64,000 nt of DNA from Enchytraeus crypticus. Its lineage: Eukaryota > Annelida > Clitellata > Enchytraeida > Enchytraeidae. Where the stretch lies: contig CAJHZI010000429.1 of NCBI GenBank assembly GCA_905160935.1, positions 394,501 to 458,500 on the forward strand. The letters are read 5' to 3'. The position numbers and the translations under genes are program-made. Below the pieces are notes generated by a model. The model ran no database searches, was not told the origin of the DNA, and saw nothing but the letters and a program-made list of their open reading frames with translations. Numbering within the stretch: the stretch's first letter is position 1; every line of letters starts with the position of its first letter. This document shows positions 1-64,000 of this stretch, in pieces.

Positions 1-489
1 ATATTGCGCTGATAAAATTGTAAACAATGTATTTTTATCTATGACATTTTCATAGCTAAAACACCGTCGTATATGTATATACAGTTATAAATATCGTATG
101 CTGCAGTTTTATTGTCAATCTTCTTTTTATATCTGACTGTGCACGCGACAGTTAGATACGTGTCACGTGATACGATAAATCTTCCGACAATCTTAATAGC
201 CGATTTTGAGAACGCTGATAATATATATATATAAATAATAATAATAAAGGTTTAGCTTCTGTTTCCTCCTACAAGGATGATGTCAGAGACGTCAGAGTCG
301 TAAACAAGCCAGGTTACGACTTTAATCAAGATCGTTCGATTCTGAGCGAATATAACTGATCGATTCGACCACAACTACGTAACCTTCCACACAACTAAAT
401 TTATACGCCGCCTTCGAACACTAATTGAAATAAAAATGAGAACCGCATGTACGACCATGACCATACATATAATACTGCAGTGTAATAGA

Positions 490-570
490 TGTTATAGCGT
501 TATATTATAGTGTTATATTATAATGTTATATAGTGTTATAGTGTTACAGTGTTATAGATGTTATAGCGTC
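490..570. repeat. Short AT-rich imperfect tandem repeat
   Basis: Imperfect copies of gttatagtgttata follow one another directly before a tRNA-like SINE. The rest of 1-490 is AT-rich and holds no exon, RNA or element that I recognise. Confidence 0.5.
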
Positions 571-574
571 ATAG

Positions 575-775
575 GGGAGCGCTTCGTGGCTCAGTGAGAG
601 AGAGCTCGTCTCTTGAATGAGAGGTAGCGAGTTCGAGACGGCGTTTCGACGTAAGTTTTTCTCATCCGAGGGGCGAATAGAAACATAGTCGTGTACATTT
701 GGTGGTGTCAGGCCCAAGGATAGCCGACCTTAATGTTCCATTTTCTATTTAATCCCTTCCGTGGCGACTCAATAA
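575..775 (+). mobile_element. tRNA-derived SINE (or SINE head)
   Basis: The segment begins with a tRNA-like head. An A-box-like stretch, gtggctcagtgag, is followed about 40 bases later by a B-box-like gagttcgagac, which is the spacing of a pol III internal promoter. A non-tRNA body follows (ctcatccgagg to aataaaaggg). The head is not a clean cloverleaf, so I call a SINE rather than a tRNA gene. I saw no second full copy in the window. Confidence 0.5.
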
Positions 776-779
776 AAGG

Positions 780-1890
780 GATCTAACGGCACGTTACAAG
801 AAAGTTTATTATAGATATTAAAGGATCAGGGAGTAAAATATCGGACATTTACAGGAGTGATAAAATGGATAAATGACTAAACTGCCTATATGTTAAACAT
901 ATGATATTAAAAGTAACAGATATTATCATAGAAGATCATTCACTATAATGTGTTTAACGCTAATTAAATTACAAAGTTACAGGTGATAGCAATGAACATA
1001 ATATCAAGCAGTAGAACAATTAGTCAGGATGCAAAATATAAAAGATTCTCTTTTTAATATCTTACACTACATATCCCGCATATAAATTATATCAGCTTAT
1101 TTGCATGCCTACAATAAAGAAGCAGCTGCCTTCTAATATTTAGAATATAATCATTTGAGCAGCTGTACAATAAGAATAAGTTAATTATCTTAACAGCATG
1201 ACAGGAATTGAATAAAGCACGAAAGTGTAACAGAAGACTTTCTAACCTTTAATTAGACTTCACATCTGTAGATAATTGAAGAAATTCACTCAGCAGTATA
1301 TAACCTATGCGAAATTCTAAATAGCAATTGACCCTATTTCATTCTGCTACTCAGCTTGACTTAGGTTTATGCTCGTAAAATTGAAATACGTCGTCTTTAG
1401 TCAACCTGTGGTAGTAGAGTTTAGGTACTATGGTAATAGTATCTTATAATAGTAGTATTTACTTCATTCTCAATATTACCATTGACAATCATTGAAAAAT
1501 AAATCAAATTATAATCATAACTCGGGGTATTATTATCTTAAACTTGGATATTATATCGACGTCTGCAATGTCAATATCTCCAAAGTTATCGCAAGAAAAA
1601 ATAACTTTCATATTAATTTTTTTGTTTGACTGACAGAACAGCTTGCTTGTGGCTGCTAAGAAAACAGAATGGCAAATGTTCGAGGTTTAGCTTAACCAGA
1701 TGGGCTATGCACTGGGCTATGCTGGTGCACTGTGCTTAATGTTATAGTGGATGATAGCATCACTCTAATAAGTCCATCATCTAATATAAGTAAGAATAAA
1801 AAATTAAAGTTAATTTCATCATCCATGTGTGATCGTCATATCAAATACGTCTCGTTCAGATTCATTGGACTGGTTTTCTGTACTGATTTT
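780..1890. other. Intergenic AT-rich stretch, nothing recognised
   Basis: No frame of useful length, repeat array or recognisable element was found on either strand. Stops are dense in all frames. Confidence 0.4.
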
Positions 1891-1893
1891 AGA

Positions 1894-2113
1894 CACTACT
1901 ACTAATAGGCCTAACTATTACTGATAGGCCTACACTGATACTGAGAGACCTACACTACTACTGATAGGCCTACACTACTACTGATAGGCCTACACTACTA
2001 CTGATAGGCCTACACTACTACTGATAGGCCTACATTACTACTGATAGGCCTACACTACAGCTGATAGGCCTACACCACAGCTGATAGGCCTACACCACAG
2101 CTGATAGGCCTAC
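1894..2113. repeat. 20-bp minisatellite, about 11 copies
   Basis: The unit is tacactactactgataggcc with minor variants; the last copies read cacag in place of ctacta. Every unit carries the StuI-type palindrome aggcct. Copies in the middle are nearly identical and the edges diverge, as expected for a slippage or unequal-exchange array. Confidence 0.9.
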
Positions 2114-2189
2114 GAGATTTTTGTTTTCCTCGCTCAAGTAATGCACAACTGAGAGAGAAAAGCGAAAAACAAGTTGAGCAGCCGCAGAC

Positions 2190-2333
2190 AGCTGTTGTAA
2201 CACAAGTTGTGTTGCTTGATTATAAACTTAATCCCAGCCTCGTGCTTACACTCGTTATGTACAACTGTTGTAACAGAAGTTGTTGTGCTTGATTATAAAC
2301 TTAATCCCAGCCTCTGCTTACACTCGTTATGTG
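2190..2333. repeat. Tandem duplication of about 72 bp
   Basis: Two adjacent near-identical units each run from gttgtaaca through aacttaatcccagcct to acactcgttatgt. They differ by a few substitutions and small indels. No coding potential is visible. Confidence 0.8.
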
Positions 2334-2704
2334 TCTAGTAACATTAACTGTGGTAGAGTCTGAAATAAATAGAGAATAAACTGGGGGCCCAGGGTATTAG
2401 CTGTCCGGGGGTCTCAAAGTATGGACCTAAGCTACTTACACAATTCATCTCAATTCGAAGATTTTTATTGGGCAGGGATATACGACAGCTTGATTAATGC
2501 AAAACAACAAATGAGACAATAAAGATTTAACGACCGATTACTTATTATAAAGCGATGTCAGGGTGGTTTATTCACGGCCCTGATGGGGAAGAAATTAAAG
2601 GAGAATTTCAACAATGGCGGGCAAAGTAGGCTAATTCAACCGCTAAGCCAGGCAATGGAGTTGAGGCATTAGTCCAATGTCCGCATCACTGTCCCAATGT
2701 AGCC

Positions 2705-2880
2705 TAAATATGCTTCTAAAATTCTGGCTACCCTGTCAGTGACCACTAAGTCTTCCTCTGTAGAACGCATATTTCCAGCTACATCGGCTCAAAACCTGCC
2801 AACAATGTGTGATGAATGGCTGAAAGGTCTTGCACCGCTTCCAGAGATTTATCCATTGCACCTGAAATTGATTTTTGTAA
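2705..2880 (+). pseudogene. hAT transposase relic (C-terminal dimerisation region)
   Basis: One plus frame reads ILATLSVTTKSSSVERIF, then NLPTMCDEWLKGLAPLPEI. This matches the hAT dimerisation signature (L-P-V-T-T-x-S-x-E-R-x-F, then a T-M and R/W-L-x-G-L-A element). The usual S-F-S after ER is decayed to I-F-P. There are stops just outside, and no terminal inverted repeats or upstream catalytic regions were found, so this is a dead fragment. Sequence from 2370 to 2700 has no other recognisable content. Confidence 0.6.
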
Positions 2881-3351
2881 GAAAAGCGAAAGGCTTTTTT
2901 TATCATTAACAACTAATCTCAATTTACACTAACAACTAATCCTAATTGCCTTACAGGCTTGATCGATCCCATTGATAATGATCGAGATAGTGATGATCAT
3001 ATTTGTGACTCTGACCCTGCAATTCTGCGGAGGTTATCTCGTACGCTCATCACTCAGCTGTGAGATATGTGAGGGAGATGAGAAGTTGTTGCTCATGCTG
3101 CGTGCATAGGAGGATAATAGCGATAACCACTCGACTGATGCTAGGGGAAACAGGGTTTCAGTGAGTCAGGAATGTGGTTGTCTAACGTCTGGATGTCGTG
3201 TTTTACTCTAGCTTCATTTTAACAGCTAAAGCTAACCCGATTGAAGAGGCTTAGACCATCCAGTTTAGTTTCTAACTAATTGTCATGGATTTTTCAATCA
3301 CCTAGATCACTGGAATAATTTAGCAAATTTGAAAGTAATATTTCTCTCGTA

Positions 3352-3730
3352 GTGAACTCCCTACTGGTAGGATCATGGTATATAACACCTCCACTCTTCT
3401 CTATTTTCAGTTATCCTCTTCATTTCCACATATGAGTGAATCTTTGAACATCATCTAACATTCCTAATTTCGGCCAGCCTCTGCCTTTATTTCCTTTCAT
3501 TCTACCTTCTATGACCTCTTTAATAGATTTTCCCCCACTCTTAGAATATGTCCTATCCAATTCTTCTTCCTATTTCTTAATACATTTATCAACTGTCTAT
3601 CTGTACCAACTCTCTCCAGAACTTCCTCATTTGTACCTTTTAAGTCCAGCTAATCCTTTCCATTCCTTTCCATATCCATATTTCCAATCTCTCTGGTTTC
3701 CTGACATATTCCTTCCTTAAGATCCATGTT
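3352..3730 (-). pseudogene. Non-LTR retrotransposon 3' end (RTE-like), inverted
   Basis: Read on the minus strand, the segment shows the end of a reverse-transcriptase polyprotein. A stretch like RLEIWIWKGMERISWT is followed by KKNWIGHILR and then KEVIEGRMKG, with an RGRG-type basic end. This order is typical of RTE/BovB-like and related LINE C-termini. It is frameshifted and has stops. The minus-strand 3' flank ends in the hairpin-bearing motif shared by five or six other places in the window. Confidence 0.65.
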
Positions 3731-3739
3731 TCACTTCCA

Positions 3740-4780
3740 AAAAGAATACAATGAAACTAAATTAAGTAAAATCAATTAAAAAATCTTTAACGTCCTATTT
3801 CTAATGTCAAATCGATGTAAGGAACGTCGAAACTATGTCAAAGTTGTCTGCAATATCAGTATATTAGACGGCTTTCATATACCAAGCTGCACAAAACTTG
3901 TGACTGTTCATCAAACTATAGTGATGGAGGAAAACCATCACTCCATACTGTTATAGAAATCACTATGTGGAGAGTTGTATAGGCTATCAGAGATATGTGA
4001 GAACATACGGGTCTGGCCGGAAACTGATAGGTAACCTATCATACAGGGCTGCAAATAGTCCTGTTGAAATATCCAGTGCAAAATGTGCATCATCAGAGTC
4101 TAAAGCTGAGTTGTTCATTCTTCTGCTGTTTGTGTCAGATTGTGGCTTCGTTGTCCAGGCTTAAGGCAACGAATGCACAGTGGTAGCCAATATACTATCT
4201 GAAGTGTGGGAGAGCCTAAAGAGTTTCAATCTTAATTGCCAGAGCTATTTTATAAAAGCCACTTCGGGCTATCATTTTAAGTTAGACAAAGGTCTAAATA
4301 ATGGACTATTGTGAAATATAGCAATAACAGACACAGAGTAAACTAAAACAAGGTTGGTTGTGAAGTCTCGCAATCTGTGACAAAAGAGCTGGTAGATAAG
4401 TCAATGTTGTAACTATAAGAATATATTTTAAATAATGTGCAAGGGATCTGGAATATGATAATATACCAAACATAGAAAGAGAGAAAGAAAGAGCGAGATA
4501 GTAAGTGGGAGATGGAGTAAATGGGAGATTTGTGATTTTTATTTGATTTTCCTTTTATTCGAATTCATTTTTATTTGATTTAGATTTTCTTTCATCTCAC
4601 TCTCTAACTAGTACCAGTGCGAAAAAAACAAAAGCTTTGTTTATTGTTTAGAAAGCCTATCGCTGCAGGCAATGCCAAGCATGACGCATGTCTTGCTAAT
4701 TACTTACAGTAGGTTCTTACTAACAGTAGGTTCTTTGCCTTCTTTCTCCTCCTCGCATGATCTCAACTAGGACTAGTTTA
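3740..4780. other. Intergenic, nothing recognised
   Basis: AT-rich sequence with a 65-codon open frame (3967-4164) that resembles no family I know. No splice-compatible domain or RNA was seen. Confidence 0.4.
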
Positions 4781-4782
4781 AA

Positions 4783-4928
4783 GTTTTAAAAGCTGGTAAA
4801 GCTTAAGTTAACGTCGGTTTCCTCATTCGAAAGCGATGTCAGTGACGGGCGAGCCCATGATTTGAACCCCGTACATACTGATCCGCGGTCGAGTACCTTA
4901 CCGACATCGCCACTGACTCCAGCTGGCC
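4783..4928 (-). mobile_element. tRNA-derived SINE, family A
   Basis: On the minus strand the element starts with a tRNA-like head: an A-box-like tggcgatgtcggtaag, then a B-box ggttcaaatc. A conserved tail follows (actgacatcgctttcgaa, aaactgacgttaa, and an end rich in agctttaccagctttt). At least seven related copies lie in this window on both strands. The 129-codon minus frame across it is not a gene. Confidence 0.8.
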
Positions 4929-5179
4929 GATGATAGCCAGTGGTGGTGTCAATTCGTCTTCCGAATCGACATTTACTTTGCATATCCTCCACTATTCTTC
5001 TTAAAACTGCATCAGCAACATTTTTATCATTTCTTTCATGGCAAGCACGGTTTCGATTAGACCATCGGTTCCAAAAGTGGGCGATGTCGTCTCCAAAAAT
5101 TCGATGAGAACAAATAAGAGCAACTGAGCGATAATAAGGAGGCATCCTGTATTGGGCCCTAGACTTCGGTAACATTTAC

Positions 5180-6000
5180 GCAGTGGCTAAAGTGAGGGGG
5201 ACTCACGGGATTTTTTCTGAGGTGCGTTTCTCTGCTACAGGCCCATATTAGATATACATTACAGGGGGGGGGGCGAAAAATTCTGACCGTTCCCCTAGCT
5301 CTCAATTCCCACTTTAACCACTGCACATACGTATGTACTATAGGAGTCTGGTTGGGCCATCAATGCTAATAGTTATTTAGCTATCAATACTTTAATGATA
5401 TGTAAACAAGAACTTCGGCGATGTGGAATTCATGTCTATTAATGCAGCTCTATAGTTCCTAAAGCAAATTACAGAACAACTGCTATTGGCAAGAAAACTT
5501 TTCAAATTCCAAGTTTCACATCTAAACTTCCAAATCTAAGCTTGAGAACTAATTTTTCAATTTCTACAGCTGCCCGTGTACATAGTAATTATACTGAAGG
5601 ACACTGGAACCTCGTAAAAAGTCATATTGTTTAAGCTGAAACCTGTATTATGGAGTAATAAAAGAGAGAAGCCTTTCTGATTTCTTTACTTGTAATATCT
5701 TGAATAAAACAACGCCCTGATCATTATCTCTCTCTCTCTCTCTCCTTCTCTCTTCATCGTTTTATTGTACCTTGGCAAATCCCAGGTACATATTTTTGCT
5801 ACCTTTTCGCGCCAAAAAGAGCCACCCATTGATCAACCAGTTAATCCTTTCACAAAAGCTATGCTTTATCTACACCTTAATGTAACCTATAGCTTGAGAA
5901 GAATTTGACTTCTGAGCCGATGTCCCACCTCAATGGTTATATCTTACCCATGATTTAATGATAATACACATTCATGCTTACAGTTTTCAGAAAATTATAT
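5180..6000. other. Intergenic with a short (CT)n run
   Basis: A (TC)n microsatellite lies near 5728-5752. Nothing else is recognised. Confidence 0.4.
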
Positions 6001-6007
6001 TATGTAT

Positions 6008-6245
6008 ACACATGTTCTGAGTAAGGCAACGGGAAACCACCCCAGAAGCCATACTTTTCCCAAGCTAGAGGCTACATAAGGTATGGAAAAGACATAGACT
6101 TTGTGAAGGGATTAACTTGTGGATCTAAGGAGTGCTCTTATAGTGCGAGAAAGCAGACGAGCAGAAAGCAGAAGAGCATGAATATGTACCTTGAACCTGC
6201 CACTTGGCAGTGCACTGAAGAAGAGCTATACATGTTACATCAAAT
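6008..6245 (+). repeat. Interspersed repeat, family C, full-looking copy
   Basis: The repeat begins near gcaacgggaaaccacc, runs through ggatctaaggagtgctc, and ends in a short hairpin (CTGCC, loop actt, GGCAG at 6197-6210). Related copies lie at 15305-15480, about 16160-16390, 21640-21800 (minus), 24118-24320 and 36530-36700. It is non-coding; the 60-codon frame inside it is incidental. Confidence 0.65.
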
Positions 6246-6829
6246 AACTAATGAACCTAAGCCTACTTTATTCAATTATTCATAAAAAGTTCTTCATTCT
6301 AGACTCTTCCTTTTTATTCAAATTACTGTTATGCAATTTCCTTTGTAACGGTTGTAGTTAGACGATTGGAGAGTAGATAAGATATGTACTGAGTGTAGGC
6401 CTACGAAATGGCAGATCAGTGGAAAAGAAAGGCGTTATTTGGAAATAAGAATAGAAAAACATAAGAAGATATATTTTCCTTAGCAGATGTATTATAATAA
6501 AGATGCATATTTCCACTCAAATTTGATTTCGCGTTCCCGAAAGGCGAATTTAACGAAGCAGCAAAAAATAATTACATAATAAAAATTATATTTTACTCTG
6601 GGTAGAGCCTTTTGCCTGGCAAAATGTGACTTCTAAATTCTTGATCAATGCCTATCTCGATCAGTTACTGTTTAGTAGCCTCATAAGACTCGAACAGTTT
6701 ACTATTAATATATTCTTCTAGGGCACTGGCAATATAGTAATATTTGGATATAGATCATTAGGACTACATTAAGACTTGATAAAGACTGCTGAGGAAAATA
6801 GACTTTAAATCACTTTTTTGTTCGCGTAG

Positions 6830-7132
6830 TTACACGCATGACATATCGCATGTGCTACATAGTTTCCTTTCTTAGTTTATGTTTTTGTAGTTTTCGTTAT
6901 TTCCTCCATTCCCCTCCTTGGGTTTTAGTAATCGTTGCCTTTTGTTGGCGCATCAACTGCAACCGGCGCGGATTTAAGAATAACCTTCCAATACCCTGGG
7001 ATTTTTTCTTTCAAAGCTCTCAACACTCGGTCTTCCAAGGTGGTCGCCCACAAAGTACTAACCGGCTCGATGGAGCTTACCTTCGTTCAACTGACGCGCA
7101 GCTTAACCGAGTGCGCTAATCCCGCCCCCCTT
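6830..7132 (-). mobile_element. 5S rRNA-derived SINE
   Basis: The minus strand carries a segment clearly related to the 3' two thirds of eukaryotic 5S rRNA. It reads gaaggtaagctcc, then gagccggttagtactttg, then a gacc-rich stretch and accgagtgttg. The 5S counterparts are gaagctaagcagg, gggcctggttagtactt, gagaccgcc and accgggtgctg. A non-5S body of about 180 bases follows. Further copies lie at 25868-25990, 37412-37705 and 56190-56345. This places it in the SINE3 class. The overlapping plus-strand frames of about 90 codons are not genes. Confidence 0.75.
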
Positions 7133-8019
7133 TTTGCAAATTGCAAATTGCAAACTGTGATTACCGAATCAATATTGTTTTGGGACGGTTATTTGGAAGA
7201 GCACTGAAGAGTGATGAATTTTGGTGTGGTCAAGATGTAACTGGGTTCATCAAGCAAAAGTTAGGCCTAAATTAAAATTAAATTTAGAATTAGATCCAGC
7301 TTTCATTGATTCTTTTGTGTACATTAAAAATAAGTATGAAAATGATAATCATGACTCACTGCAGTGATATTGTTGATGTCACGAGTTGGAACTGTAATTG
7401 TATCTCATATCTTAGTTTTCTATCATTAAAATAATGAATAAAGATTATTTATACAGTGGTTCAGTTAGATGAACCTGTGGCCTGATCCATTAAGTTCCGG
7501 CTTGGGATCAGAATCAGGCGAGTTTCAATCCGGGTATAGTATGTCCCCTATACTTCTGCAAGAGATGACACTGACATTAATGTCCGTTAAAAGTCATGAA
7601 GATGATTTTACAGGTATTGAAGTGGGGATGCTGCAAGTCAGGGTTGCATTTTACAAGGGGTCGGGGGAGAAGGAGGAGGGGGTCGATTTCCCTTGGCCTA
7701 CCTGACTATAAATGCTTAACTCTCCAGTTTTCCCCTTGAAAAAGCTAACAAATACAACCCTGCCATAGAGGCATATTTTTCAAATAATCAATAAGAGGTT
7801 CCTTTTTTAAGTACAATTATACTCCATGGATGGTGAATAGAACAGAACACATAAAATTCACATACCTTCACACTTTGATATATTAGCATGACGTGTTGAG
7901 GATCAAAACGGTTTATCAGTGGTAAGTGGTTATAGTAATCCGTGAGAACTTATTAATTTAAATACACAATAATTTTCTCTGTCAGTTAGATAGAGCTGCA
8001 CTGTCCTCTAATGCTGGCT

Positions 8020-9120
8020 TATCAAAAACTAGAAAACTGTGTGTTCAACTTATCTAAATACTGCAGATAACGCCAGTCTAAGCACTGTTGAGCAACTCCG
8101 AGATCTGGGAGTTATTGTTGATTCCAAGTTAAAGTTTTCTTTACATGTTGCAAAGATTGTCGCTTCTGCTAAGCAGCGAGCAGCACCATTATTTAGAGTC
8201 TTTTAACTAAAGAAACCAAATACTTGCTTATTGCTTACAAGTCATATATTCAGCCAATTTTAGAATATTGCTCACCCTTTGGTCTCCTCACACAGTCCAT
8301 GATAATCTATTGCTCGAGTCAATTCAGAGAAATTACACCAAGAGAATTCCGAGTGTTAAAAATAAATTCTGCATTGATAGATTAATTTCCTTAAATTTGA
8401 TTAGCCTGTACTCAGAAGACTCTATTTTGATTTAACGTTTTGCTACATACTCTCAAATAGTCTTGTAGCTGGCTCTCTTGAGGATTTCTGCTTAGCACTG
8501 TCAACGCGAAAATCTTGCGGAAAATCTTTTAAAATCAAGTAAATGAATTTAAACTAAAAATTTAAGTTACGTTACCAAAATTGATATAAGAAAGCATTAC
8601 TATGCTCATAGAATTTGAGAGCCATGGAATTCTTTATCTGATGATATCGCTTTATAGAATACAGTAAAAGCATTTTAAGGAACACTTTTAAATATAAATT
8701 TTAATAAATTTTTAGTTCGTAAATCAGCAGAAGATTAGTTCTGTTTTTAAACTAAGAATATAAAAATGCGCCTACAGCCTATTGAATGAATTGTCAATCG
8801 TATGAAATAGAGGCTTCTGCCGATGATTTCTAGAAACTGTAACTGTTTGTGTCTGAACGGAATTAATGTATATGTGTTTCTAAGTGTTTAATATTAGAAT
8901 TTGTATGTACATTCATGTATTGTTTACAGACAAATCGATTAATTCTTTATTGATCGAACGTATGCAAGCGTTTACTCTTAAATATTTTTCAAATATTTGT
9001 AGCCTTGATGGCCATACTTCAGAGCCGTTGGACCTGTATGTCCTTTTTTCACGTCGCTTTTGCATGTTTTAATATTTCATAGTGATTTCGTTAAAATAAA
9101 ATAAATCTATCTATCTATCT
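8020..9120 (+). pseudogene. CR1/jockey-like LINE 3' end with (TCTA)n tail
   Basis: The plus strand reads QLRDLGVIVDSKLKF, then AAPLF-VF and YLLIAYKSYIQPILEYCS, which is the conserved region after the reverse-transcriptase palm in CR1/jockey-type elements. Frameshifts and stops interrupt it. A later EPWNSLSDDI matches the GP-x-x-WNSLP terminal motif. The element ends in an A-rich stretch and ctatctatctatct at 9107-9120, a typical 3' tail. Sequence from 7140 to 8020 upstream holds nothing I recognise. Confidence 0.7.
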
Positions 9121-10465
9121 TGAATTAATTCATTAATTACTTATTAAAGCAAAGGAAATTTTTGAATAATAAATACTTTAGGACAAAAAATAACCACTTA
9201 AAAACTGTGTAGCCTACATGAAGTATAGGCCCATATAGGCCTAAAATGTTTTCCCAAAAAAGCACCACAAAAATGCTGATCATAAATTAATCTGACTCTT
9301 GGTAAGTTAGGCCTAAATGTTTTTATATGCTCTTAATGCTGATAGTAGGAATTTACACGCCTCACAGCTGTTCGAAAATGAATGTTTGATTTTCTGTGTG
9401 CATTTTCATGAATTCAGACTCTCAACGGCAAATACAAAAAATCAGCGACATCTTGTGAGTTCATTTATGGAGAAATGCATAATTTTATGTATCTATTGTA
9501 ATTAGACGTAATTCTTAACGATAATGTGTAGGTCTATATTAATATACATGTACTATTTTCCACTACTCAAACGAGTGATTTCTTACAATATAAATTGATA
9601 TGATGCTAAAGCTTTTAACTTAATTTCTAACTTTAACTGCTTTGGCCATTTAGTCTCTTGCCTATAAGAACAATAGGCCTATGCCTAAATCTGGCTAAGG
9701 TAAATTAAGATGGTTCTCTAGAAATAAAAAGCAAAATGGAATATAGATTAATCTTCATAAAAAATGACATCTATAATCTAACCATTAATTAACAGCGCAA
9801 CTCTGATTATAAACTGTAGCAATATCTAATAATTCGACTTTAATTAGAATGAAATCAAAAGTAAGAGTGTTAGTAAGCACTATAAAATTATTAGCCTAAT
9901 TTTGTAATGCTAGCTCTGATTGAACTAAGTAAAATGCATCCATAAATCGAACAATGAAAAGGAAACTTTGGTTTTCGGTTCGGCTTTTTCCAGAATTAGA
10001 GTTCGAAGTCGGTTCGAGTTTGATCAGGAGGAAGGCTTATGTTCGACTCGTTTCAGTGTTCAGTTCGGGTTCGTTTCATTCCAATCTTTCATAACTGTTC
10101 CTTATAAAACATATATGGTGGTATGACTGCCAAAAATTAGTTTAATTCAAATCGGCGATTTGGAGATTGTCAAGTTCGTGATCCACTAAAATACTGTATA
10201 TATTACAAAAGAAAATGAGTTTGTTCTTTAACTACACTAGTCACCGGTGCAGTAACACGGGCAAATCTAACGCTCTCAGTCTCTCTTCTCTTAATACAAC
10301 TGCACAGTGTAATGCAATGAACTGTAATGCAAGGGTGACAAAATTAAAGCTAAACAAATATGCTACGTAAAGATTGTATGAAAAATAAAAATTTGATCGA
10401 AAATTGCGTGGCGGTACACACTTATTATTCTACCTATGTTTTTAAAATGAGCTTTTGAGCCGGAT
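9121..10465. other. Intergenic AT-rich, nothing recognised
   Basis: Near 9970-10080 the words ggttcg and gttcgg recur, but no regular array forms. No coding region is supported. Confidence 0.4.
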
Positions 10466-10479
10466 TATGATTCTAATTT

Positions 10480-10765
10480 TTATTTATAACCCTGTTTCTG
10501 CTTAGGACACTACTTCTGCTTATAGAACCCTGGTTCTGCTTAGAACCCTAGTTCTGCTTATAATAGAACTCTGGTTTTGCTTAGAACCCTGGTTCTGCTT
10601 ATAATAGAATCCTGGTTCTGGTTATAACCCTGGTTCAGCTTATTATAGAACCCTGGATCTGCTTATAAGCTGGTTCGCCTTTACTCTGAACTCTGGTTCT
10701 GCTTATAGCCCTGGTCTGCGTAGAACCCTGTTTTTCCGCAACCTGCGTAGAACCCTGTTTATCAC
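10480..10765. repeat. Degenerate minisatellite, core ccctggttctgctta
   Basis: About a dozen variants of aaccctggttctgctta recur at irregular spacing of about 15 to 31 bases, some with an inserted taatag. It is strand-asymmetric and non-coding. Confidence 0.8.
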
Positions 10766-10884
10766 AGTAACCTGAGCCCCGATGGTCACATACAATGCTG
10801 GCTACTGGAGTGTTTTCACTCAGCCGACGAATGTGAATGACACAATAGAGTTCATGACTCCTCCAACAAGGTACTCAGACTCTG

Positions 10885-11110
10885 AAGCAGTGCCTATTAC
10901 TGGCACACTGTCTGCCATCAGTGCTATCAATGGCACACTGACATCACTGCAAACAATGGTACACTGATATGAGTGCCATCAATGGCACACTGACATCAGT
11001 GCTATCAATGGCACACTGACATCAGTGCCATTAATGGCACACTGACATCACTGCCATCAATGGTACACTGACATGAGTGCCCTAAATGGCACATTATCAG
11101 CAGTGCCTAT
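10885..11110. repeat. 26-bp minisatellite, about 7 copies
   Basis: Copies of agtgccatcaatggcacact plus gacatc repeat with substitutions. Each unit holds the inverted pair tgcca and tggca, so single strands could form small hairpins. The array lies about 0.5 kb beyond the stop codon of the SIX gene. The 61-codon frame at 10782 is a by-product. The remaining 11120-11619 is unremarkable 3' flank. Confidence 0.85.
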
Positions 11111-11619
11111 ACATGGCATACTGTCATACATGTTTATCAATGGCAAATTGTATATCAGCAGCACCAATCAATAGCACTGCTAATAGTTAATGTGAAAACA
11201 TTGAATCGTTCATCAGTGCGAAACCTAAATTATTGCAATGTATGCAAGAGAGCTTTAACGGACTATAGAATTTAAGAAAATAACCAAGATATAATCAATC
11301 AATTAATGTTGTCTATTTTATGTTCGATTCCATACTAGAGTGCTAAGCCAGAAGTAACTCGATTTTAATTTTGTAACTTCAGTCAACAATAGCGAGAAGT
11401 CATACAGATATTATTCCAATAGCTATTGCAGATAAGGTAATAAGTGAGTAGTACTTTAGTAGAGAAGCGTCGTAGATATGACGCAGCAAACTGGCTCGAA
11501 ATTCAAAATTTACTAACTGTGGTGAACATCAGCTTAATATAAATTTCAAAATGCGAATTAACGGAATAAAAATTTTCTTTCATTACTTAAATTAAATCTA
11601 CTTAAAGTCAAATTTTGAA

Positions 11620-12907
11620 TTATTGCCATCCTGGTCTTTGAACCCATGCTGCTCGATGATAATTCTGAGGATTGCTCCAGTTCAATCCAAGATTTACTGA
11701 TCCGTTTAACGCTTGACAATTCGAATACGAGGAATCAGTAGGAGACGCTAAAGCTGAATTCAGCATTCCATCAGGAGTGTAATGCCCAGGGCGAGATGCA
11801 TCGAATCCCCAAACTGGCATGTGGCCTTGATGGGTAGTAGATTGCGTGGCATAGGAGGAGCAAGACAGGAGAAAATGATTTGATCTGGAACTGCTGTGGT
11901 GGTTGTTTGTCAGATGATGTTGATTTTGAGGATAGAAATTACTCTCGCGCATATTTCTATAGTTGTTTATAGAAACCTCATCCGTTGACCTGGGTGTGCC
12001 TTTAACAGCTGCAGAATCAAATCCGGAATTCATAAATTGAGGGTCAAAGTTTTCAAAACCGGTATCATAAGGAGCAGCATAGTGGGCATAAGAAGAATAA
12101 TGAGAAGCGGAATAGTTCGGTCTAGAATGTATTAAATGGTTTTGACTGACACAAACTGTGTCCCATTGGTCTCCAGAAAAATCTATAACATCTTGTGACA
12201 GCACAGTGTTTATAAGTTGACAGTTCGTTGTTCTTGAAGCAGCATTACTTTCTCCTCCAGAATGCTGCTGTAGTGAATTGTATTGAGCTACAGGAGAGAT
12301 GAAATCGACGTCGAAATTCTGGCTTCTAGGATCTATAACAATCGAACTATCAGTAAAATTTGTGCAATTAGAGTTGATAAAAGAGTTTGTGGTGATATTT
12401 CCAGGGACGTGAGAATGTACATCATCCAATGACGCGTACATTTGATTGCTGTATGGTGACAAGGAAGATTGACCCTCAAAAATTGTATCATTTACTTGGC
12501 GAACTTGAGGCACTGAACCTTTCTCTCTGTAGGTATCCATGAATGGAATCTGAGAACCGTCATTTCTTGAACCTTCACTTCTCATACAAGAGTTTGGCTG
12601 ATTCATTCTTAAGCCTTCACGATGACTACTACAGCTATTCAATGGCATTAAGTTACCATCGTTATCACAACCATTATATGTTAAATTCACTGAGCCTGAG
12701 CATTTCATGTAATTGGAATTTACAAACTGATCGTTATGGCAGTTTCTAGTTGAGCTAAAGTCTGCATTCATCGTTGGAGGATTTGAGGACTGTTGATGTA
12801 TGCTCTGAGCAGATGGGCTTAAGTCTGATAGACTCTTTCCTGAGACAGATGAGTCGTTCGAGCAAGAACCCGAGTCACAGGCGTCTGGATCCGATATTCT
12901 TGACAAT
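11620..12907 (-). CDS. SIX4/5-like gene, terminal exon (Ser/Asn-rich tail)
   Basis: The acceptor on the minus strand is a pyrimidine-rich ttgttctcag|ATTGTC. The frame enters with one base to finish the split Arg codon and stays open for 429 residues to a TAA at 11620-11622. The open frame extends upstream to 12945, but those first residues (MCKYLIRF and on) are intronic. The tail has no known domain. Its many His, Tyr, Ser and Asn residues suggest a disordered activation region. Confidence 0.85.
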
Positions 12908-15900
12908 CTGAGAACAATTAAAAATCTAATCAGATATTTACACATTTCGTTTATTAGTTATTTTTTTATTATTAATAAAATTGAATGAGATAACCAACGT
13001 CAGAAAGGGCATTCGCTTGGTGAGCGCCAAGGCTCCAGAAATTGCCACAAATTTTCTAAAACGAATGAAAGAGATTTTGATACGGTATGGGACAAAGAAG
13101 AGTGGAGAAGGTCCATTCGTATCCCGACCCTAGTTAAACTGGGATTAAAGAGAAGATGATGATGATCAATAACATTGAATGAGATAATTGAACGAGATCT
13201 GGCATAGTAGTTAAAAAGGAGCTTAAGATTTTAAAGAAGTCGCACAAGATTCAGTAGACAAAAAATGAAAAACTTCGTAGTACGGCAGAAAACGAATCGA
13301 AGAGATTTTAATATGGTAAATAGTGCACGTGTCCCAAAGTAGGGACATCAGCCAAGCTTAAAGTTCCATGAAGGTCAAAGTCAACACCAAATCATTTCTT
13401 AAAGACTAGCGCTAATTTGAATTAACTATAGCTGACTAAAATAGATTAGAATTGACTAGCGCTGACTATAACTGACTAAAGCTAATTAAAATGAACTAAA
13501 ACTGAATCGAATAAATACACACTTGATAGAATAATAGGCCCCCTATCAATATATTTTTTAAATAAGCTAACTTCTAATCTACCCCAAGTGTTCCATTTCA
13601 ACATCATCCTTAATTGAATCCCCATTTAGCTAAAGTCAGGATATAATTTTCCCATTCGTTTCAGACAATTTTGTAACAATATCTGGATCTTAGTGCTTTG
13701 TCGCCTTTTACTATACATGCATTCCACGACTGGTCTTTTCTTCAGCATCCCGGACGCAACTCGGGTAAACAAGTCTCAATATTGCAATATTCCTTAATAT
13801 AAGTATCAAATATGTTAACATGACCAAATGCCAATTTCAATCCATATATGACCTTGCAGTAAATTAACCCATACTCACGTGTTAAATATATGCGTAAGCT
13901 CTACAAAGTTTTATTATTTGGAACACTTCAGAGTTAGATCTTAATGGTTACCTAGAACTTTAAAATCCCATTATTAAATTACATTATCATTTTTAAATGA
14001 GGGCAAATTATCATTTTTGAGTTAGATAAAAAAGCTGGCAAAGCTAAGGTTAACGTCAGTTTCCTCACTCGAAAGCGATGTCAGTGACGGGCGAGCCCAG
14101 GATTTGATCCCGCATCAACTGATCCGCGGTCGAGTATCTTACCCGACTTCGCCACGAGCTCCAGCCACTTCGCCACTAGCTCCAGCCAGATATGTTATAT
14201 AGTTCCGTATGTGGCGTAGTTCGTACTTTGATGACAGTGTACTACTGTGGGTTGAAGTGACTGAATTTGTTAATAATTAGAATTTATTCACTCCAAAACA
14301 AATTTACAGTGATTTCAATACTCAATACCATTATCCAATTTCTTATTTTGGATCTATGACTACTTTGGACTGCTAGATTTTCCAATAATTTGTTAAAATA
14401 AAACTAAAACTAATTATTATTTTTCAGTTAAATCAGATTTTGTTGCTTCACTCAGTATTCATCCGTAACACATATACGTGTAAATATCTAATAATGATCA
14501 GCACAATCACGTCAGTGATACAGGCTTACATTACTCTAAGTTTTCTCTGAATAGCAGTCATTTTAAATTTATAACGAATTTAAATGAAGGAAAAAGTGAA
14601 TCCCAGTTAGAAGCTCCTGCAGTAATCCGTTATTGTATAGATAGGGAGACAAAACTTGTTAATCCTCTTGGCTCAACTCTCGTTTAAGAACTTTGAAGAC
14701 GATGTAGACAGAATTTGTCAAGTAAGCGTGAAACTGAACAACGCCACCTCTCGTTATATTTATCTCACACCCCCCTCACCCCCATTTCCGGTTATTTTCA
14801 AGAATTTTCTGCTTGAAGATACGTTAAATAGTAACCAAATTCAATCAGCAGGTTCGATGCAGAATAACGTTAATTAGTCTCGCCTGAATTGTTTTCTACA
14901 CAATAACTTTATCTTTCGTGTAGTGAGATTGATTTTCTAAAAAGAAACCTTTCTCAGACGTGCGACAATGATGCAAAAAGGAATATTAAATTTTCGCTGA
15001 AGCAGCCTAAATCAGTGCTCGCTCATTAAAGAAGACATCATCGAAAAGTAGAGACTTAGCTGAAGCTAAGTCATTGTAATCTTGATCTAAGATTTATTAT
15101 ACCCTTATCAGGAATTTAAATCAGGAATTTAAGGATCGTTTAAAACTTAAATATACCCGTATATTTAAAACAGCAGCCAATAAACTCACTCGTTCATCCC
15201 ACATTTAGAGATTACTAAGATTAGTTTTTTCGTATTATGTCCGGGATACTGAATATTAAATCAACCGTTAGCTGCACGTGTCATAAAAGGCGACTAAACA
15301 AGCGCTAAAGGAGACAATTGGAAACCACCCCAGAGACCACATCTTTTCATAAGCTATAAGCTCTATAAGCTACATAGGCACATAAAGCATAACCTATTGT
15401 GACGATATTAACTTGCTGATCTATGGAGTGCTTTTTATGGAGCGTGAAAGCTATTAATTAGAACCGTTGCAAAGGAAAACAATAACTGTTTAATTCCTTT
15501 TGTAGTTTCAATCATTAATTCTATCGACTAGTTTTTCATTACTTCCAAAATCATAAATCGAATAATAAGACTACCATGCATAGTGCATTAATATCCTGCA
15601 ATTTAAACCTGCAATTTATCCTGCAAGTAATTAGCTTAATTCTATTATGTGTATTTAGTTCAGTCAGTATCTTGCATTAAATGATTGGGTTAGTTCACGA
15701 GATGATTTCCAGCTAATTTGACCCCGGGTAGTGCGGGTCCCTAAAGGCCTGGAAATCTCTTAGAACTAGAGCTAGTGAATCAATCAGTCGTCCGGGTGCT
15801 CTGAATTGACTCAGAATTAGCAATGTTTGTCGACACAGTTTAAAATCCCAACGATAAACGGATGCTGACGACATCCGGCCGATTACGGAAAATGATTTGA

Positions 15901-18405
15901 TTAGGCGGAATATTTGAACAATCACCTTGCTGCGATGTCTTTAAATGCGATGATCAGAGACTAAAGTTGTACTCCCTGGGATTTCGAATGTTTGGTATTC
16001 TACAAGTTAAATTCTGAGATATAACAGGCCAAGTTTAATTAAATATAACTGTGCCTACTGATATTACAAATCATATTATATACCCGTGTTGTGTCTGCGT
16101 CAAAGTAGAATAGACCAATCGAATACTACCGTGATTGTAAGAGTCAACTAAAAATAAAAGAAAGTATTGGAAAACAATCTCGAAAACTATATTTGTTACA
16201 AGCTTAAGACTGGAATAAGATTTGCCAGAAGATGGATACTTTTGTAACACGATCAACTCTTTGATTTATGGAATGCTCGTTAGAGGGTTTAAAAGCATTC
16301 ATTTAATAGTGATATATGTTTTGAACCTGTTACTGGACGTCATAAAGGCTAACATTTGCAATCTCTCATATGACCCCTAGCTCGGTACAGTATAATTTGT
16401 TAGGTGTTTTTCCGTTTCCTTCCTAGGTTATTGCTTAGTCATCTTTTACTCTTTGTACAATATACAAACGGTCTATTTTTATTAACCCGGGCACAATATG
16501 AAAATAAGTTATATTCATCATGTTGGTAGTTCAAAATAAAATAATATCGATTTAAAAAAATTGTATTAATATGTTCTAAACTCCTTTTATGCGATAGGGC
16601 CTATGTATTTCAGTTATTTCAGTTATATGACATTAGGTCCAACTTTTTCGTGAAATCGGGTTATAAGTAGCCTTGCTATTGTATAGACCAATTAATTATT
16701 TAATTAATCACTTACGAAATTGGCATTGAACATTAATGGGCAATTTTAGATAAGTTGATAACCTTGAAGCGGAAATAAGGAACAACGAACAAGATATGAA
16801 AAAATATATAGTATAAATATGAAAAGATATAATATATAAATTTGAATGTATATATATCATATGATTTACATTCATTTTTTACATTCATTCATTTATTAAA
16901 ATATAAATTTATATATTATACTAAGATGCGAAAATTGCAAATCAGGAATCGTGCATATAAAAATATCATAAGCTTATAATTGCAACACACATTCTCATGA
17001 TTCTACATGTACTCAGTCATTCAGAATTTTTCTACAAGTAATAATAATAATAATAGTCAAGGTTTAACGTCTGTTCATCCAGGGATGATGTTAGGGACGT
17101 CCCCACAGCACAAATCACTACAGTACATCTACAAGTATCTACAAGACTTGATATTTACTCCTTAACAAAAAATATTTAACATTTGACAACTAATATTAAA
17201 GAAACATCCTACCTGAGAGTGCTATCAGAATTAGGCGACTTGTCCCTCTGGCGTCGATTTTTGTACCAATTACTGACCTGGGTCAGCGTGAGTCCTGTCA
17301 CCTTCACTATCTTCTTCTTCTCCTCCTGAGTTGGGAACGGATTCTTCCTGTAGAAGGACATCAGACAGTCCCTGGTCCTGACCTTGAAGCAGTAAACCGT
17401 CTCATCGCCGTCCCATATCGTCCTCGGAGGTGGATTCTTGCGTCTCTCCCGGTACCGATCCACCGGCCCTAAGGCCCTGCCTCTGATGATCTCAGCCTGC
17501 CGGTAATGAGCCCGGTACCAGAGGTCCTGCAGCTCTTGATGGAGGTCGACGGGAAAATCATGACCTCTCAACAATGAGTAGAGTTCAGTGAACGACTCAC
17601 GATGACAGTAAATGTGGGCTCTGGCTCTCATTAGGGTGTCTCGAATCTTTAGTCTGAGCCCCTTGGTCGCTGATTTTAATTCCGCAGGAGATTCAAATAT
17701 GTTTGAATTGCCGGAATTGTCTAATTTTGATATTAGTTTTTCAAGTTCGTTAATTTTATTTCGTTCGATCAGCCGCTGACATTCATTTGCAAAGTTGTCT
17801 TCATTTGTTGAAATAAATTTTGAGGTTAATTCTGTATTTTCTGAATTATTCGAAGTATCGCATGATGTTGGCTGAACGCGCACTGAATTATGGATTTCAG
17901 AAGATTCCGCAGTTAAACTCACATCATGGTCATGTCTCAATAAATATTTCTTACTTTTTATTTCATTATTATTCTCTGCAAGAATAGCATTACTTTTATT
18001 ACCGTCGTTTTGATGTAAAAAGGACTTCGTTAAGGCATCATCTTCATCGTTAAGATCGTCTGCACTCATCTGAAAGTTGACATTGGAAGGTTGTAATTCC
18101 TTTAACAGACTGCAACTCTCGGAATTTATAATTCCTTCCATTTGTTCCCTAGGACGGCTGGATTGAGAACCGTGATGGACACCTTCATCCAACAATTTTG
18201 AGAAGGACCAACTTGAACATGCGGATGCATTATCGCTGAATCCATTCCGGTTATCATTTGGAGAATTTCCATCCAGCACGTGGATAGGTCCTGAGGTCGA
18301 TACAAATTCTGACTCGACGCTGTTGAGCAGTTCTTGAAAACTCTCGTTCAGAATGTCTTCAGTCTCCACGAAGCCTATTTCAATGAAAGGCTGCTGAGAA
18401 GTCAT
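11620..18405 (-). CDS. SIX-class homeobox transcription factor, SIX4/5-like, two exons
   Basis: The coding sequence is complement of 17213-18405 joined to 11620-12907, about 826 residues. Residues 1-204 are acidic and Ser/Asn-rich with no known domain. Residues about 205-327 form the SIX domain (FANECQRLIERNKINELEKL, then LWYRAHYRQAEIIRGRALG). Residues about 328-392 are the homeodomain, with PRTIWDGDETVYCFK and LTQVSNWYKNRRQRDK. ETVYCFK and GLTLTQVSNW point to SIX4/5 rather than SIX1/2 or SIX3/6, but the gene is divergent. The long second exon is rich in Ser, Asn, His and Tyr, and probably serves transactivation, as in vertebrate SIX4. The product would act in the nucleus, probably with an Eya partner. 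The ATG at 18405 has an in-frame stop five codons upstream. Splicing joins AG|A in phase 2 across a 4.3-kb intron. Confidence 0.9.
13000..13170 (+). pseudogene. RTE-like LINE 3' tip ending in a (GAT)n tail
   Basis: A frame near the end reads DTVWDKEEWRRSIRIPTLVK then KLGLKRR, a stop, and gatgatgatgat. The D-x-x-E-W-R core is typical of the last residues of some LINE polyproteins. Fragments with the same ending occur at 40850-40930 and 49605-49770 (plus) and at 40705-40760, 52330-52375 and 55618-55680 (minus). This one lies inside the SIX gene intron. A degenerate echo of the same sequence follows at 13180-13380. Confidence 0.6.
14028..14190 (-). mobile_element. tRNA-derived SINE, family A
   Basis: Same layout as the copy at 4783: on the minus strand a tRNA-like head, B-box-like gatcaaatc, and the tail that ends in gttaaccttagctttgcc. 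The 5' end is partly duplicated (cacttcgccac followed by gctccagcc twice). It lies inside the SIX intron. Confidence 0.8.
14190..17212. other. Remainder of the SIX gene intron
   Basis: The stretch is AT-rich with degenerate family C repeats at 15305-15480 and about 16160-16390. No exon with matching phase and domain content was found between the two SIX exons. Open frames of 60 to 73 codons here show no family features. Confidence 0.5.
17213..18405 (-). CDS. SIX4/5-like gene, coding exon 1 (SIX domain and homeodomain)
   Basis: This exon spans 1193 bases, giving 397 codons plus two bases. It contains the whole DNA-binding part. It ends with a donor reading ACTCTCAG|gtagga on the minus strand. 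The homeodomain has Tyr at the position after the invariant Trp (WYKN) where nearly all homeodomains have Phe. An untranslated first exon may exist further upstream; I cannot place it. Confidence 0.9.
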
Positions 18406-20700
18406 TATGTAGTGATCTCAAAGAGGATGAATTATCTGCTGATTGTAGAGGATTTAGATTTCCAATAAATATGCTACTGGAAATAGTTAAGAGTATCTGC
18501 AGACCAGGCAAAATTATTCGTAGTCATTGAAAATTTTCTTACTATAAATAATAAGCTCTGCAATATTTCTTAAATCAAAACCAAAATATGTTACACTTTC
18601 AAAGATGAGCGTAGCAAATGTAAACTAAATTAAATTATACGGCAGGATGTATCAAGATTAACAGAGCAATCTGCAAGTTTTAAAGTTTAAAATAAGTGGA
18701 AATTGGTAGTGACTGAAATTTCAATTAAAAGGACTCTGATCATTAATTTCTTATCAAATTGAACTATAACAATGTAAAATGGATGAAATGAAAGTAGGCT
18801 CAAGGCTAAAAACGACTCTCTGAAACAAGAAATTGTGTTAATTAATTTCTTTAATAAATTCATGGCGTACTAAAATGAATTACTGTTTCGTGTATTTTGG
18901 TTCTATAATATATTGTATATAAAATTGAAACATTACAATATGGGAGAAGTTGCGAGGAGTTGCGCTAATTTTTAAATCAGTTTTTTTTCAGTTTTAGTAT
19001 CCTGCTGTCAAACAGAACTATATTATACTTTCTTATTTTCACATTTATTACAATAAAATAAATGTTAAAAACTTTACGTAGGCCCTATTTCAACATCTCT
19101 CTAACTCATTCTGTTCATAGAACAGAATTCGCAGCAATTTTATTTATTTAATTATTTATTTAAGTCAATTTGAAATAGTTGATACATCGATATTGTGCAG
19201 AAATTACTGCCTAATATTGATTATTTATTTTAATCACTAATCACTATTGGTTAATACACTGGTCAATATGATTTTAGAAGCTGACAGTGTGTTATTATTT
19301 TGTGAAAGTACTTCGGTTACAAACATTTTCAGTAAATTTACTTTTGCTCCAGAACTACATGTATATCCCAAATGAATAAGAGTAGATACATTCTGAACAA
19401 TGTTTTGTTCACTGTCTACATTGGTCGTCCTTTCCGAACACATGCAATTTTATGGAGCTGTGTAGAGCTTCCTCCAATATTTGTAAATTATATTAGAATA
19501 GGAAAAATATGCTTTTAATTAAGTGCTATTTACAAATATAAAACAACTTAAAATATGTTTTAAAATAGTTTTCTTCCAATTCATAAACAGTTTAGCTATT
19601 GCAGTATTAATTTTGAAATAAATAGCCTACAACACATTTTTTAAATAAAATTTAATCACCGCTAAATGTAATTTATTTTCATAGATCTTAAGTCATTAAT
19701 TAGCAAAGAACGAAATGCTATAATTACCTGTAATTAATTCATTATAAATATTCTATATAACATAGCCTACTTACAATATGCCGTATCCTTTTACAATTTT
19801 CTCTTCGCCGTTATGTTAATATAACTACAGTATCTTAAACAGAGACTCCAATTATTTAAATAAAATCCACTTTCCAGACCTCATCCTGTGCAAGTATTAA
19901 ATTCTAAATAAGATCATTACGAGTTTAAAACTGTATGATTTGACTGTCTGCTACTTATATAGGCAGACAGTAGTGGAGATTCTCTTTTAAATTCAATAGA
20001 CAACTTCGTCAATTATCTTTCGATATTTCTGCTTTTAATCAAATTGTTGTTAAATCAAAGTGAAGAATCCCAAGAAAACTCTTGGGTAGATAATCTCTTG
20101 TATACATCATAATGCTTTATTGAAATAAAATTCTTACTATTGACAAACTGTCCCATACCTTCTGCTGTAATAGATCAATGCATTTATATCAGATGCGTTA
20201 TCGTTTATCTATACACGATGATCTAGAGAAATAACGGCGAATGAACCGGGAACTAATCAAGAAGTAGCTGATAAAAATCGATAATAGTTAACTGTTTTAC
20301 AGTGAAGCTGCAACAGTACTTGAGGACAGACGAGCTACTGTGGAAGCATTGAGTAGTTCTCAGGAATTTAAATCATTATTTGATCAATGATTGTATCAGG
20401 CATGCGCGTGATTACGTAACAATTCCTCCAGTTTATCTATGGACGGAGCTAAAAGGTAACAAGATTTAACGGAGAGCGCTGATTGGTCAGAAGTTTTAAA
20501 GAAAATTTCTCGTTTTTTCGGAATTTCTTGATATTTTTATAAATAATTCTCAAATTAACGGTGCATTAAGCATTGCAATACTTACAGTAGAAAACCGTTG
20601 CATGTTGTGTAAAGTGACAAAAATTGCTTATTTTTATAATATATTATAGACTCACTCATCATAATAGGACCCATACTTGAATCTAAGTTGTAGAGGAGCA
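18406..20700 (-). other. Upstream flank of the SIX gene
   Basis: The flank is AT-rich and largely featureless to about 20150. A 68-codon minus frame at 19237-19443 has no recognisable features. Confidence 0.4.
20395..20500 (-). promoter_or_regulatory. Possible promoter or enhancer of the SIX gene
   Basis: This patch is richer in GC than its surroundings. It holds a perfect TTACGTAA palindrome (20412-20419, a PAR-bZIP/E4BP4-type site) and an inverted CCAAT box (attggtc, about 20482-20488) in the orientation of the SIX gene. It lies about 2 kb before the ATG. The assignment is inferred from motifs only. Confidence 0.25.
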
Positions 20701-21239
20701 ATTATCTCTAAGTAATTAATTAGTCTGATCCTAATTATTTCATTATTGAAAAATTGTTGGCAAATATGAACTGAAAACAAATGCCTTAGTTACAGTTATT
20801 TTAAATAATGACAAGGAATTTTGATTATTCAGCGAAAAAAGAAAATCTTTTAGTTAAGCTACATGTTCTATATTATACAGTTTATATGTGATATACTCTA
20901 ATGGCAAATAGTGGTCTCTATTTAGCAAAATTTATCGGCTCAGGCATACGATAAATCATGCACAACTGAGCATTTTTGAATAGAGCCGTGCTTTAAAAAT
21001 ATTGTTAAATGATAGATTTTAAATTGATGGAATTTAAATAAATATAATAATAATAGGTCCTATGGATAACCAAATCTCTGCTTCTTTAAAGAAATTTTAG
21101 TATTACCTTTATTTACTTTCCTATTTCTCATTTGCTTCACGGTGTTTATGTTGTTATGGCTGATTGCTGGCAATTATAGTAATAATTTTAATAATGCACA
21201 ATAAGTCATCATGATAGAGCAATAAGGCAGTCACTCTCA

Positions 21240-21290
21240 TAGTGCACTGCCTATTGGCAGGTCCATGGTATATAATGCCTCCTCTCTTGG
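21240..21290 (-). repeat. Hairpin-ended repeat terminus (motif D)
   Basis: The segment holds agtgcactgcctattggcag and then gtccatggtatataatgcct. CTGCC and GGCAG form a perfect five-pair stem around TATT. The same terminus occurs at 3352, 21940, 38842 and 43293, and at the end of the family C repeat near 6200. Confidence 0.6.
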
Positions 21291-21639
21291 CAGTATCGTC
21301 ATTGAAATACTATGAACTTTAATACATTAATTAAATTCAGAGATATTAGCTCTGTTATAATTAAATAGTCAATTGGCCTCTTACCCTACCATGGAAGTGA
21401 TTGGGCCTACTACAAATAATAAGTAATCTTTACCAAATCGTCAGATAAGAAAAAAATTCATATTGATTTTAGATTTAATTAAATTAACTTTTAATTTAAT
21501 TGCTTAGTAATCATCAATTCGCCTTTCTGAATACAATGGGCCCCGATCAAAGATTACATTTTTTAAAATTCCTTCCAGTGTTACATGTAAGATAATAAAC
21601 ATACATTGATTGTCTCTCTAGCATCCTGCCAAATGACAG

Positions 21640-21985
21640 ATCCTGAGGTCCAAGGTACAGATTCATACCAAGAGTCTGCTTTCTCGCTCCATAGAGAATA
21701 CTCCATAGATAAAGAAGTTATTCCCTTCAGAAAAGACTATGTCTTATACATACCTTATTTAGTCAATGGTTTGAAAAAATGGCTTCTGAGTTTGTTTCCA
21801 ATTGCTTCCGTATATTTTGTTTTTTATTCTTACTACACGTTCAGTTAATAGCTGGCATATTCTTCAGTGTATTGGATACAACACGAAAAATACACGAAAA
21901 ATACATTGATAAGAGAAAATTGCACTATAAAATCTCGCCCAGTGCACAGCCTATTGGCAGGTCCATGGTATATAACGACTCCATT
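21640..21985 (-). repeat. Family C repeat (inverted) followed by a motif D terminus
   Basis: Minus-strand sequence repeats family C landmarks: tatggagtattctctatgg and gcgagaaagcagact. A second motif D copy lies at 21940-21985. The two 70- to 80-codon plus frames here are artefacts of the repeat. Confidence 0.55.
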
Positions 21986-21999
21986 ATAACATAACTCTA

Positions 22000-24960
22000 C
22001 TAATTAAAAACATTTTAATTAGCAGAGTTATATTATGCTGTGTAGCCTGTATTCTGCGCTTTACTAATATGTAATATCGGCCCTATTAGGTGATATCTCA
22101 ATTGAATATCAAAGCAGATTCTGTCAACACTACCCCTGTTAATTCAGTCATCAATACTTGAAAATAGATTGTGATCAAAAGATTTCTGGAGATAATTGTC
22201 TCTAGGGAGAGTTTCCTCTGCAGTATGTTGACATATAATTTATAATGAAGCATCATTGCGAAGAATTTCAGATTTGGAGCCTAATTTCTGTAGTTTTAAA
22301 TAAGCTACATTAATAAATTCCTATGAATCGATTAACGTAGGCTAAATACGTGGACACAGCGGATTATAATTGAAAGCATATTTAGAATTCATAATTTTTC
22401 TCAAGGTTACCCGTCATTTTGGTTCGACAGAGTTTATGCCATGCTTATACAAGAGATGCAGGCTTGGGTGTTGATAAACTATTTAAGAGTCAAACAACAA
22501 TTGACACTGCATTTTATTGTTACTGTTGATCACGCAAGCGCCATGAAGAACATTTCTGAGATGTATCAATCTACACAAACTTCTTTTAAAATGTATTGAT
22601 TTTGAAGCAGCCATTTTTGTAATTGAGTTCGATGTTGTCATGAACTGGATTTGCTCTCTTATTGTTGTTGTTATTATTATTATTTCTAAAGTATCTCCAT
22701 GACTCGAGCAATTGTGTAGAAAAAATAGTGACTTCATCGATTGATCCTCCTCAGTGATAGAGATCTTATCCTCTTTAGACAATTTTGTTTAAGTTAATTA
22801 AATTATATTTTGATTTCTGTAGTTTTATTGCATGTACATGAAGTTTTATTACAGAATGTCTTACCTACTTTGGACGTTTATTCGATCGGCCTTAGGTTTT
22901 AAATTATCAACATTTAGGTCTATGTATAATTCCTGTGTTGCTTTCAGTATTTATCCATCAATCAATAAATAAGAATTTAACATCCGGTATCTCGCCATTT
23001 GTCAATGTCAGGTCGTCTCAAGCAGACTCTGCATCAACAGACGCCAATGCACCACAAGATGACGACTGAGTATACAAAGTCCGCAAGAGACAGGGAAATC
23101 AAAACAGTGCAAGTCCAAGATTAGAGGTAAGAGAGTCAGACTAGTAACCTATGTTTGGGTTTTAGTTGGGTTTCAGCTTGTTCCGGAAAGTACTAAAACA
23201 ATTACAAGTTCAGAGATCTTGTGGTAGAGAATTCCATAATGTTGGAGCAGAAAAAATGAAGGATTGTTTGCCAATGGCAGAACTAACGTCTGGTAAAGCA
23301 AGAAGATTTTTGCTAAACTAAATAAAACTAAAAAAGTTTCAAAGAGATCAAATACTAAGGAGATACAATAACAAGTTTAGAGTGGACAAGCGCATTGGCT
23401 AATACCGTGGTAGAATTGAAATCAACGGACATACCATAGCATAACAAAAATTAGAGTGCACCTTATGTCCATGACAACACCGAGTACTATTGAGACAAAA
23501 CCAAACCGGTGAGCAAATGGGAGGCTCAAAACGGTGCAAATTCAAACATCTAGAAAACCAGTCTAAAGACAAACTATAAGATATAAACTACGAATTATTA
23601 CTACTACCTACGAATTTTACGCAATTATCAGTATCAGCTTTCATTTAGAGTTGTATATATTTCTATACCCTTTGAGCGGATTACTAAGCTACATCCCCAC
23701 TCATTTGCATCTCCTTCCCTCTAAATAATCAACGAAAGACTACATCATAGGACGAACAGCATCATAGGAGATGCGTAGTTCACATAGAGTTCACCAGTCA
23801 ATCAATTAATCATACAATTTTTAAAAATACGATATCTCATTTCAACAAACATAAAATTGAAAACGTTATGAGTTGACTCTGCTACATCGCAAATAAAGGA
23901 TTTTTTTCTTTCTAACATTTAAATATTATCATAAATTCTTTCAATATTATCCAACTGTTTGCATAATTTTGGTTTATCGCTAAGTTACTGCCTAGACCTA
24001 TCGTTTGCCTATATTTTAGATTAGGCTAAGGTGGGGAATTTGAATTAGAATTAAGGTTGCGTTTAAATTATAGTCTCTGCAATATTTTAATGAACTGCTG
24101 AGTGACAAAGCATAAACTGAGGAAGTAACGGGAAACCATGTAAGAGACCATATTTTCCCAGGTTACAGGCCACCACAGATATGGGTAAGCCATAGAAGTT
24201 TATGTATGGATTAAATTGTTAATCAATGGAGTGCTCTATATGCAGCATGAAAGCAGACTTGAGAGTATGAGTCAGTCTCATGGAATAGCCGATTGGCAGA
24301 ACAATACAGAGATAAGTGACAACTGGGTATGATGGAAGCTGATTTTAAGTGGGAAGAGTTGCTATGTCGCAGTGCTAAACACTATGGCACACTCATACTC
24401 CATGCAGACGACCGTTGTTACTGTTACCATTTTAGACTTGTGCATTGTAATTCAACGACATTTACGCTTTAATTTATAAATTGTTTGCTTCCATTGTGGT
24501 TTTCTGTGAATTTGCTTCAGGTTTTGCATTGACTTAGCTTTAGCTGTATATCTATGTCTTTCTAATAACATATGATAAACAGTTAAAGAAAATAAGCGCT
24601 TTTCTGTAGTACATTAGATTGTTTGCAATTTATATCGAAACGCTATTTACGATCTACTGAAAACCAGTAGCCTGAAAGTGATGGGTTGAAGTATTTTTCT
24701 TAAAATAGACAGATAATGATATAATTATTTTATTAATTATTACACGCAGAATAATTTGTTGAGTCATTCAACAGATGGCGCAGGTTTAACTCAAGTCTAT
24801 AATAGATGGATGTACATGTATGTATTTGCTTGTTTAACGATAACGTTGCAGCCCTTGACTAGATAAATTTTAATTAAGTAAGATTTCACGTGGCGAATGA
24901 TCCAGATTAAATAGATATTGAAATAATTAGTAGTTACGCTTAATAATATATGCGCCTAAG
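22000..24960. other. Intergenic, only repeat debris recognised
   Basis: A family C copy lies at 24118-24320 on the plus strand. Around 23200-23300 a stretch reads in part REFHNVGAEKMKDCLPMAEL, which might be decayed retrotransposon coding sequence, but I cannot assign it. The 99-codon minus frame at 22483-22782 has no family features. Confidence 0.4.
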
Positions 24961-24972
24961 AATAGCTTAAAT

Positions 24973-24977
<5 letters not shown>

Positions 24978-25013
<36 letters not shown>

Positions 25014-25045
25014 CAGAGAGAGAGAGACAGAAACAGAGACAGATG
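24978..25045. repeat. (GA)n microsatellite
   Basis: A near-perfect agag run is followed by agacagag variants. Confidence 0.95.
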
Positions 25046-25867
25046 CAGAGGGATATATTGAAAAATAGAAAAGAAGGAAAGGTTTGAATTGTGAAAGAAA
25101 GGGAGAGAGTGAATGATTCAGGAATCAGGTATCATTGACTAGTATTCTCATCCTGATACAATGAGGAGGGGTCAGGAGCGTGTCGTCCAATGATGATTGG
25201 TGACATGCGATAGCTTTCCAATAATTGGACTCTCTGGAAATCAATACGGACTCTTCTATCTCTGAATTTTTCCGCCTGGTCCTGTTTTAAAGTTTTCAAA
25301 TTCTTCGGAAAACGTGGAATGAAAACAACAATAAAGAAGTGGCAAAATCTATACAGCTTTACTGCATAATAAAAGATAATAAAATAGATACGAAAAATAC
25401 TGAATGTCTGTGGTTCGAACCCAGTTCTGTCGCAACAAAACGCCGACAGATTCGTTCAAGTGTGCGCATCATCGTATTCTGACAGATAATCATATAAACT
25501 AGTAAATTAAAAATATACATTCCATCATACAGTATGTAAAAGATACTGATATAAAGCTTCAATAAAGTGCATTTTTTATTTTTTAGCCTGAGATCATAAT
25601 GAATCACTGAACAATATCAATTAAATATCATTGAAACAATGCTAATGACTCACAGTTTTCTATTCAGATCTATAATTATTGCATTCCGAATAATATTCAA
25701 TGTCAAAATGTATACCTCAAATCAAGAATGCTTTGATCGTTAGGCCTAATGTCTCGAATTGAAAAGAATATATTTTATTTCAAGTAAGTACCATCAAAAA
25801 ATAGAATAAAACCAAAGTACTTGTATACTGTAGCAGTACATTTTAGTTTAAATTTCTATGTATTTAG

Positions 25868-25990
25868 GCGAGGGTATTTAGCGCACTCGGTTGAGCTGCG
25901 CGTCAATTGAACGAAGTAAAGAAACGTTGCGCGCGGTTTGTACTTTAATAATGCGCGATGTTGTCGCTGATGACTGTGGAACTCTAGTTG
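25868..25990 (+). mobile_element. 5S rRNA-derived SINE, truncated and degraded
   Basis: The head matches the 5S-SINE family: agcgcactcggttgagctgc, then gcgtcaattgaacgaag. A degraded gcggtttgtactttaat stands where ccggttagtactttg is expected. The body is lost after about 120 bases. Confidence 0.6.
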
Positions 25991-26469
25991 TTGTTATGTT
26001 ATGTATTTATGTTACACGGAGAGGTTCATATAGACTCAGAAGCATTACTATATGTTGAAACCATTCACGGTTGTAACAAAGTAGAAATGGTACTGAACAC
26101 CACTTTAACTATAAAGCAGATGATCTTGCAAATGAAGCGAATACATCACTATCATATTATCTTGGCGTAGAAAACTAAAGCTTGCAACTGTTTTTCTTTG
26201 TTTATCTTCTTGTCTGGCATATTAAAATAAATTTATTACTGCTATTTAATTATTTTATTATTATTTGCTTGTTATTCTTAGAACACTTATTATGCCTTGT
26301 TTCTTAAATATACAAAATGTTTCAGCAACAAGCGACAAGTAAGTTCGTATCAAATAATTATCGGAGTATCGGAATAGTTCAGACAGAGAAAAATGTGTAA
26401 AAGTCTATTTTAAAAATCAGATTCAGTTGATACTCCAGGAAAGTAATTCGGAGAAAAAAGCAAGCTAAG

Positions 26470-26545
26470 GTTAAATATCTCTCCTCTCTCTTTCTCTCTC
26501 TTTCCCTCTCTCTCTTTCTCTCTTTCTCTCTCTATCTATCTAGTG
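26470..26545. repeat. (CT)n microsatellite
   Basis: Interrupted ctctct run ending in ctatctatctag. Confidence 0.9.
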
Positions 26546-26584
26546 TTCTTCAAAACGGCAGATCCAAGGCACATATACCTACTC

Positions 26585-26702
26585 AGTCTGATTTCACGCT
26601 CCATAAATAGCACTGTGTGCGGGGATCAAATCCTGGGCTTGCCTGTCACTGACATCGCTTTCGAGTGAGAAAACTGAGATTAACATTAGCTTTTTACACT
26701 TA
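26585..26702 (+). mobile_element. tRNA-derived SINE, family A, 5'-truncated
   Basis: It starts at the B-box region (gggatcaaatcctgggctt) and runs through actgacatcgctttcgag to the tail with agctttttacac. Confidence 0.7.
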
Positions 26703-26777
26703 AGATGAACATTGTAGGTCTATGCTATCCGAACATCGAATTTATTGAAAAACATTGATAATCTTGTCCTGAATAAC

Positions 26778-26822
<45 letters not shown>
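26778..26822. repeat. (GA)n microsatellite
   Basis: An uninterrupted gaga run of more than 40 bases. Confidence 0.95.
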
Positions 26823-26826
<4 letters not shown>

Positions 26827-27616
26827 GGGAAGTAGAGAGAAGAAAGAAAATGAAAATCGGTTCAAAGGCAATTCTACAATTAGTTTATACATGTACATGT
26901 CTATACTTATAATAAAGGTTGATGGAGATAGCAATTCATCATACATATGAGCCGATTTTTGTTTGTTTTGTTAAAATTTGTTTGGGATAGATGTAAAAAG
27001 CTAAGTAAATAACGAATGCTATTGAGCTACATGAAGTCCTACACCAAATTTGTCCTGAAATTTTATTTTAAAAAATGTCGACTTATTTTGCAATGTAGAA
27101 ATGGTAATGTAGAGGAAATAGTTGTTTGGATTTTAATATTGAATCTTAAAGTCATTTTTTATATTTTAAATTCTTTGTCAGAATTCTAGCTCCGTTTAGC
27201 GGGATTTATTCACATGTTTCCCAGGCAATTCTCACAATTGAAGACCCGGACTTACTTGCTTGCTACAGGGTTGTTACTAATTATGCAATTGTCGACTCTC
27301 AATTGGTATAAAACTTTTAGGCTGGCAACTTGTAGAGGGTTACTCTCACGAAAATTATAGGTTTTTTATACATAGCTGACATCCTAGGTTTAGTGATTTA
27401 TTCTCTTGTAAGTCTTGCTAGTCTCTTGTCTTTATTTTATTTGTTAGTCTCTTGTATTTATTCTCTTGTTAGTCTTGAAACGTTCCGCTTGAGTTGCACT
27501 AGTGATACCTGTGTATATAGCCTACTCTATATCTGTGATCATCTGCCGTGTGTGCCGTCTACCACCTTACGCTATACTTAATACTCTCCTATTATAAAAT
27601 ACCTAATGAATAAGTA

Positions 27617-28388
27617 ATGCCGCCAAAGCCAAAGAAGAGTGATGAATCAACAGACTCCAGCAGATCCCTGGGTGAGCAATTCCTGGAAGCATTGAGACAA
27701 GATGACGTAATGGAAAGCTTTCTGCAAAACCATCGCTCCTAACTTGCAATTGATTGTGCAGGAGATTGTTACCAGCAGCATTAAACAAGTTTTGGGCGAC
27801 AATCGAGCTATGAAGACCAAAATGAGGGAAATAACAGAAGAAAGCGACAAGATTAAGTCCAGACTGAGCTTAATGGAAGATAGTGTGGAGGAAATGGATT
27901 GTGAGAGAAAGTCAGCAAACGTGATAATCAGGGGTCTTCCTGAACAATCATTTTCAGAGTCTGCTTCGATGCAGGAGGACGGGGACAGCAACTCTCGACA
28001 TAGCTCCGTTGTATCGACAGTTACAGGACTACTTAATAATAATGACCTGAATCTACAAATTCAACCCCAGGATATTGTCACAGCATTCAGGATGAAAAAG
28101 GGAAATGCTGATCGTACTCGTCCTGTTCTTGTAAAGTTCAGCTCGATACAACTGCAAAACAAGGTGATATTCTCAAAGAAAAAACTGCACACCTCGGGAA
28201 AGCAAATCTATATCAACGAACATCTGACTCAGCGTTCAAATGAAATATTTTCTCAAGCTCGTTCCCTGGTTAAAGAGAAAAAGATAGCCTCAACTTGGAC
28301 CTTCAAAGGTCAAATCTTCATAAAGCAGAGCTCAGACGCGTCCTGTATACCGATACTAATTAAGAGCAAAGAAAGTTTGCCTAGATAA
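27617..28388 (+). pseudogene. LINE ORF1 (RRM-like nucleic-acid-binding protein), one frameshift
   Basis: The first ATG at 27617 opens MPPKPKKSDESTDSS. A single-base shift near 27725-27735 leads to a stop; the adjacent frame then stays open to 28388. The shifted frame has a heptad-like helix (MKTKMREITEESDKIKSRL), then NVIIRGLPEQ, RPVLVKF, YINEHLTQ and WTFKGQIFIK. These are hallmarks of L1/CR1-type ORF1 RRM and C-terminal domains. In live elements the protein coats the element RNA. Confidence 0.75.
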
Positions 28389-28639
28389 GCCACTAATAAT
28401 TTAATTTTTCTATATTTTCTTATACATGTATATATCGATTGATATTATCCTTTAAAAATGGCGTCAAATGATGTTGATAAAATTGAATTATGCTTCAGTC
28501 GAAACCAGAGTTTAACTATTAGCTCTACCAATAAATTAGATATTAATAAAATTGATGACTGTATTGTTAATCTATGTGACTCTATATATGTTACCCTGGA
28601 TGAATGCAAGTCTTTTTGCAATCTAAAGACCTATGTAAT

Positions 28640-29500
28640 TTTATGCATATGAATGTCAGAAGTTTATCTAAAAATTATGATCATTTATGCACTTTAGTAT
28701 CTCATGTAGACGCACAATTTGTTGTGATTGGTCTTAGTGAAACTTGGTTAAAACCATTTAATTCTGATATTTTTGCTTTACCTGGCTATAATTTTGTATC
28801 TTGTCCTCGCCCCATCAAGTCAGGCGGAGGTGTTGGAATCTATGTCAATATGCATGAACAATTTAGTATCATTAGTGATCTTACTATTATGAATGAAAAT
28901 ATTGAAAGTATTTTTATCGAAGTTGCAAAGAGGGATTTAAGGAAAATCGCCCCATCAAGCCAGGCGGAGGTGTTGGAATCTATGTCAATATGCATGAACA
29001 ATTTAGTATCATTAGTGATCTTACTATTATGAATGAAAATATTGAAAGTATTTTTATCGAAGTTGCAAAGAGGGATTTAAGGAAAAGTTCGATACTTATT
29101 GGTTGTATTTATCGACCCCCACAATCTGTTGCAGTTAATTTTACTAATCAATTAACTGAATTTTTCAGACATAAATATTTTTAAAAAAGCAAGATATAAT
29201 TATAATGGGTGACTTTAATTTTAATCTCTTAGCTAATGGTTCCATTAATCCTCAATCCACTTTTCTTAATACTATGCTATCTCATGGTATGCTACCTGCA
29301 ATCAACAAGCCGAGCAGAGTTGCTAACACTTCTGCGACCTTAATTGACAATATTTTTACTAATGTTGATGTTAGCATCTGTAAATCTGCAATACTTTATG
29401 ATGATACAACAGACCATTATCCAATAATTCTCAGCCACCTCAGTAAATTTAGCGCTTCAAACCATCCAGCAACTAATTCGAACTACAAAAAAGAAGAATA
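28640..29500 (+). pseudogene. LINE ORF2, apurinic-type endonuclease region
   Basis: Motifs in order are MNVRSLSKNYDHL, IGLSETWLK, GGGVGIYVN, IGCIYRPPQ, MGDFNFNLL and TLIDNIFTN. They match the APE-like endonuclease of CR1-type LINEs (N, E of SETW, GDFN, DNIFT). A 140-bp direct duplication (28808-29087) and another shift near 29180 break the frame. Confidence 0.8.
28808..29087 (+). repeat. 140-bp tandem duplication inside the LINE endonuclease
   Basis: Unit one begins cgccccatcaagtcaggcgg. Unit two, 140 bases later, begins cgccccatcaagccaggcgg. The two are almost identical over the full unit. Because 140 is not a multiple of three, the duplication shifts the frame. Confidence 0.9.
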
Positions 29501-30099
29501 TTTAATCAAAAATCTACTAATAAATGTAAACTTTTTTGTGCTAATGATGATAATTGGGCCCAAATTTATAAATATGAAAATATCAATACTGCAAACCCAG
29601 ACATAGTATATAATGAATGTTTAGAAATATTTGAACGTGGTTTTAATTTATGTTTCCCTAAAACTAAATCTGATAAAAGTAGAAATGCTCCTCGAAAAAG
29701 AATGGATGACTCGAGGATTAGCAATATCATGTGAAACAAAATCTAAACTTTACAAAGTCTATAAGCAGTCAAATACATATGAAAGTAAACGTAAGTTTAT
29801 TGCTTATAGAAATAAATTAAACTCACTCGTAACAATTGCGCAAAGGAAATTTTATTCTGATCAATTGCTTAAATATAAACATGACCCTAGAAAAACATGG
29901 CAGTGCATTAATAGCATTTTAAATCCAAATAAGTCTAAAGCTATTCAGGAATGTTTTAATTTAAATAGTGAAATGGTATCTGATAAAAAGTTATATCTGA
30001 GAGTTTTAATGACTATTTTATTGGAATAGAAAAATCCCTAGCTGATAAAATCCCTAAATCAAAAAAGTCTTTTTATGATTTCATTTCAGACAAAAGTAA

Positions 30100-31669
30100 A
30101 ATCACCAACACATGTGCTCTCTGTCTAACCGATCAATATGAAATCATTAACATAGTCCAATTTATAAAAAATACCTCGAGTGCAGGTTTCGATGAGGTAT
30201 CGTCCATTCTTCTAAAAAATATAATCTATTACCTAGCCAAACCTTTAGCAATTGTACTAAATTTATGTAATATGAATGCTACATTTCCGAGTAAAATGAA
30301 AATTGCCAAAGTATGTCCGATTCATAAGTCAGGTCCTAGTAACGAAATTTCAAATTATAGACTAATCAGTCTTTTAACTTGCTTTTCTAAAATATTTGAG
30401 AAAATTATTGCCAATAGAATGCTCTCTTTTATTGACCATCACAAAATCATTACTTCAGCCCAATATGGATTTAAGAAAAAGCACTCTACATATATGGCCC
30501 TATTAAATATGCATGATAGGGTGTCTAAAGCTATTGACAATAAAGAATTTTGTTTCGGTATTTTCATAGATCTCTCAAAAGCTTTTGACACTTTAAACCA
30601 TGAAATATTACTTAAAAAACTAGGAATATATGGTTTTAGGGGAGTATTTAATACACTTCTAAAAAGTTAACCAATAGACAGCAATATGTGGCATACAATA
30701 ATTCAGAATCAAAATATAGAAGTATTCAATGTGGTGTCCCACAAGGTTCAATATTGGGACCTTTGTTGTTTCTGATTTATGTCAATGACATCCGAGATTA
30801 GTAAAATTCTTACCTTCATATTATTTGCAGATGATACAAATATTATCTGCACAAACCCTGATATTTTGAAACTAATGAATTCAACTAATACTGAACTCCT
30901 AACACTCTCTGACTGGTTTAAAGCGAATAGATTATCCCTAAATATACAAAAATCCAATTACATGCTATTTGGGTATAAATACAAATATAACAATAATTCT
31001 GAAAATTTTAATATATACTAATATATAATAGATGAGATCAACATTTCTAGAATAGATATGACTAAATTTTTTGGAGTGATTCTTGATGAAAAATTATCAT
31101 GGCAATATCATATTTCTTATACTGCACAGAAATTAGCCAAATCCATTGGATTACTCCATCAGATTAAAAGTAAGTTACCTAAACATTGTATGTTAAATTT
31201 ATACTAGAGTCTAATATATCCGCATCTAATTTATTGTAATATTGTTTGGGGGAACGCTTCTAAAACCTTGCTCAACGAATTGATAGTGCTCCAAAAACGA
31301 GCAATTAGAATAATTTAACATGCAGAGTTTCGTAGTCATACGAACAATATATTTAAAGAACTTAAAATTTTATAGTTAAGTGATATTCATAAACATTGCT
31401 GTTGCGTATTTCTGTATAAACTTATTCATAATGATATGCCTTCATGTTACAACTATTCGTTGCTATTAAATAATGTTGTAAATTCTGTTTATAAATTTCG
31501 ACAAGTTTCGGAATATACTATACCATCGTTCAGAACCCTCTGTCGCGAAAAGTATATCGCTGTACAAGGCCCTAGATACTGGCTATCCCTTCCACCTAAT
31601 TTGCGATCATCTCGTTCCGGTAACTGTTTCAATATTAATCTTCGTCAGTACTTATTAAATAGTTATTAA
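30100..31669 (+). pseudogene. LINE ORF2, reverse transcriptase and C-terminal region
   Basis: Read across several shifts, the segment gives [80 protein letters not shown] and FADDTN (the catalytic YADD-type box). Near the end comes GPRYWLSLP, a standard CR1/jockey terminal motif. The segment 29631-30029 between endonuclease and RT is also in-family (KTWQCINSILNPN). Stops near 30660 and 31020-31390 disable it. Confidence 0.85.
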
Positions 31670-32128
31670 TGATACTGATCTTAAAAGTATAATTATGCCT
31701 ACCTATTATCATTAATTTTCTTTATTTTGAATTTCTTTATTTTAATTCTTTAATTTCTACTTTATATTTTCGTTTTAAGTTCACAATGGTTCACATTTAA
31801 ATTGTGCTCACTTACTGCATTTACTTGTTTGTTTGCATTGCTTGTGAACTGTACAGGGTTGAATGACCCTTTTTGGTGATCTAAATAAATAAATAAATAT
31901 TCTTTTTAAAAAATAATTTAGCCTTTTATTTTGTTATTTGTTTATAGATTTGGCAATTTGCCTTCAAAGCAGCTTCCAATTATGATTTTGAGTATTTGCA
32001 ATTTTCTCTCATGTCAATTGTGCAGAATTGAGCTATTTATGATATAATTTTGTTGTGCTGATCTGCTAAATCCTTGTGTACCGAAAATATAAGCATAAGC
32101 TCATATATCTAGTTAAACTTGGGTAGAG

Positions 32129-32129
<1 letters not shown>

Positions 32130-32207
<78 letters not shown>
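32130..32207. repeat. (TA)n microsatellite
   Basis: Uninterrupted tata run of about 78 bases. Confidence 0.98.
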
Positions 32208-32209
<2 letters not shown>

Positions 32210-33237
32210 CGCTGCGAGTCAGTGCCCAAGCAACTGCAGAGCAAAAGCAAAGCAAAGCAGACCTGCAAGTAGCTTCACTAATTTGTGGGATTGAAAATTG
32301 TGCAGTCAGTCACAAGGTTCGTCTGAGGCCATTTGAACAAATTCTCGTTCTTAGTTCATTTAAATTATGTTTCAAATATGCTATTTGCGAACTCGAAATT
32401 GCCTATTCTGTAGATAAGTATTCCTTTTTACTTGAATCTTCATTTGGTATTATATTAGTCTGCATATTTTAAATTATCAGTTTCAGTTTTAATTTATTTA
32501 GTGTATTTTGCTACCTTTTCCTCTGCAATTCTCTTGCCTGGGATTCGTAACTCGTTGCCTTCGCGGAGTAATTAAGCACGTTATCCATTGAGCTACCATC
32601 AACATTTAGATTAAGAAACGTTGATCTTTCTATTGGAGTACGATTGAGCTGAAGTTTCTCTTCACCGTATTACTAAATTTTATTACAAACTCAATTTCGC
32701 ATATTTTACGGTAATAAAGTTTAGGCTAAAGATCGGTCTTTCATAGACATACATCAAAAGTATTTTAAAGCTAAGATACGACAATAGTAAGCAGATACAT
32801 GTATCCTGCAATCGAAAGATTTACATATATCCTAATAATTACCAAATGATTATAAATGTCTAAGAGCTGCATATGTAGGCCTAATATTGGCTTAATCCAA
32901 ATACCTTCAGTAATTCATAACTTAAATCACAATAAATGATGATACTGTGGCCAGAAGTTAAGCCCTTTGGGCTTCTGAGCTTTATGTTAAGCCAACTACA
33001 TCAATCCTAGTCAATGCGTAGATGGCAGTAGAATTCATATTAATAATAATTGAAACTGTGTAAAGACCGTTAAAAGGAATATTCCGGACTAACGACGTCC
33101 CATTCAGATCGGATTGTCTGCGGGACTCTGGTAGTTGAAGTACTTCCGGTAATTCATCGTACATCTCGTCGCCTCATTTAACTATCACGTGATCACTGCT
33201 CACTGGGTGTGTAACATGTAAAGTGAATTACCTAGGT

Positions 33238-33357
33238 CTTTCTCCCTCTCTCTCTCTCTCTATCTCTCTCTCTCTATCAATCTATTTCTATCTCTCTTTT
33301 TCTATCTCTCTCTCTCTCTCTCGATCACTATTTCTCTCTCGATCTCTATCTCTCTCT

Positions 33358-33430
<73 letters not shown>

Positions 33431-33464
33431 TATATCTATAAATAGATATGTATATATATAATAT

Positions 33465-33516
<52 letters not shown>
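33238..33516. repeat. Compound (CT)n / (TA)n microsatellite
   Basis: An interrupted ctctct block (33238-33390) passes directly into two tata blocks (33392-33516) separated by a short unique stretch. Confidence 0.95.
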
Positions 33517-33519
<3 letters not shown>

Positions 33520-34039
33520 GCTCTGCTAAGTTGGCAAGTTTAAGGTACATATTTCTACTCGTCTGTCTCACTCTCTGATATTTTAAAAAATAAATTTGTT
33601 CAAATGCTTCTATCTTCAGTGCCCTGCTTATAGACATGTCTCGGGCGTAAAATCATCCTAGTTTTCTGATTTGCGACTCTTCTGCAAGTCATATCTACAT
33701 AGGCTACTGCATCACTTCATATTCATTACCTACTTATGGAATGGAATATTTTCAATGGAATTTTTGTGTATCGGAAATGATTCCTTAATTATCGAATGCT
33801 TCTAGAATTTTTTATTATTCTATTCGACATGTAACTTATAAGCACTGACCGCTAATATTTCTATTAACAAACCAGTGCCTTTTCACATTTGTGCTCTTGA
33901 ACTTCTTTCAAAGCTTTGTGCCCAGTACTGTAATATTTAGCTACGCCCTCTCTAAATTGGATGTTGAAAGTTAGATATTTAATATCAATTGGTAGGCTTA
34001 AATTTTGCCTTTTCTGACAGTGCCTCTAACTGACACTGA

Positions 34040-34385
34040 CAGTTCCTCGAGCAGACAAAGCCTGCGTCTGGCAGTGCCTCTGTCTGACAGTGTTTCTGTC
34101 TGACCGTGTTTCTGTCTGACAAAGCCTCTGTCTGACAGTGTTTCTGTCTGACAGTTTTTCTGTCTGATAAAGCCTCTGTCTGACAGTGTTTCTGTCTGAC
34201 AGTGTTTCTGTCTGACAAAGCCTCTGTCTGACAGTGTTTCTGTCTGACAGTTTTTCTGTCTGATAAAGCCTCTGTCTGAAAGTGTTTCTGACTGACAGTG
34301 TTTCTGTCTGACAAAGCCTCTGTCTGACAAAGCCTCTGTCTGACAGTATTTTTGTCAGAACAAAGCCTCAATCTGACAGCTCTTG
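34040..34385. repeat. 16-bp minisatellite with a 48-bp higher-order period
   Basis: Units of ctgtctgacagtgttt and two variants (with gttttt and with aaagcc) recur in sets of three, about 20 copies. Three units make 48 bases, a multiple of three. That explains the two overlapping minus frames of 110 and 136 codons with a 16-residue period. They start and end in the array and have no other features, so I do not call a gene. Confidence 0.9.
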
Positions 34386-34399
34386 AGCCTGACATTGCC

Positions 34400-36235
34400 T
34401 GACATCTATCACATTAATCACTCGCTCTCACTAATGGATTACGTATTCTATCACTCGAGCGGGACAGGGAGCCAGTGCTTGGTCTGTGTGTGAGGATAAG
34501 ACGACCATTCATCAACAGCTCTCTCACACACTTCTCGCCTCTAGTCTGCATTGCAGCCACTCATCTCTGAACAGCTTCGGTGGATCTTTACTTATTATAT
34601 AGGCTCTAGAATAAAAGTTATTGTCACTTATGTAGGCTAATTAGTATGAAGTCTATCTATTTTCAATATTACTTAGTGGTTCAATTTTACATTTGGGTCC
34701 TTATATGTTTCATGTACCCTAGGTTTACCGCGACTATGCGCTATAGAATTTATTATGCATGCTGATGCATCGTATCATAATGTTTTAATGTGCGAATCGA
34801 ATTTTATAAAGTAATGAATATACAAATTAATGATATCAAAAGTTTTATATCAAAATATATGATATACATATATTTATATGATATCAAAAATTTGAACTTA
34901 CAGACTCAAAGTTGGTTTGTCCGAATTAAACGTATTAATAGATGCGAGTACTGCCAACATTTTATTAGGGAATATAATTTAAAGTTATATGCCAGAAATG
35001 CATAACAGTAAATTACTTTATTAAATTCATGTTAAACAGTGCAATACTATTGAAAACAGATTTGTACTCTACAAATCTTTACTATATTAGACCCATCCTA
35101 TTGTTAAGTAAATTATTTCACAGACTGGCGACTGAATACTGCCAAGGGTATGTTCAATGACTAAAAGTACATTGTATATAAGTAATAGTAATAAGTAATA
35201 AGTATATAAGTACGTAAAAATATGTATGGTAAGGAAATCATCATTAGTCTTATAAATACAACAGTATTGCGTATTAAGTATTAAGCCATGGAATTTTATG
35301 CATCCATTTGCGATATTTAAAACTATTACTCTCAATATAGTATGGTTAAAAGCTGATAAAGCAAATGTAAACGTTAGTTTCTTCACTCGAAAGCGATGTC
35401 AGTAACGGGCGAGCCCAGAATTTTAACCCCGCACATACTGATCCGCGGTCGAATACCTTACCGACATCGCCATTTGCTCCAGCCAATATCCGTGTCGGTA
35501 AGATATTCGGTTGGTACAGAATATTCTTATTATTATCTTAAGCTATTCAATACTGTATTTAGGAAATAACAACACATCAAAAAGGTATTAACGTTATTTC
35601 AGAACTAACTTTTAACGCTCATCGGCTAACCTTGACTATGAATCTATGTTTGATATTCCATTACCAATCACTAATTATTGCTCTGGTGATGTCTGAGTTA
35701 ATATTTCACAATTTCATACTTTATTTTGACTTTACGCCTACATAAAATCATGAGTTATTTAAAAATAGAAAGTCTCATTTAAGATTATTTATAATTTTTT
35801 AAGCAGAACCTAGTAGATTATCAAATCACAGTTGAATTTCGCATTTGATAAACGTTACAGGGGATTAACAATAATGCATGTATATTCGTTGATTTCATTT
35901 CAATCGTACAACTACAGAAATTTATTGCAGAGAAACAACATATCAAACTATACATAGCATAATAGTCAATATACGTAAGAGATTAAATTAAAATTGTTGT
36001 CGATATATTGTATTAATTTTTATATATGGCAAAATATATGCTGCTCCAAATAGAAAAATCTTATCTTTGTCAGTTACTGATGTACATCATTGACGGATTA
36101 CACTATGTGTGTAATTAAATACACTACGTATAGTATTATTATAGTATTACTATAAAGTAATTGTGTTACTTTAATCTTGTAATAAACAAGAAAAAAGGAT
36201 ACTTTACAAAATTCAAAAAGCTTCTAATTGAAGAG
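34400..36235. other. Intergenic, upstream of the LEV-9-like gene
   Basis: It holds a family A SINE at 35350-35487. The remaining AT-rich sequence shows no exon. The first exon at 36236 presumably has its promoter and 5' UTR here, but no clear TATA or initiator could be fixed. Confidence 0.4.
35350..35487 (-). mobile_element. tRNA-derived SINE, family A
   Basis: Minus-strand head (ggctggagcaaatggcgatg) and tail as in the other copies. The B-box has drifted (ggttaaaattc). Confidence 0.8.
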
Positions 36236-36287
36236 ATGCAGCATTTGGATATTATCTTATTCATATTGTTGTCTTCATACATACAAG
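36236..36287 (+). CDS. LEV-9-like exon 1: signal peptide
   Basis: ATG opens a short hydrophobic leader, MQHLDIILFILLSSYIQ, ending in phase 1 at G|gtaagc. Joined to exon 2 it gives Ala at residue 18, a good signal-peptidase site before EQGRP. Confidence 0.75.
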
Positions 36288-39200
36288 GTAAGCAGTCTAG
36301 CCGATTTCTTGTGCGTTTATAATTTTAGGCAATGACGTAAATTTTTGAAAATTTGATTAACTGAATAAAGTGTAGGCTAAATACTATACTTGAGTATCAA
36401 TGACAACAAGAGAATGATATGAAAATAGAATAACAGATGTATATTGGATGTAAATTGGTTGCTTTTTGATAATTTTGAAAGCTCATTTTAAGAATATTTT
36501 CAATCGTAAAGTGCACGTGTAACAGTTAAGAGGCGGCTAAGCTGAAGCTGAGTAAACCAATGACAAACCTCCTCTGAAACATTTGTAAAGGCGCTCATAG
36601 GATAAATTAATTGTTGTTAAAAGTAAAATCGTTGGTATATGACAAATTAGTTGATCTATGGACAGCTCCTTAGTTAGTGAAATAGCAGGCTAGGCTGTTG
36701 TAGGAGGAAATATTTGCTTGGGACATTGAATTTTTCAAGTCCCAGACATTATATGATAGGCCCTATTTGACTATAGTTATCCGGCGCTTTAGTTAAATAA
36801 TTAAGAGATGAAGGGATTTAATAATAATAATAATAATAAGTACATTTATATACGCGCTGCTTTATGAAACATTCCATAGTAACGCTGTAAGTGCAATCAG
36901 TTGTATGCTCGGTCGAATAGAAAAATGTTAAATTTCTTCTGGAAGCTATAATGGGATAGATCAGACTGAAGCAGACTGACGGGAAGATTATTCCAAACAG
37001 TTGGTCCAGATATGTAGCGCATGCCCTTGCACTGGCCGTCACTGATGGGCTTCATTGGATGGACGTTGCGGATTTAATAGTACCGAAAAAAGAGACACAC
37101 TGTTAGTATTCTGTGTCCCAAGATTATTTAAAATTAAATACGGCAGCTTGAATAAAAATCGAAGTTATATGTAAGAAATATTGGAAAGGCTTACAATATA
37201 TATAAATACAATTCTAGCTCAGTCTCTGAAGTTATAAAAATATCAAAATTTGATAATTAACAGAAATTCTTAGAGCATGTATAATAACGAAGGAAAATAT
37301 TGTTTAACTATTCATTATTTTAGTGCCCGTTTATCATCTTCAACCGATGAATGCTGCAAGTGTAGTATACAATAGTAAATGAATTATTTATTTGAAAAAA
37401 TATAATTTGACGGCGGGATTTTGCTAACTTGGTTTAGTTGCGTGTCAATAATTGAAGTTAATCTACATCGGCCTCGGGCAGTACTTTGTAGGTGACCCCA
37501 TTGTAAGACATAGTGTTGACAGATTTGAAGGAAAAAATCCCAGGATGATGGAAGGTTATTCCTAAATCCGCACCGGCTGCAATTTATGCGCCATCAAAAG
37601 GCAACGGTTACTAATAACCATGGAGAGGAAGGAGGAAATGAACCTTACTCTAGCATCTGTGCTTCTTGACCCAGTGTGCCGTTATGTTTTTATGTTTTAA
37701 TTATTTTCCTAATTCATATAATTCCTTATATATTTCTTAGTAGAGTAATTCTGAAATCCGTCGATCACGATGTATTGTAAAATCTCGGCATTCGTTTTGG
37801 ATTAGTACGTAGATGATAAATGAAGTCATTCTCCTCTCCTGTCCATAGAGTCTTATGCTGGAGGCGGTAAATATTTCCACTCATGATGGACACATGATGG
37901 GATTAGAGGAATCCCGTTAACATCTTCCACAGCATGCCATTCAGTGCTAGGACGTCATACCGTTTTGATAGTATAAAACTGACTGCAGTTACGTTTCTGC
38001 ATGAGACGACCCTATAATCCTCCTCAGTCACCCAACCCGACGTTAAATTGTAATTGAGTCAAGTGAACTCTAGGTCGTGCCTCTACAGTATGCATACAGT
38101 ATTTTTTCTTCTCCGCCTTAATTTACTATGTTATGTTACGACGTGAAACTAAGATAATTTTTTATTATTGTCTCAAGAGCAACATCAACCATTAGTTACA
38201 GCAGTTCCATTGTCATCCGTTACTACATCGAGCAATATCTATCCGAATCAAGTCGACGAGCGAAATTTTTAAAGCAGCAATAACAAATTTAATAATTCTA
38301 ACAAATAACAAACTATATCATTCCTGAGCATCCCTGGCCCAAAATATAATCCTAATCTTCCCCTAATTCGTAACCCTAACCCTAACCCAAACCCTTGCAT
38401 GTACATATACAAGAAATATTTCAACGAAAGAAGCATTCTAAAATTTAAAATGACAGTTGCCATGATAGCAGTGCGTTATTTAAATGTTGTTTTCGAAATT
38501 GCTAACAATTATTCAATTATTGCTTTATTTTCTAAATGTCTTCAGGGAAAGAATACTCTCGTAATTTGTCTTACGCGAATGCAGGACCGATAGATATCTA
38601 ACAATAGCGCATGTTGACGCTATTTGGATAGTATTAATTTAGCTATATTTTTGATTTACTATTAAATGTTCTTTTATATTTTGAATTTTTTTAAAGTTAG
38701 CGGTTCCACGCGAAACAATCAAACAGGTCCTGAATACACTGTTTTGTGTCACAGTTTATTAAACTTTATTTTACATGAAATATCTTATATCGGCTCCTCT
38801 TTGGATCTAGCTCTTTTCTATCTCTCTCTCTCTCTCTCTCTTAGTGAACTGCCTGCTAGCAGGTCCATGGTATATAAATTTAGCCCTTTTATGACATCAA
38901 AATTTTCCATCAGGAGTTAATACTTTCCGGATATAATCTTCCACGTATTATCTGGACTCTGGACGCAGAGCCTGGAGAACGTGTCATCTCTCTGACTGTG
39001 GAACCACAGAGCGGATTACTGGAGGATTCTGGAACAATAATCGATTTCCAATCAATTATCTGTAGCCGAACGATCAAACTACACTCTATGGAGCATAGCT
39101 CATTTCTTGCTATGAGAGAATTCTATACAGTTTACTATGAGCTGGTTAAAGTTTGTAGACACTGTACCATAACCAGCTGATTAGAGTCTGATTGAATCAG

Positions 39201-42200
39201 AGATCTCTGTCAGAATCAAGATCTCATTGATATTAGTTTTTAACTCAACGTTTTTAACTCTTCATTATCATGCTCTTAGTTGCTTTAGAGTTCTTAAATT
39301 TAATTAAAATTTAAGACAATTTATGTTTTTCAATCATCAATAAATGAAGAAACATAAGGAATGAATGAAAATATATTAGGAAGGAACATAAGATAGGATC
39401 AAAGTCCTGAAAGTCAGTAACACAGTTTCTACCGTTTCACAGTTTTACAGTTTCTACAGTTTCTATATTGCTTATTTGATTTCATAATATCTGTTCTGAA
39501 AGTTCCTTTCTTGTGCAAATAGCGTGCAGTAGTTAGCTAATTCTGAGGCTTTATTTAATTCAATTATCACTTTTAGTGAATGAATTTGTTTTGGTTTGAT
39601 TTATATCTTAATTTTGATTCTGTTTAATTTAGAATTAAAATATTTTTTCACTATAAGTATGTTTCTGAATTACTTCGATATGAATTTTGGCAAAAATTGG
39701 TGAAATAGATATTTTTAAAACTATAAATGTAAAAAACACGCATTATAGTGAAATGATCAACTATGTCGATATCTATCACTTTTAATACCACATGTTTAAA
39801 CCTTGAGGAAATTTAGTCCATTTTCCATATAACCAGTCCAGTGAATGTCCGAGATTTTACTCTCAGATCAGCGCGGCTGGGATTCGAACCCGCGAGAATC
39901 TACTTCACCTCAGGATCTGTCAATTAAAACTTCATGACGTTACCCCTGCGCCATTGAGACATTCTATTAACTTTTTTTCTTTTTTTCGTTTTTAAATTTT
40001 ATTGTTATTTTATTGTATTAACTATCTATTGTTAAAATGCAAGGCTTATCTCTCTCTCTGCTCACTATCCAAAATTTATGTAAAAGAAAGCTTACTCCTA
40101 TTATGAAATTATCGTTGGCCTCTTTTAGTAAGATTTAGATCTGTCCGGTAAAAGATTCACTCCACGGAATCCTCTTGATTGAGTGAAAATTTAAAAGATT
40201 GCCGAGAGTTATGATGAACAGTTTGCGGATGATTTGCGGTTCGTGACCCTAGTTTTTGTCTTTAGCTTCTCGATGATATTTCGATAAATCTACTAACGAC
40301 ATTCTCACGACGTTACTTAATCGATCAGCTTTGATCACGTCTTTCATATCGCATAAAGTCTGCCGGGTTTCCAGTTCTAGAGAGTTATCCAGAAGCCTTG
40401 AGCCTCAGACGTAACGTCGTATCTAGTAAAGATATCAGTGAATGATTTCCAAGCAGCAGATACTGATCATCTGCACGTCTGTGATTATGCACTTCATCTT
40501 TTCAAAATAATTCCAACAAATTATTTCCCTACACGCTAATGACGTTTTAAAAAGGGTTACTAGTGCCCATGCTTCCGAAGACAAGTCAACGGATCGATAT
40601 TCTGAGAGTTAAAGCTCATTTTTACCAGATTTTCACAGAGGAGTCACATGAATACTTCATGGATTGGTTTATGCTTTCATCAGCATTAAGAGTATTAATA
40701 GTCCTACATCATCAACATTATCATATTCCCAGTCTAGCTAGGGCAAGGATATGAAAGACCCTCCCCACTCCTCTCTAATCCTCACTCAGTCAATCCCCAA
40801 TTTTTCATATCTATTTTAATAATCACATCCTATTAATAGGATTTAAATTAATTAATATGGCAGTCTATTCGTATCCCGACCCTGGTTAAGCTGGGATTCA
40901 GGGGAGGATGATGATAATGATGAAATAAATTAATATGACTGCTATCGACACATTAAGTTAAGCAGACTATAAACAAAGCCAGGTCGGGCGACAGCAGTGG
41001 TGAGAGAGTGGGGAGGGGTGTGTGTTCATATTGACGGCAGGCAATGCTTAATATGTACGCATATATTTATTAAGTATTTCTTCATTTATTAACAAAATGA
41101 CATTAATAAATTCGAAAGCAAATTATATTTGAATTAATTATCAAATGATTATAAAATAATGTCGTATTTTAATTTACATTTAATATGTCTAGACAAAATA
41201 TCTAGAGAAGATACCTTACATTTACGAGATATCTTATATTATATATGCCTGCCGTAAAACAGTAAACGGTGGAGTGTACAGTGACGCCCTCCAGCGAATA
41301 AGAAAATATACAAGCTGATTTTTTTTCACAGTAAACAAGTTTTATGAAAGGTCTATATTACGCTGTGTTATTCAGCCGAGCAGGGCAGGCCCTATGTGGA
41401 CCACCCGACATGTCCGAGAAAACCAGATCTGGTAGACAACAGGAAGTGCTTGAGGAAGTGCCGCACTGATAATGAGTGCAGAGGTCGTGGAAGAAAGTGC
41501 TTGTGCGACGATGTTTGTGGAAAAAGCTGTGTCAGACCAGGTACCATTGATCAATCAATCAGTCAATTAATTAATCGATAAAATAATAATAAAATAAATC
41601 AATCGATTAATCAGAATACAAAATCAATCATTCAATCAAGCAATCAGTCAAGAAAGCTGTCGATCAATTAAAAGCGATCAGTAAATCAATCAATCCACCA
41701 AGAAAGATGTCAAACAGTAACCAAACAAACAACGATACACTATTACTAGCTAAATTAATCTCTTTAAGTTTTTAAGAGCTATCAGTTTAAACTTAAATTC
41801 ATCTTTCTATTGCAGATATTTATTTATAGTTAACTATTTGTTCATTTATCACACACATTTCATACGAGTTATTCATTTTCAACAATAGAAGAGAAAAGCG
41901 TACGAACGAAAATACAGGCCTTGTAAATGTACTTGTATATTCCGAAACAAAATAAATCGTAGGAACCAATTTGTGCAGACAACATAGAGCATGGCGAGTG
42001 TAACATATGGCAGATTAATTTAGTAAACGCATACTTACACCAGCAGGTCCCATTAAATAATTGAGAGTTTTGTGAAAATTAAAAAATTACAATTCTATTC
42101 AATTTTTATAAGGGCCGTGTTTTGTACTTTACGTTTGAAAGTCTATTTTGCTACTGCTCCTGTCTGACTGTTAGGTCAGAAGTGTGAGAGATTGAGGACG

Positions 42201-45200
42201 CTATTGAATGGAAAGTTTGAGATCTCACCTTACAATACATTCGGCGCCAAAGTGCGCTACAGCTGTAACGACGGCTACGCTCTCTCTGGACTTCAGGAGA
42301 GAATCTGTCAAGGCGATGGATACTGGAATGGACTTCCACCTACCTGTCAGCAGGATGCTACCGCTGTGTCCGCCAAACAAATGGAAGGTAACCATCTGGT
42401 GTATACTTTCAAGTTCTCTACTAAATAAGGAAAGTGCGGAAAATGTGTACGTATCGGATCTACTATTTCGCTTTGTAGTAGAGATTATGGAGCTTATGAA
42501 TTAGGAGCGAAGTCATTACGAGTAACAGAGGATTGTTTCAAGCAGTGCCTTCTTTCAGTACATTGTTCAAATGAAATCTTTTACTGAGAAAAAAGCTTTT
42601 GAGCCCTATAATTCTTTAGATACTCTAGATAAGTCTCTATATAATTATAAGTCTATATAATTTTATAGATGCTACTGTATATATATTTCCATAGATTCTA
42701 TAGTTAAGTCCTATAATTTCCTAAAGCTACCATTGAAATTAGCCTGCATTAGCTTAACCAAATGATATCATGTGTCATAATCTGAATATATTAATGACGT
42801 AGAAGAAATCCACCTATCAATGATTTGTTAAAATGTTAATCTGCGAGAGAAATAAACTTAAAATAGCCAGTCCTCTCTCCTGGAATAAAAATAGAAATGA
42901 TCACGTGATCTTATTCCATCGTCCATTAGTCTAGTCCATTAGTTTAGTCTACCGAAATACTAGACATCTTCCTTACTAAAATTCCAATATTAATTCTAAT
43001 ATTCTGTTATTTCCTTATATCGTCACATTTTATGCTTATAAATGTTTTCTCGGTGATTTGTGCTCACTGGCTTGGATGTGTCTCAATAGTCCTCGATTTT
43101 ATCATTGAAGACGATAATGCTCTAATTCTTTTTTGTTATGTTAATATGTAACTTCGTACTGACTTCGTACTGAAATATACAAAATGTGCATATCTGTGCT
43201 ACACATGTTGACACAAATTGCTGCATATTGATATACCAGGGTTACTAAACTACTACTTAGTTCCTGTCTTATTCTCTCACTCTCTCGCTCTCTTAGTGAA
43301 CTGCCCACTTGCAGGTCCATAGTATATAACGCCTCCACTCTTCTCTCTGTCCTGTCTTCCGCTTTCTCTTCATGTCCACATACGACTGGACCTTTAAATC
43401 ATCTAAAATGACATTCCATTATTCTTGGGGATTCTGCTTTGACAAGGTGGGCCCCTATGCCTTCCTCAGCTTAGAATAACATTTACTGGGCAGCGGCTTA
43501 ATTCCCCGGGAATTAATTTAGTTAATAATTCCCTAATTTCCTGTCTACCCTTGTCGTATGCTATAACATCCGATTATTCGTATATCGCGCAGGTAAATGC
43601 AGCAACCCTCCCGTGGTGGATCACGCCAGTCACGACGGGCCCACAGGGCAGCAGTTCTACCCTCTAGGCACCCAGCTCACCTACACCTGCTCCCCAGGCT
43701 ACAGCCTCGACGGCTTCTTCAGAGCCATGTGCGTGGGCGAGGGTCGTTGGGTGGGACCGAGAATGACCTGCTCACGTATGTAGCTCTCTCTCTAGTGCTC
43801 TGAAAGGTGACAACAACGTTACTATCAATCACATAGACTCTGAATAAGGTCCAGTTTATAACACTATTGAAATTACTACTCAGTTCAATAATTGCTTCTC
43901 TGCAATAGGTAACACCCTTGCTTCTAAGCTTTTCCCACCGGTTAATGGTTATAAGTCATTTCTTCTTCCTTCAATAACAAAATCAATTTTTTAAAATCCT
44001 GCAACTGAAAATGAAGTATTAAATATTGTTATGTCTCTGAAATCTACTGATTCTACTGGTAGTGACGGTGTAATAACAAAAATTCTTCAAATATCTATTA
44101 ATTTTATCATTAGTCCCTTAACTCGCATTATCAATCAATCTCTTCAACCTGGTGACTTTCCTTCTTCATTTAAAATTGCCAAAGTTATTCCAATCCAGAA
44201 AAAGGGCGACACCTGCAAAGTTGATAATTGCAGACCTATATATTTATTAAGCAACCTTAGTAAAGTTTTTGAGAAAATAAATGTATAAAAGTATGTATAG
44301 CTTTATGTGTGAATATGATCTATTTTCACCACATCAATATGGCTTTCGTAAAGGTCACTCAACCGCTGATGCAATCATTAACTCTATTAATATGATACGT
44401 TTGAAAAATGGTTCTAATAATTATTTTTTGCTCTAAGTAAGACGTTCGATACTGTTAATCATAATATATCATTAGATAAATTAAATACATATGGAATTCG
44501 TGGTAGAGCCCTTAAATGGTTCAAGTCTTACCCCACGGATAGATCTCAATATACTGTTATCAATGATTTTTCATCTACTATCCAGCCTATTACTACAGGG
44601 GTACCTCAAGGTTCTATCCTTGGTCCTCTTCTGTTTCTAATATATATCAAATATCGAACGCTCTACCAATAAATCCTTGCTGTCTCTTTTTGCTGACGAT
44701 TCGAATGATTTTATTTCTGGAAACAATTTGGTATCTGCTTATGCTAAAGCCAACTGTGTTTGTCAAGAACTAAGCCATTGGTTTAGTTGCAACTTATTGA
44801 GCATTAATTATGATAAGTCTGCTTATATTTTATTTTACCCTAATACTGATGACGTTGATTTAATTAAGTCTTCTAATTTGCGTATTGTTGTTAATGGTAT
44901 GGTTATTAGTAGAGTCAATCATATTAAATTTCTAGGAATATATATTGATGAAAGGCTTAACTTTAAACAACATATTCACTATATCTAAAATTAATAGTGT
45001 TAGAGGTATGCTGTGTCATAGAAGAGATCTATTACCAATCTTACGTCGAAAAAATATTTATTAAGCCATTGTTTATCCCTATATCCATTACGGGATTGAA
45101 GCTTACAGTTTTATTTGTAATTACATAATTGAACCCCTGATCTTAGCTTGCAACCGAGTACTTAGAACCTTGCAGAACGTTGATAGATGTTATAATGTTA

Positions 45201-48200
45201 AACAACTTTATCTCAACTACAACGCACTCCCTGTTAACCTCTTACGAAATTTACGAATCTCTAAAATTATCTTCAGATGCTTAAAATCTTCCAATTCTGT
45301 CCCCTCCTCAACGGCCAATCTATTCTGCTTAAATCAGGCTGGTCATAGTTATCCTACTCGCATTAAATCAACTAATTACCTTTATAAACAATCTAATCGT
45401 GCTTTTTTCTATTCCTTTGTAAACTCTTGCTGTACAATTTGGAATGATATCCCCAGTGAAATCAGAACCTGTTCCACTGAATCAGTTTTTAACAAAATGT
45501 ACAAACAGCATTTAATTGATACTTGAAAATGATTATCTACATGTATGTCTATGTTTGCAATTGTTCAATGTCGTCAAGTCAGTAGAACCTCTGATCGTTC
45601 AGGGGTTATCTACTAACATTAGTCCGGCCTGTATAGGCCTACTATTGTTTGAATCCGGTTTTAATTTTTGTGCACTTTTAGCTCTACTAATCTTTAGTTT
45701 CTGCTTTAGTTAGTCCATAATGTTTTGCTCTTTACAATTCAATGTTATTTTCATTATCTATATTTATTATCTCCAATTTTTCTGCTATCTTATATTGCTA
45801 TGTTACAATGTTTCTGTGTTTCCGGTAGTCAGCTAGATAGAGCTCAATTTTGCTCTTTCTGACTGCCGTTTTATTTGTATTCTGTCTCGTTGTATGCGCT
45901 TTGTGTACATTTTGATTCAGTTACAAATAAATGATCATGGTTCTCTCTCTCTCTCTCTCTCTCTCTGACTAAAGACATCTCCAATGTACAAATTCCTGCT
46001 CATGACCAGCTTTCTAACTCAGTATGGGAACTACAGCGATCAGCAAGTGTATCTCTTCATAATGGTTGCTCACTGACGGACTGATGGATGGGATAAATGA
46101 TTAAGTGAAAAAAGAACAGACGAACGAAAGATAGAAAGAAAAAGCAACGAAAGAAAAAAGAAAGAAAGAAAGAAAGAAATAATGAATGAATGAATGAATA
46201 AATTAATGAATAAATGAATGAATAAATGAATGAATGAACTAAATATGTTTACTTCAAGTAAATTATGATGATATATGGCAAAAATCAAAATGAATGCATA
46301 ATACACAACAACAGTAGAGAGTGAAACAAACAGAATACTTGATGCATGCAAACCCAATGCCATACATTCGGTCACTAGTGAGAGCATTGTCCTATCTAGC
46401 TGGCCACCGTAAGAGTATGGGGGAATAAATTTCATACATATAGGCCTAAACTACCAATTCGTGAACAAGTCAGATTTATGATTTAAGATTTGTGAAAAAC
46501 ATTATTGTGGTCGCGTAGTTTTTCTACATGAAAGTACTATACGCGTATGTATGTTTATTATAAGTATTTTGTATATGAAGACATGAATGAGTGTTGCTGG
46601 ATAGCGTAACGTTCCGCTCATATGTAGAAATTTTTACTACTTTAGATATTAATTTAAATGTAGATCTAATTATCATTTAGCTCATGATTACTATTGAACT
46701 CTTCTTGTAAAGTAGTCTAGAAGACCTAGTTCGGCCGTAACACTGCTATATAAGTTTTCGTTGCTAATAATAATATAATAATAATTATATTTAAAGAGTT
46801 CAAAAACTATACAAATCTACAGAAAATCTTACAGAATCAGGTATCCTATGCCAGATTTGTAAGCTAGACAAAATGATCGATATATAAAATTCATGATTAG
46901 AATGAGAGTATATTATATAGCCTACAGTAAATAGTTAGACTAAAATAATCTCGTAATCACGAATTGCAGTCCTGTATTCAAAAGTTCCTTAGTAATTTTA
47001 AATATAGGCCTAGTGGTATCAGAGCGGATGCATTTGAATATACATGTATCTGTATTAGTCTGACAAACGATAGCTAAATAACAAATTAACAGGAAGTACA
47101 TTATAATTTAGGTATAACTCTTTTACGTAGGAGAAACTATTAAGATATTGTAGATTTCTTAGCACCTTATTCGTAGCGACGTACACGTTACTAGATGTCG
47201 ATTGAAAAGTATTACCATAAGTTTCAATACCATAACTAATACGAGAGTAAAAAATTGCATGCAATAACATTACACGATAATTTATAATTAGACATTTATT
47301 GCCATTGAATAACATTGAATTCAAGGAATTTGCGTTTTTAACGAATTGATTAACATGTTCATGAAATGTTAATTTTTCATCAATCCAAATACCAAAGAAT
47401 TTGATGTTGGTAACTTTTTTAAACTCAGATTCGTTAAGCTTTATTTTAAGATTAGGCTATTGGTTTTAAATATTCAATTGTTTTTATTTTAGGGGAAAAA
47501 TAACATAAATTAAATGCCGATTTGGAAATATTGAAAGCGAAACGATAGCAATTAAACCAATTTATTAAATGATTGCAAGCAATGTAACTTGATTTGTACA
47601 ATTCTTCAATAATATTTTCAAACAGCAAAATACTTGTATAATCAGCGAGTAGTTTTCAGTTAGCATTATTGTACGTATATTGTAAATAACAGCGGTCCAA
47701 TAATTGAACCTTGCAACAGTAGGAAGAAGTAGCTTCGTTAATGGTGATAAATTGAAGTCTATCGTAGGGGTATCATTTAAACAATTCTCATGTATTTCCC
47801 GTATTTCCCATATTCCCACAGTAGTTTGAGTATCTACTTGTTTCAAATGCTTCAGTAATATTTAGAAATATTCTAATTCTCTTATCTTGTTACCTATTCC
47901 CCACATGAATCACATTAATGGTGCTATATAAGCCATCTATTGTGAAGCGACCCTTCCGAATATGTTTTCAAAAAGAATTTTTAATCTATTAAAAAATATT
48001 CACGATACGTTTATAGAACGTTGCAAAGGTTCTACTGGCTGTTCTAATCACTGATATAGGTCTATTGTTTTCAATGTAGTCTGGTTTACCTTTTCAAAAA
48101 TTGCTTTTAGTTTTTAACATTTAAACACCGTGGAGTATCCTCCAACTTCAAAGGATTTGTTACTAAATAATACTATGGCTCAGTGGTTCAGCAATAATTT

Positions 48201-49538
48201 CAGCAAATACTGTAACTATTCTAGTGCTGAATTTGCATGGGTCCTATGAATTAGTTGTACTAAGCAATTGAATAGTTTGATATACTTCAAATACATCGGT
48301 TGAAATAAGAGACATAATTTGTGGGTAATTATGTTTTAAATACTGCTCAAAATCTGCGCAATATACACTGAGATTAGCTATCAGTTAGTACCAATTGTGC
48401 ACAATATTTATTAAATTCCTCGGCTCTACATATGTACAGTATATAGCGTCGGATACAATGCATTTATTAGCAGTTACCTTTGAGACTGAGAGACATTTTT
48501 GGTGCTAGGCGTATAACTACACATATTATAAAGAGATTTAAAAATGTTTTTTATTTAATTAAACAAATGTCAAACATTTTATTGAAGTATATGCCTATTT
48601 GTTTGCGCTTACATATCCCTTGCCCAATTGCACATTTACAATTTTAAATTAGTCATAAATTTGTATATAGCTGTCGTTTCGCATTAAAATTTCAACCAAT
48701 GCTATTTTTTAAAATTAAAATCTCTTTTCAATTCACTGGTCATCCAGGACTTGTCTTCAATTATTTTCCTTGAATATCGAGTTAAGAGATGAGATTGATT
48801 AAATTCTTTCACAATATATTGTAAGAATAATTTACATTATTGGTTTATTTACGAAAGACCAATCTAAAGTAGCTAAATTAATTTTTGATTTTTGGATGTT
48901 GTATTTATTGAATATTCTTATATTAAGTCTGCTATCATAGTTTACCTGCTTGTGTGGACAAGTAGTAGCAATAACATTAGCAAAGTTATCATTGATATAT
49001 GTAACAACTGTTATGCATAGGGTATTACTTAGCATAGGCGTACAGTAACTGCTGATTGAAACAAAGTTCGAGAATACGCGATCAATAATTAATAGAACCC
49101 TGCATGATGAAGGCATTATCAGACTTCGAACCCTGACGTCATTCATTCAGTGGTTCGACACCACCGACAATGGAATAAAATTCAATGCACTTAGAATGTC
49201 AACATACCTTAGAATATCAACATACCTTAGAATGTCAACATACCTTAGAATGTCAACATACCGTCTAACAGTATCAGTACAATCATATTTGTCAAGATCA
49301 ATGTTAAAATCACCGCACAGTAGACCCCTTTTAATAGGTTTATATATTGAAAAAGAATTAGAGATTGGAGAAAATCTCAACAAATGAATGATTGTTCAAA
49401 TAACTAAATATAAATAAATATATAAATATACAAATGTATAACTATATAAACTAACAAATGAATGCATGAATTATATATATATATATATATATATATTTAT
49501 TTATTTATTTATATATACATTATATATATAAACAGTAT

Positions 49539-49609
<71 letters not shown>

Positions 49610-51431
49610 GAATGGAAAAATAGGGCCTTGGCTGATGATATGGTATGGGGCAGAGAGAATCGGAGAAGGTCTATTCGTATGGATAAACTTAAGAAAAGTC
49701 TATTCGTTCCACGAACCTAGAATCAAGAAAAGAATTCTTCCCTAAGAATCAAGGGAAGATGATGACGACGATGATGACAAATGTTTAAACTAACAAATGA
49801 GTAAATGAATTGTAGCTCGAAGATGCGGTCACCCTGGCGATACACCGAATGGACATAGAGAAGGGCATCTGTTCGTCTATCCACAGAGGGTTAAGTACAC
49901 GTGCACCGAGGGTTATGAACTGGTGGGGCGTCCCTACAGGGTCTGCCAGCCTGACGGTCAGTGGTCCGGTACGCTACCAATGTGCCGTCGTGAGTATTCA
50001 ATATTGTATGTAGTATGACAGTTCCTTTATTATTCCACACCAATTTTATGAGTTATTATTTAAAATAAGTAAATATTTATTTAGGCTTATCCTAGTATGA
50101 CAGTTCCTTTATTACTATTCACACCCATTTATGAGAAATTATTTAAAGTAAGTAGATATTTATTTAGGCATATCCGCTGTAAATTAAAAATTAAGCGAAG
50201 TATACGGAGGGGAACTGAACTTACATGAACACAATTCCTGCGATTTATTTTTACTAATATTAATATTATTATTAATATTAATTGCGATTTATTAGATGAA
50301 GAGCACCATGTCGGGCTTTCACATGACCGGTAAATGAATAATAAACTAAACTACATATCGTTCTAAGCATGTGTTTTGTAGATAAATGCCAAAAAGTGGA
50401 TAAATACTGACAGATATTGTCAGGGATAATAGGTTCACTAACAATGTGTTAAACATTTTAAGAAGCCAATAAGGCTAAAGTCAGGTTTAACGTCTCATAC
50501 TGTGCTATTCTATAACAAACCGTACCGCCTCATACAATACCATGCGATGTCAGTGACGGACGAGCCCTGGATTTGAACCCCGCACCTACTGATCCGCGGT
50601 CAAGTATCTTACCGACTTCGCCACTGGCTCCAGCCAATGACAATAACAATGTGTTAAACATTTTAAAAAGCTAAAAAAGCTAAAGCCAGGTTTAACGTCA
50701 GTTTCCTGCTCGACAACATGTCAGTAACGGGAAGAGCACTGGATCTGAACCCAGCACCTACTGATCCGCTGTCGAACTTCATGCAAACCAGCTATCTTGT
50801 TCTAATTTGATGTCAAATAATATATTTTATTTATTTATTATTTATTTATTGTTATTAAAGAGGTTCGGCAAGACAATGGAACATGGCACTAATAAGGAAC
50901 CAAAAGTTAAAACGCAATCCTGTACTGGCACTTAATATTAAACTTAATTATTATACTTAATATTATTTAAATACCCTACTAATGATCTAAGTACTAACTT
51001 TTATCAATTAAAATGTATCTAGCAAAACGAAAGACTCAGATATACTTTCAGATAATAGAAGAAAATATAGCTGCTTAAAAAATTACAAATATTAAGTACA
51101 ATGTAGTACATATATAAAAGCACTTTACTTAAAAATAGAAAGTAGCGTTTAAATATTACATAGTAGAATAGAACAATAGTATAGCAAGTGAACAGTGAAT
51201 AAATGTATAGGCCAATTTATGCACATGAAGCGTGTAGATGGTTTATACAGCCATTGCATATTCTGTATGGTGTTGTCCGTATTGTATCAAGCATTTAAAG
51301 TTACATCATTAATTTTTACTTCAAATATTTTAATACCTTCAGAGATAGAGAGAGAGAAACAGAGAGTGAGAAAGAGTGCGAGAGAGAGTGCGAGAGAGAG
51401 AAAACGAGAGAGAGAGAGCGGGAGAGAGAGC

Positions 51432-51463
<32 letters not shown>

Positions 51464-52214
51464 AAGAGCGAGAGTGAGAAAGAAAGAGGTTTATCATAAA
51501 TATACAAATATATTTAGTGGAGCAAAAAGAACTATGTTAATAATGCGCAGCGGTGAAGTGTCCTCGTATAGACGCTCCAGTCAACGGTCGGGTCCAGGGC
51601 ACAGATTTCACGTATGGTGCAGTGGTAACGTTCAGTTGTCTCAGAGGATTTCAACTTGAGGGTCCACTTGCCAGGAAGTGTCAGCAGGACGGTAGCTGGA
51701 GCGGAGGTGAATCCAGTTGTAAAAGTAAGTCTACCACTTCCAGTCTTATCATTCCTTAAAAACCTATACGTGTCGTGTTGTTTTCGTGTTGTGTCAGGGA
51801 CGCGGAACAACACGGACTATATGATATTCCGTGTTATACGGCTGGAGCTAGTGACGATGTTGGTAAGATATTCGAACGTGGATCAATAGGTGCGGGGTTC
51901 AAATCCTGGGCTCCACCGTCACTGACATCGCTCTTGAATGAGGAAACTGACGTTAACATTAGCTTTTTTAGCTGTGTATTATGATATTAACTATTGATAA
52001 TCTCTCTACAAATATTAAATATTGATAACTATTAATCTAAATACTTGATATTCTGCTAAGTCATTTGAAGGGTTTGAAGCTTTGATTGAACTAGATCAAA
52101 ATATTGAATTTTAAATATTAACTCTAGCATGTTCATCATTATTATCACCATCATCATCATCATCAACATCATCATCATCATCATCAACATCATCATCATC
52201 ATCATCATCATCAA

Positions 52215-52250
<36 letters not shown>

Positions 52251-55200
52251 TATTATCACCATCATCATCATCATCAACATCATCATCATTATTATCACCA
52301 TCATCATCATCATCAACATCATCATCATCATCATCACTTGAATCCCACTTTAGCTAGGGTGTGAGGATATATATGCATAATAACTAAAGAAATAAAGTAT
52401 TTAAAAGCCTTTTGAGTGGATTTTGGCGTCGTGAAGTTAGATGGATGCCATTATATTAGTTCTAATTTTACTGCACATTTTGCTAACTCAAATGAAATTA
52501 TCAAATTAACTTGTTCAATGATTAATATCTCTTTATTGCGAAACCATTTTTATTGCGAGATACATTCGATATTCGTCTAATTGCCTTTGTTTAATTCTTA
52601 AAATTCTAATTTTAATTTTTTTAATTCTAAAATTTAACTCTGGTTGCAACTTTGAAAGTCAAAAAAATTCTTTATTGTACCGTTTTACGGATTTATTAGA
52701 CACATTACAGCTGTGTAAAATGCAAAATAATTAGAAGGGAAAATATTTAAGAGTTCAAGTTTTAGAATTATTTTAAACTTTAAGAAGGCCAATAACGAAG
52801 ATTTGTTTGATTAAATAGTCAATTTTGTAATAGATTTCACAAGAATCCTCTAACCTTTAATCCTTTATCCTTTTAATCCTTTAACCTTTTATTGAATATT
52901 AGTTGTAGATTGTGGAAGACCAGGACCATTTTACAATGGCTATATTGCTGGATTGCAAACTACTTTCGGTTCAATTGTATCATTCAGGTACAGAGCTACA
53001 GTTCCACAATTTCATCATTGCTGATATGCACATTTCTGAAATTAAAATTACGATTATGCCTGTTAGTTTAAGTTATTAATAAACAATTACTAGTTAAACT
53101 ATTAGATTAGTTTCTGTTACAAGTTTAAATTTTAGCGTATATGTTACGCTGAAAATAAGCTATAGCTATATAAATTAATTTAATGTGCATAGTTGGGCTA
53201 TTATTGGAAACGAGTCATTTTGATACGGGATTCTGCTACCTTCTAGCAGAATTTAAGTTATTTAATTTATTTAGCGTTTAATTAATTCATGACTCAACTT
53301 AGCTCTCTAAGTACCATCAAGATTTAATATTTTAATCAATCGCTGTTTTAATGCATTACTGCAGTAATTAAAGTATGGAATGAAAATTAATATCAATAAG
53401 AAGAAAGTGATGAGGTTGTCTGGAAAAAGTAGGAGGAGTCAATAAAATAAGAAAGAGAATGTGCTAATTTAGAACAGATAAAGATATTTAGATAGGCCTA
53501 TTAGAGCACACGATAATATGGGATGGGAAAACGAGAAATGTCCATCAGAAATGTAGAATTGTATGAGCAATTCTAATTCTAAATCTTATTTGCGTAAGCA
53601 AATCATAAATTAAATGTGAAATTGTGTAAGCAATTCTACATTTAATAATAAATATTATTAAACAAAACGGTATTTTTACAGGTGCTTTGGACGCACAACT
53701 TTTGAAGGGGTATCCACAACCTCTACCTGTCAGGATAATGGAAAATGGTCACATCCCTTGCCAAGATGCTGGAGTAAATTCATTATATCAATAATCTAGC
53801 ATATTAGATGTAGTGATGTAAATTAACCAGTAAAATTAATGTATTTTATTCTTCAGTCGAAAATTACTGCAGAGCCTTTTTTTATTTGTGGGTTTAAGGT
53901 CAAGTTCAGAAGCCTATATAGCTACTCTTGAAGAAGTCGAACACGACCATCGCCGTGGTTGACCAATTGACCGACCAATCAAAGCAGCAGTCAGAGTATA
54001 GACCGAGTGATGATCAAGTTCTCCATGAGAAATAAATGCTAAACGTATTCAAATAGCTAAGGTACAATAGATAGAGAATTCAGAATGTGATCACCATGTG
54101 ATATAAAAGCTATTAATTACATATCAGCTGTTATCAGTCAAATATGTCGTTAAGTCAATGGTGAAAAGACGAATAAATGAAAGAAGGTATGGTTAGTGAG
54201 TGACGGAATAGTAATTAAAAAGTGTAGATAAATAAACATTCAGAAAATCAATTAAACAACTTAGGCGTATTTATGAATAAATTAATGTAAACATAAGTTA
54301 CATCAACTTGAATTTGTTTCTGGTTCAGTAGTTAATTAATTGTAATATCTCTCATTTCGATGAACATACTTCAGAAATTTCTTTCTAATAATTGACTTTT
54401 ATATTGGATGGTTTAGAATAAGTTTATGCCTATTTGATTATAAAACTGTTACGCCTCAAGTTTCATCTGGTCGAGGTTTTAGTATACATGTACAGCATTG
54501 GCAAATCTTTATTCAACAGAATGGATTATGGCTCGAAAATTGCAGCCCGATACTCTTATTATTAACGTACTATTTGGATTCATATTTCCTAGAGCCACCA
54601 CTATTTAATAAATAATAGCGCATCTTCAGTACTCTATTATTTTATACTTTTGTTGTCCTTCACTGTTATTCCATATTGCGTTAATGTGTTCTGCACTGCA
54701 TTTATTCTTCTTATAAGATTGCACTTTGTTGATGTGTACATGTATATTGTTAATCAGTATTTCTTTCTTTTATGCTGTATTATTCTAAATCGGACTATGT
54801 TAAAAATTATCGTTTGTTTAATCATCGCTGCTTTTCCGCTGCTATTTTGTGCACAGCTATTCCGTAGCTTGTAACTTTGCAGGTAAATGCGAGATCCCAA
54901 CGATTCACAACGGAACTCTGGGGGCTGGAGAGGAACCAGGAACATTCGTAAATCATGGCAACAGACTGAAGTACGAGTGCAACAGAGGTTTCGTGAACGA
55001 CTCCGAGCAGCTGCCAGTCTGCAACAACGGCACCTGGTCCACCCAACCTCAGTGTCTTCCTGGTAAACATGACTGTAGTCCTGGTAAACAGGGATATAGT
55101 CCTGGTAAACGGGACTATGATCCTGGCAAACAGGACTATATCCCTGTTTTCCCTTTGACTTTATTAAGTCTTGCTTAAAGGCTACTTACGTTTTTGGTTC

Positions 55201-57822
55201 TTATTTTTCAGTTACACGGACACAACACGTGTTTAACATTTGTTTAAGTCATTTATAGTATTAGCAAGTTTATTTGGTGGCTCTGAAAAGATATGTGCCG
55301 ATGTAGGTTACTTTTATGTCTAAATTTAAAATTGTTAAGATATGTTTAAAGTATTAAATTAAATTATATCAAAATCTGATTTAATTTAGCGATGCCATTC
55401 CTCTATTTTGAAACTTAATAAAATGTATTAAAGCATAAAAGATGTCTAAGTTAGTTCTGCCTGAATATTGAACTCTGGTGGTTAATCTAAAAGTATGTTT
55501 CTGATGAATATTGTCCTGTATCTAGAAGTAATTGATAGGTATAAGATTATAAACATTGGGCATAAAAATAGTTAACTTGTCTGCAAAAATTCATACTTTG
55601 AGACTGACCCACCTACAAAATTTTACCATCATCTTCTTCCCTTGACTCCTAGTTTAACTAGGGCCGGGATTAGACCATTTTGTAGTACTTTATGGAGCCT
55701 AGGCTCTCACCAACCGAATCTTACTGCGTCGTCGTCTTTTACGATACGTACAATCCACGTTTGGTCTATTCTTCAGCAACCCAGACTCAATACAGGTAAA
55801 CTATCTATAATATAATATATGCCTATGATAAAATTATGCTAAAAACGAAGCATATCGCCAATACTGCATAACTAAATTTTCACCTGTCAAAATGCAATTA
55901 ATTAATTAAGATTGATTAATTAATCTTGATGAATTAATTTTGATCATTTTTTTTTTTTTTCGTTATAGCACCCTGCAACACAAGGCCGTCAGAGCTAAAA
56001 GAAGGCATTGTGAGGTTTCACAACATGCTCCATGGAGATAAGGCTAAATACACGTGTAACACAGGCTATAATCTAGTTGGCGACACCTACCTCACCTGTC
56101 AATATGGAATCTGGATCGGTATTAAACCTGAGTGTGAAAGGGGTTTGTATTAGAATTTTTATGTTTTCTTGTTTGTTCCTTTTTAATGATTTTATTCGCA
56201 TGATTACACACATGATATGTTTGTTACCTTGTGTCATGCTAGTTTCTGTTTTTTGTCGTTTCGTATTGTTTTCTTCCTCTCCATGGTTATTCGTAATCGT
56301 TGCCTTTGGTAGATTAACCGCTGAACTGGCACTGGTTTGAATCTCTTCATTCTATTCACCACCATTCTCCTCATATGCAATACTGCTAGCTTTAGTGAAC
56401 TGATGTGTTTGAGTATATTAGGTAATTGAAGGAAGACTGGAGAGGAAGAAGTTTAGAGGAAGACCGAGCCTTGATGTGCTGGATGAGTTGATAACTTTTG
56501 TTGATATGAATAGAAAAGCAAATTGTCAAAATATGATTATACTGAAAACATTCATTATCAAAATTTATAGGTCACGGTCCTGCCAAATGCATTATACTAA
56601 GGGAAAGGTGATACGTTATCACTATCATAAAGATGAAAGGTGATACGTTATCACTATCATAAAGATGAAAGGTGATACGTTATCACTATCATAAAGATGA
56701 AAGGTGATACGTTATCACTATCATAAAGATGAAAGGTGATACGTTATCACTATCATAAAGATGAAAGGTGATACGTTATCACTATCATAAAGATGAAAGG
56801 TGATACGTTATCACTATCATAAAGATGAAAGGTGATACGTTATCACTATCATAAAGATGAAAGGTGATACGTTATCACTATCATAAAGATGAAAGTTGAT
56901 ACGTTATCACTATCATAAAGATGAAAGGTGATACGTTATCACTATCATAAAGATGAAAGGTGATACGTTATCACTATCAGTTTAGTTCTAGTTACTCTTT
57001 CACTGGACGTATTTGAGCAAAGATGACCAAGAATTATTTAATTTGCTATATCTAGCTTTACGGCTGGAAAGGGATCACATGAAACCTCAATCGAAAGCCA
57101 GTTAAAAAGCTTCATTAAGCGTTAATGATAGTCGTTAAAGATAAGCTTTAATGATTATGATAGATAATGATGATATTAATTACAATCCGCTGTCACTTTA
57201 GAAACACGGTCTGAAATTGTTATGCAGCTTAATAAGTTATCCATTTTGCCAGTCCAATATTATATTTCAGAGAATCTGCTCTGTGTCTGATACAATATTA
57301 TAATAATATGTCAGATGCAATGTCTAACCCTATACAATAAGCATCAAGGTCGTAATTTGGAATTACATAAAATTGATTAAATTAATTAAAGTTATATAAA
57401 TTAGTTGTAATTCTATGATATTGTAGCACATCTACCACTCTACGCACTAAGCTATTGAGCCATTCTACGTAACTCAGTTAAATCAATATCTTACACTTCT
57501 AAGTAGATTAAATATTCTGAATCGACTTTGCGTTGTAGTTTTCTGTAAATTCCCTGGAACATTGGAAAACGGTCAGATCTTCATAGTTGGTTTGATCGGC
57601 AAGTACGAGTACAGAAACTACATCACCAGCACTGAGCACAACAAACAAATAAAGTATTCCTGCGACAAGCAGTACAAGCTTGTGGGGCCAGGTGGAGCCA
57701 CTTGTGTCGATGGACAGTGGAGCCCTGCTGAAAAACCGCAGTGTGTACCCAAACAACATCCAAAGCCTCTGTATGTTTTCCGCGGGCGTCGAAACGTGCG
57801 AGAGGAACTACTGGTAGGTTGA
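36236..57822 (+). CDS. Secreted WAP + eight sushi/CCP domain protein, LEV-9-like
   Basis: Exons: 36236-36287, 41376-41540, 42175-42387, 43593-43775, 49816-49989, 51551-51724, 52903-52987, 53682-53773, 54883-55062, 55969-56142, 57539-57822. They total 1776 bases, or 591 residues and a TGA. Residues 1-18 are a signal peptide (MQHLDIILFILLSSYIQA). Residues 30-69 are a WAP core with eight cysteines. Eight CCP domains follow, each with four cysteines and the W between Cys3 and Cys4. The tail has an RGRR site at 579-582. WAP plus eight CCPs is the layout of C. elegans LEV-9, which works with LEV-10 to cluster acetylcholine receptors at synapses. Nearly all exons are phase 1-1 and carry one domain each. 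The product is presumably an extracellular scaffold, but a synaptic role here is inference from architecture alone. A further 3' exon is possible, because CTG|gtaggt could be a donor. Confidence 0.85.
36530..36700 (+). repeat. Family C repeat, degenerate
   Basis: It lies in intron 1 of the LEV-9-like gene. The landmark ttgatctatggacagctcc is preserved while the rest is diverged. Confidence 0.4.
36815..37085 (-). pseudogene. CR1/jockey-like LINE 3' end with (ATT)n tail, inverted
   Basis: The minus strand reads YISGPTVWNNLPVSLLQSDL, then SFQKKFNIFLFDRAYN, matching the GP-x-x-WN-x-LP terminal block of CR1/jockey-type ORF2. It ends in (ATT)n at 36820-36840. It lies in intron 1 of the LEV-9-like gene. 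Confidence 0.65.
37412..37705 (+). mobile_element. 5S rRNA-derived SINE, near full length
   Basis: Same order as the inverted copy at 6830-7132: a head with cggcgggatt, a 5S-like core with cgggcagtactttgtagg, then aaaaaatcccagg, ggaaggttattcctaaatcc, caaaaggcaacggttac and a terminal gttatgtttttatg. It lies in intron 1 of the LEV-9-like gene. Confidence 0.75.
37706..39750. other. LEV-9-like intron 1, middle part
   Basis: It contains three telomere-like taaccc units (38371-38395), a (CT)n run (38820-38841) and a motif D terminus (38842-38890). No exon or RNA is recognised. Confidence 0.4.
39765..39965 (-). mobile_element. tRNA-derived SINE, family B
   Basis: On the minus strand, an A-box-like tggcgcaggggtaac is followed by a textbook B-box, gggttcgaatccc. 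The body includes gatctgagagtaaaatctcg. Diverged copies lie at 58500-58620, 59690-59830 and 61135-61378. Confidence 0.8.
39966..41375. other. LEV-9-like intron 1, last part
   Basis: RTE-like 3' tips occur inverted at 40705-40760 and direct at 40850-40930 (IRIPTLVKLGF then gaggatgatgat). Nothing else is recognised. Confidence 0.4.
41376..41540 (+). CDS. LEV-9-like exon 2: WAP domain
   Basis: Acceptor ttattcag, donor CCAG|gtacca, both phase 1. The domain reads CPRKPDLVDNRKCLRKC, then ECRGRGRKCLC and VCGKSCV. Its eight cysteines have whey-acidic-protein spacing. WAP domains are often protease inhibitors, but in LEV-9-type proteins no inhibitory role is established. Confidence 0.85.
42175..42387 (+). 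CDS. LEV-9-like exon 3: CCP domain 1
   Basis: Acceptor gactgttag, donor GGAAG|gtaacc, phase 1-1. It reads CERLRTLLNGKF, YSCNDGYAL, RICQGDGYWNGLPPTC. After the fourth cysteine a 17-residue linker (QQDATAVSAKQMEG) leads into CCP2. The overlapping frame at 42208 is a shadow. Confidence 0.9.
42388..43592. other. LEV-9-like intron 3 with an inverted LINE tip
   Basis: At 43290-43430 the minus strand carries motif D after coding-like sequence (LDDLKVQSYVDMKRKAEDRT), the 3' tip of an RTE-like LINE. The rest is featureless. Confidence 0.5.
43593..43775 (+). CDS. LEV-9-like exon 4: CCP domain 2
   Basis: Acceptor cgcgcag, donor CTCAC|gtatgt, phase 1-1. It reads GKCSNPPVVDHASHDG, YTCSPGYSLDGF, MCVGEGRWVGPRMTC. 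The exon is strikingly GC-rich against its AT-rich introns, which helps confirm it. Confidence 0.9.
43860..45966 (+). pseudogene. CR1-like LINE, reverse-transcriptase half, 5'-truncated
   Basis: The reading gives [76 protein letters not shown] and a terminal IWNDIPSEIR. The ADD box is intact but frames shift several times. The 3' end is acaaataaatgatcatgg followed by (TC)n at 45945-45966. It sits in intron 4 of the LEV-9-like gene in the sense direction. Confidence 0.85.
46120..46235. repeat. (GAAA)n and (TGAA)n simple repeats
   Basis: gaaagaaagaaa passes into tgaatgaatgaa. The 121-codon minus frame over it is composition-driven. Confidence 0.85.
47000..49383 (-). pseudogene. CR1-like LINE remains, inverted
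   Basis: From 49383 downward the minus strand gives endonuclease parts (GLLCGDFNIDLDKYD, then LIIDRVFSNFVSISSYC). A long decayed RT zone follows, then the post-palm region (LLHAIFYSRISYGIETYGNT, KELYLNYNVLPVNLL) at 47324-47055. That last stretch closely resembles LYLNYNALPVNLL in the sense-oriented LINE at 45170, so both belong to one subfamily. Confidence 0.7.
49188..49262. repeat. 18-bp tandem repeat, four copies
   Basis: atgtcaacataccttaga repeats with one g/a variant. It expanded inside the endonuclease of the inverted LINE and inserts RYVDIL repeats in its frame. Confidence 0.85.
49465..49606. repeat. (TA)n microsatellites
   Basis: Two tata runs are separated by ttatttatttat and other short sequence. 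Confidence 0.97.
49605..49770 (+). pseudogene. RTE-like LINE 3' tip with (GAT)n tail
   Basis: It reads EWKNRALADDMVWGRENRRR then SIRM, with an internal insertion, and ends in gatgatgacgacgatgatga just before exon 5 of the LEV-9-like gene. Confidence 0.6.
49816..49989 (+). CDS. LEV-9-like exon 5: CCP domain 3
   Basis: Acceptor gaattgtag, donor CCGTC|gtgagt, phase 1-1. It reads RRCGHPGDTPNGH, KYTCTEGYELVG, VCQPDGQWSGTLPMC. At 58 codons it is easily missed as a bare open frame. It follows a 6-kb intron full of LINE remains. Confidence 0.9.
49990..51550. other. LEV-9-like intron 5 with two family A SINEs
   Basis: An inverted family A SINE lies at 50458-50637, and a second truncated one at 50655-50790, nearly in tandem. 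A (GA)n-rich block (51342-51490) follows. The 154-codon frame at 51195 runs through that block and into exon 6 in the wrong frame, so it is not a gene. Confidence 0.7.
51551..51724 (+). CDS. LEV-9-like exon 6: CCP domain 4
   Basis: Acceptor aatgcgcag, donor TAAAA|gtaagt, phase 1-1. It reads VKCPRIDAPVNGRV, FSCLRGFQLEGP, KCQQDGSWSGGESSC, a canonical sushi domain. Confidence 0.9.
51838..51972 (+). mobile_element. tRNA-derived SINE, family A, full length
   Basis: A plus-strand copy from ggctggagctagtgacgatg through B-box ggggttcaaatcctgggct to aactgacgttaacattagc and an agcttttttagc end. It gives the clearest head-to-tail view of the family. Confidence 0.85.
52137..52341. repeat. (ATC)n microsatellite, about 200 bp
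   Basis: atcatc runs are broken by periodic aac and attattatcacc variants. Directly after it come cacttgaatcccactttagc and tagggtgtgagga, the inverted RTE-like 3' tip. So the array is that element's tail, expanded. All open frames here are artefacts. Confidence 0.9.
52903..52987 (+). CDS. LEV-9-like exon 7: first half of CCP domain 5
   Basis: Phase 1 in, phase 2 out. It reads VDCGRPGPFYNGYIAGLQ to VSFR, with donor TTCAG|gtacag. Two acceptors, 6 bases apart (tattag before 52903, tgtag before 52909), keep the same frame. They would give IVDCG or NCG at the junction. Confidence 0.8.
53682..53773 (+). CDS. LEV-9-like exon 8: second half of CCP domain 5
   Basis: Acceptor tttttacag, donor TGGA|gtaaat, phase 2 in, phase 1 out. 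It reads CFGRTTFEGVSTTSTCQ and GKWSHPLPRCW. Together exons 7 and 8 make one complete CCP with four cysteines. The split falls at the second cysteine. Confidence 0.8.
53774..54882. other. LEV-9-like intron 8, nothing recognised
   Basis: AT-rich sequence with no element identified. A hydrophobic 74-codon plus frame at 54650 ends just before exon 9 in a different frame and has no family features. Confidence 0.4.
54883..55062 (+). CDS. LEV-9-like exon 9: CCP domain 6
   Basis: Acceptor actttgcag, donor CCTG|gtaaac, phase 1-1. It reads KCEIPTIHNGTLGAG, YECNRGFVNDS, VCNNGTWSTQPQC. The donor is the first unit of a 21-bp repeat, so longer in-frame versions of this exon are possible. Confidence 0.9.
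55059..55146 (+). repeat. 21-bp minisatellite built on the exon 9 splice donor
   Basis: Four units begin cctggtaaac (the last cctggcaaac) at 55059, 55080, 55101 and 55122. The unit length is a multiple of three. The sequence stays open in the exon 9 frame, encoding PGK-x-D/G-x-x repeats. Each unit carries its own potential donor in phase 1. Confidence 0.85.
55969..56142 (+). CDS. LEV-9-like exon 10: CCP domain 7
   Basis: A long T run and cgttatag form a strong acceptor. The donor GGG|gtttgt is weak but gives phase 1. It reads PCNTRPSELKEGIV, YTCNTGYNLVGD, TCQYGIWIGIKPEC. A 5S-SINE 3' fragment begins about 50 bases after the donor. Confidence 0.85.
56190..56345 (-). mobile_element. 5S rRNA-derived SINE, 3' part only
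   Basis: Minus-strand sequence holds ccaaaggcaacgattacg, aataaccatggagaggaag and the gtgtaatcatgcg end, shared with the copy at 6830-7132. The 5S-like head is absent. Confidence 0.6.
56410..56505 (+). pseudogene. RTE-like LINE coding scrap
   Basis: It reads VIEGRLERKKFRGRPSLDVL then DELITF, the same basic block found in minus orientation at 3352-3730. Confidence 0.5.
56604..56979. repeat. 32-bp minisatellite, 12 nearly identical copies
   Basis: The unit is aaaggtgatacgttatcact plus atcataaagatg. Only one substitution (gttgata) was seen across the array. Each unit contains a hairpin of GTGATA, loop CGT, TATCAC. The array lies in intron 10 of the LEV-9-like gene. Confidence 0.95.
57539..57822 (+). 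CDS. LEV-9-like exon 11: CCP domain 8 and C-terminal tail
   Basis: Acceptor gcgttgtag, phase 1. It reads FCKFPGTLENGQIFIVGL, QIKYSCDKQYKLVGPGG, TCVDGQWSPAEKPQC. This CCP is longer than the others between Cys1 and Cys2. A tail with YVFRGRRNVREE follows, then a stop. RGRR fits a furin site. An AATAAA lies about 73 bases after the stop, which supports a terminal exon. Confidence 0.85.
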
Positions 57823-57894
57823 TTGATATATTAAACTTAGAGATAGTTATAGTATATAAGTGTAAAATTTAAGAAAATATTGTAATTCGCTTTT

Positions 57895-57900
57895 AATAAA
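57895..57900 (+). terminator. Possible polyadenylation signal of the LEV-9-like gene
   Basis: AATAAA about 73 bases after the TGA. The motif is common by chance in AT-rich DNA. Confidence 0.35.
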
Positions 57901-58177
57901 TTAAGCTATTCAAATCAAACGCTATAGGTGTTTATAATGAATTACAAACAATGCTAAAAATACTGACACCAATGCCAGTAATAATAATGTATATTGAAAG
58001 GTGTTTTCTTCGACTTATGATGCAAGAGAAATTTAAATTAAATTATTTAAAATATATAGTTTATTAAATTATTTATTTTATTGGTAATCAATTAAAGGGT
58101 ATACCGATTGCAATGTCTCGTGGTAGGATAAAAACGATCCTAACCAAAGAAGAATAGTGTTCTTATTGTAACTATCA

Positions 58178-58300
58178 AAGCTGGTAAAACTAATGATAAT
58201 GTCAGTTTCCTCACTCGAAAGCTATGCAGTGACGGGCAAGCTCAGGACTTGAACCCCGCAATTAATGATCCGCGGTCGAATATCTTAGCGACATCGCCAT
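58178..58300 (-). mobile_element. tRNA-derived SINE, family A, 5'-truncated
   Basis: Minus-strand tail and B-box (ggttcaagtcctgagc) are clear. The head stops after gatgtcgctaag. Confidence 0.75.
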
Positions 58301-58449
58301 GTTTTTGTTCTTGCTGATTTGCTGTTTTTCTACTCGAGTTCTTTTTGTTTAAAGAAAAAAATCTTTGAAACAGGCGACGTTGAATCTTCGCGAAGTGGTT
58401 TTATTTATGCTAAGACCAGGAGATTGGAAACCGAAGCATCTCCGACTCT

Positions 58450-61400
58450 CAATTGGAAAATGTTTTTCCCTTTGGCGTGTCCATTCGTCAGATAATAATT
58501 TAAACAATTATACTCTCAGATCAGCTCGACCGGGAATTGAGCTCACGACCTCAGAAGCAGCCACTGAAACTTGATGACATTACTCGTCGCTCTACACGTT
58601 GATTCTTTGAGACATTCAATAACTCATTGAACTTAGTAGAATCTCTTAATAGTGTAATCATTAAGATTATTTAATTATTTGCTGTAATCACTTTGTACAT
58701 AGTGCAGAGGCCTAATTGCTCATCTGTTGAATGAAAAACATACATTTAAAATGTTATGATTTTGAACCTACTATTGACAAAATGGAATTAGAAAATTGGC
58801 TAAAATTTCACTTTTAAAAGGACATTGGAAACCTGTTCAGGATCCCCGGAACTTTTTGAAATTTTAGGATAAAAATGTCTACACACACATGCACCCTTGC
58901 ACCTGCATATAAGCATAATTATTATATAGGCCTACCATTTTTGTACCATTTTGTATTTTAATTATTGCACTATTTTACTATGTCATTACTGGAAGGATTT
59001 CTTAATTAGCATGCATAGAATATACTACCATTGATTGCATTGTATTTAGTTGATCTCATTTTTATTATTTATTTTTAAATTTTATTATTAATTTTATTAT
59101 TAATTATTTACTTTAATTCATTGGATTTTTATTGCATAGTACTGTTTGATTGTACTGTCTTTAGAGGAGAAATGAAGACCCGCAGATATAGCGCTAACAA
59201 GGATGTCAATTTCCATAAGTTGGTCGTCTGGAACCTGTTATGATGCATTAGATGTACTGTCATTGGTCGCTACATATAAGATAATCTTGGATTTCATTTA
59301 GGCTAGCGTAATAATATCATACTAATATAGTGTATAATGCTGTGTTGTATAGAGTGCATAATTATGTACATGTATACATTATGCTTAAATCATTTTATTT
59401 AGATCTACGTAAGTATAAGTATATACATATTAAGCTTCTTGCAAATTACTTTCCAAATAAGTTCCTTTACTTTTTACTTTTCATGGAAATATTTCATTTG
59501 ATAAAAACGTATCAAAAACACTATATTCTGGTTTAGTGACTCTATTAAAATCTAATATCGTCAACTGACGGACAGTTATAGTCATCGACCAGCTTGTTAT
59601 AAACTCAGTTAATTCCTATTCGATAACCATAGACACATAGGCTACATTAACAGTTATGAGTGGCACTGCTTATTCAACACGCGTTATAGTGTTCAGACGA
59701 TATCTGTTACCTTTAATAACACATGTTTAATCATTAGACAGTTTAGCCATTTATCCACATTTTCGGTACAGTGTAAGTCTGAGATGTATACTCTGACCAG
59801 CTCTACTAGGAATTGATTCAAGGACCGTATGGACAGCCATTTGAACAAAAATTTCACTATACGGCAACGAGTAAATGAGGTGATATTTAAATGTAACCTT
59901 CCATCAAAACCTCGAAGTTGCAGGTTAAAATTTCAAGTTAAAGGTCACACTGTTTGTTTACTGTTTAAAATCAAAGTAGTTTCGAACCCCGATCAGACAA
60001 TCACATATCAATTAAAGAACATTCTATGGAAATGAAATATTAAGTTAATTAATTATATGGTTATTGCATCAAACATTAAAAATGATTTAAAATAACTAAA
60101 CGTTGAAAACTTAAAAAAATTAAATATTTAAGATATTTAACCATAAATCCGATAATATAAATCTATGAATCATCAACTGAGGTAAGTCAATCGCGTAGCT
60201 CCCGGACTCAAATAATCCTCAGTCGATTTTAGTACAATTCCCATCTCGAATGTAGAATCCAATATCTCATCTCTAATCAAAGTCGATAACGAAAAGACAA
60301 AATAAAACATCTCACCGAAAATCGAAGACTGGCGAAAGTCTAGAGAAAAAAATCATCTATGAATCTATAATACCTAATTTATAAAATTAGGTGTAAATAA
60401 CGGTTTTTACATAACCGTTAAATTCAAACATATCTATTAGATTCTACTAGACATATAATCTGTGTTGTGTATAAATGATTATTGTGTGACATTTGATACA
60501 TGTAACTCATCTTGTTTTATTGTAGAATACATGTAAAATTATTATGTTGTGCTATTTAAGATAAGCCTACTATTAATATATGCAATATATTCCAGCATGC
60601 TTGGATTTGTTAATATATATTTAACATCCTATAGACTATGTGCGGTTGGCCATTGTTTATACAACTGTATATACTATTGTTGATATAAAAGCAACGAACG
60701 TTGCTTGCATGTATTTTGTTGTAATTATTCCTAAAGTTAATTTGTACTTGATTGTAGTTGATATTAAGAAGATTGATCTCTGCTTAATTCTGTCTCCGTT
60801 ATTGTCTTAGTCTAACTAACACATTGTTTACAATTTTTTAAAAATAAAGTGCAGCAGGTATTTCAGTGAATAAACTATCAATCGTTAAAATTTAATGAAA
60901 CTAATTTTAAAAGCTAAGTTTAACTGCTTTTTTCTCTAACCGAGTAGTATTGTTTTAGATCTACCGATTTGGATTCGAGCCTAACACTAATCTCTATTAC
61001 ACCAATAATTATGTGGTACAATTACGTTCAAAGAGATTTCATTTGGCAGATTTGACGTTAACTGGGCTGAAGATTTTGATATTTTGAAGAAAATCCTAAA
61101 AGAATTATAAAATAACAAATAAATAAATAACACGCTAATGATCAACTATATGGATATCTATCACTTTTGATACCACAATCTCATGTTAAAACTGCAAGGC
61201 AATTTAGTCCATTTTCCGTGTAAACAATCCTATAAATGTCCTAGACTTTGCTCTCAGATCGGCCGAGAATCAAACCTACAAGAGTTCAATTCACGTCATA
61301 ATTTGTCATTTAAAATTTTGTGATACTGCGCGTTACCTGACGCCTCTAACCACTACGCTATTGAGACATTCGAAGGTAACTTTATAACACATTATATCAA

Positions 61401-61600
61401 TTATCTCAGTCTAGGTCAAAGCACTTTATACAATTATTCACATTGATAAGAACACTTAAGTCACGAGGAATAACTTTCTATACGATTACGTAACAATTTC
61501 ATTAAAGACCTTACATTTGAAAGACTGACATCGCTTTCGCGTGAGGAAACTGACGTTAACCTTAGCTTTACCAGCTTTTTTAGCATTAATATTAGCTTTA
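58450..61600 (-). repeat. Cluster of SINE remains between the LEV-9-like and RING genes
   Basis: Family B copies lie at 58500-58620, 59690-59830 (partial) and 61135-61378. Landmarks are ctcagatcagctcgaccggg and gagacattcaata on the plus strand. The plus-strand 3' end of a family A SINE lies at 61525-61590 (gactgacatcgctttcgcg). The rest of the interval shows nothing recognisable. Confidence 0.6.
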
Positions 61601-61682
61601 AAAGCTTTTCCCCTTAAAGTGACTTTTGTTATATTATACGGCTGTATAAGGTAATTAAGGTGGCGTAGATGTTGCATCGCAG

Positions 61683-61688
61683 TTTATT
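61683..61688 (-). terminator. Possible polyadenylation signal of the RING gene
   Basis: AATAAA on the minus strand, about 84 bases after the RING gene stop codon. Confidence 0.35.
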
Positions 61689-61771
61689 TTACTGTCACAA
61701 AACTGTTTAGAAATAGTTTTATCTATTTAATGAAATCTGTTTTAAGACTCTACCACCGATTAAAGAGGAGT

Positions 61772-63223
61772 CTATAAAGATGACATCTCCACTTGCAGTC
61801 CATCGAGAGGGCAGCTAGTTGAGTGACTTAACCAATCGTCTATGCATTCACTGTGAAACCGATGTTTACACGGCAAACACTTCAACCTTTTACCTCTCCT
61901 GTACGGCTCCATGCACACGCTACAGAGGTCATCCAAGTCCTTTTCCATCACTTCCACAACGGTCAACCTCTGAAGCTGATCAGAGGTAAAAGTCTTGGAT
62001 CGGACTCGCTCATCCAGCCGGAGTAGCAAATCGTAGTCCTCAGGGCTCAGTTCTCGGTCCTGAAGAGCCAACAGGACGCTAACGATATCAGTGGGTAGCT
62101 CGGAGTCTGCTGTTTCGTGATTGGCGATGTAGGGTCTTTCAGAAAGACTGTTTCCCCCACTACCTCGATAGTGAGTTCTGCGTTCCCAGTTTCCGCGCCC
62201 GCGCCAGTGAGTTCTACTTCCCGAGTACCCTGGACCGTAATTCCTACACCTACTTCTCCCGTATCGAGAAATGAATCGTTTCGCTGTGGCATAAGTGAAA
62301 GTTTCGAGGCTCATTTCACGCTTGCGGGGTCTTGAGTATATGGGGTATTCTTTAGGAGGAAGAGGAAGTTTCTTCGAGGCACGGTAGTGCATGAAGAAGG
62401 TTTGTTGCTGTATCTTCTCCAATATAGGATACGCTCGTCTTTCTATTTGACGCGATTTACTAGATTTATTTCTACTTGACCGGTGCTCGGAAGTCTTTTG
62501 TTTTTCAATTTCATTCAGCCTGGGTAATAAATGGTGTAGTGATTTTAGTACGGAATTGCTGAAAATGGAGTGAAAATCCGAAACAATGTCGTATCTGCAA
62601 TCTATTCGAGAATTATTGCAGTATTTTAAGGGCGAATTTCCGTGTTTGAAATGGCAGCTTCTCGAATATTCATGGTGGATTTTTATATTTCTGAAGTTTG
62701 CTAGCCTCAATGAACAAGTGTCGTTATCAGTATCTGAGAATGACTGGACAAAATTCGAAGAAAAACTCTTTCGGATATTTTTTCCTTCATTATATTCATT
62801 GGAATTATTCTTAGTCACAGCTCTCTGATATTGTTCTAATTTACTACAGTTTTCATTTTCATATTTATCATTATATAAATTCACTTCTTCGTAATTAATA
62901 TTTTCAAATTGTCTCACATATTCTGCATAATCAGAGTCAAAATCTGTCATCTCTCCACTGTCAGAACGTCTAAGACGATTAAATCTGTCAGAAAATGTCA
63001 GATAGCTAAATCCCGTGCTAAATGGGCACTTAATCCATCTTTTTGATCGACGAATTTGACCTTTATTTCGAGTCGTTCTTCTGCCACTTCTTATATCTTC
63101 ATATCTGCTGTCTGTGATGACGGGAAGATTGCTCTGAGGGGTTTTCCCAGCGTCAGGTCTATTATCACTTGTATCTGGGCTAAAGTACGCATCAGAGATC
63201 GACCAGTGGTTTACTGAATTCAT
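61772..63223 (-). CDS. RING-H2 E3 ubiquitin ligase with Asp as eighth zinc ligand
   Basis: From the ATG at 63223 the product has 483 residues. The same frame is open without another ATG up to about 63450, so an upstream coding exon is possible. The N-terminal 330 residues are charged and low in complexity. Around 340-375 there is an Arg/Gly-rich stretch (HWRGRGNWERR). Next come ELSPEDYDLLLRLDE and a helical segment. The C-terminal RING has C434, C437, C452, H454, H457, C460, C471 and D474, in the run SCPLDG. Asp at the last ligand occurs in RBX1 (CPLDN). The C-terminal RING and the preceding PEDYDLLLRLDE block suggest an E3 that binds an E2 directly. Substrates are unknown. No introns are seen within the frame. 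Confidence 0.8.
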   Translation of the reverse strand: MNSVNHWSISDAYFSPDTSDNRPDAGKTPQSNLPVITDSRYEDIRSGRRTTRNKGQIRRSKRWIKCPFSTGFSYLTFSDRFNRLRRSDSGEMTDFDSDYAEYVRQFENINYEEVNLYNDKYENENCSKLEQYQRAVTKNNSNEYNEGKNIRKSFSSNFVQSFSDTDNDTCSLRLANFRNIKIHHEYSRSCHFKHGNSPLKYCNNSRIDCRYDIVSDFHSIFSNSVLKSLHHLLPRLNEIEKQKTSEHRSSRNKSSKSRQIERRAYPILEKIQQQTFFMHYRASKKLPLPPKEYPIYSRPRKREMSLETFTYATAKRFISRYGRSRCRNYGPGYSGSRTHWRGRGNWERRTHYRGSGGNSLSERPYIANHETADSELPTDIVSVLLALQDRELSPEDYDLLLRLDERVRSKTFTSDQLQRLTVVEVMEKDLDDLCSVCMEPYRRGKRLKCLPCKHRFHSECIDDWLSHSTSCPLDGLQVEMSSL

Positions 63224-63429
63224 GTTGGAAGAAGACCAACTTCGTTTTAAGATCTTATGCTTTCTTATTAGTCTTTTTGAATCATAAATATAGATATATT
63301 TTGTATTTGTGTAATTGTTTTTTCTTTCTACGGAGACATGTGGGAGCAGCTTAAAATAGATTATATCCGAGGTAGTGGCCTCTAAACTTATACATCTCCT
63401 TGGAGTTCTCAGTGTGAAAGATTTCAAAT

Positions 63430-64000
63430 TTCTTCCGCTTTCATCGGTCAGTCAGACACCATTTTTGTCGTATCTCATCGTGATGACCGATTTCCCAAAC
63501 TCTAGTAGTTCAAGATTACCAAAGTTATCCATATGATCTTTCTTAAATGCTTCTCGATCGTTGCTCTCGGTTGAGGAAAGTTTAGAGGAATAGTTCAGAG
63601 GAAATAAGAACATGCGTAATAAATAGACCTATATTCGAAGTATGAATTAATTATCCAGAATATATGCTGCACCTTACTTAAGATGAGTTTAATATACATG
63701 TAGTATATTAATATATTACTACATAATATTGGCTACACGCCTATCGCTTAATTTATTTTACTAAAGGATAGCAATATACGACCAAAGTCTAACAATTTAA
63801 GATTAATCGTTACCAATTAAGTTTAATTAACAAAGGATTCATAATTATATACTGTAATACTAAATAGTCCAATATGAAAAATTCATTCCTATTTAAATTT
63901 AAGCCTAATCATAATTATAATTCAAACGTAATGAAAACATTTAAAATATAATTTGAAGAGGCTTTAAGGCATATCGAGTTACATTTGCCAACTATTACGT
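63430..64000. other. Upstream flank of the RING gene
   Basis: The minus-strand frame has a stop at about 63450. No further coding exon or promoter motif could be supported before the window ends. Confidence 0.4.

Follow-up and report, generated by a model that had tools for sequence, protein, structure and literature searches.

Does an annelid genome encode an extracellular scaffold protein of the kind described from the cholinergic synapses of nematodes and flies? The question is raised by a gene on contig C336 of the 524-Mb assembly of Enchytraeus crypticus, located in a stretch of 64,000 nucleotides (hereafter, the window), whose predicted product joins one WAP domain to a row of CCP (sushi) domains. 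According to the available text of two sources, LEV-9 of C. elegans is a secreted, muscle-made protein with one WAP domain and eight CCPs that is needed for the clusters of levamisole-sensitive acetylcholine receptors and is activated by C-terminal cleavage (PMC9083331; PMC4220116); its WAP domain is dispensable for the clustering role (PMC9083331, same portion). The Hig-anchoring scaffold protein (Hasp) of Drosophila melanogaster, present at cholinergic synapses, comprises one WAP domain and up to seventeen CCPs (available part of PMC9083331), and is characterized as extracellular and processed in the accessible sections of reviews.

Gene model and exon structure

The gene (36236-57822, plus strand), predicted from the genomic sequence, was rebuilt from its splice sites as a chain of 11 exons with GT-AG borders in 10/10 introns; nine introns are in phase 1, and the remaining one, inside CCP5, is in phase 2. 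The sequence-only reading of the window had proposed 11 exons with phase agreement at all ten junctions, which was reproduced at the same span; its product of 591 residues, in contrast, became a spliced frame of 589 residues plus stop, a trivial difference of two residues. The features of the gene are as follows (window coordinates, strand, description):

36236..36287, +, exon 1: start codon and hydrophobic leader (MQHLDIILFILLSSYIQ; leader recognized by eye), phase-1 end; donor GTAAGC
41376..41540, +, exon 2: WAP domain with eight cysteines; PF00095, 28.2 bits
42175..42387, +, exon 3: CCP1; from splice sites, Pfam and CCP profile
43593..43775, +, exon 4: CCP2; from splice sites, Pfam and CCP profile
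43995..45526, +, intron between CCP2 and CCP3: reverse-transcriptase-like frames, recognized by eye; outside the gene product
49816..49989, +, exon 5: CCP3; from splice sites, Pfam and CCP profile
51551..51724, +, exon 6: CCP4; from splice sites, Pfam and CCP profile
52909..52987, +, exon 7: first half of CCP5, phase-2 end; the following intron is common to both paralogs
53682..53773, +, exon 8: second half of CCP5; joined CCP5 reaches 32 bits in Pfam
54883..55062, +, exon 9: CCP6; from splice sites, Pfam and CCP profile
55969..56142, +, exon 10: CCP7; weak donor GTTTGT
57539..57822, +, exon 11: CCP8 with long loop (IVGLIGKYEYRNYI), 25-residue tail including RGRR, stop
57895..57900, +, AATAAA: possible polyadenylation signal, 73 bases 3' of the stop

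A possible donor (CTG/GTAGGT) directly 5' of the stop codon might give rise to a longer isoform despite the downstream AATAAA. The reverse-transcriptase-like frames between CCP2 and CCP3 are probably a retrotransposon fragment; two tested pieces of them gave no Pfam match. The intron between CCP7 and CCP8 contains a 32-base tandem unit in 11.8 copies with 99% matches (56603-56979).

Two of the introns are long (5,088 and 6,040 bases), one of them with the retrotransposon-like fragments, and might suggest that the exon chain fuses two adjacent genes by artefact; against this stand the junctions, which are GT-AG with matching phases in ten of ten cases, and the recurrence of the identical domain order on two other contigs (C467 and C558, see below). 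A fusion was rejected on splice sites and phases and is regarded as highly improbable. A protein search of the species' own genome revealed no second close copy; the gene is intact and was found once in the assembly.

Domain content of the predicted protein

Pfam assigned Sushi (PF00084) to eight stretches of the protein (E 7.5e-75) and WAP (PF00095) with 22.8 bits in the whole protein and 28.2 bits in its N-terminal 85 residues, compared with a cut-off of 20.8 bits. Four cysteines and a tryptophan after the third cysteine are present in 8/8 CCPs, and the WAP domain contains eight cysteines; all 40 cysteines of the protein are accounted for by the WAP domain and the eight CCPs, the latter being 21-39% alike among each other. 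A loose CCP expression matched the plus strand of the region seven times, whereas 200 single-base shuffles averaged 0.005 matches, with at most 1 in any of them. A profile built from the eight CCPs was run over 94 kb of contig sequence, which covered the window, the preceding 10 kb and the following 20 kb. It recovered just the eight known domains, seven of them whole and one in two parts; there was no ninth CCP in this stretch, the next match having an E-value of 0.82, and thus the count of eight stands. On the same search, the possibility that the long introns or the adjoining flanks harbor a further CCP was rejected. In consequence, the previously noted eight-cysteine WAP domain with exactly eight sushi domains was borne out by Pfam, cysteine count and CCP profile, and the likeness to the LEV-9 layout (WAP, eight CCPs) holds against the description in the available part of PMC9083331.

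The long loop after the first cysteine of CCP8 (IVGLIGKYEYRNYI) is kept in both paralogs, with 30 columns identical in all three sequences; AlphaFold2 applied to the CCP8 exon and its two paralogs (three rows) gave a mean pLDDT of 40. The ends of LEV-9 and Hasp presumably resemble this looped CCP8, which is taken as a lead and not as evidence. When the CCP8 exon was used to scan contigs of prokaryote genomes and viral contigs, 55 and 12 pattern matches, respectively, were obtained, and 0 were confirmed.

Paralogs in the same genome

The 47 matches of the protein search of the own genome comprised ten on C336 (the gene itself), eight on C467, seven on C558, 20 on C102 and two weak ones on C302. 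The matches on C467 (minus strand, 223-297 kb) corresponded to the WAP domain and CCP1, 2, 3, 4, 6, 7 and 8, those on C558 (plus strand, 58-68 kb) to CCP1, 2, 3, 4, 6, 7 and 8, both sets being collinear with the query. CCP5 was found in both loci on reading of the exons and is split in two like that of the window gene: the two halves gave E-values of 3.6e-5 and 6.3e-9 in C467, while in C558 the second half gave 1.7e-9 and the first (E 0.093) was accepted on place and splice sites. A phase-2 intron lies directly before the second cysteine of CCP5 in 3/3 genes (splice sites read by eye). C467 consequently comprises a WAP domain and eight CCPs, and C558 eight CCPs; the WAP domain was found in two of the three paralogs (the window gene and C467). 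No WAP domain was present in the 11.5 kb upstream of CCP1 of C558, and a genome search with the C467 WAP domain at E-values up to 10 returned C467 itself, C336 (E 3.1e-8) and weakly C163 (E 3.68), with no match on C558; this gene either is without a WAP domain or has one that was missed by these searches. Its CCP2 (L070, about 2544-2900) differs from those of the window gene and C467 by a long stretch inserted between cysteines 1 and 2, which may hide an intron.

Of the C102 matches, 18/20 were located in or beside one huge sushi frame. On this contig, at about 872-880 kb (L001, L007, L066, L067), dozens of CCP matches are packed into one open frame of 2,730 residues, an unusually large sushi exon without interruption. 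A WAP family search listed 47 places, 33 of which form a dense cluster at about 24-302 kb of C216, a local expansion; 0 of the 47 were on C336, C467 or C558, and since the search missed even the WAP domain of the window gene, it says little on other WAP-CCP genes.

Collinearity and CCP tree

Every CCP of each gene was scored against every CCP of the other genes (A, window gene; B, C467; C, C558). The best match was at the same position in 8/8 rows and 8/8 columns for A-B and likewise for A-C, and in 6/8 rows and 8/8 columns for B-C; of the 40,320 permutations, no other scored as well as the true pairing in any of the three gene pairs. Identities at matching positions ranged from 40-61% (A-B) over 38-52% (A-C) to 32-55% (B-C). 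A tree was calculated from 64 domains, the 24 of the three genes and 40 others, all from the C102 and C765 loci, which were drawn from 46 domains with omission of three that belong to the window gene and three of at least 75 residues; one CCP is represented among the 40 by two overlapping pieces, and the CCP5 of C558 entered both scoring and tree with one residue wrong (R for L). In this tree of few columns, with 33/61 inner branches open and the bootstrap unsettled, supported clades of the three genes were obtained for CCP2, 5, 6, 7 and 8. CCP1, 3 and 4 formed no supported three-gene clade in the 64-CCP tree: CCP3 and CCP4 were well supported for A with B only, the three CCP4s joining at 99/40, and CCP1 was unresolved, that of C558 grouping weakly with an outside CCP. 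The three diverged paralogs stem from an ancestral gene that already possessed eight CCPs in the present order; the position-by-position match together with the shared CCP5 intron marks the eight-CCP unit as an old, conserved protein.

Candidate partners

LEV-10, a membrane-bound protein with five CUB domains and one LDLa domain, acts together with LEV-9 to cluster acetylcholine receptors. The genome contains at least 129 CUB matches (best 150 of 216 candidates scored) and at least 150 LDLa matches (best 150 of 819 candidates scored), and matches of both domains on one strand within 20 kb were seen on C383, C698, C421, C506 and C321 (coordinates compared by eye); a LEV-10 gene was not identified from the domain matches of these scored candidates. 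For the superfamily of ligand-gated channels, which includes the acetylcholine receptors, 150/150 scored candidates (of 405) matched at E <= 1e-5; such an abundance is to be expected of any animal and is hardly informative.

Other genes and elements of the window and the assembly

Upstream of the gene, an exon on the minus strand (17209-18414) encodes a SIX domain (PF16878, E 1.2e-27) and a homeobox (PF00046, E 1.5e-9) and belongs to a gene that we assume to be perhaps of Six4/5 type; a later exon of it may be represented by the large frame at 11623-12957 (minus strand), for which Pfam gave no match. A decayed non-LTR retrotransposon with pieces of endonuclease (PF03372) and reverse transcriptase (PF00078) occupies 27711-31669 (plus strand) and includes a 140-base tandem duplication of 99% identity (28807-29086). 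Downstream, a frame of 559 residues on the minus strand (61775-63451) ends in a C-terminal RING-H2 finger (PF13639, E 8.2e-12) and perhaps encodes an E3 ligase.

Contig C802 (L043, L044) is a mitochondrial contig of 15,205 bases with the order cox1-N-cox2-D-atp8-Y-G-cox3-Q-nad6-cob-W-atp6-R-H-nad5-F-E-P-T-nad4L-nad4-C-M-rrnS-V-rrnL-L-A-S-L-nad1-I-K-nad3-S-nad2, which we take to be the annelid ground pattern and which makes an annelid the probable host. Its protein genes were named by eye, with atp8 and the rRNAs placed by position alone; ARAGORN made 25 tRNA calls, of which 22 were kept and three extras dropped (T-agt, M-tat, L-cag), 21/22 sharing their strand with the protein frames and the S between nad3 and nad2 being called on the opposite one. 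A protein-gene order common to Clitellata, Siboglinidae, Nereididae and others is regarded as the putative ground pattern of Pleistoannelida in the available text of PMC4866719, which does not spell it out. In a siboglinid, the control region is located between trnR and trnH (PMC10815697), whereas in C802 trnR adjoins trnH and, on the assumption of a circular contig, the largest free stretch, about 630 bases, separates trnH from nad5. Short cox1-like pieces on five nuclear contigs (C361, C424, C796, C373, C166), 4/5 of which have an internal TAA or TAG and one of which is below the family cut-off, are probably mitochondrial insertions.

Putative relationship to LEV-9 and Hasp and possible function

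Under the reading slightly favored here, the gene, as one of three paralogs, would encode a secreted protein of the LEV-9/Hasp type, with one WAP domain and eight CCPs. The predicted protein is alike to LEV-9 in its one WAP domain and eight CCPs, and to Hasp in the succession of a WAP domain and CCPs, of which the fly protein has up to seventeen and the annelid protein eight in 94 kb. As the annelid gene and its two paralogs were compared with the nematode and fly proteins by described architecture, it is on architecture that the putative homology to LEV-9 and Hasp is based; among the 58 matches in solved structures, 0 were named LEV-9 or Hasp. If it holds, the protein would be secreted, consistent with the hydrophobic leader of exon 1 (recognized by eye) and the location of all cysteines within extracellular-type modules; the rod of eight CCPs with its odd last CCP would bind partners in the extracellular space, in the LEV-9 case a receptor complex at cholinergic synapses; and the short basic tail might be clipped off for activation, as reported for LEV-9 in the available text. 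The RGRR nine residues from the C-terminal end offers a weak fit to C-terminal processing of the LEV-9 type: it is weak as evidence because R-X-[KR]-R is reached in 7.5% of tail shuffles and is carried by 0/2 paralog tails, where looser basic sites (KRYR, RLNRR) occur.

The likeness is open to a different interpretation, as the protein could be an unrelated WAP-plus-sushi protein, e.g. an immune or complement-type regulator, that acquired the same layout by domain shuffling. CCPs are common in this genome (at least 117 Sushi matches, best 150 of 230 candidates scored), all nine introns outside CCP5 are in phase 1, the shuffling-prone intron phase, and the best sequence matches among solved structures were complement proteins, e.g. 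CR1 and factor H. Complement regulators (factor H, CR1, DAF) indeed display arrays of the same CCP module; the structure matches, however, span runs of CCPs and not the layout of the window protein, and they may merely mirror the content of the structure collection. We know of no complement regulator with a CCP rod that has a WAP domain. Considering also that one WAP domain with exactly eight CCPs is the LEV-9 layout, and that an order of eight CCPs collinear in three diverged paralogs is neither loose nor recent, such an independent origin appears quite unlikely; it should be kept in mind that the WAP domain, which is part of the likeness, is dispensable in LEV-9 (available part of PMC9083331) and was not found in C558, which counts against the kinship.

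A true homolog of LEV-9 and Hasp might as well act outside synapses, in egg coats, the gonad or the general extracellular matrix, with the paralogs split among tissues. The presence of three diverged paralogs in one genome is compatible with such a role, as is a gene of the abalone Haliotis discus hannai (HDH_G06399), annotated 'Protein lev-9' and, in the available text of PMC11989308, among the top genes up versus testis, a non-synaptic setting that argues against the synaptic reading; the comparison group is read here as ovary. The abalone name, however, is an annotation label from an expression study in a mollusc, and synapses are the site of action of LEV-9 and Hasp, the two relatives that have been studied by experiment; a function outside synapses is considered unlikely.

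Given Hasp in Drosophila and the abalone gene named 'lev-9', the occurrence of the scaffold outside nematodes, which the sequence-only reading had presented as the news of this locus, is not new. Among the publications naming 'lev-9', none was about annelids as judged by titles and the beginnings of abstracts; within the literature searched, the gene in E. crypticus, its two collinear paralogs and the split CCP5 and looped CCP8 as markers are new.

It is possible, and on balance doubtful, that a WAP plus eight-CCP scaffold, its eight CCPs conserved and recognizable one by one, was ancestral to protostomes, that nematodes kept it, that it grew longer in flies, and that it was triplicated in the annelid, where the paralogs would organize different ligand-gated receptors at synapses. 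To recognize homologs, the split CCP5 and the last CCP with its long loop would be better markers than the bare number of sushi domains. What is described of extracellular acetylcholine-receptor clustering comes from one nematode and, in part, from flies; with three genes of the family, whose CCPs are identifiable by position, an annelid would offer a way to ask whether this mode of synapse building is common to all protostomes, and whether each of the three paralogs serves different receptors.
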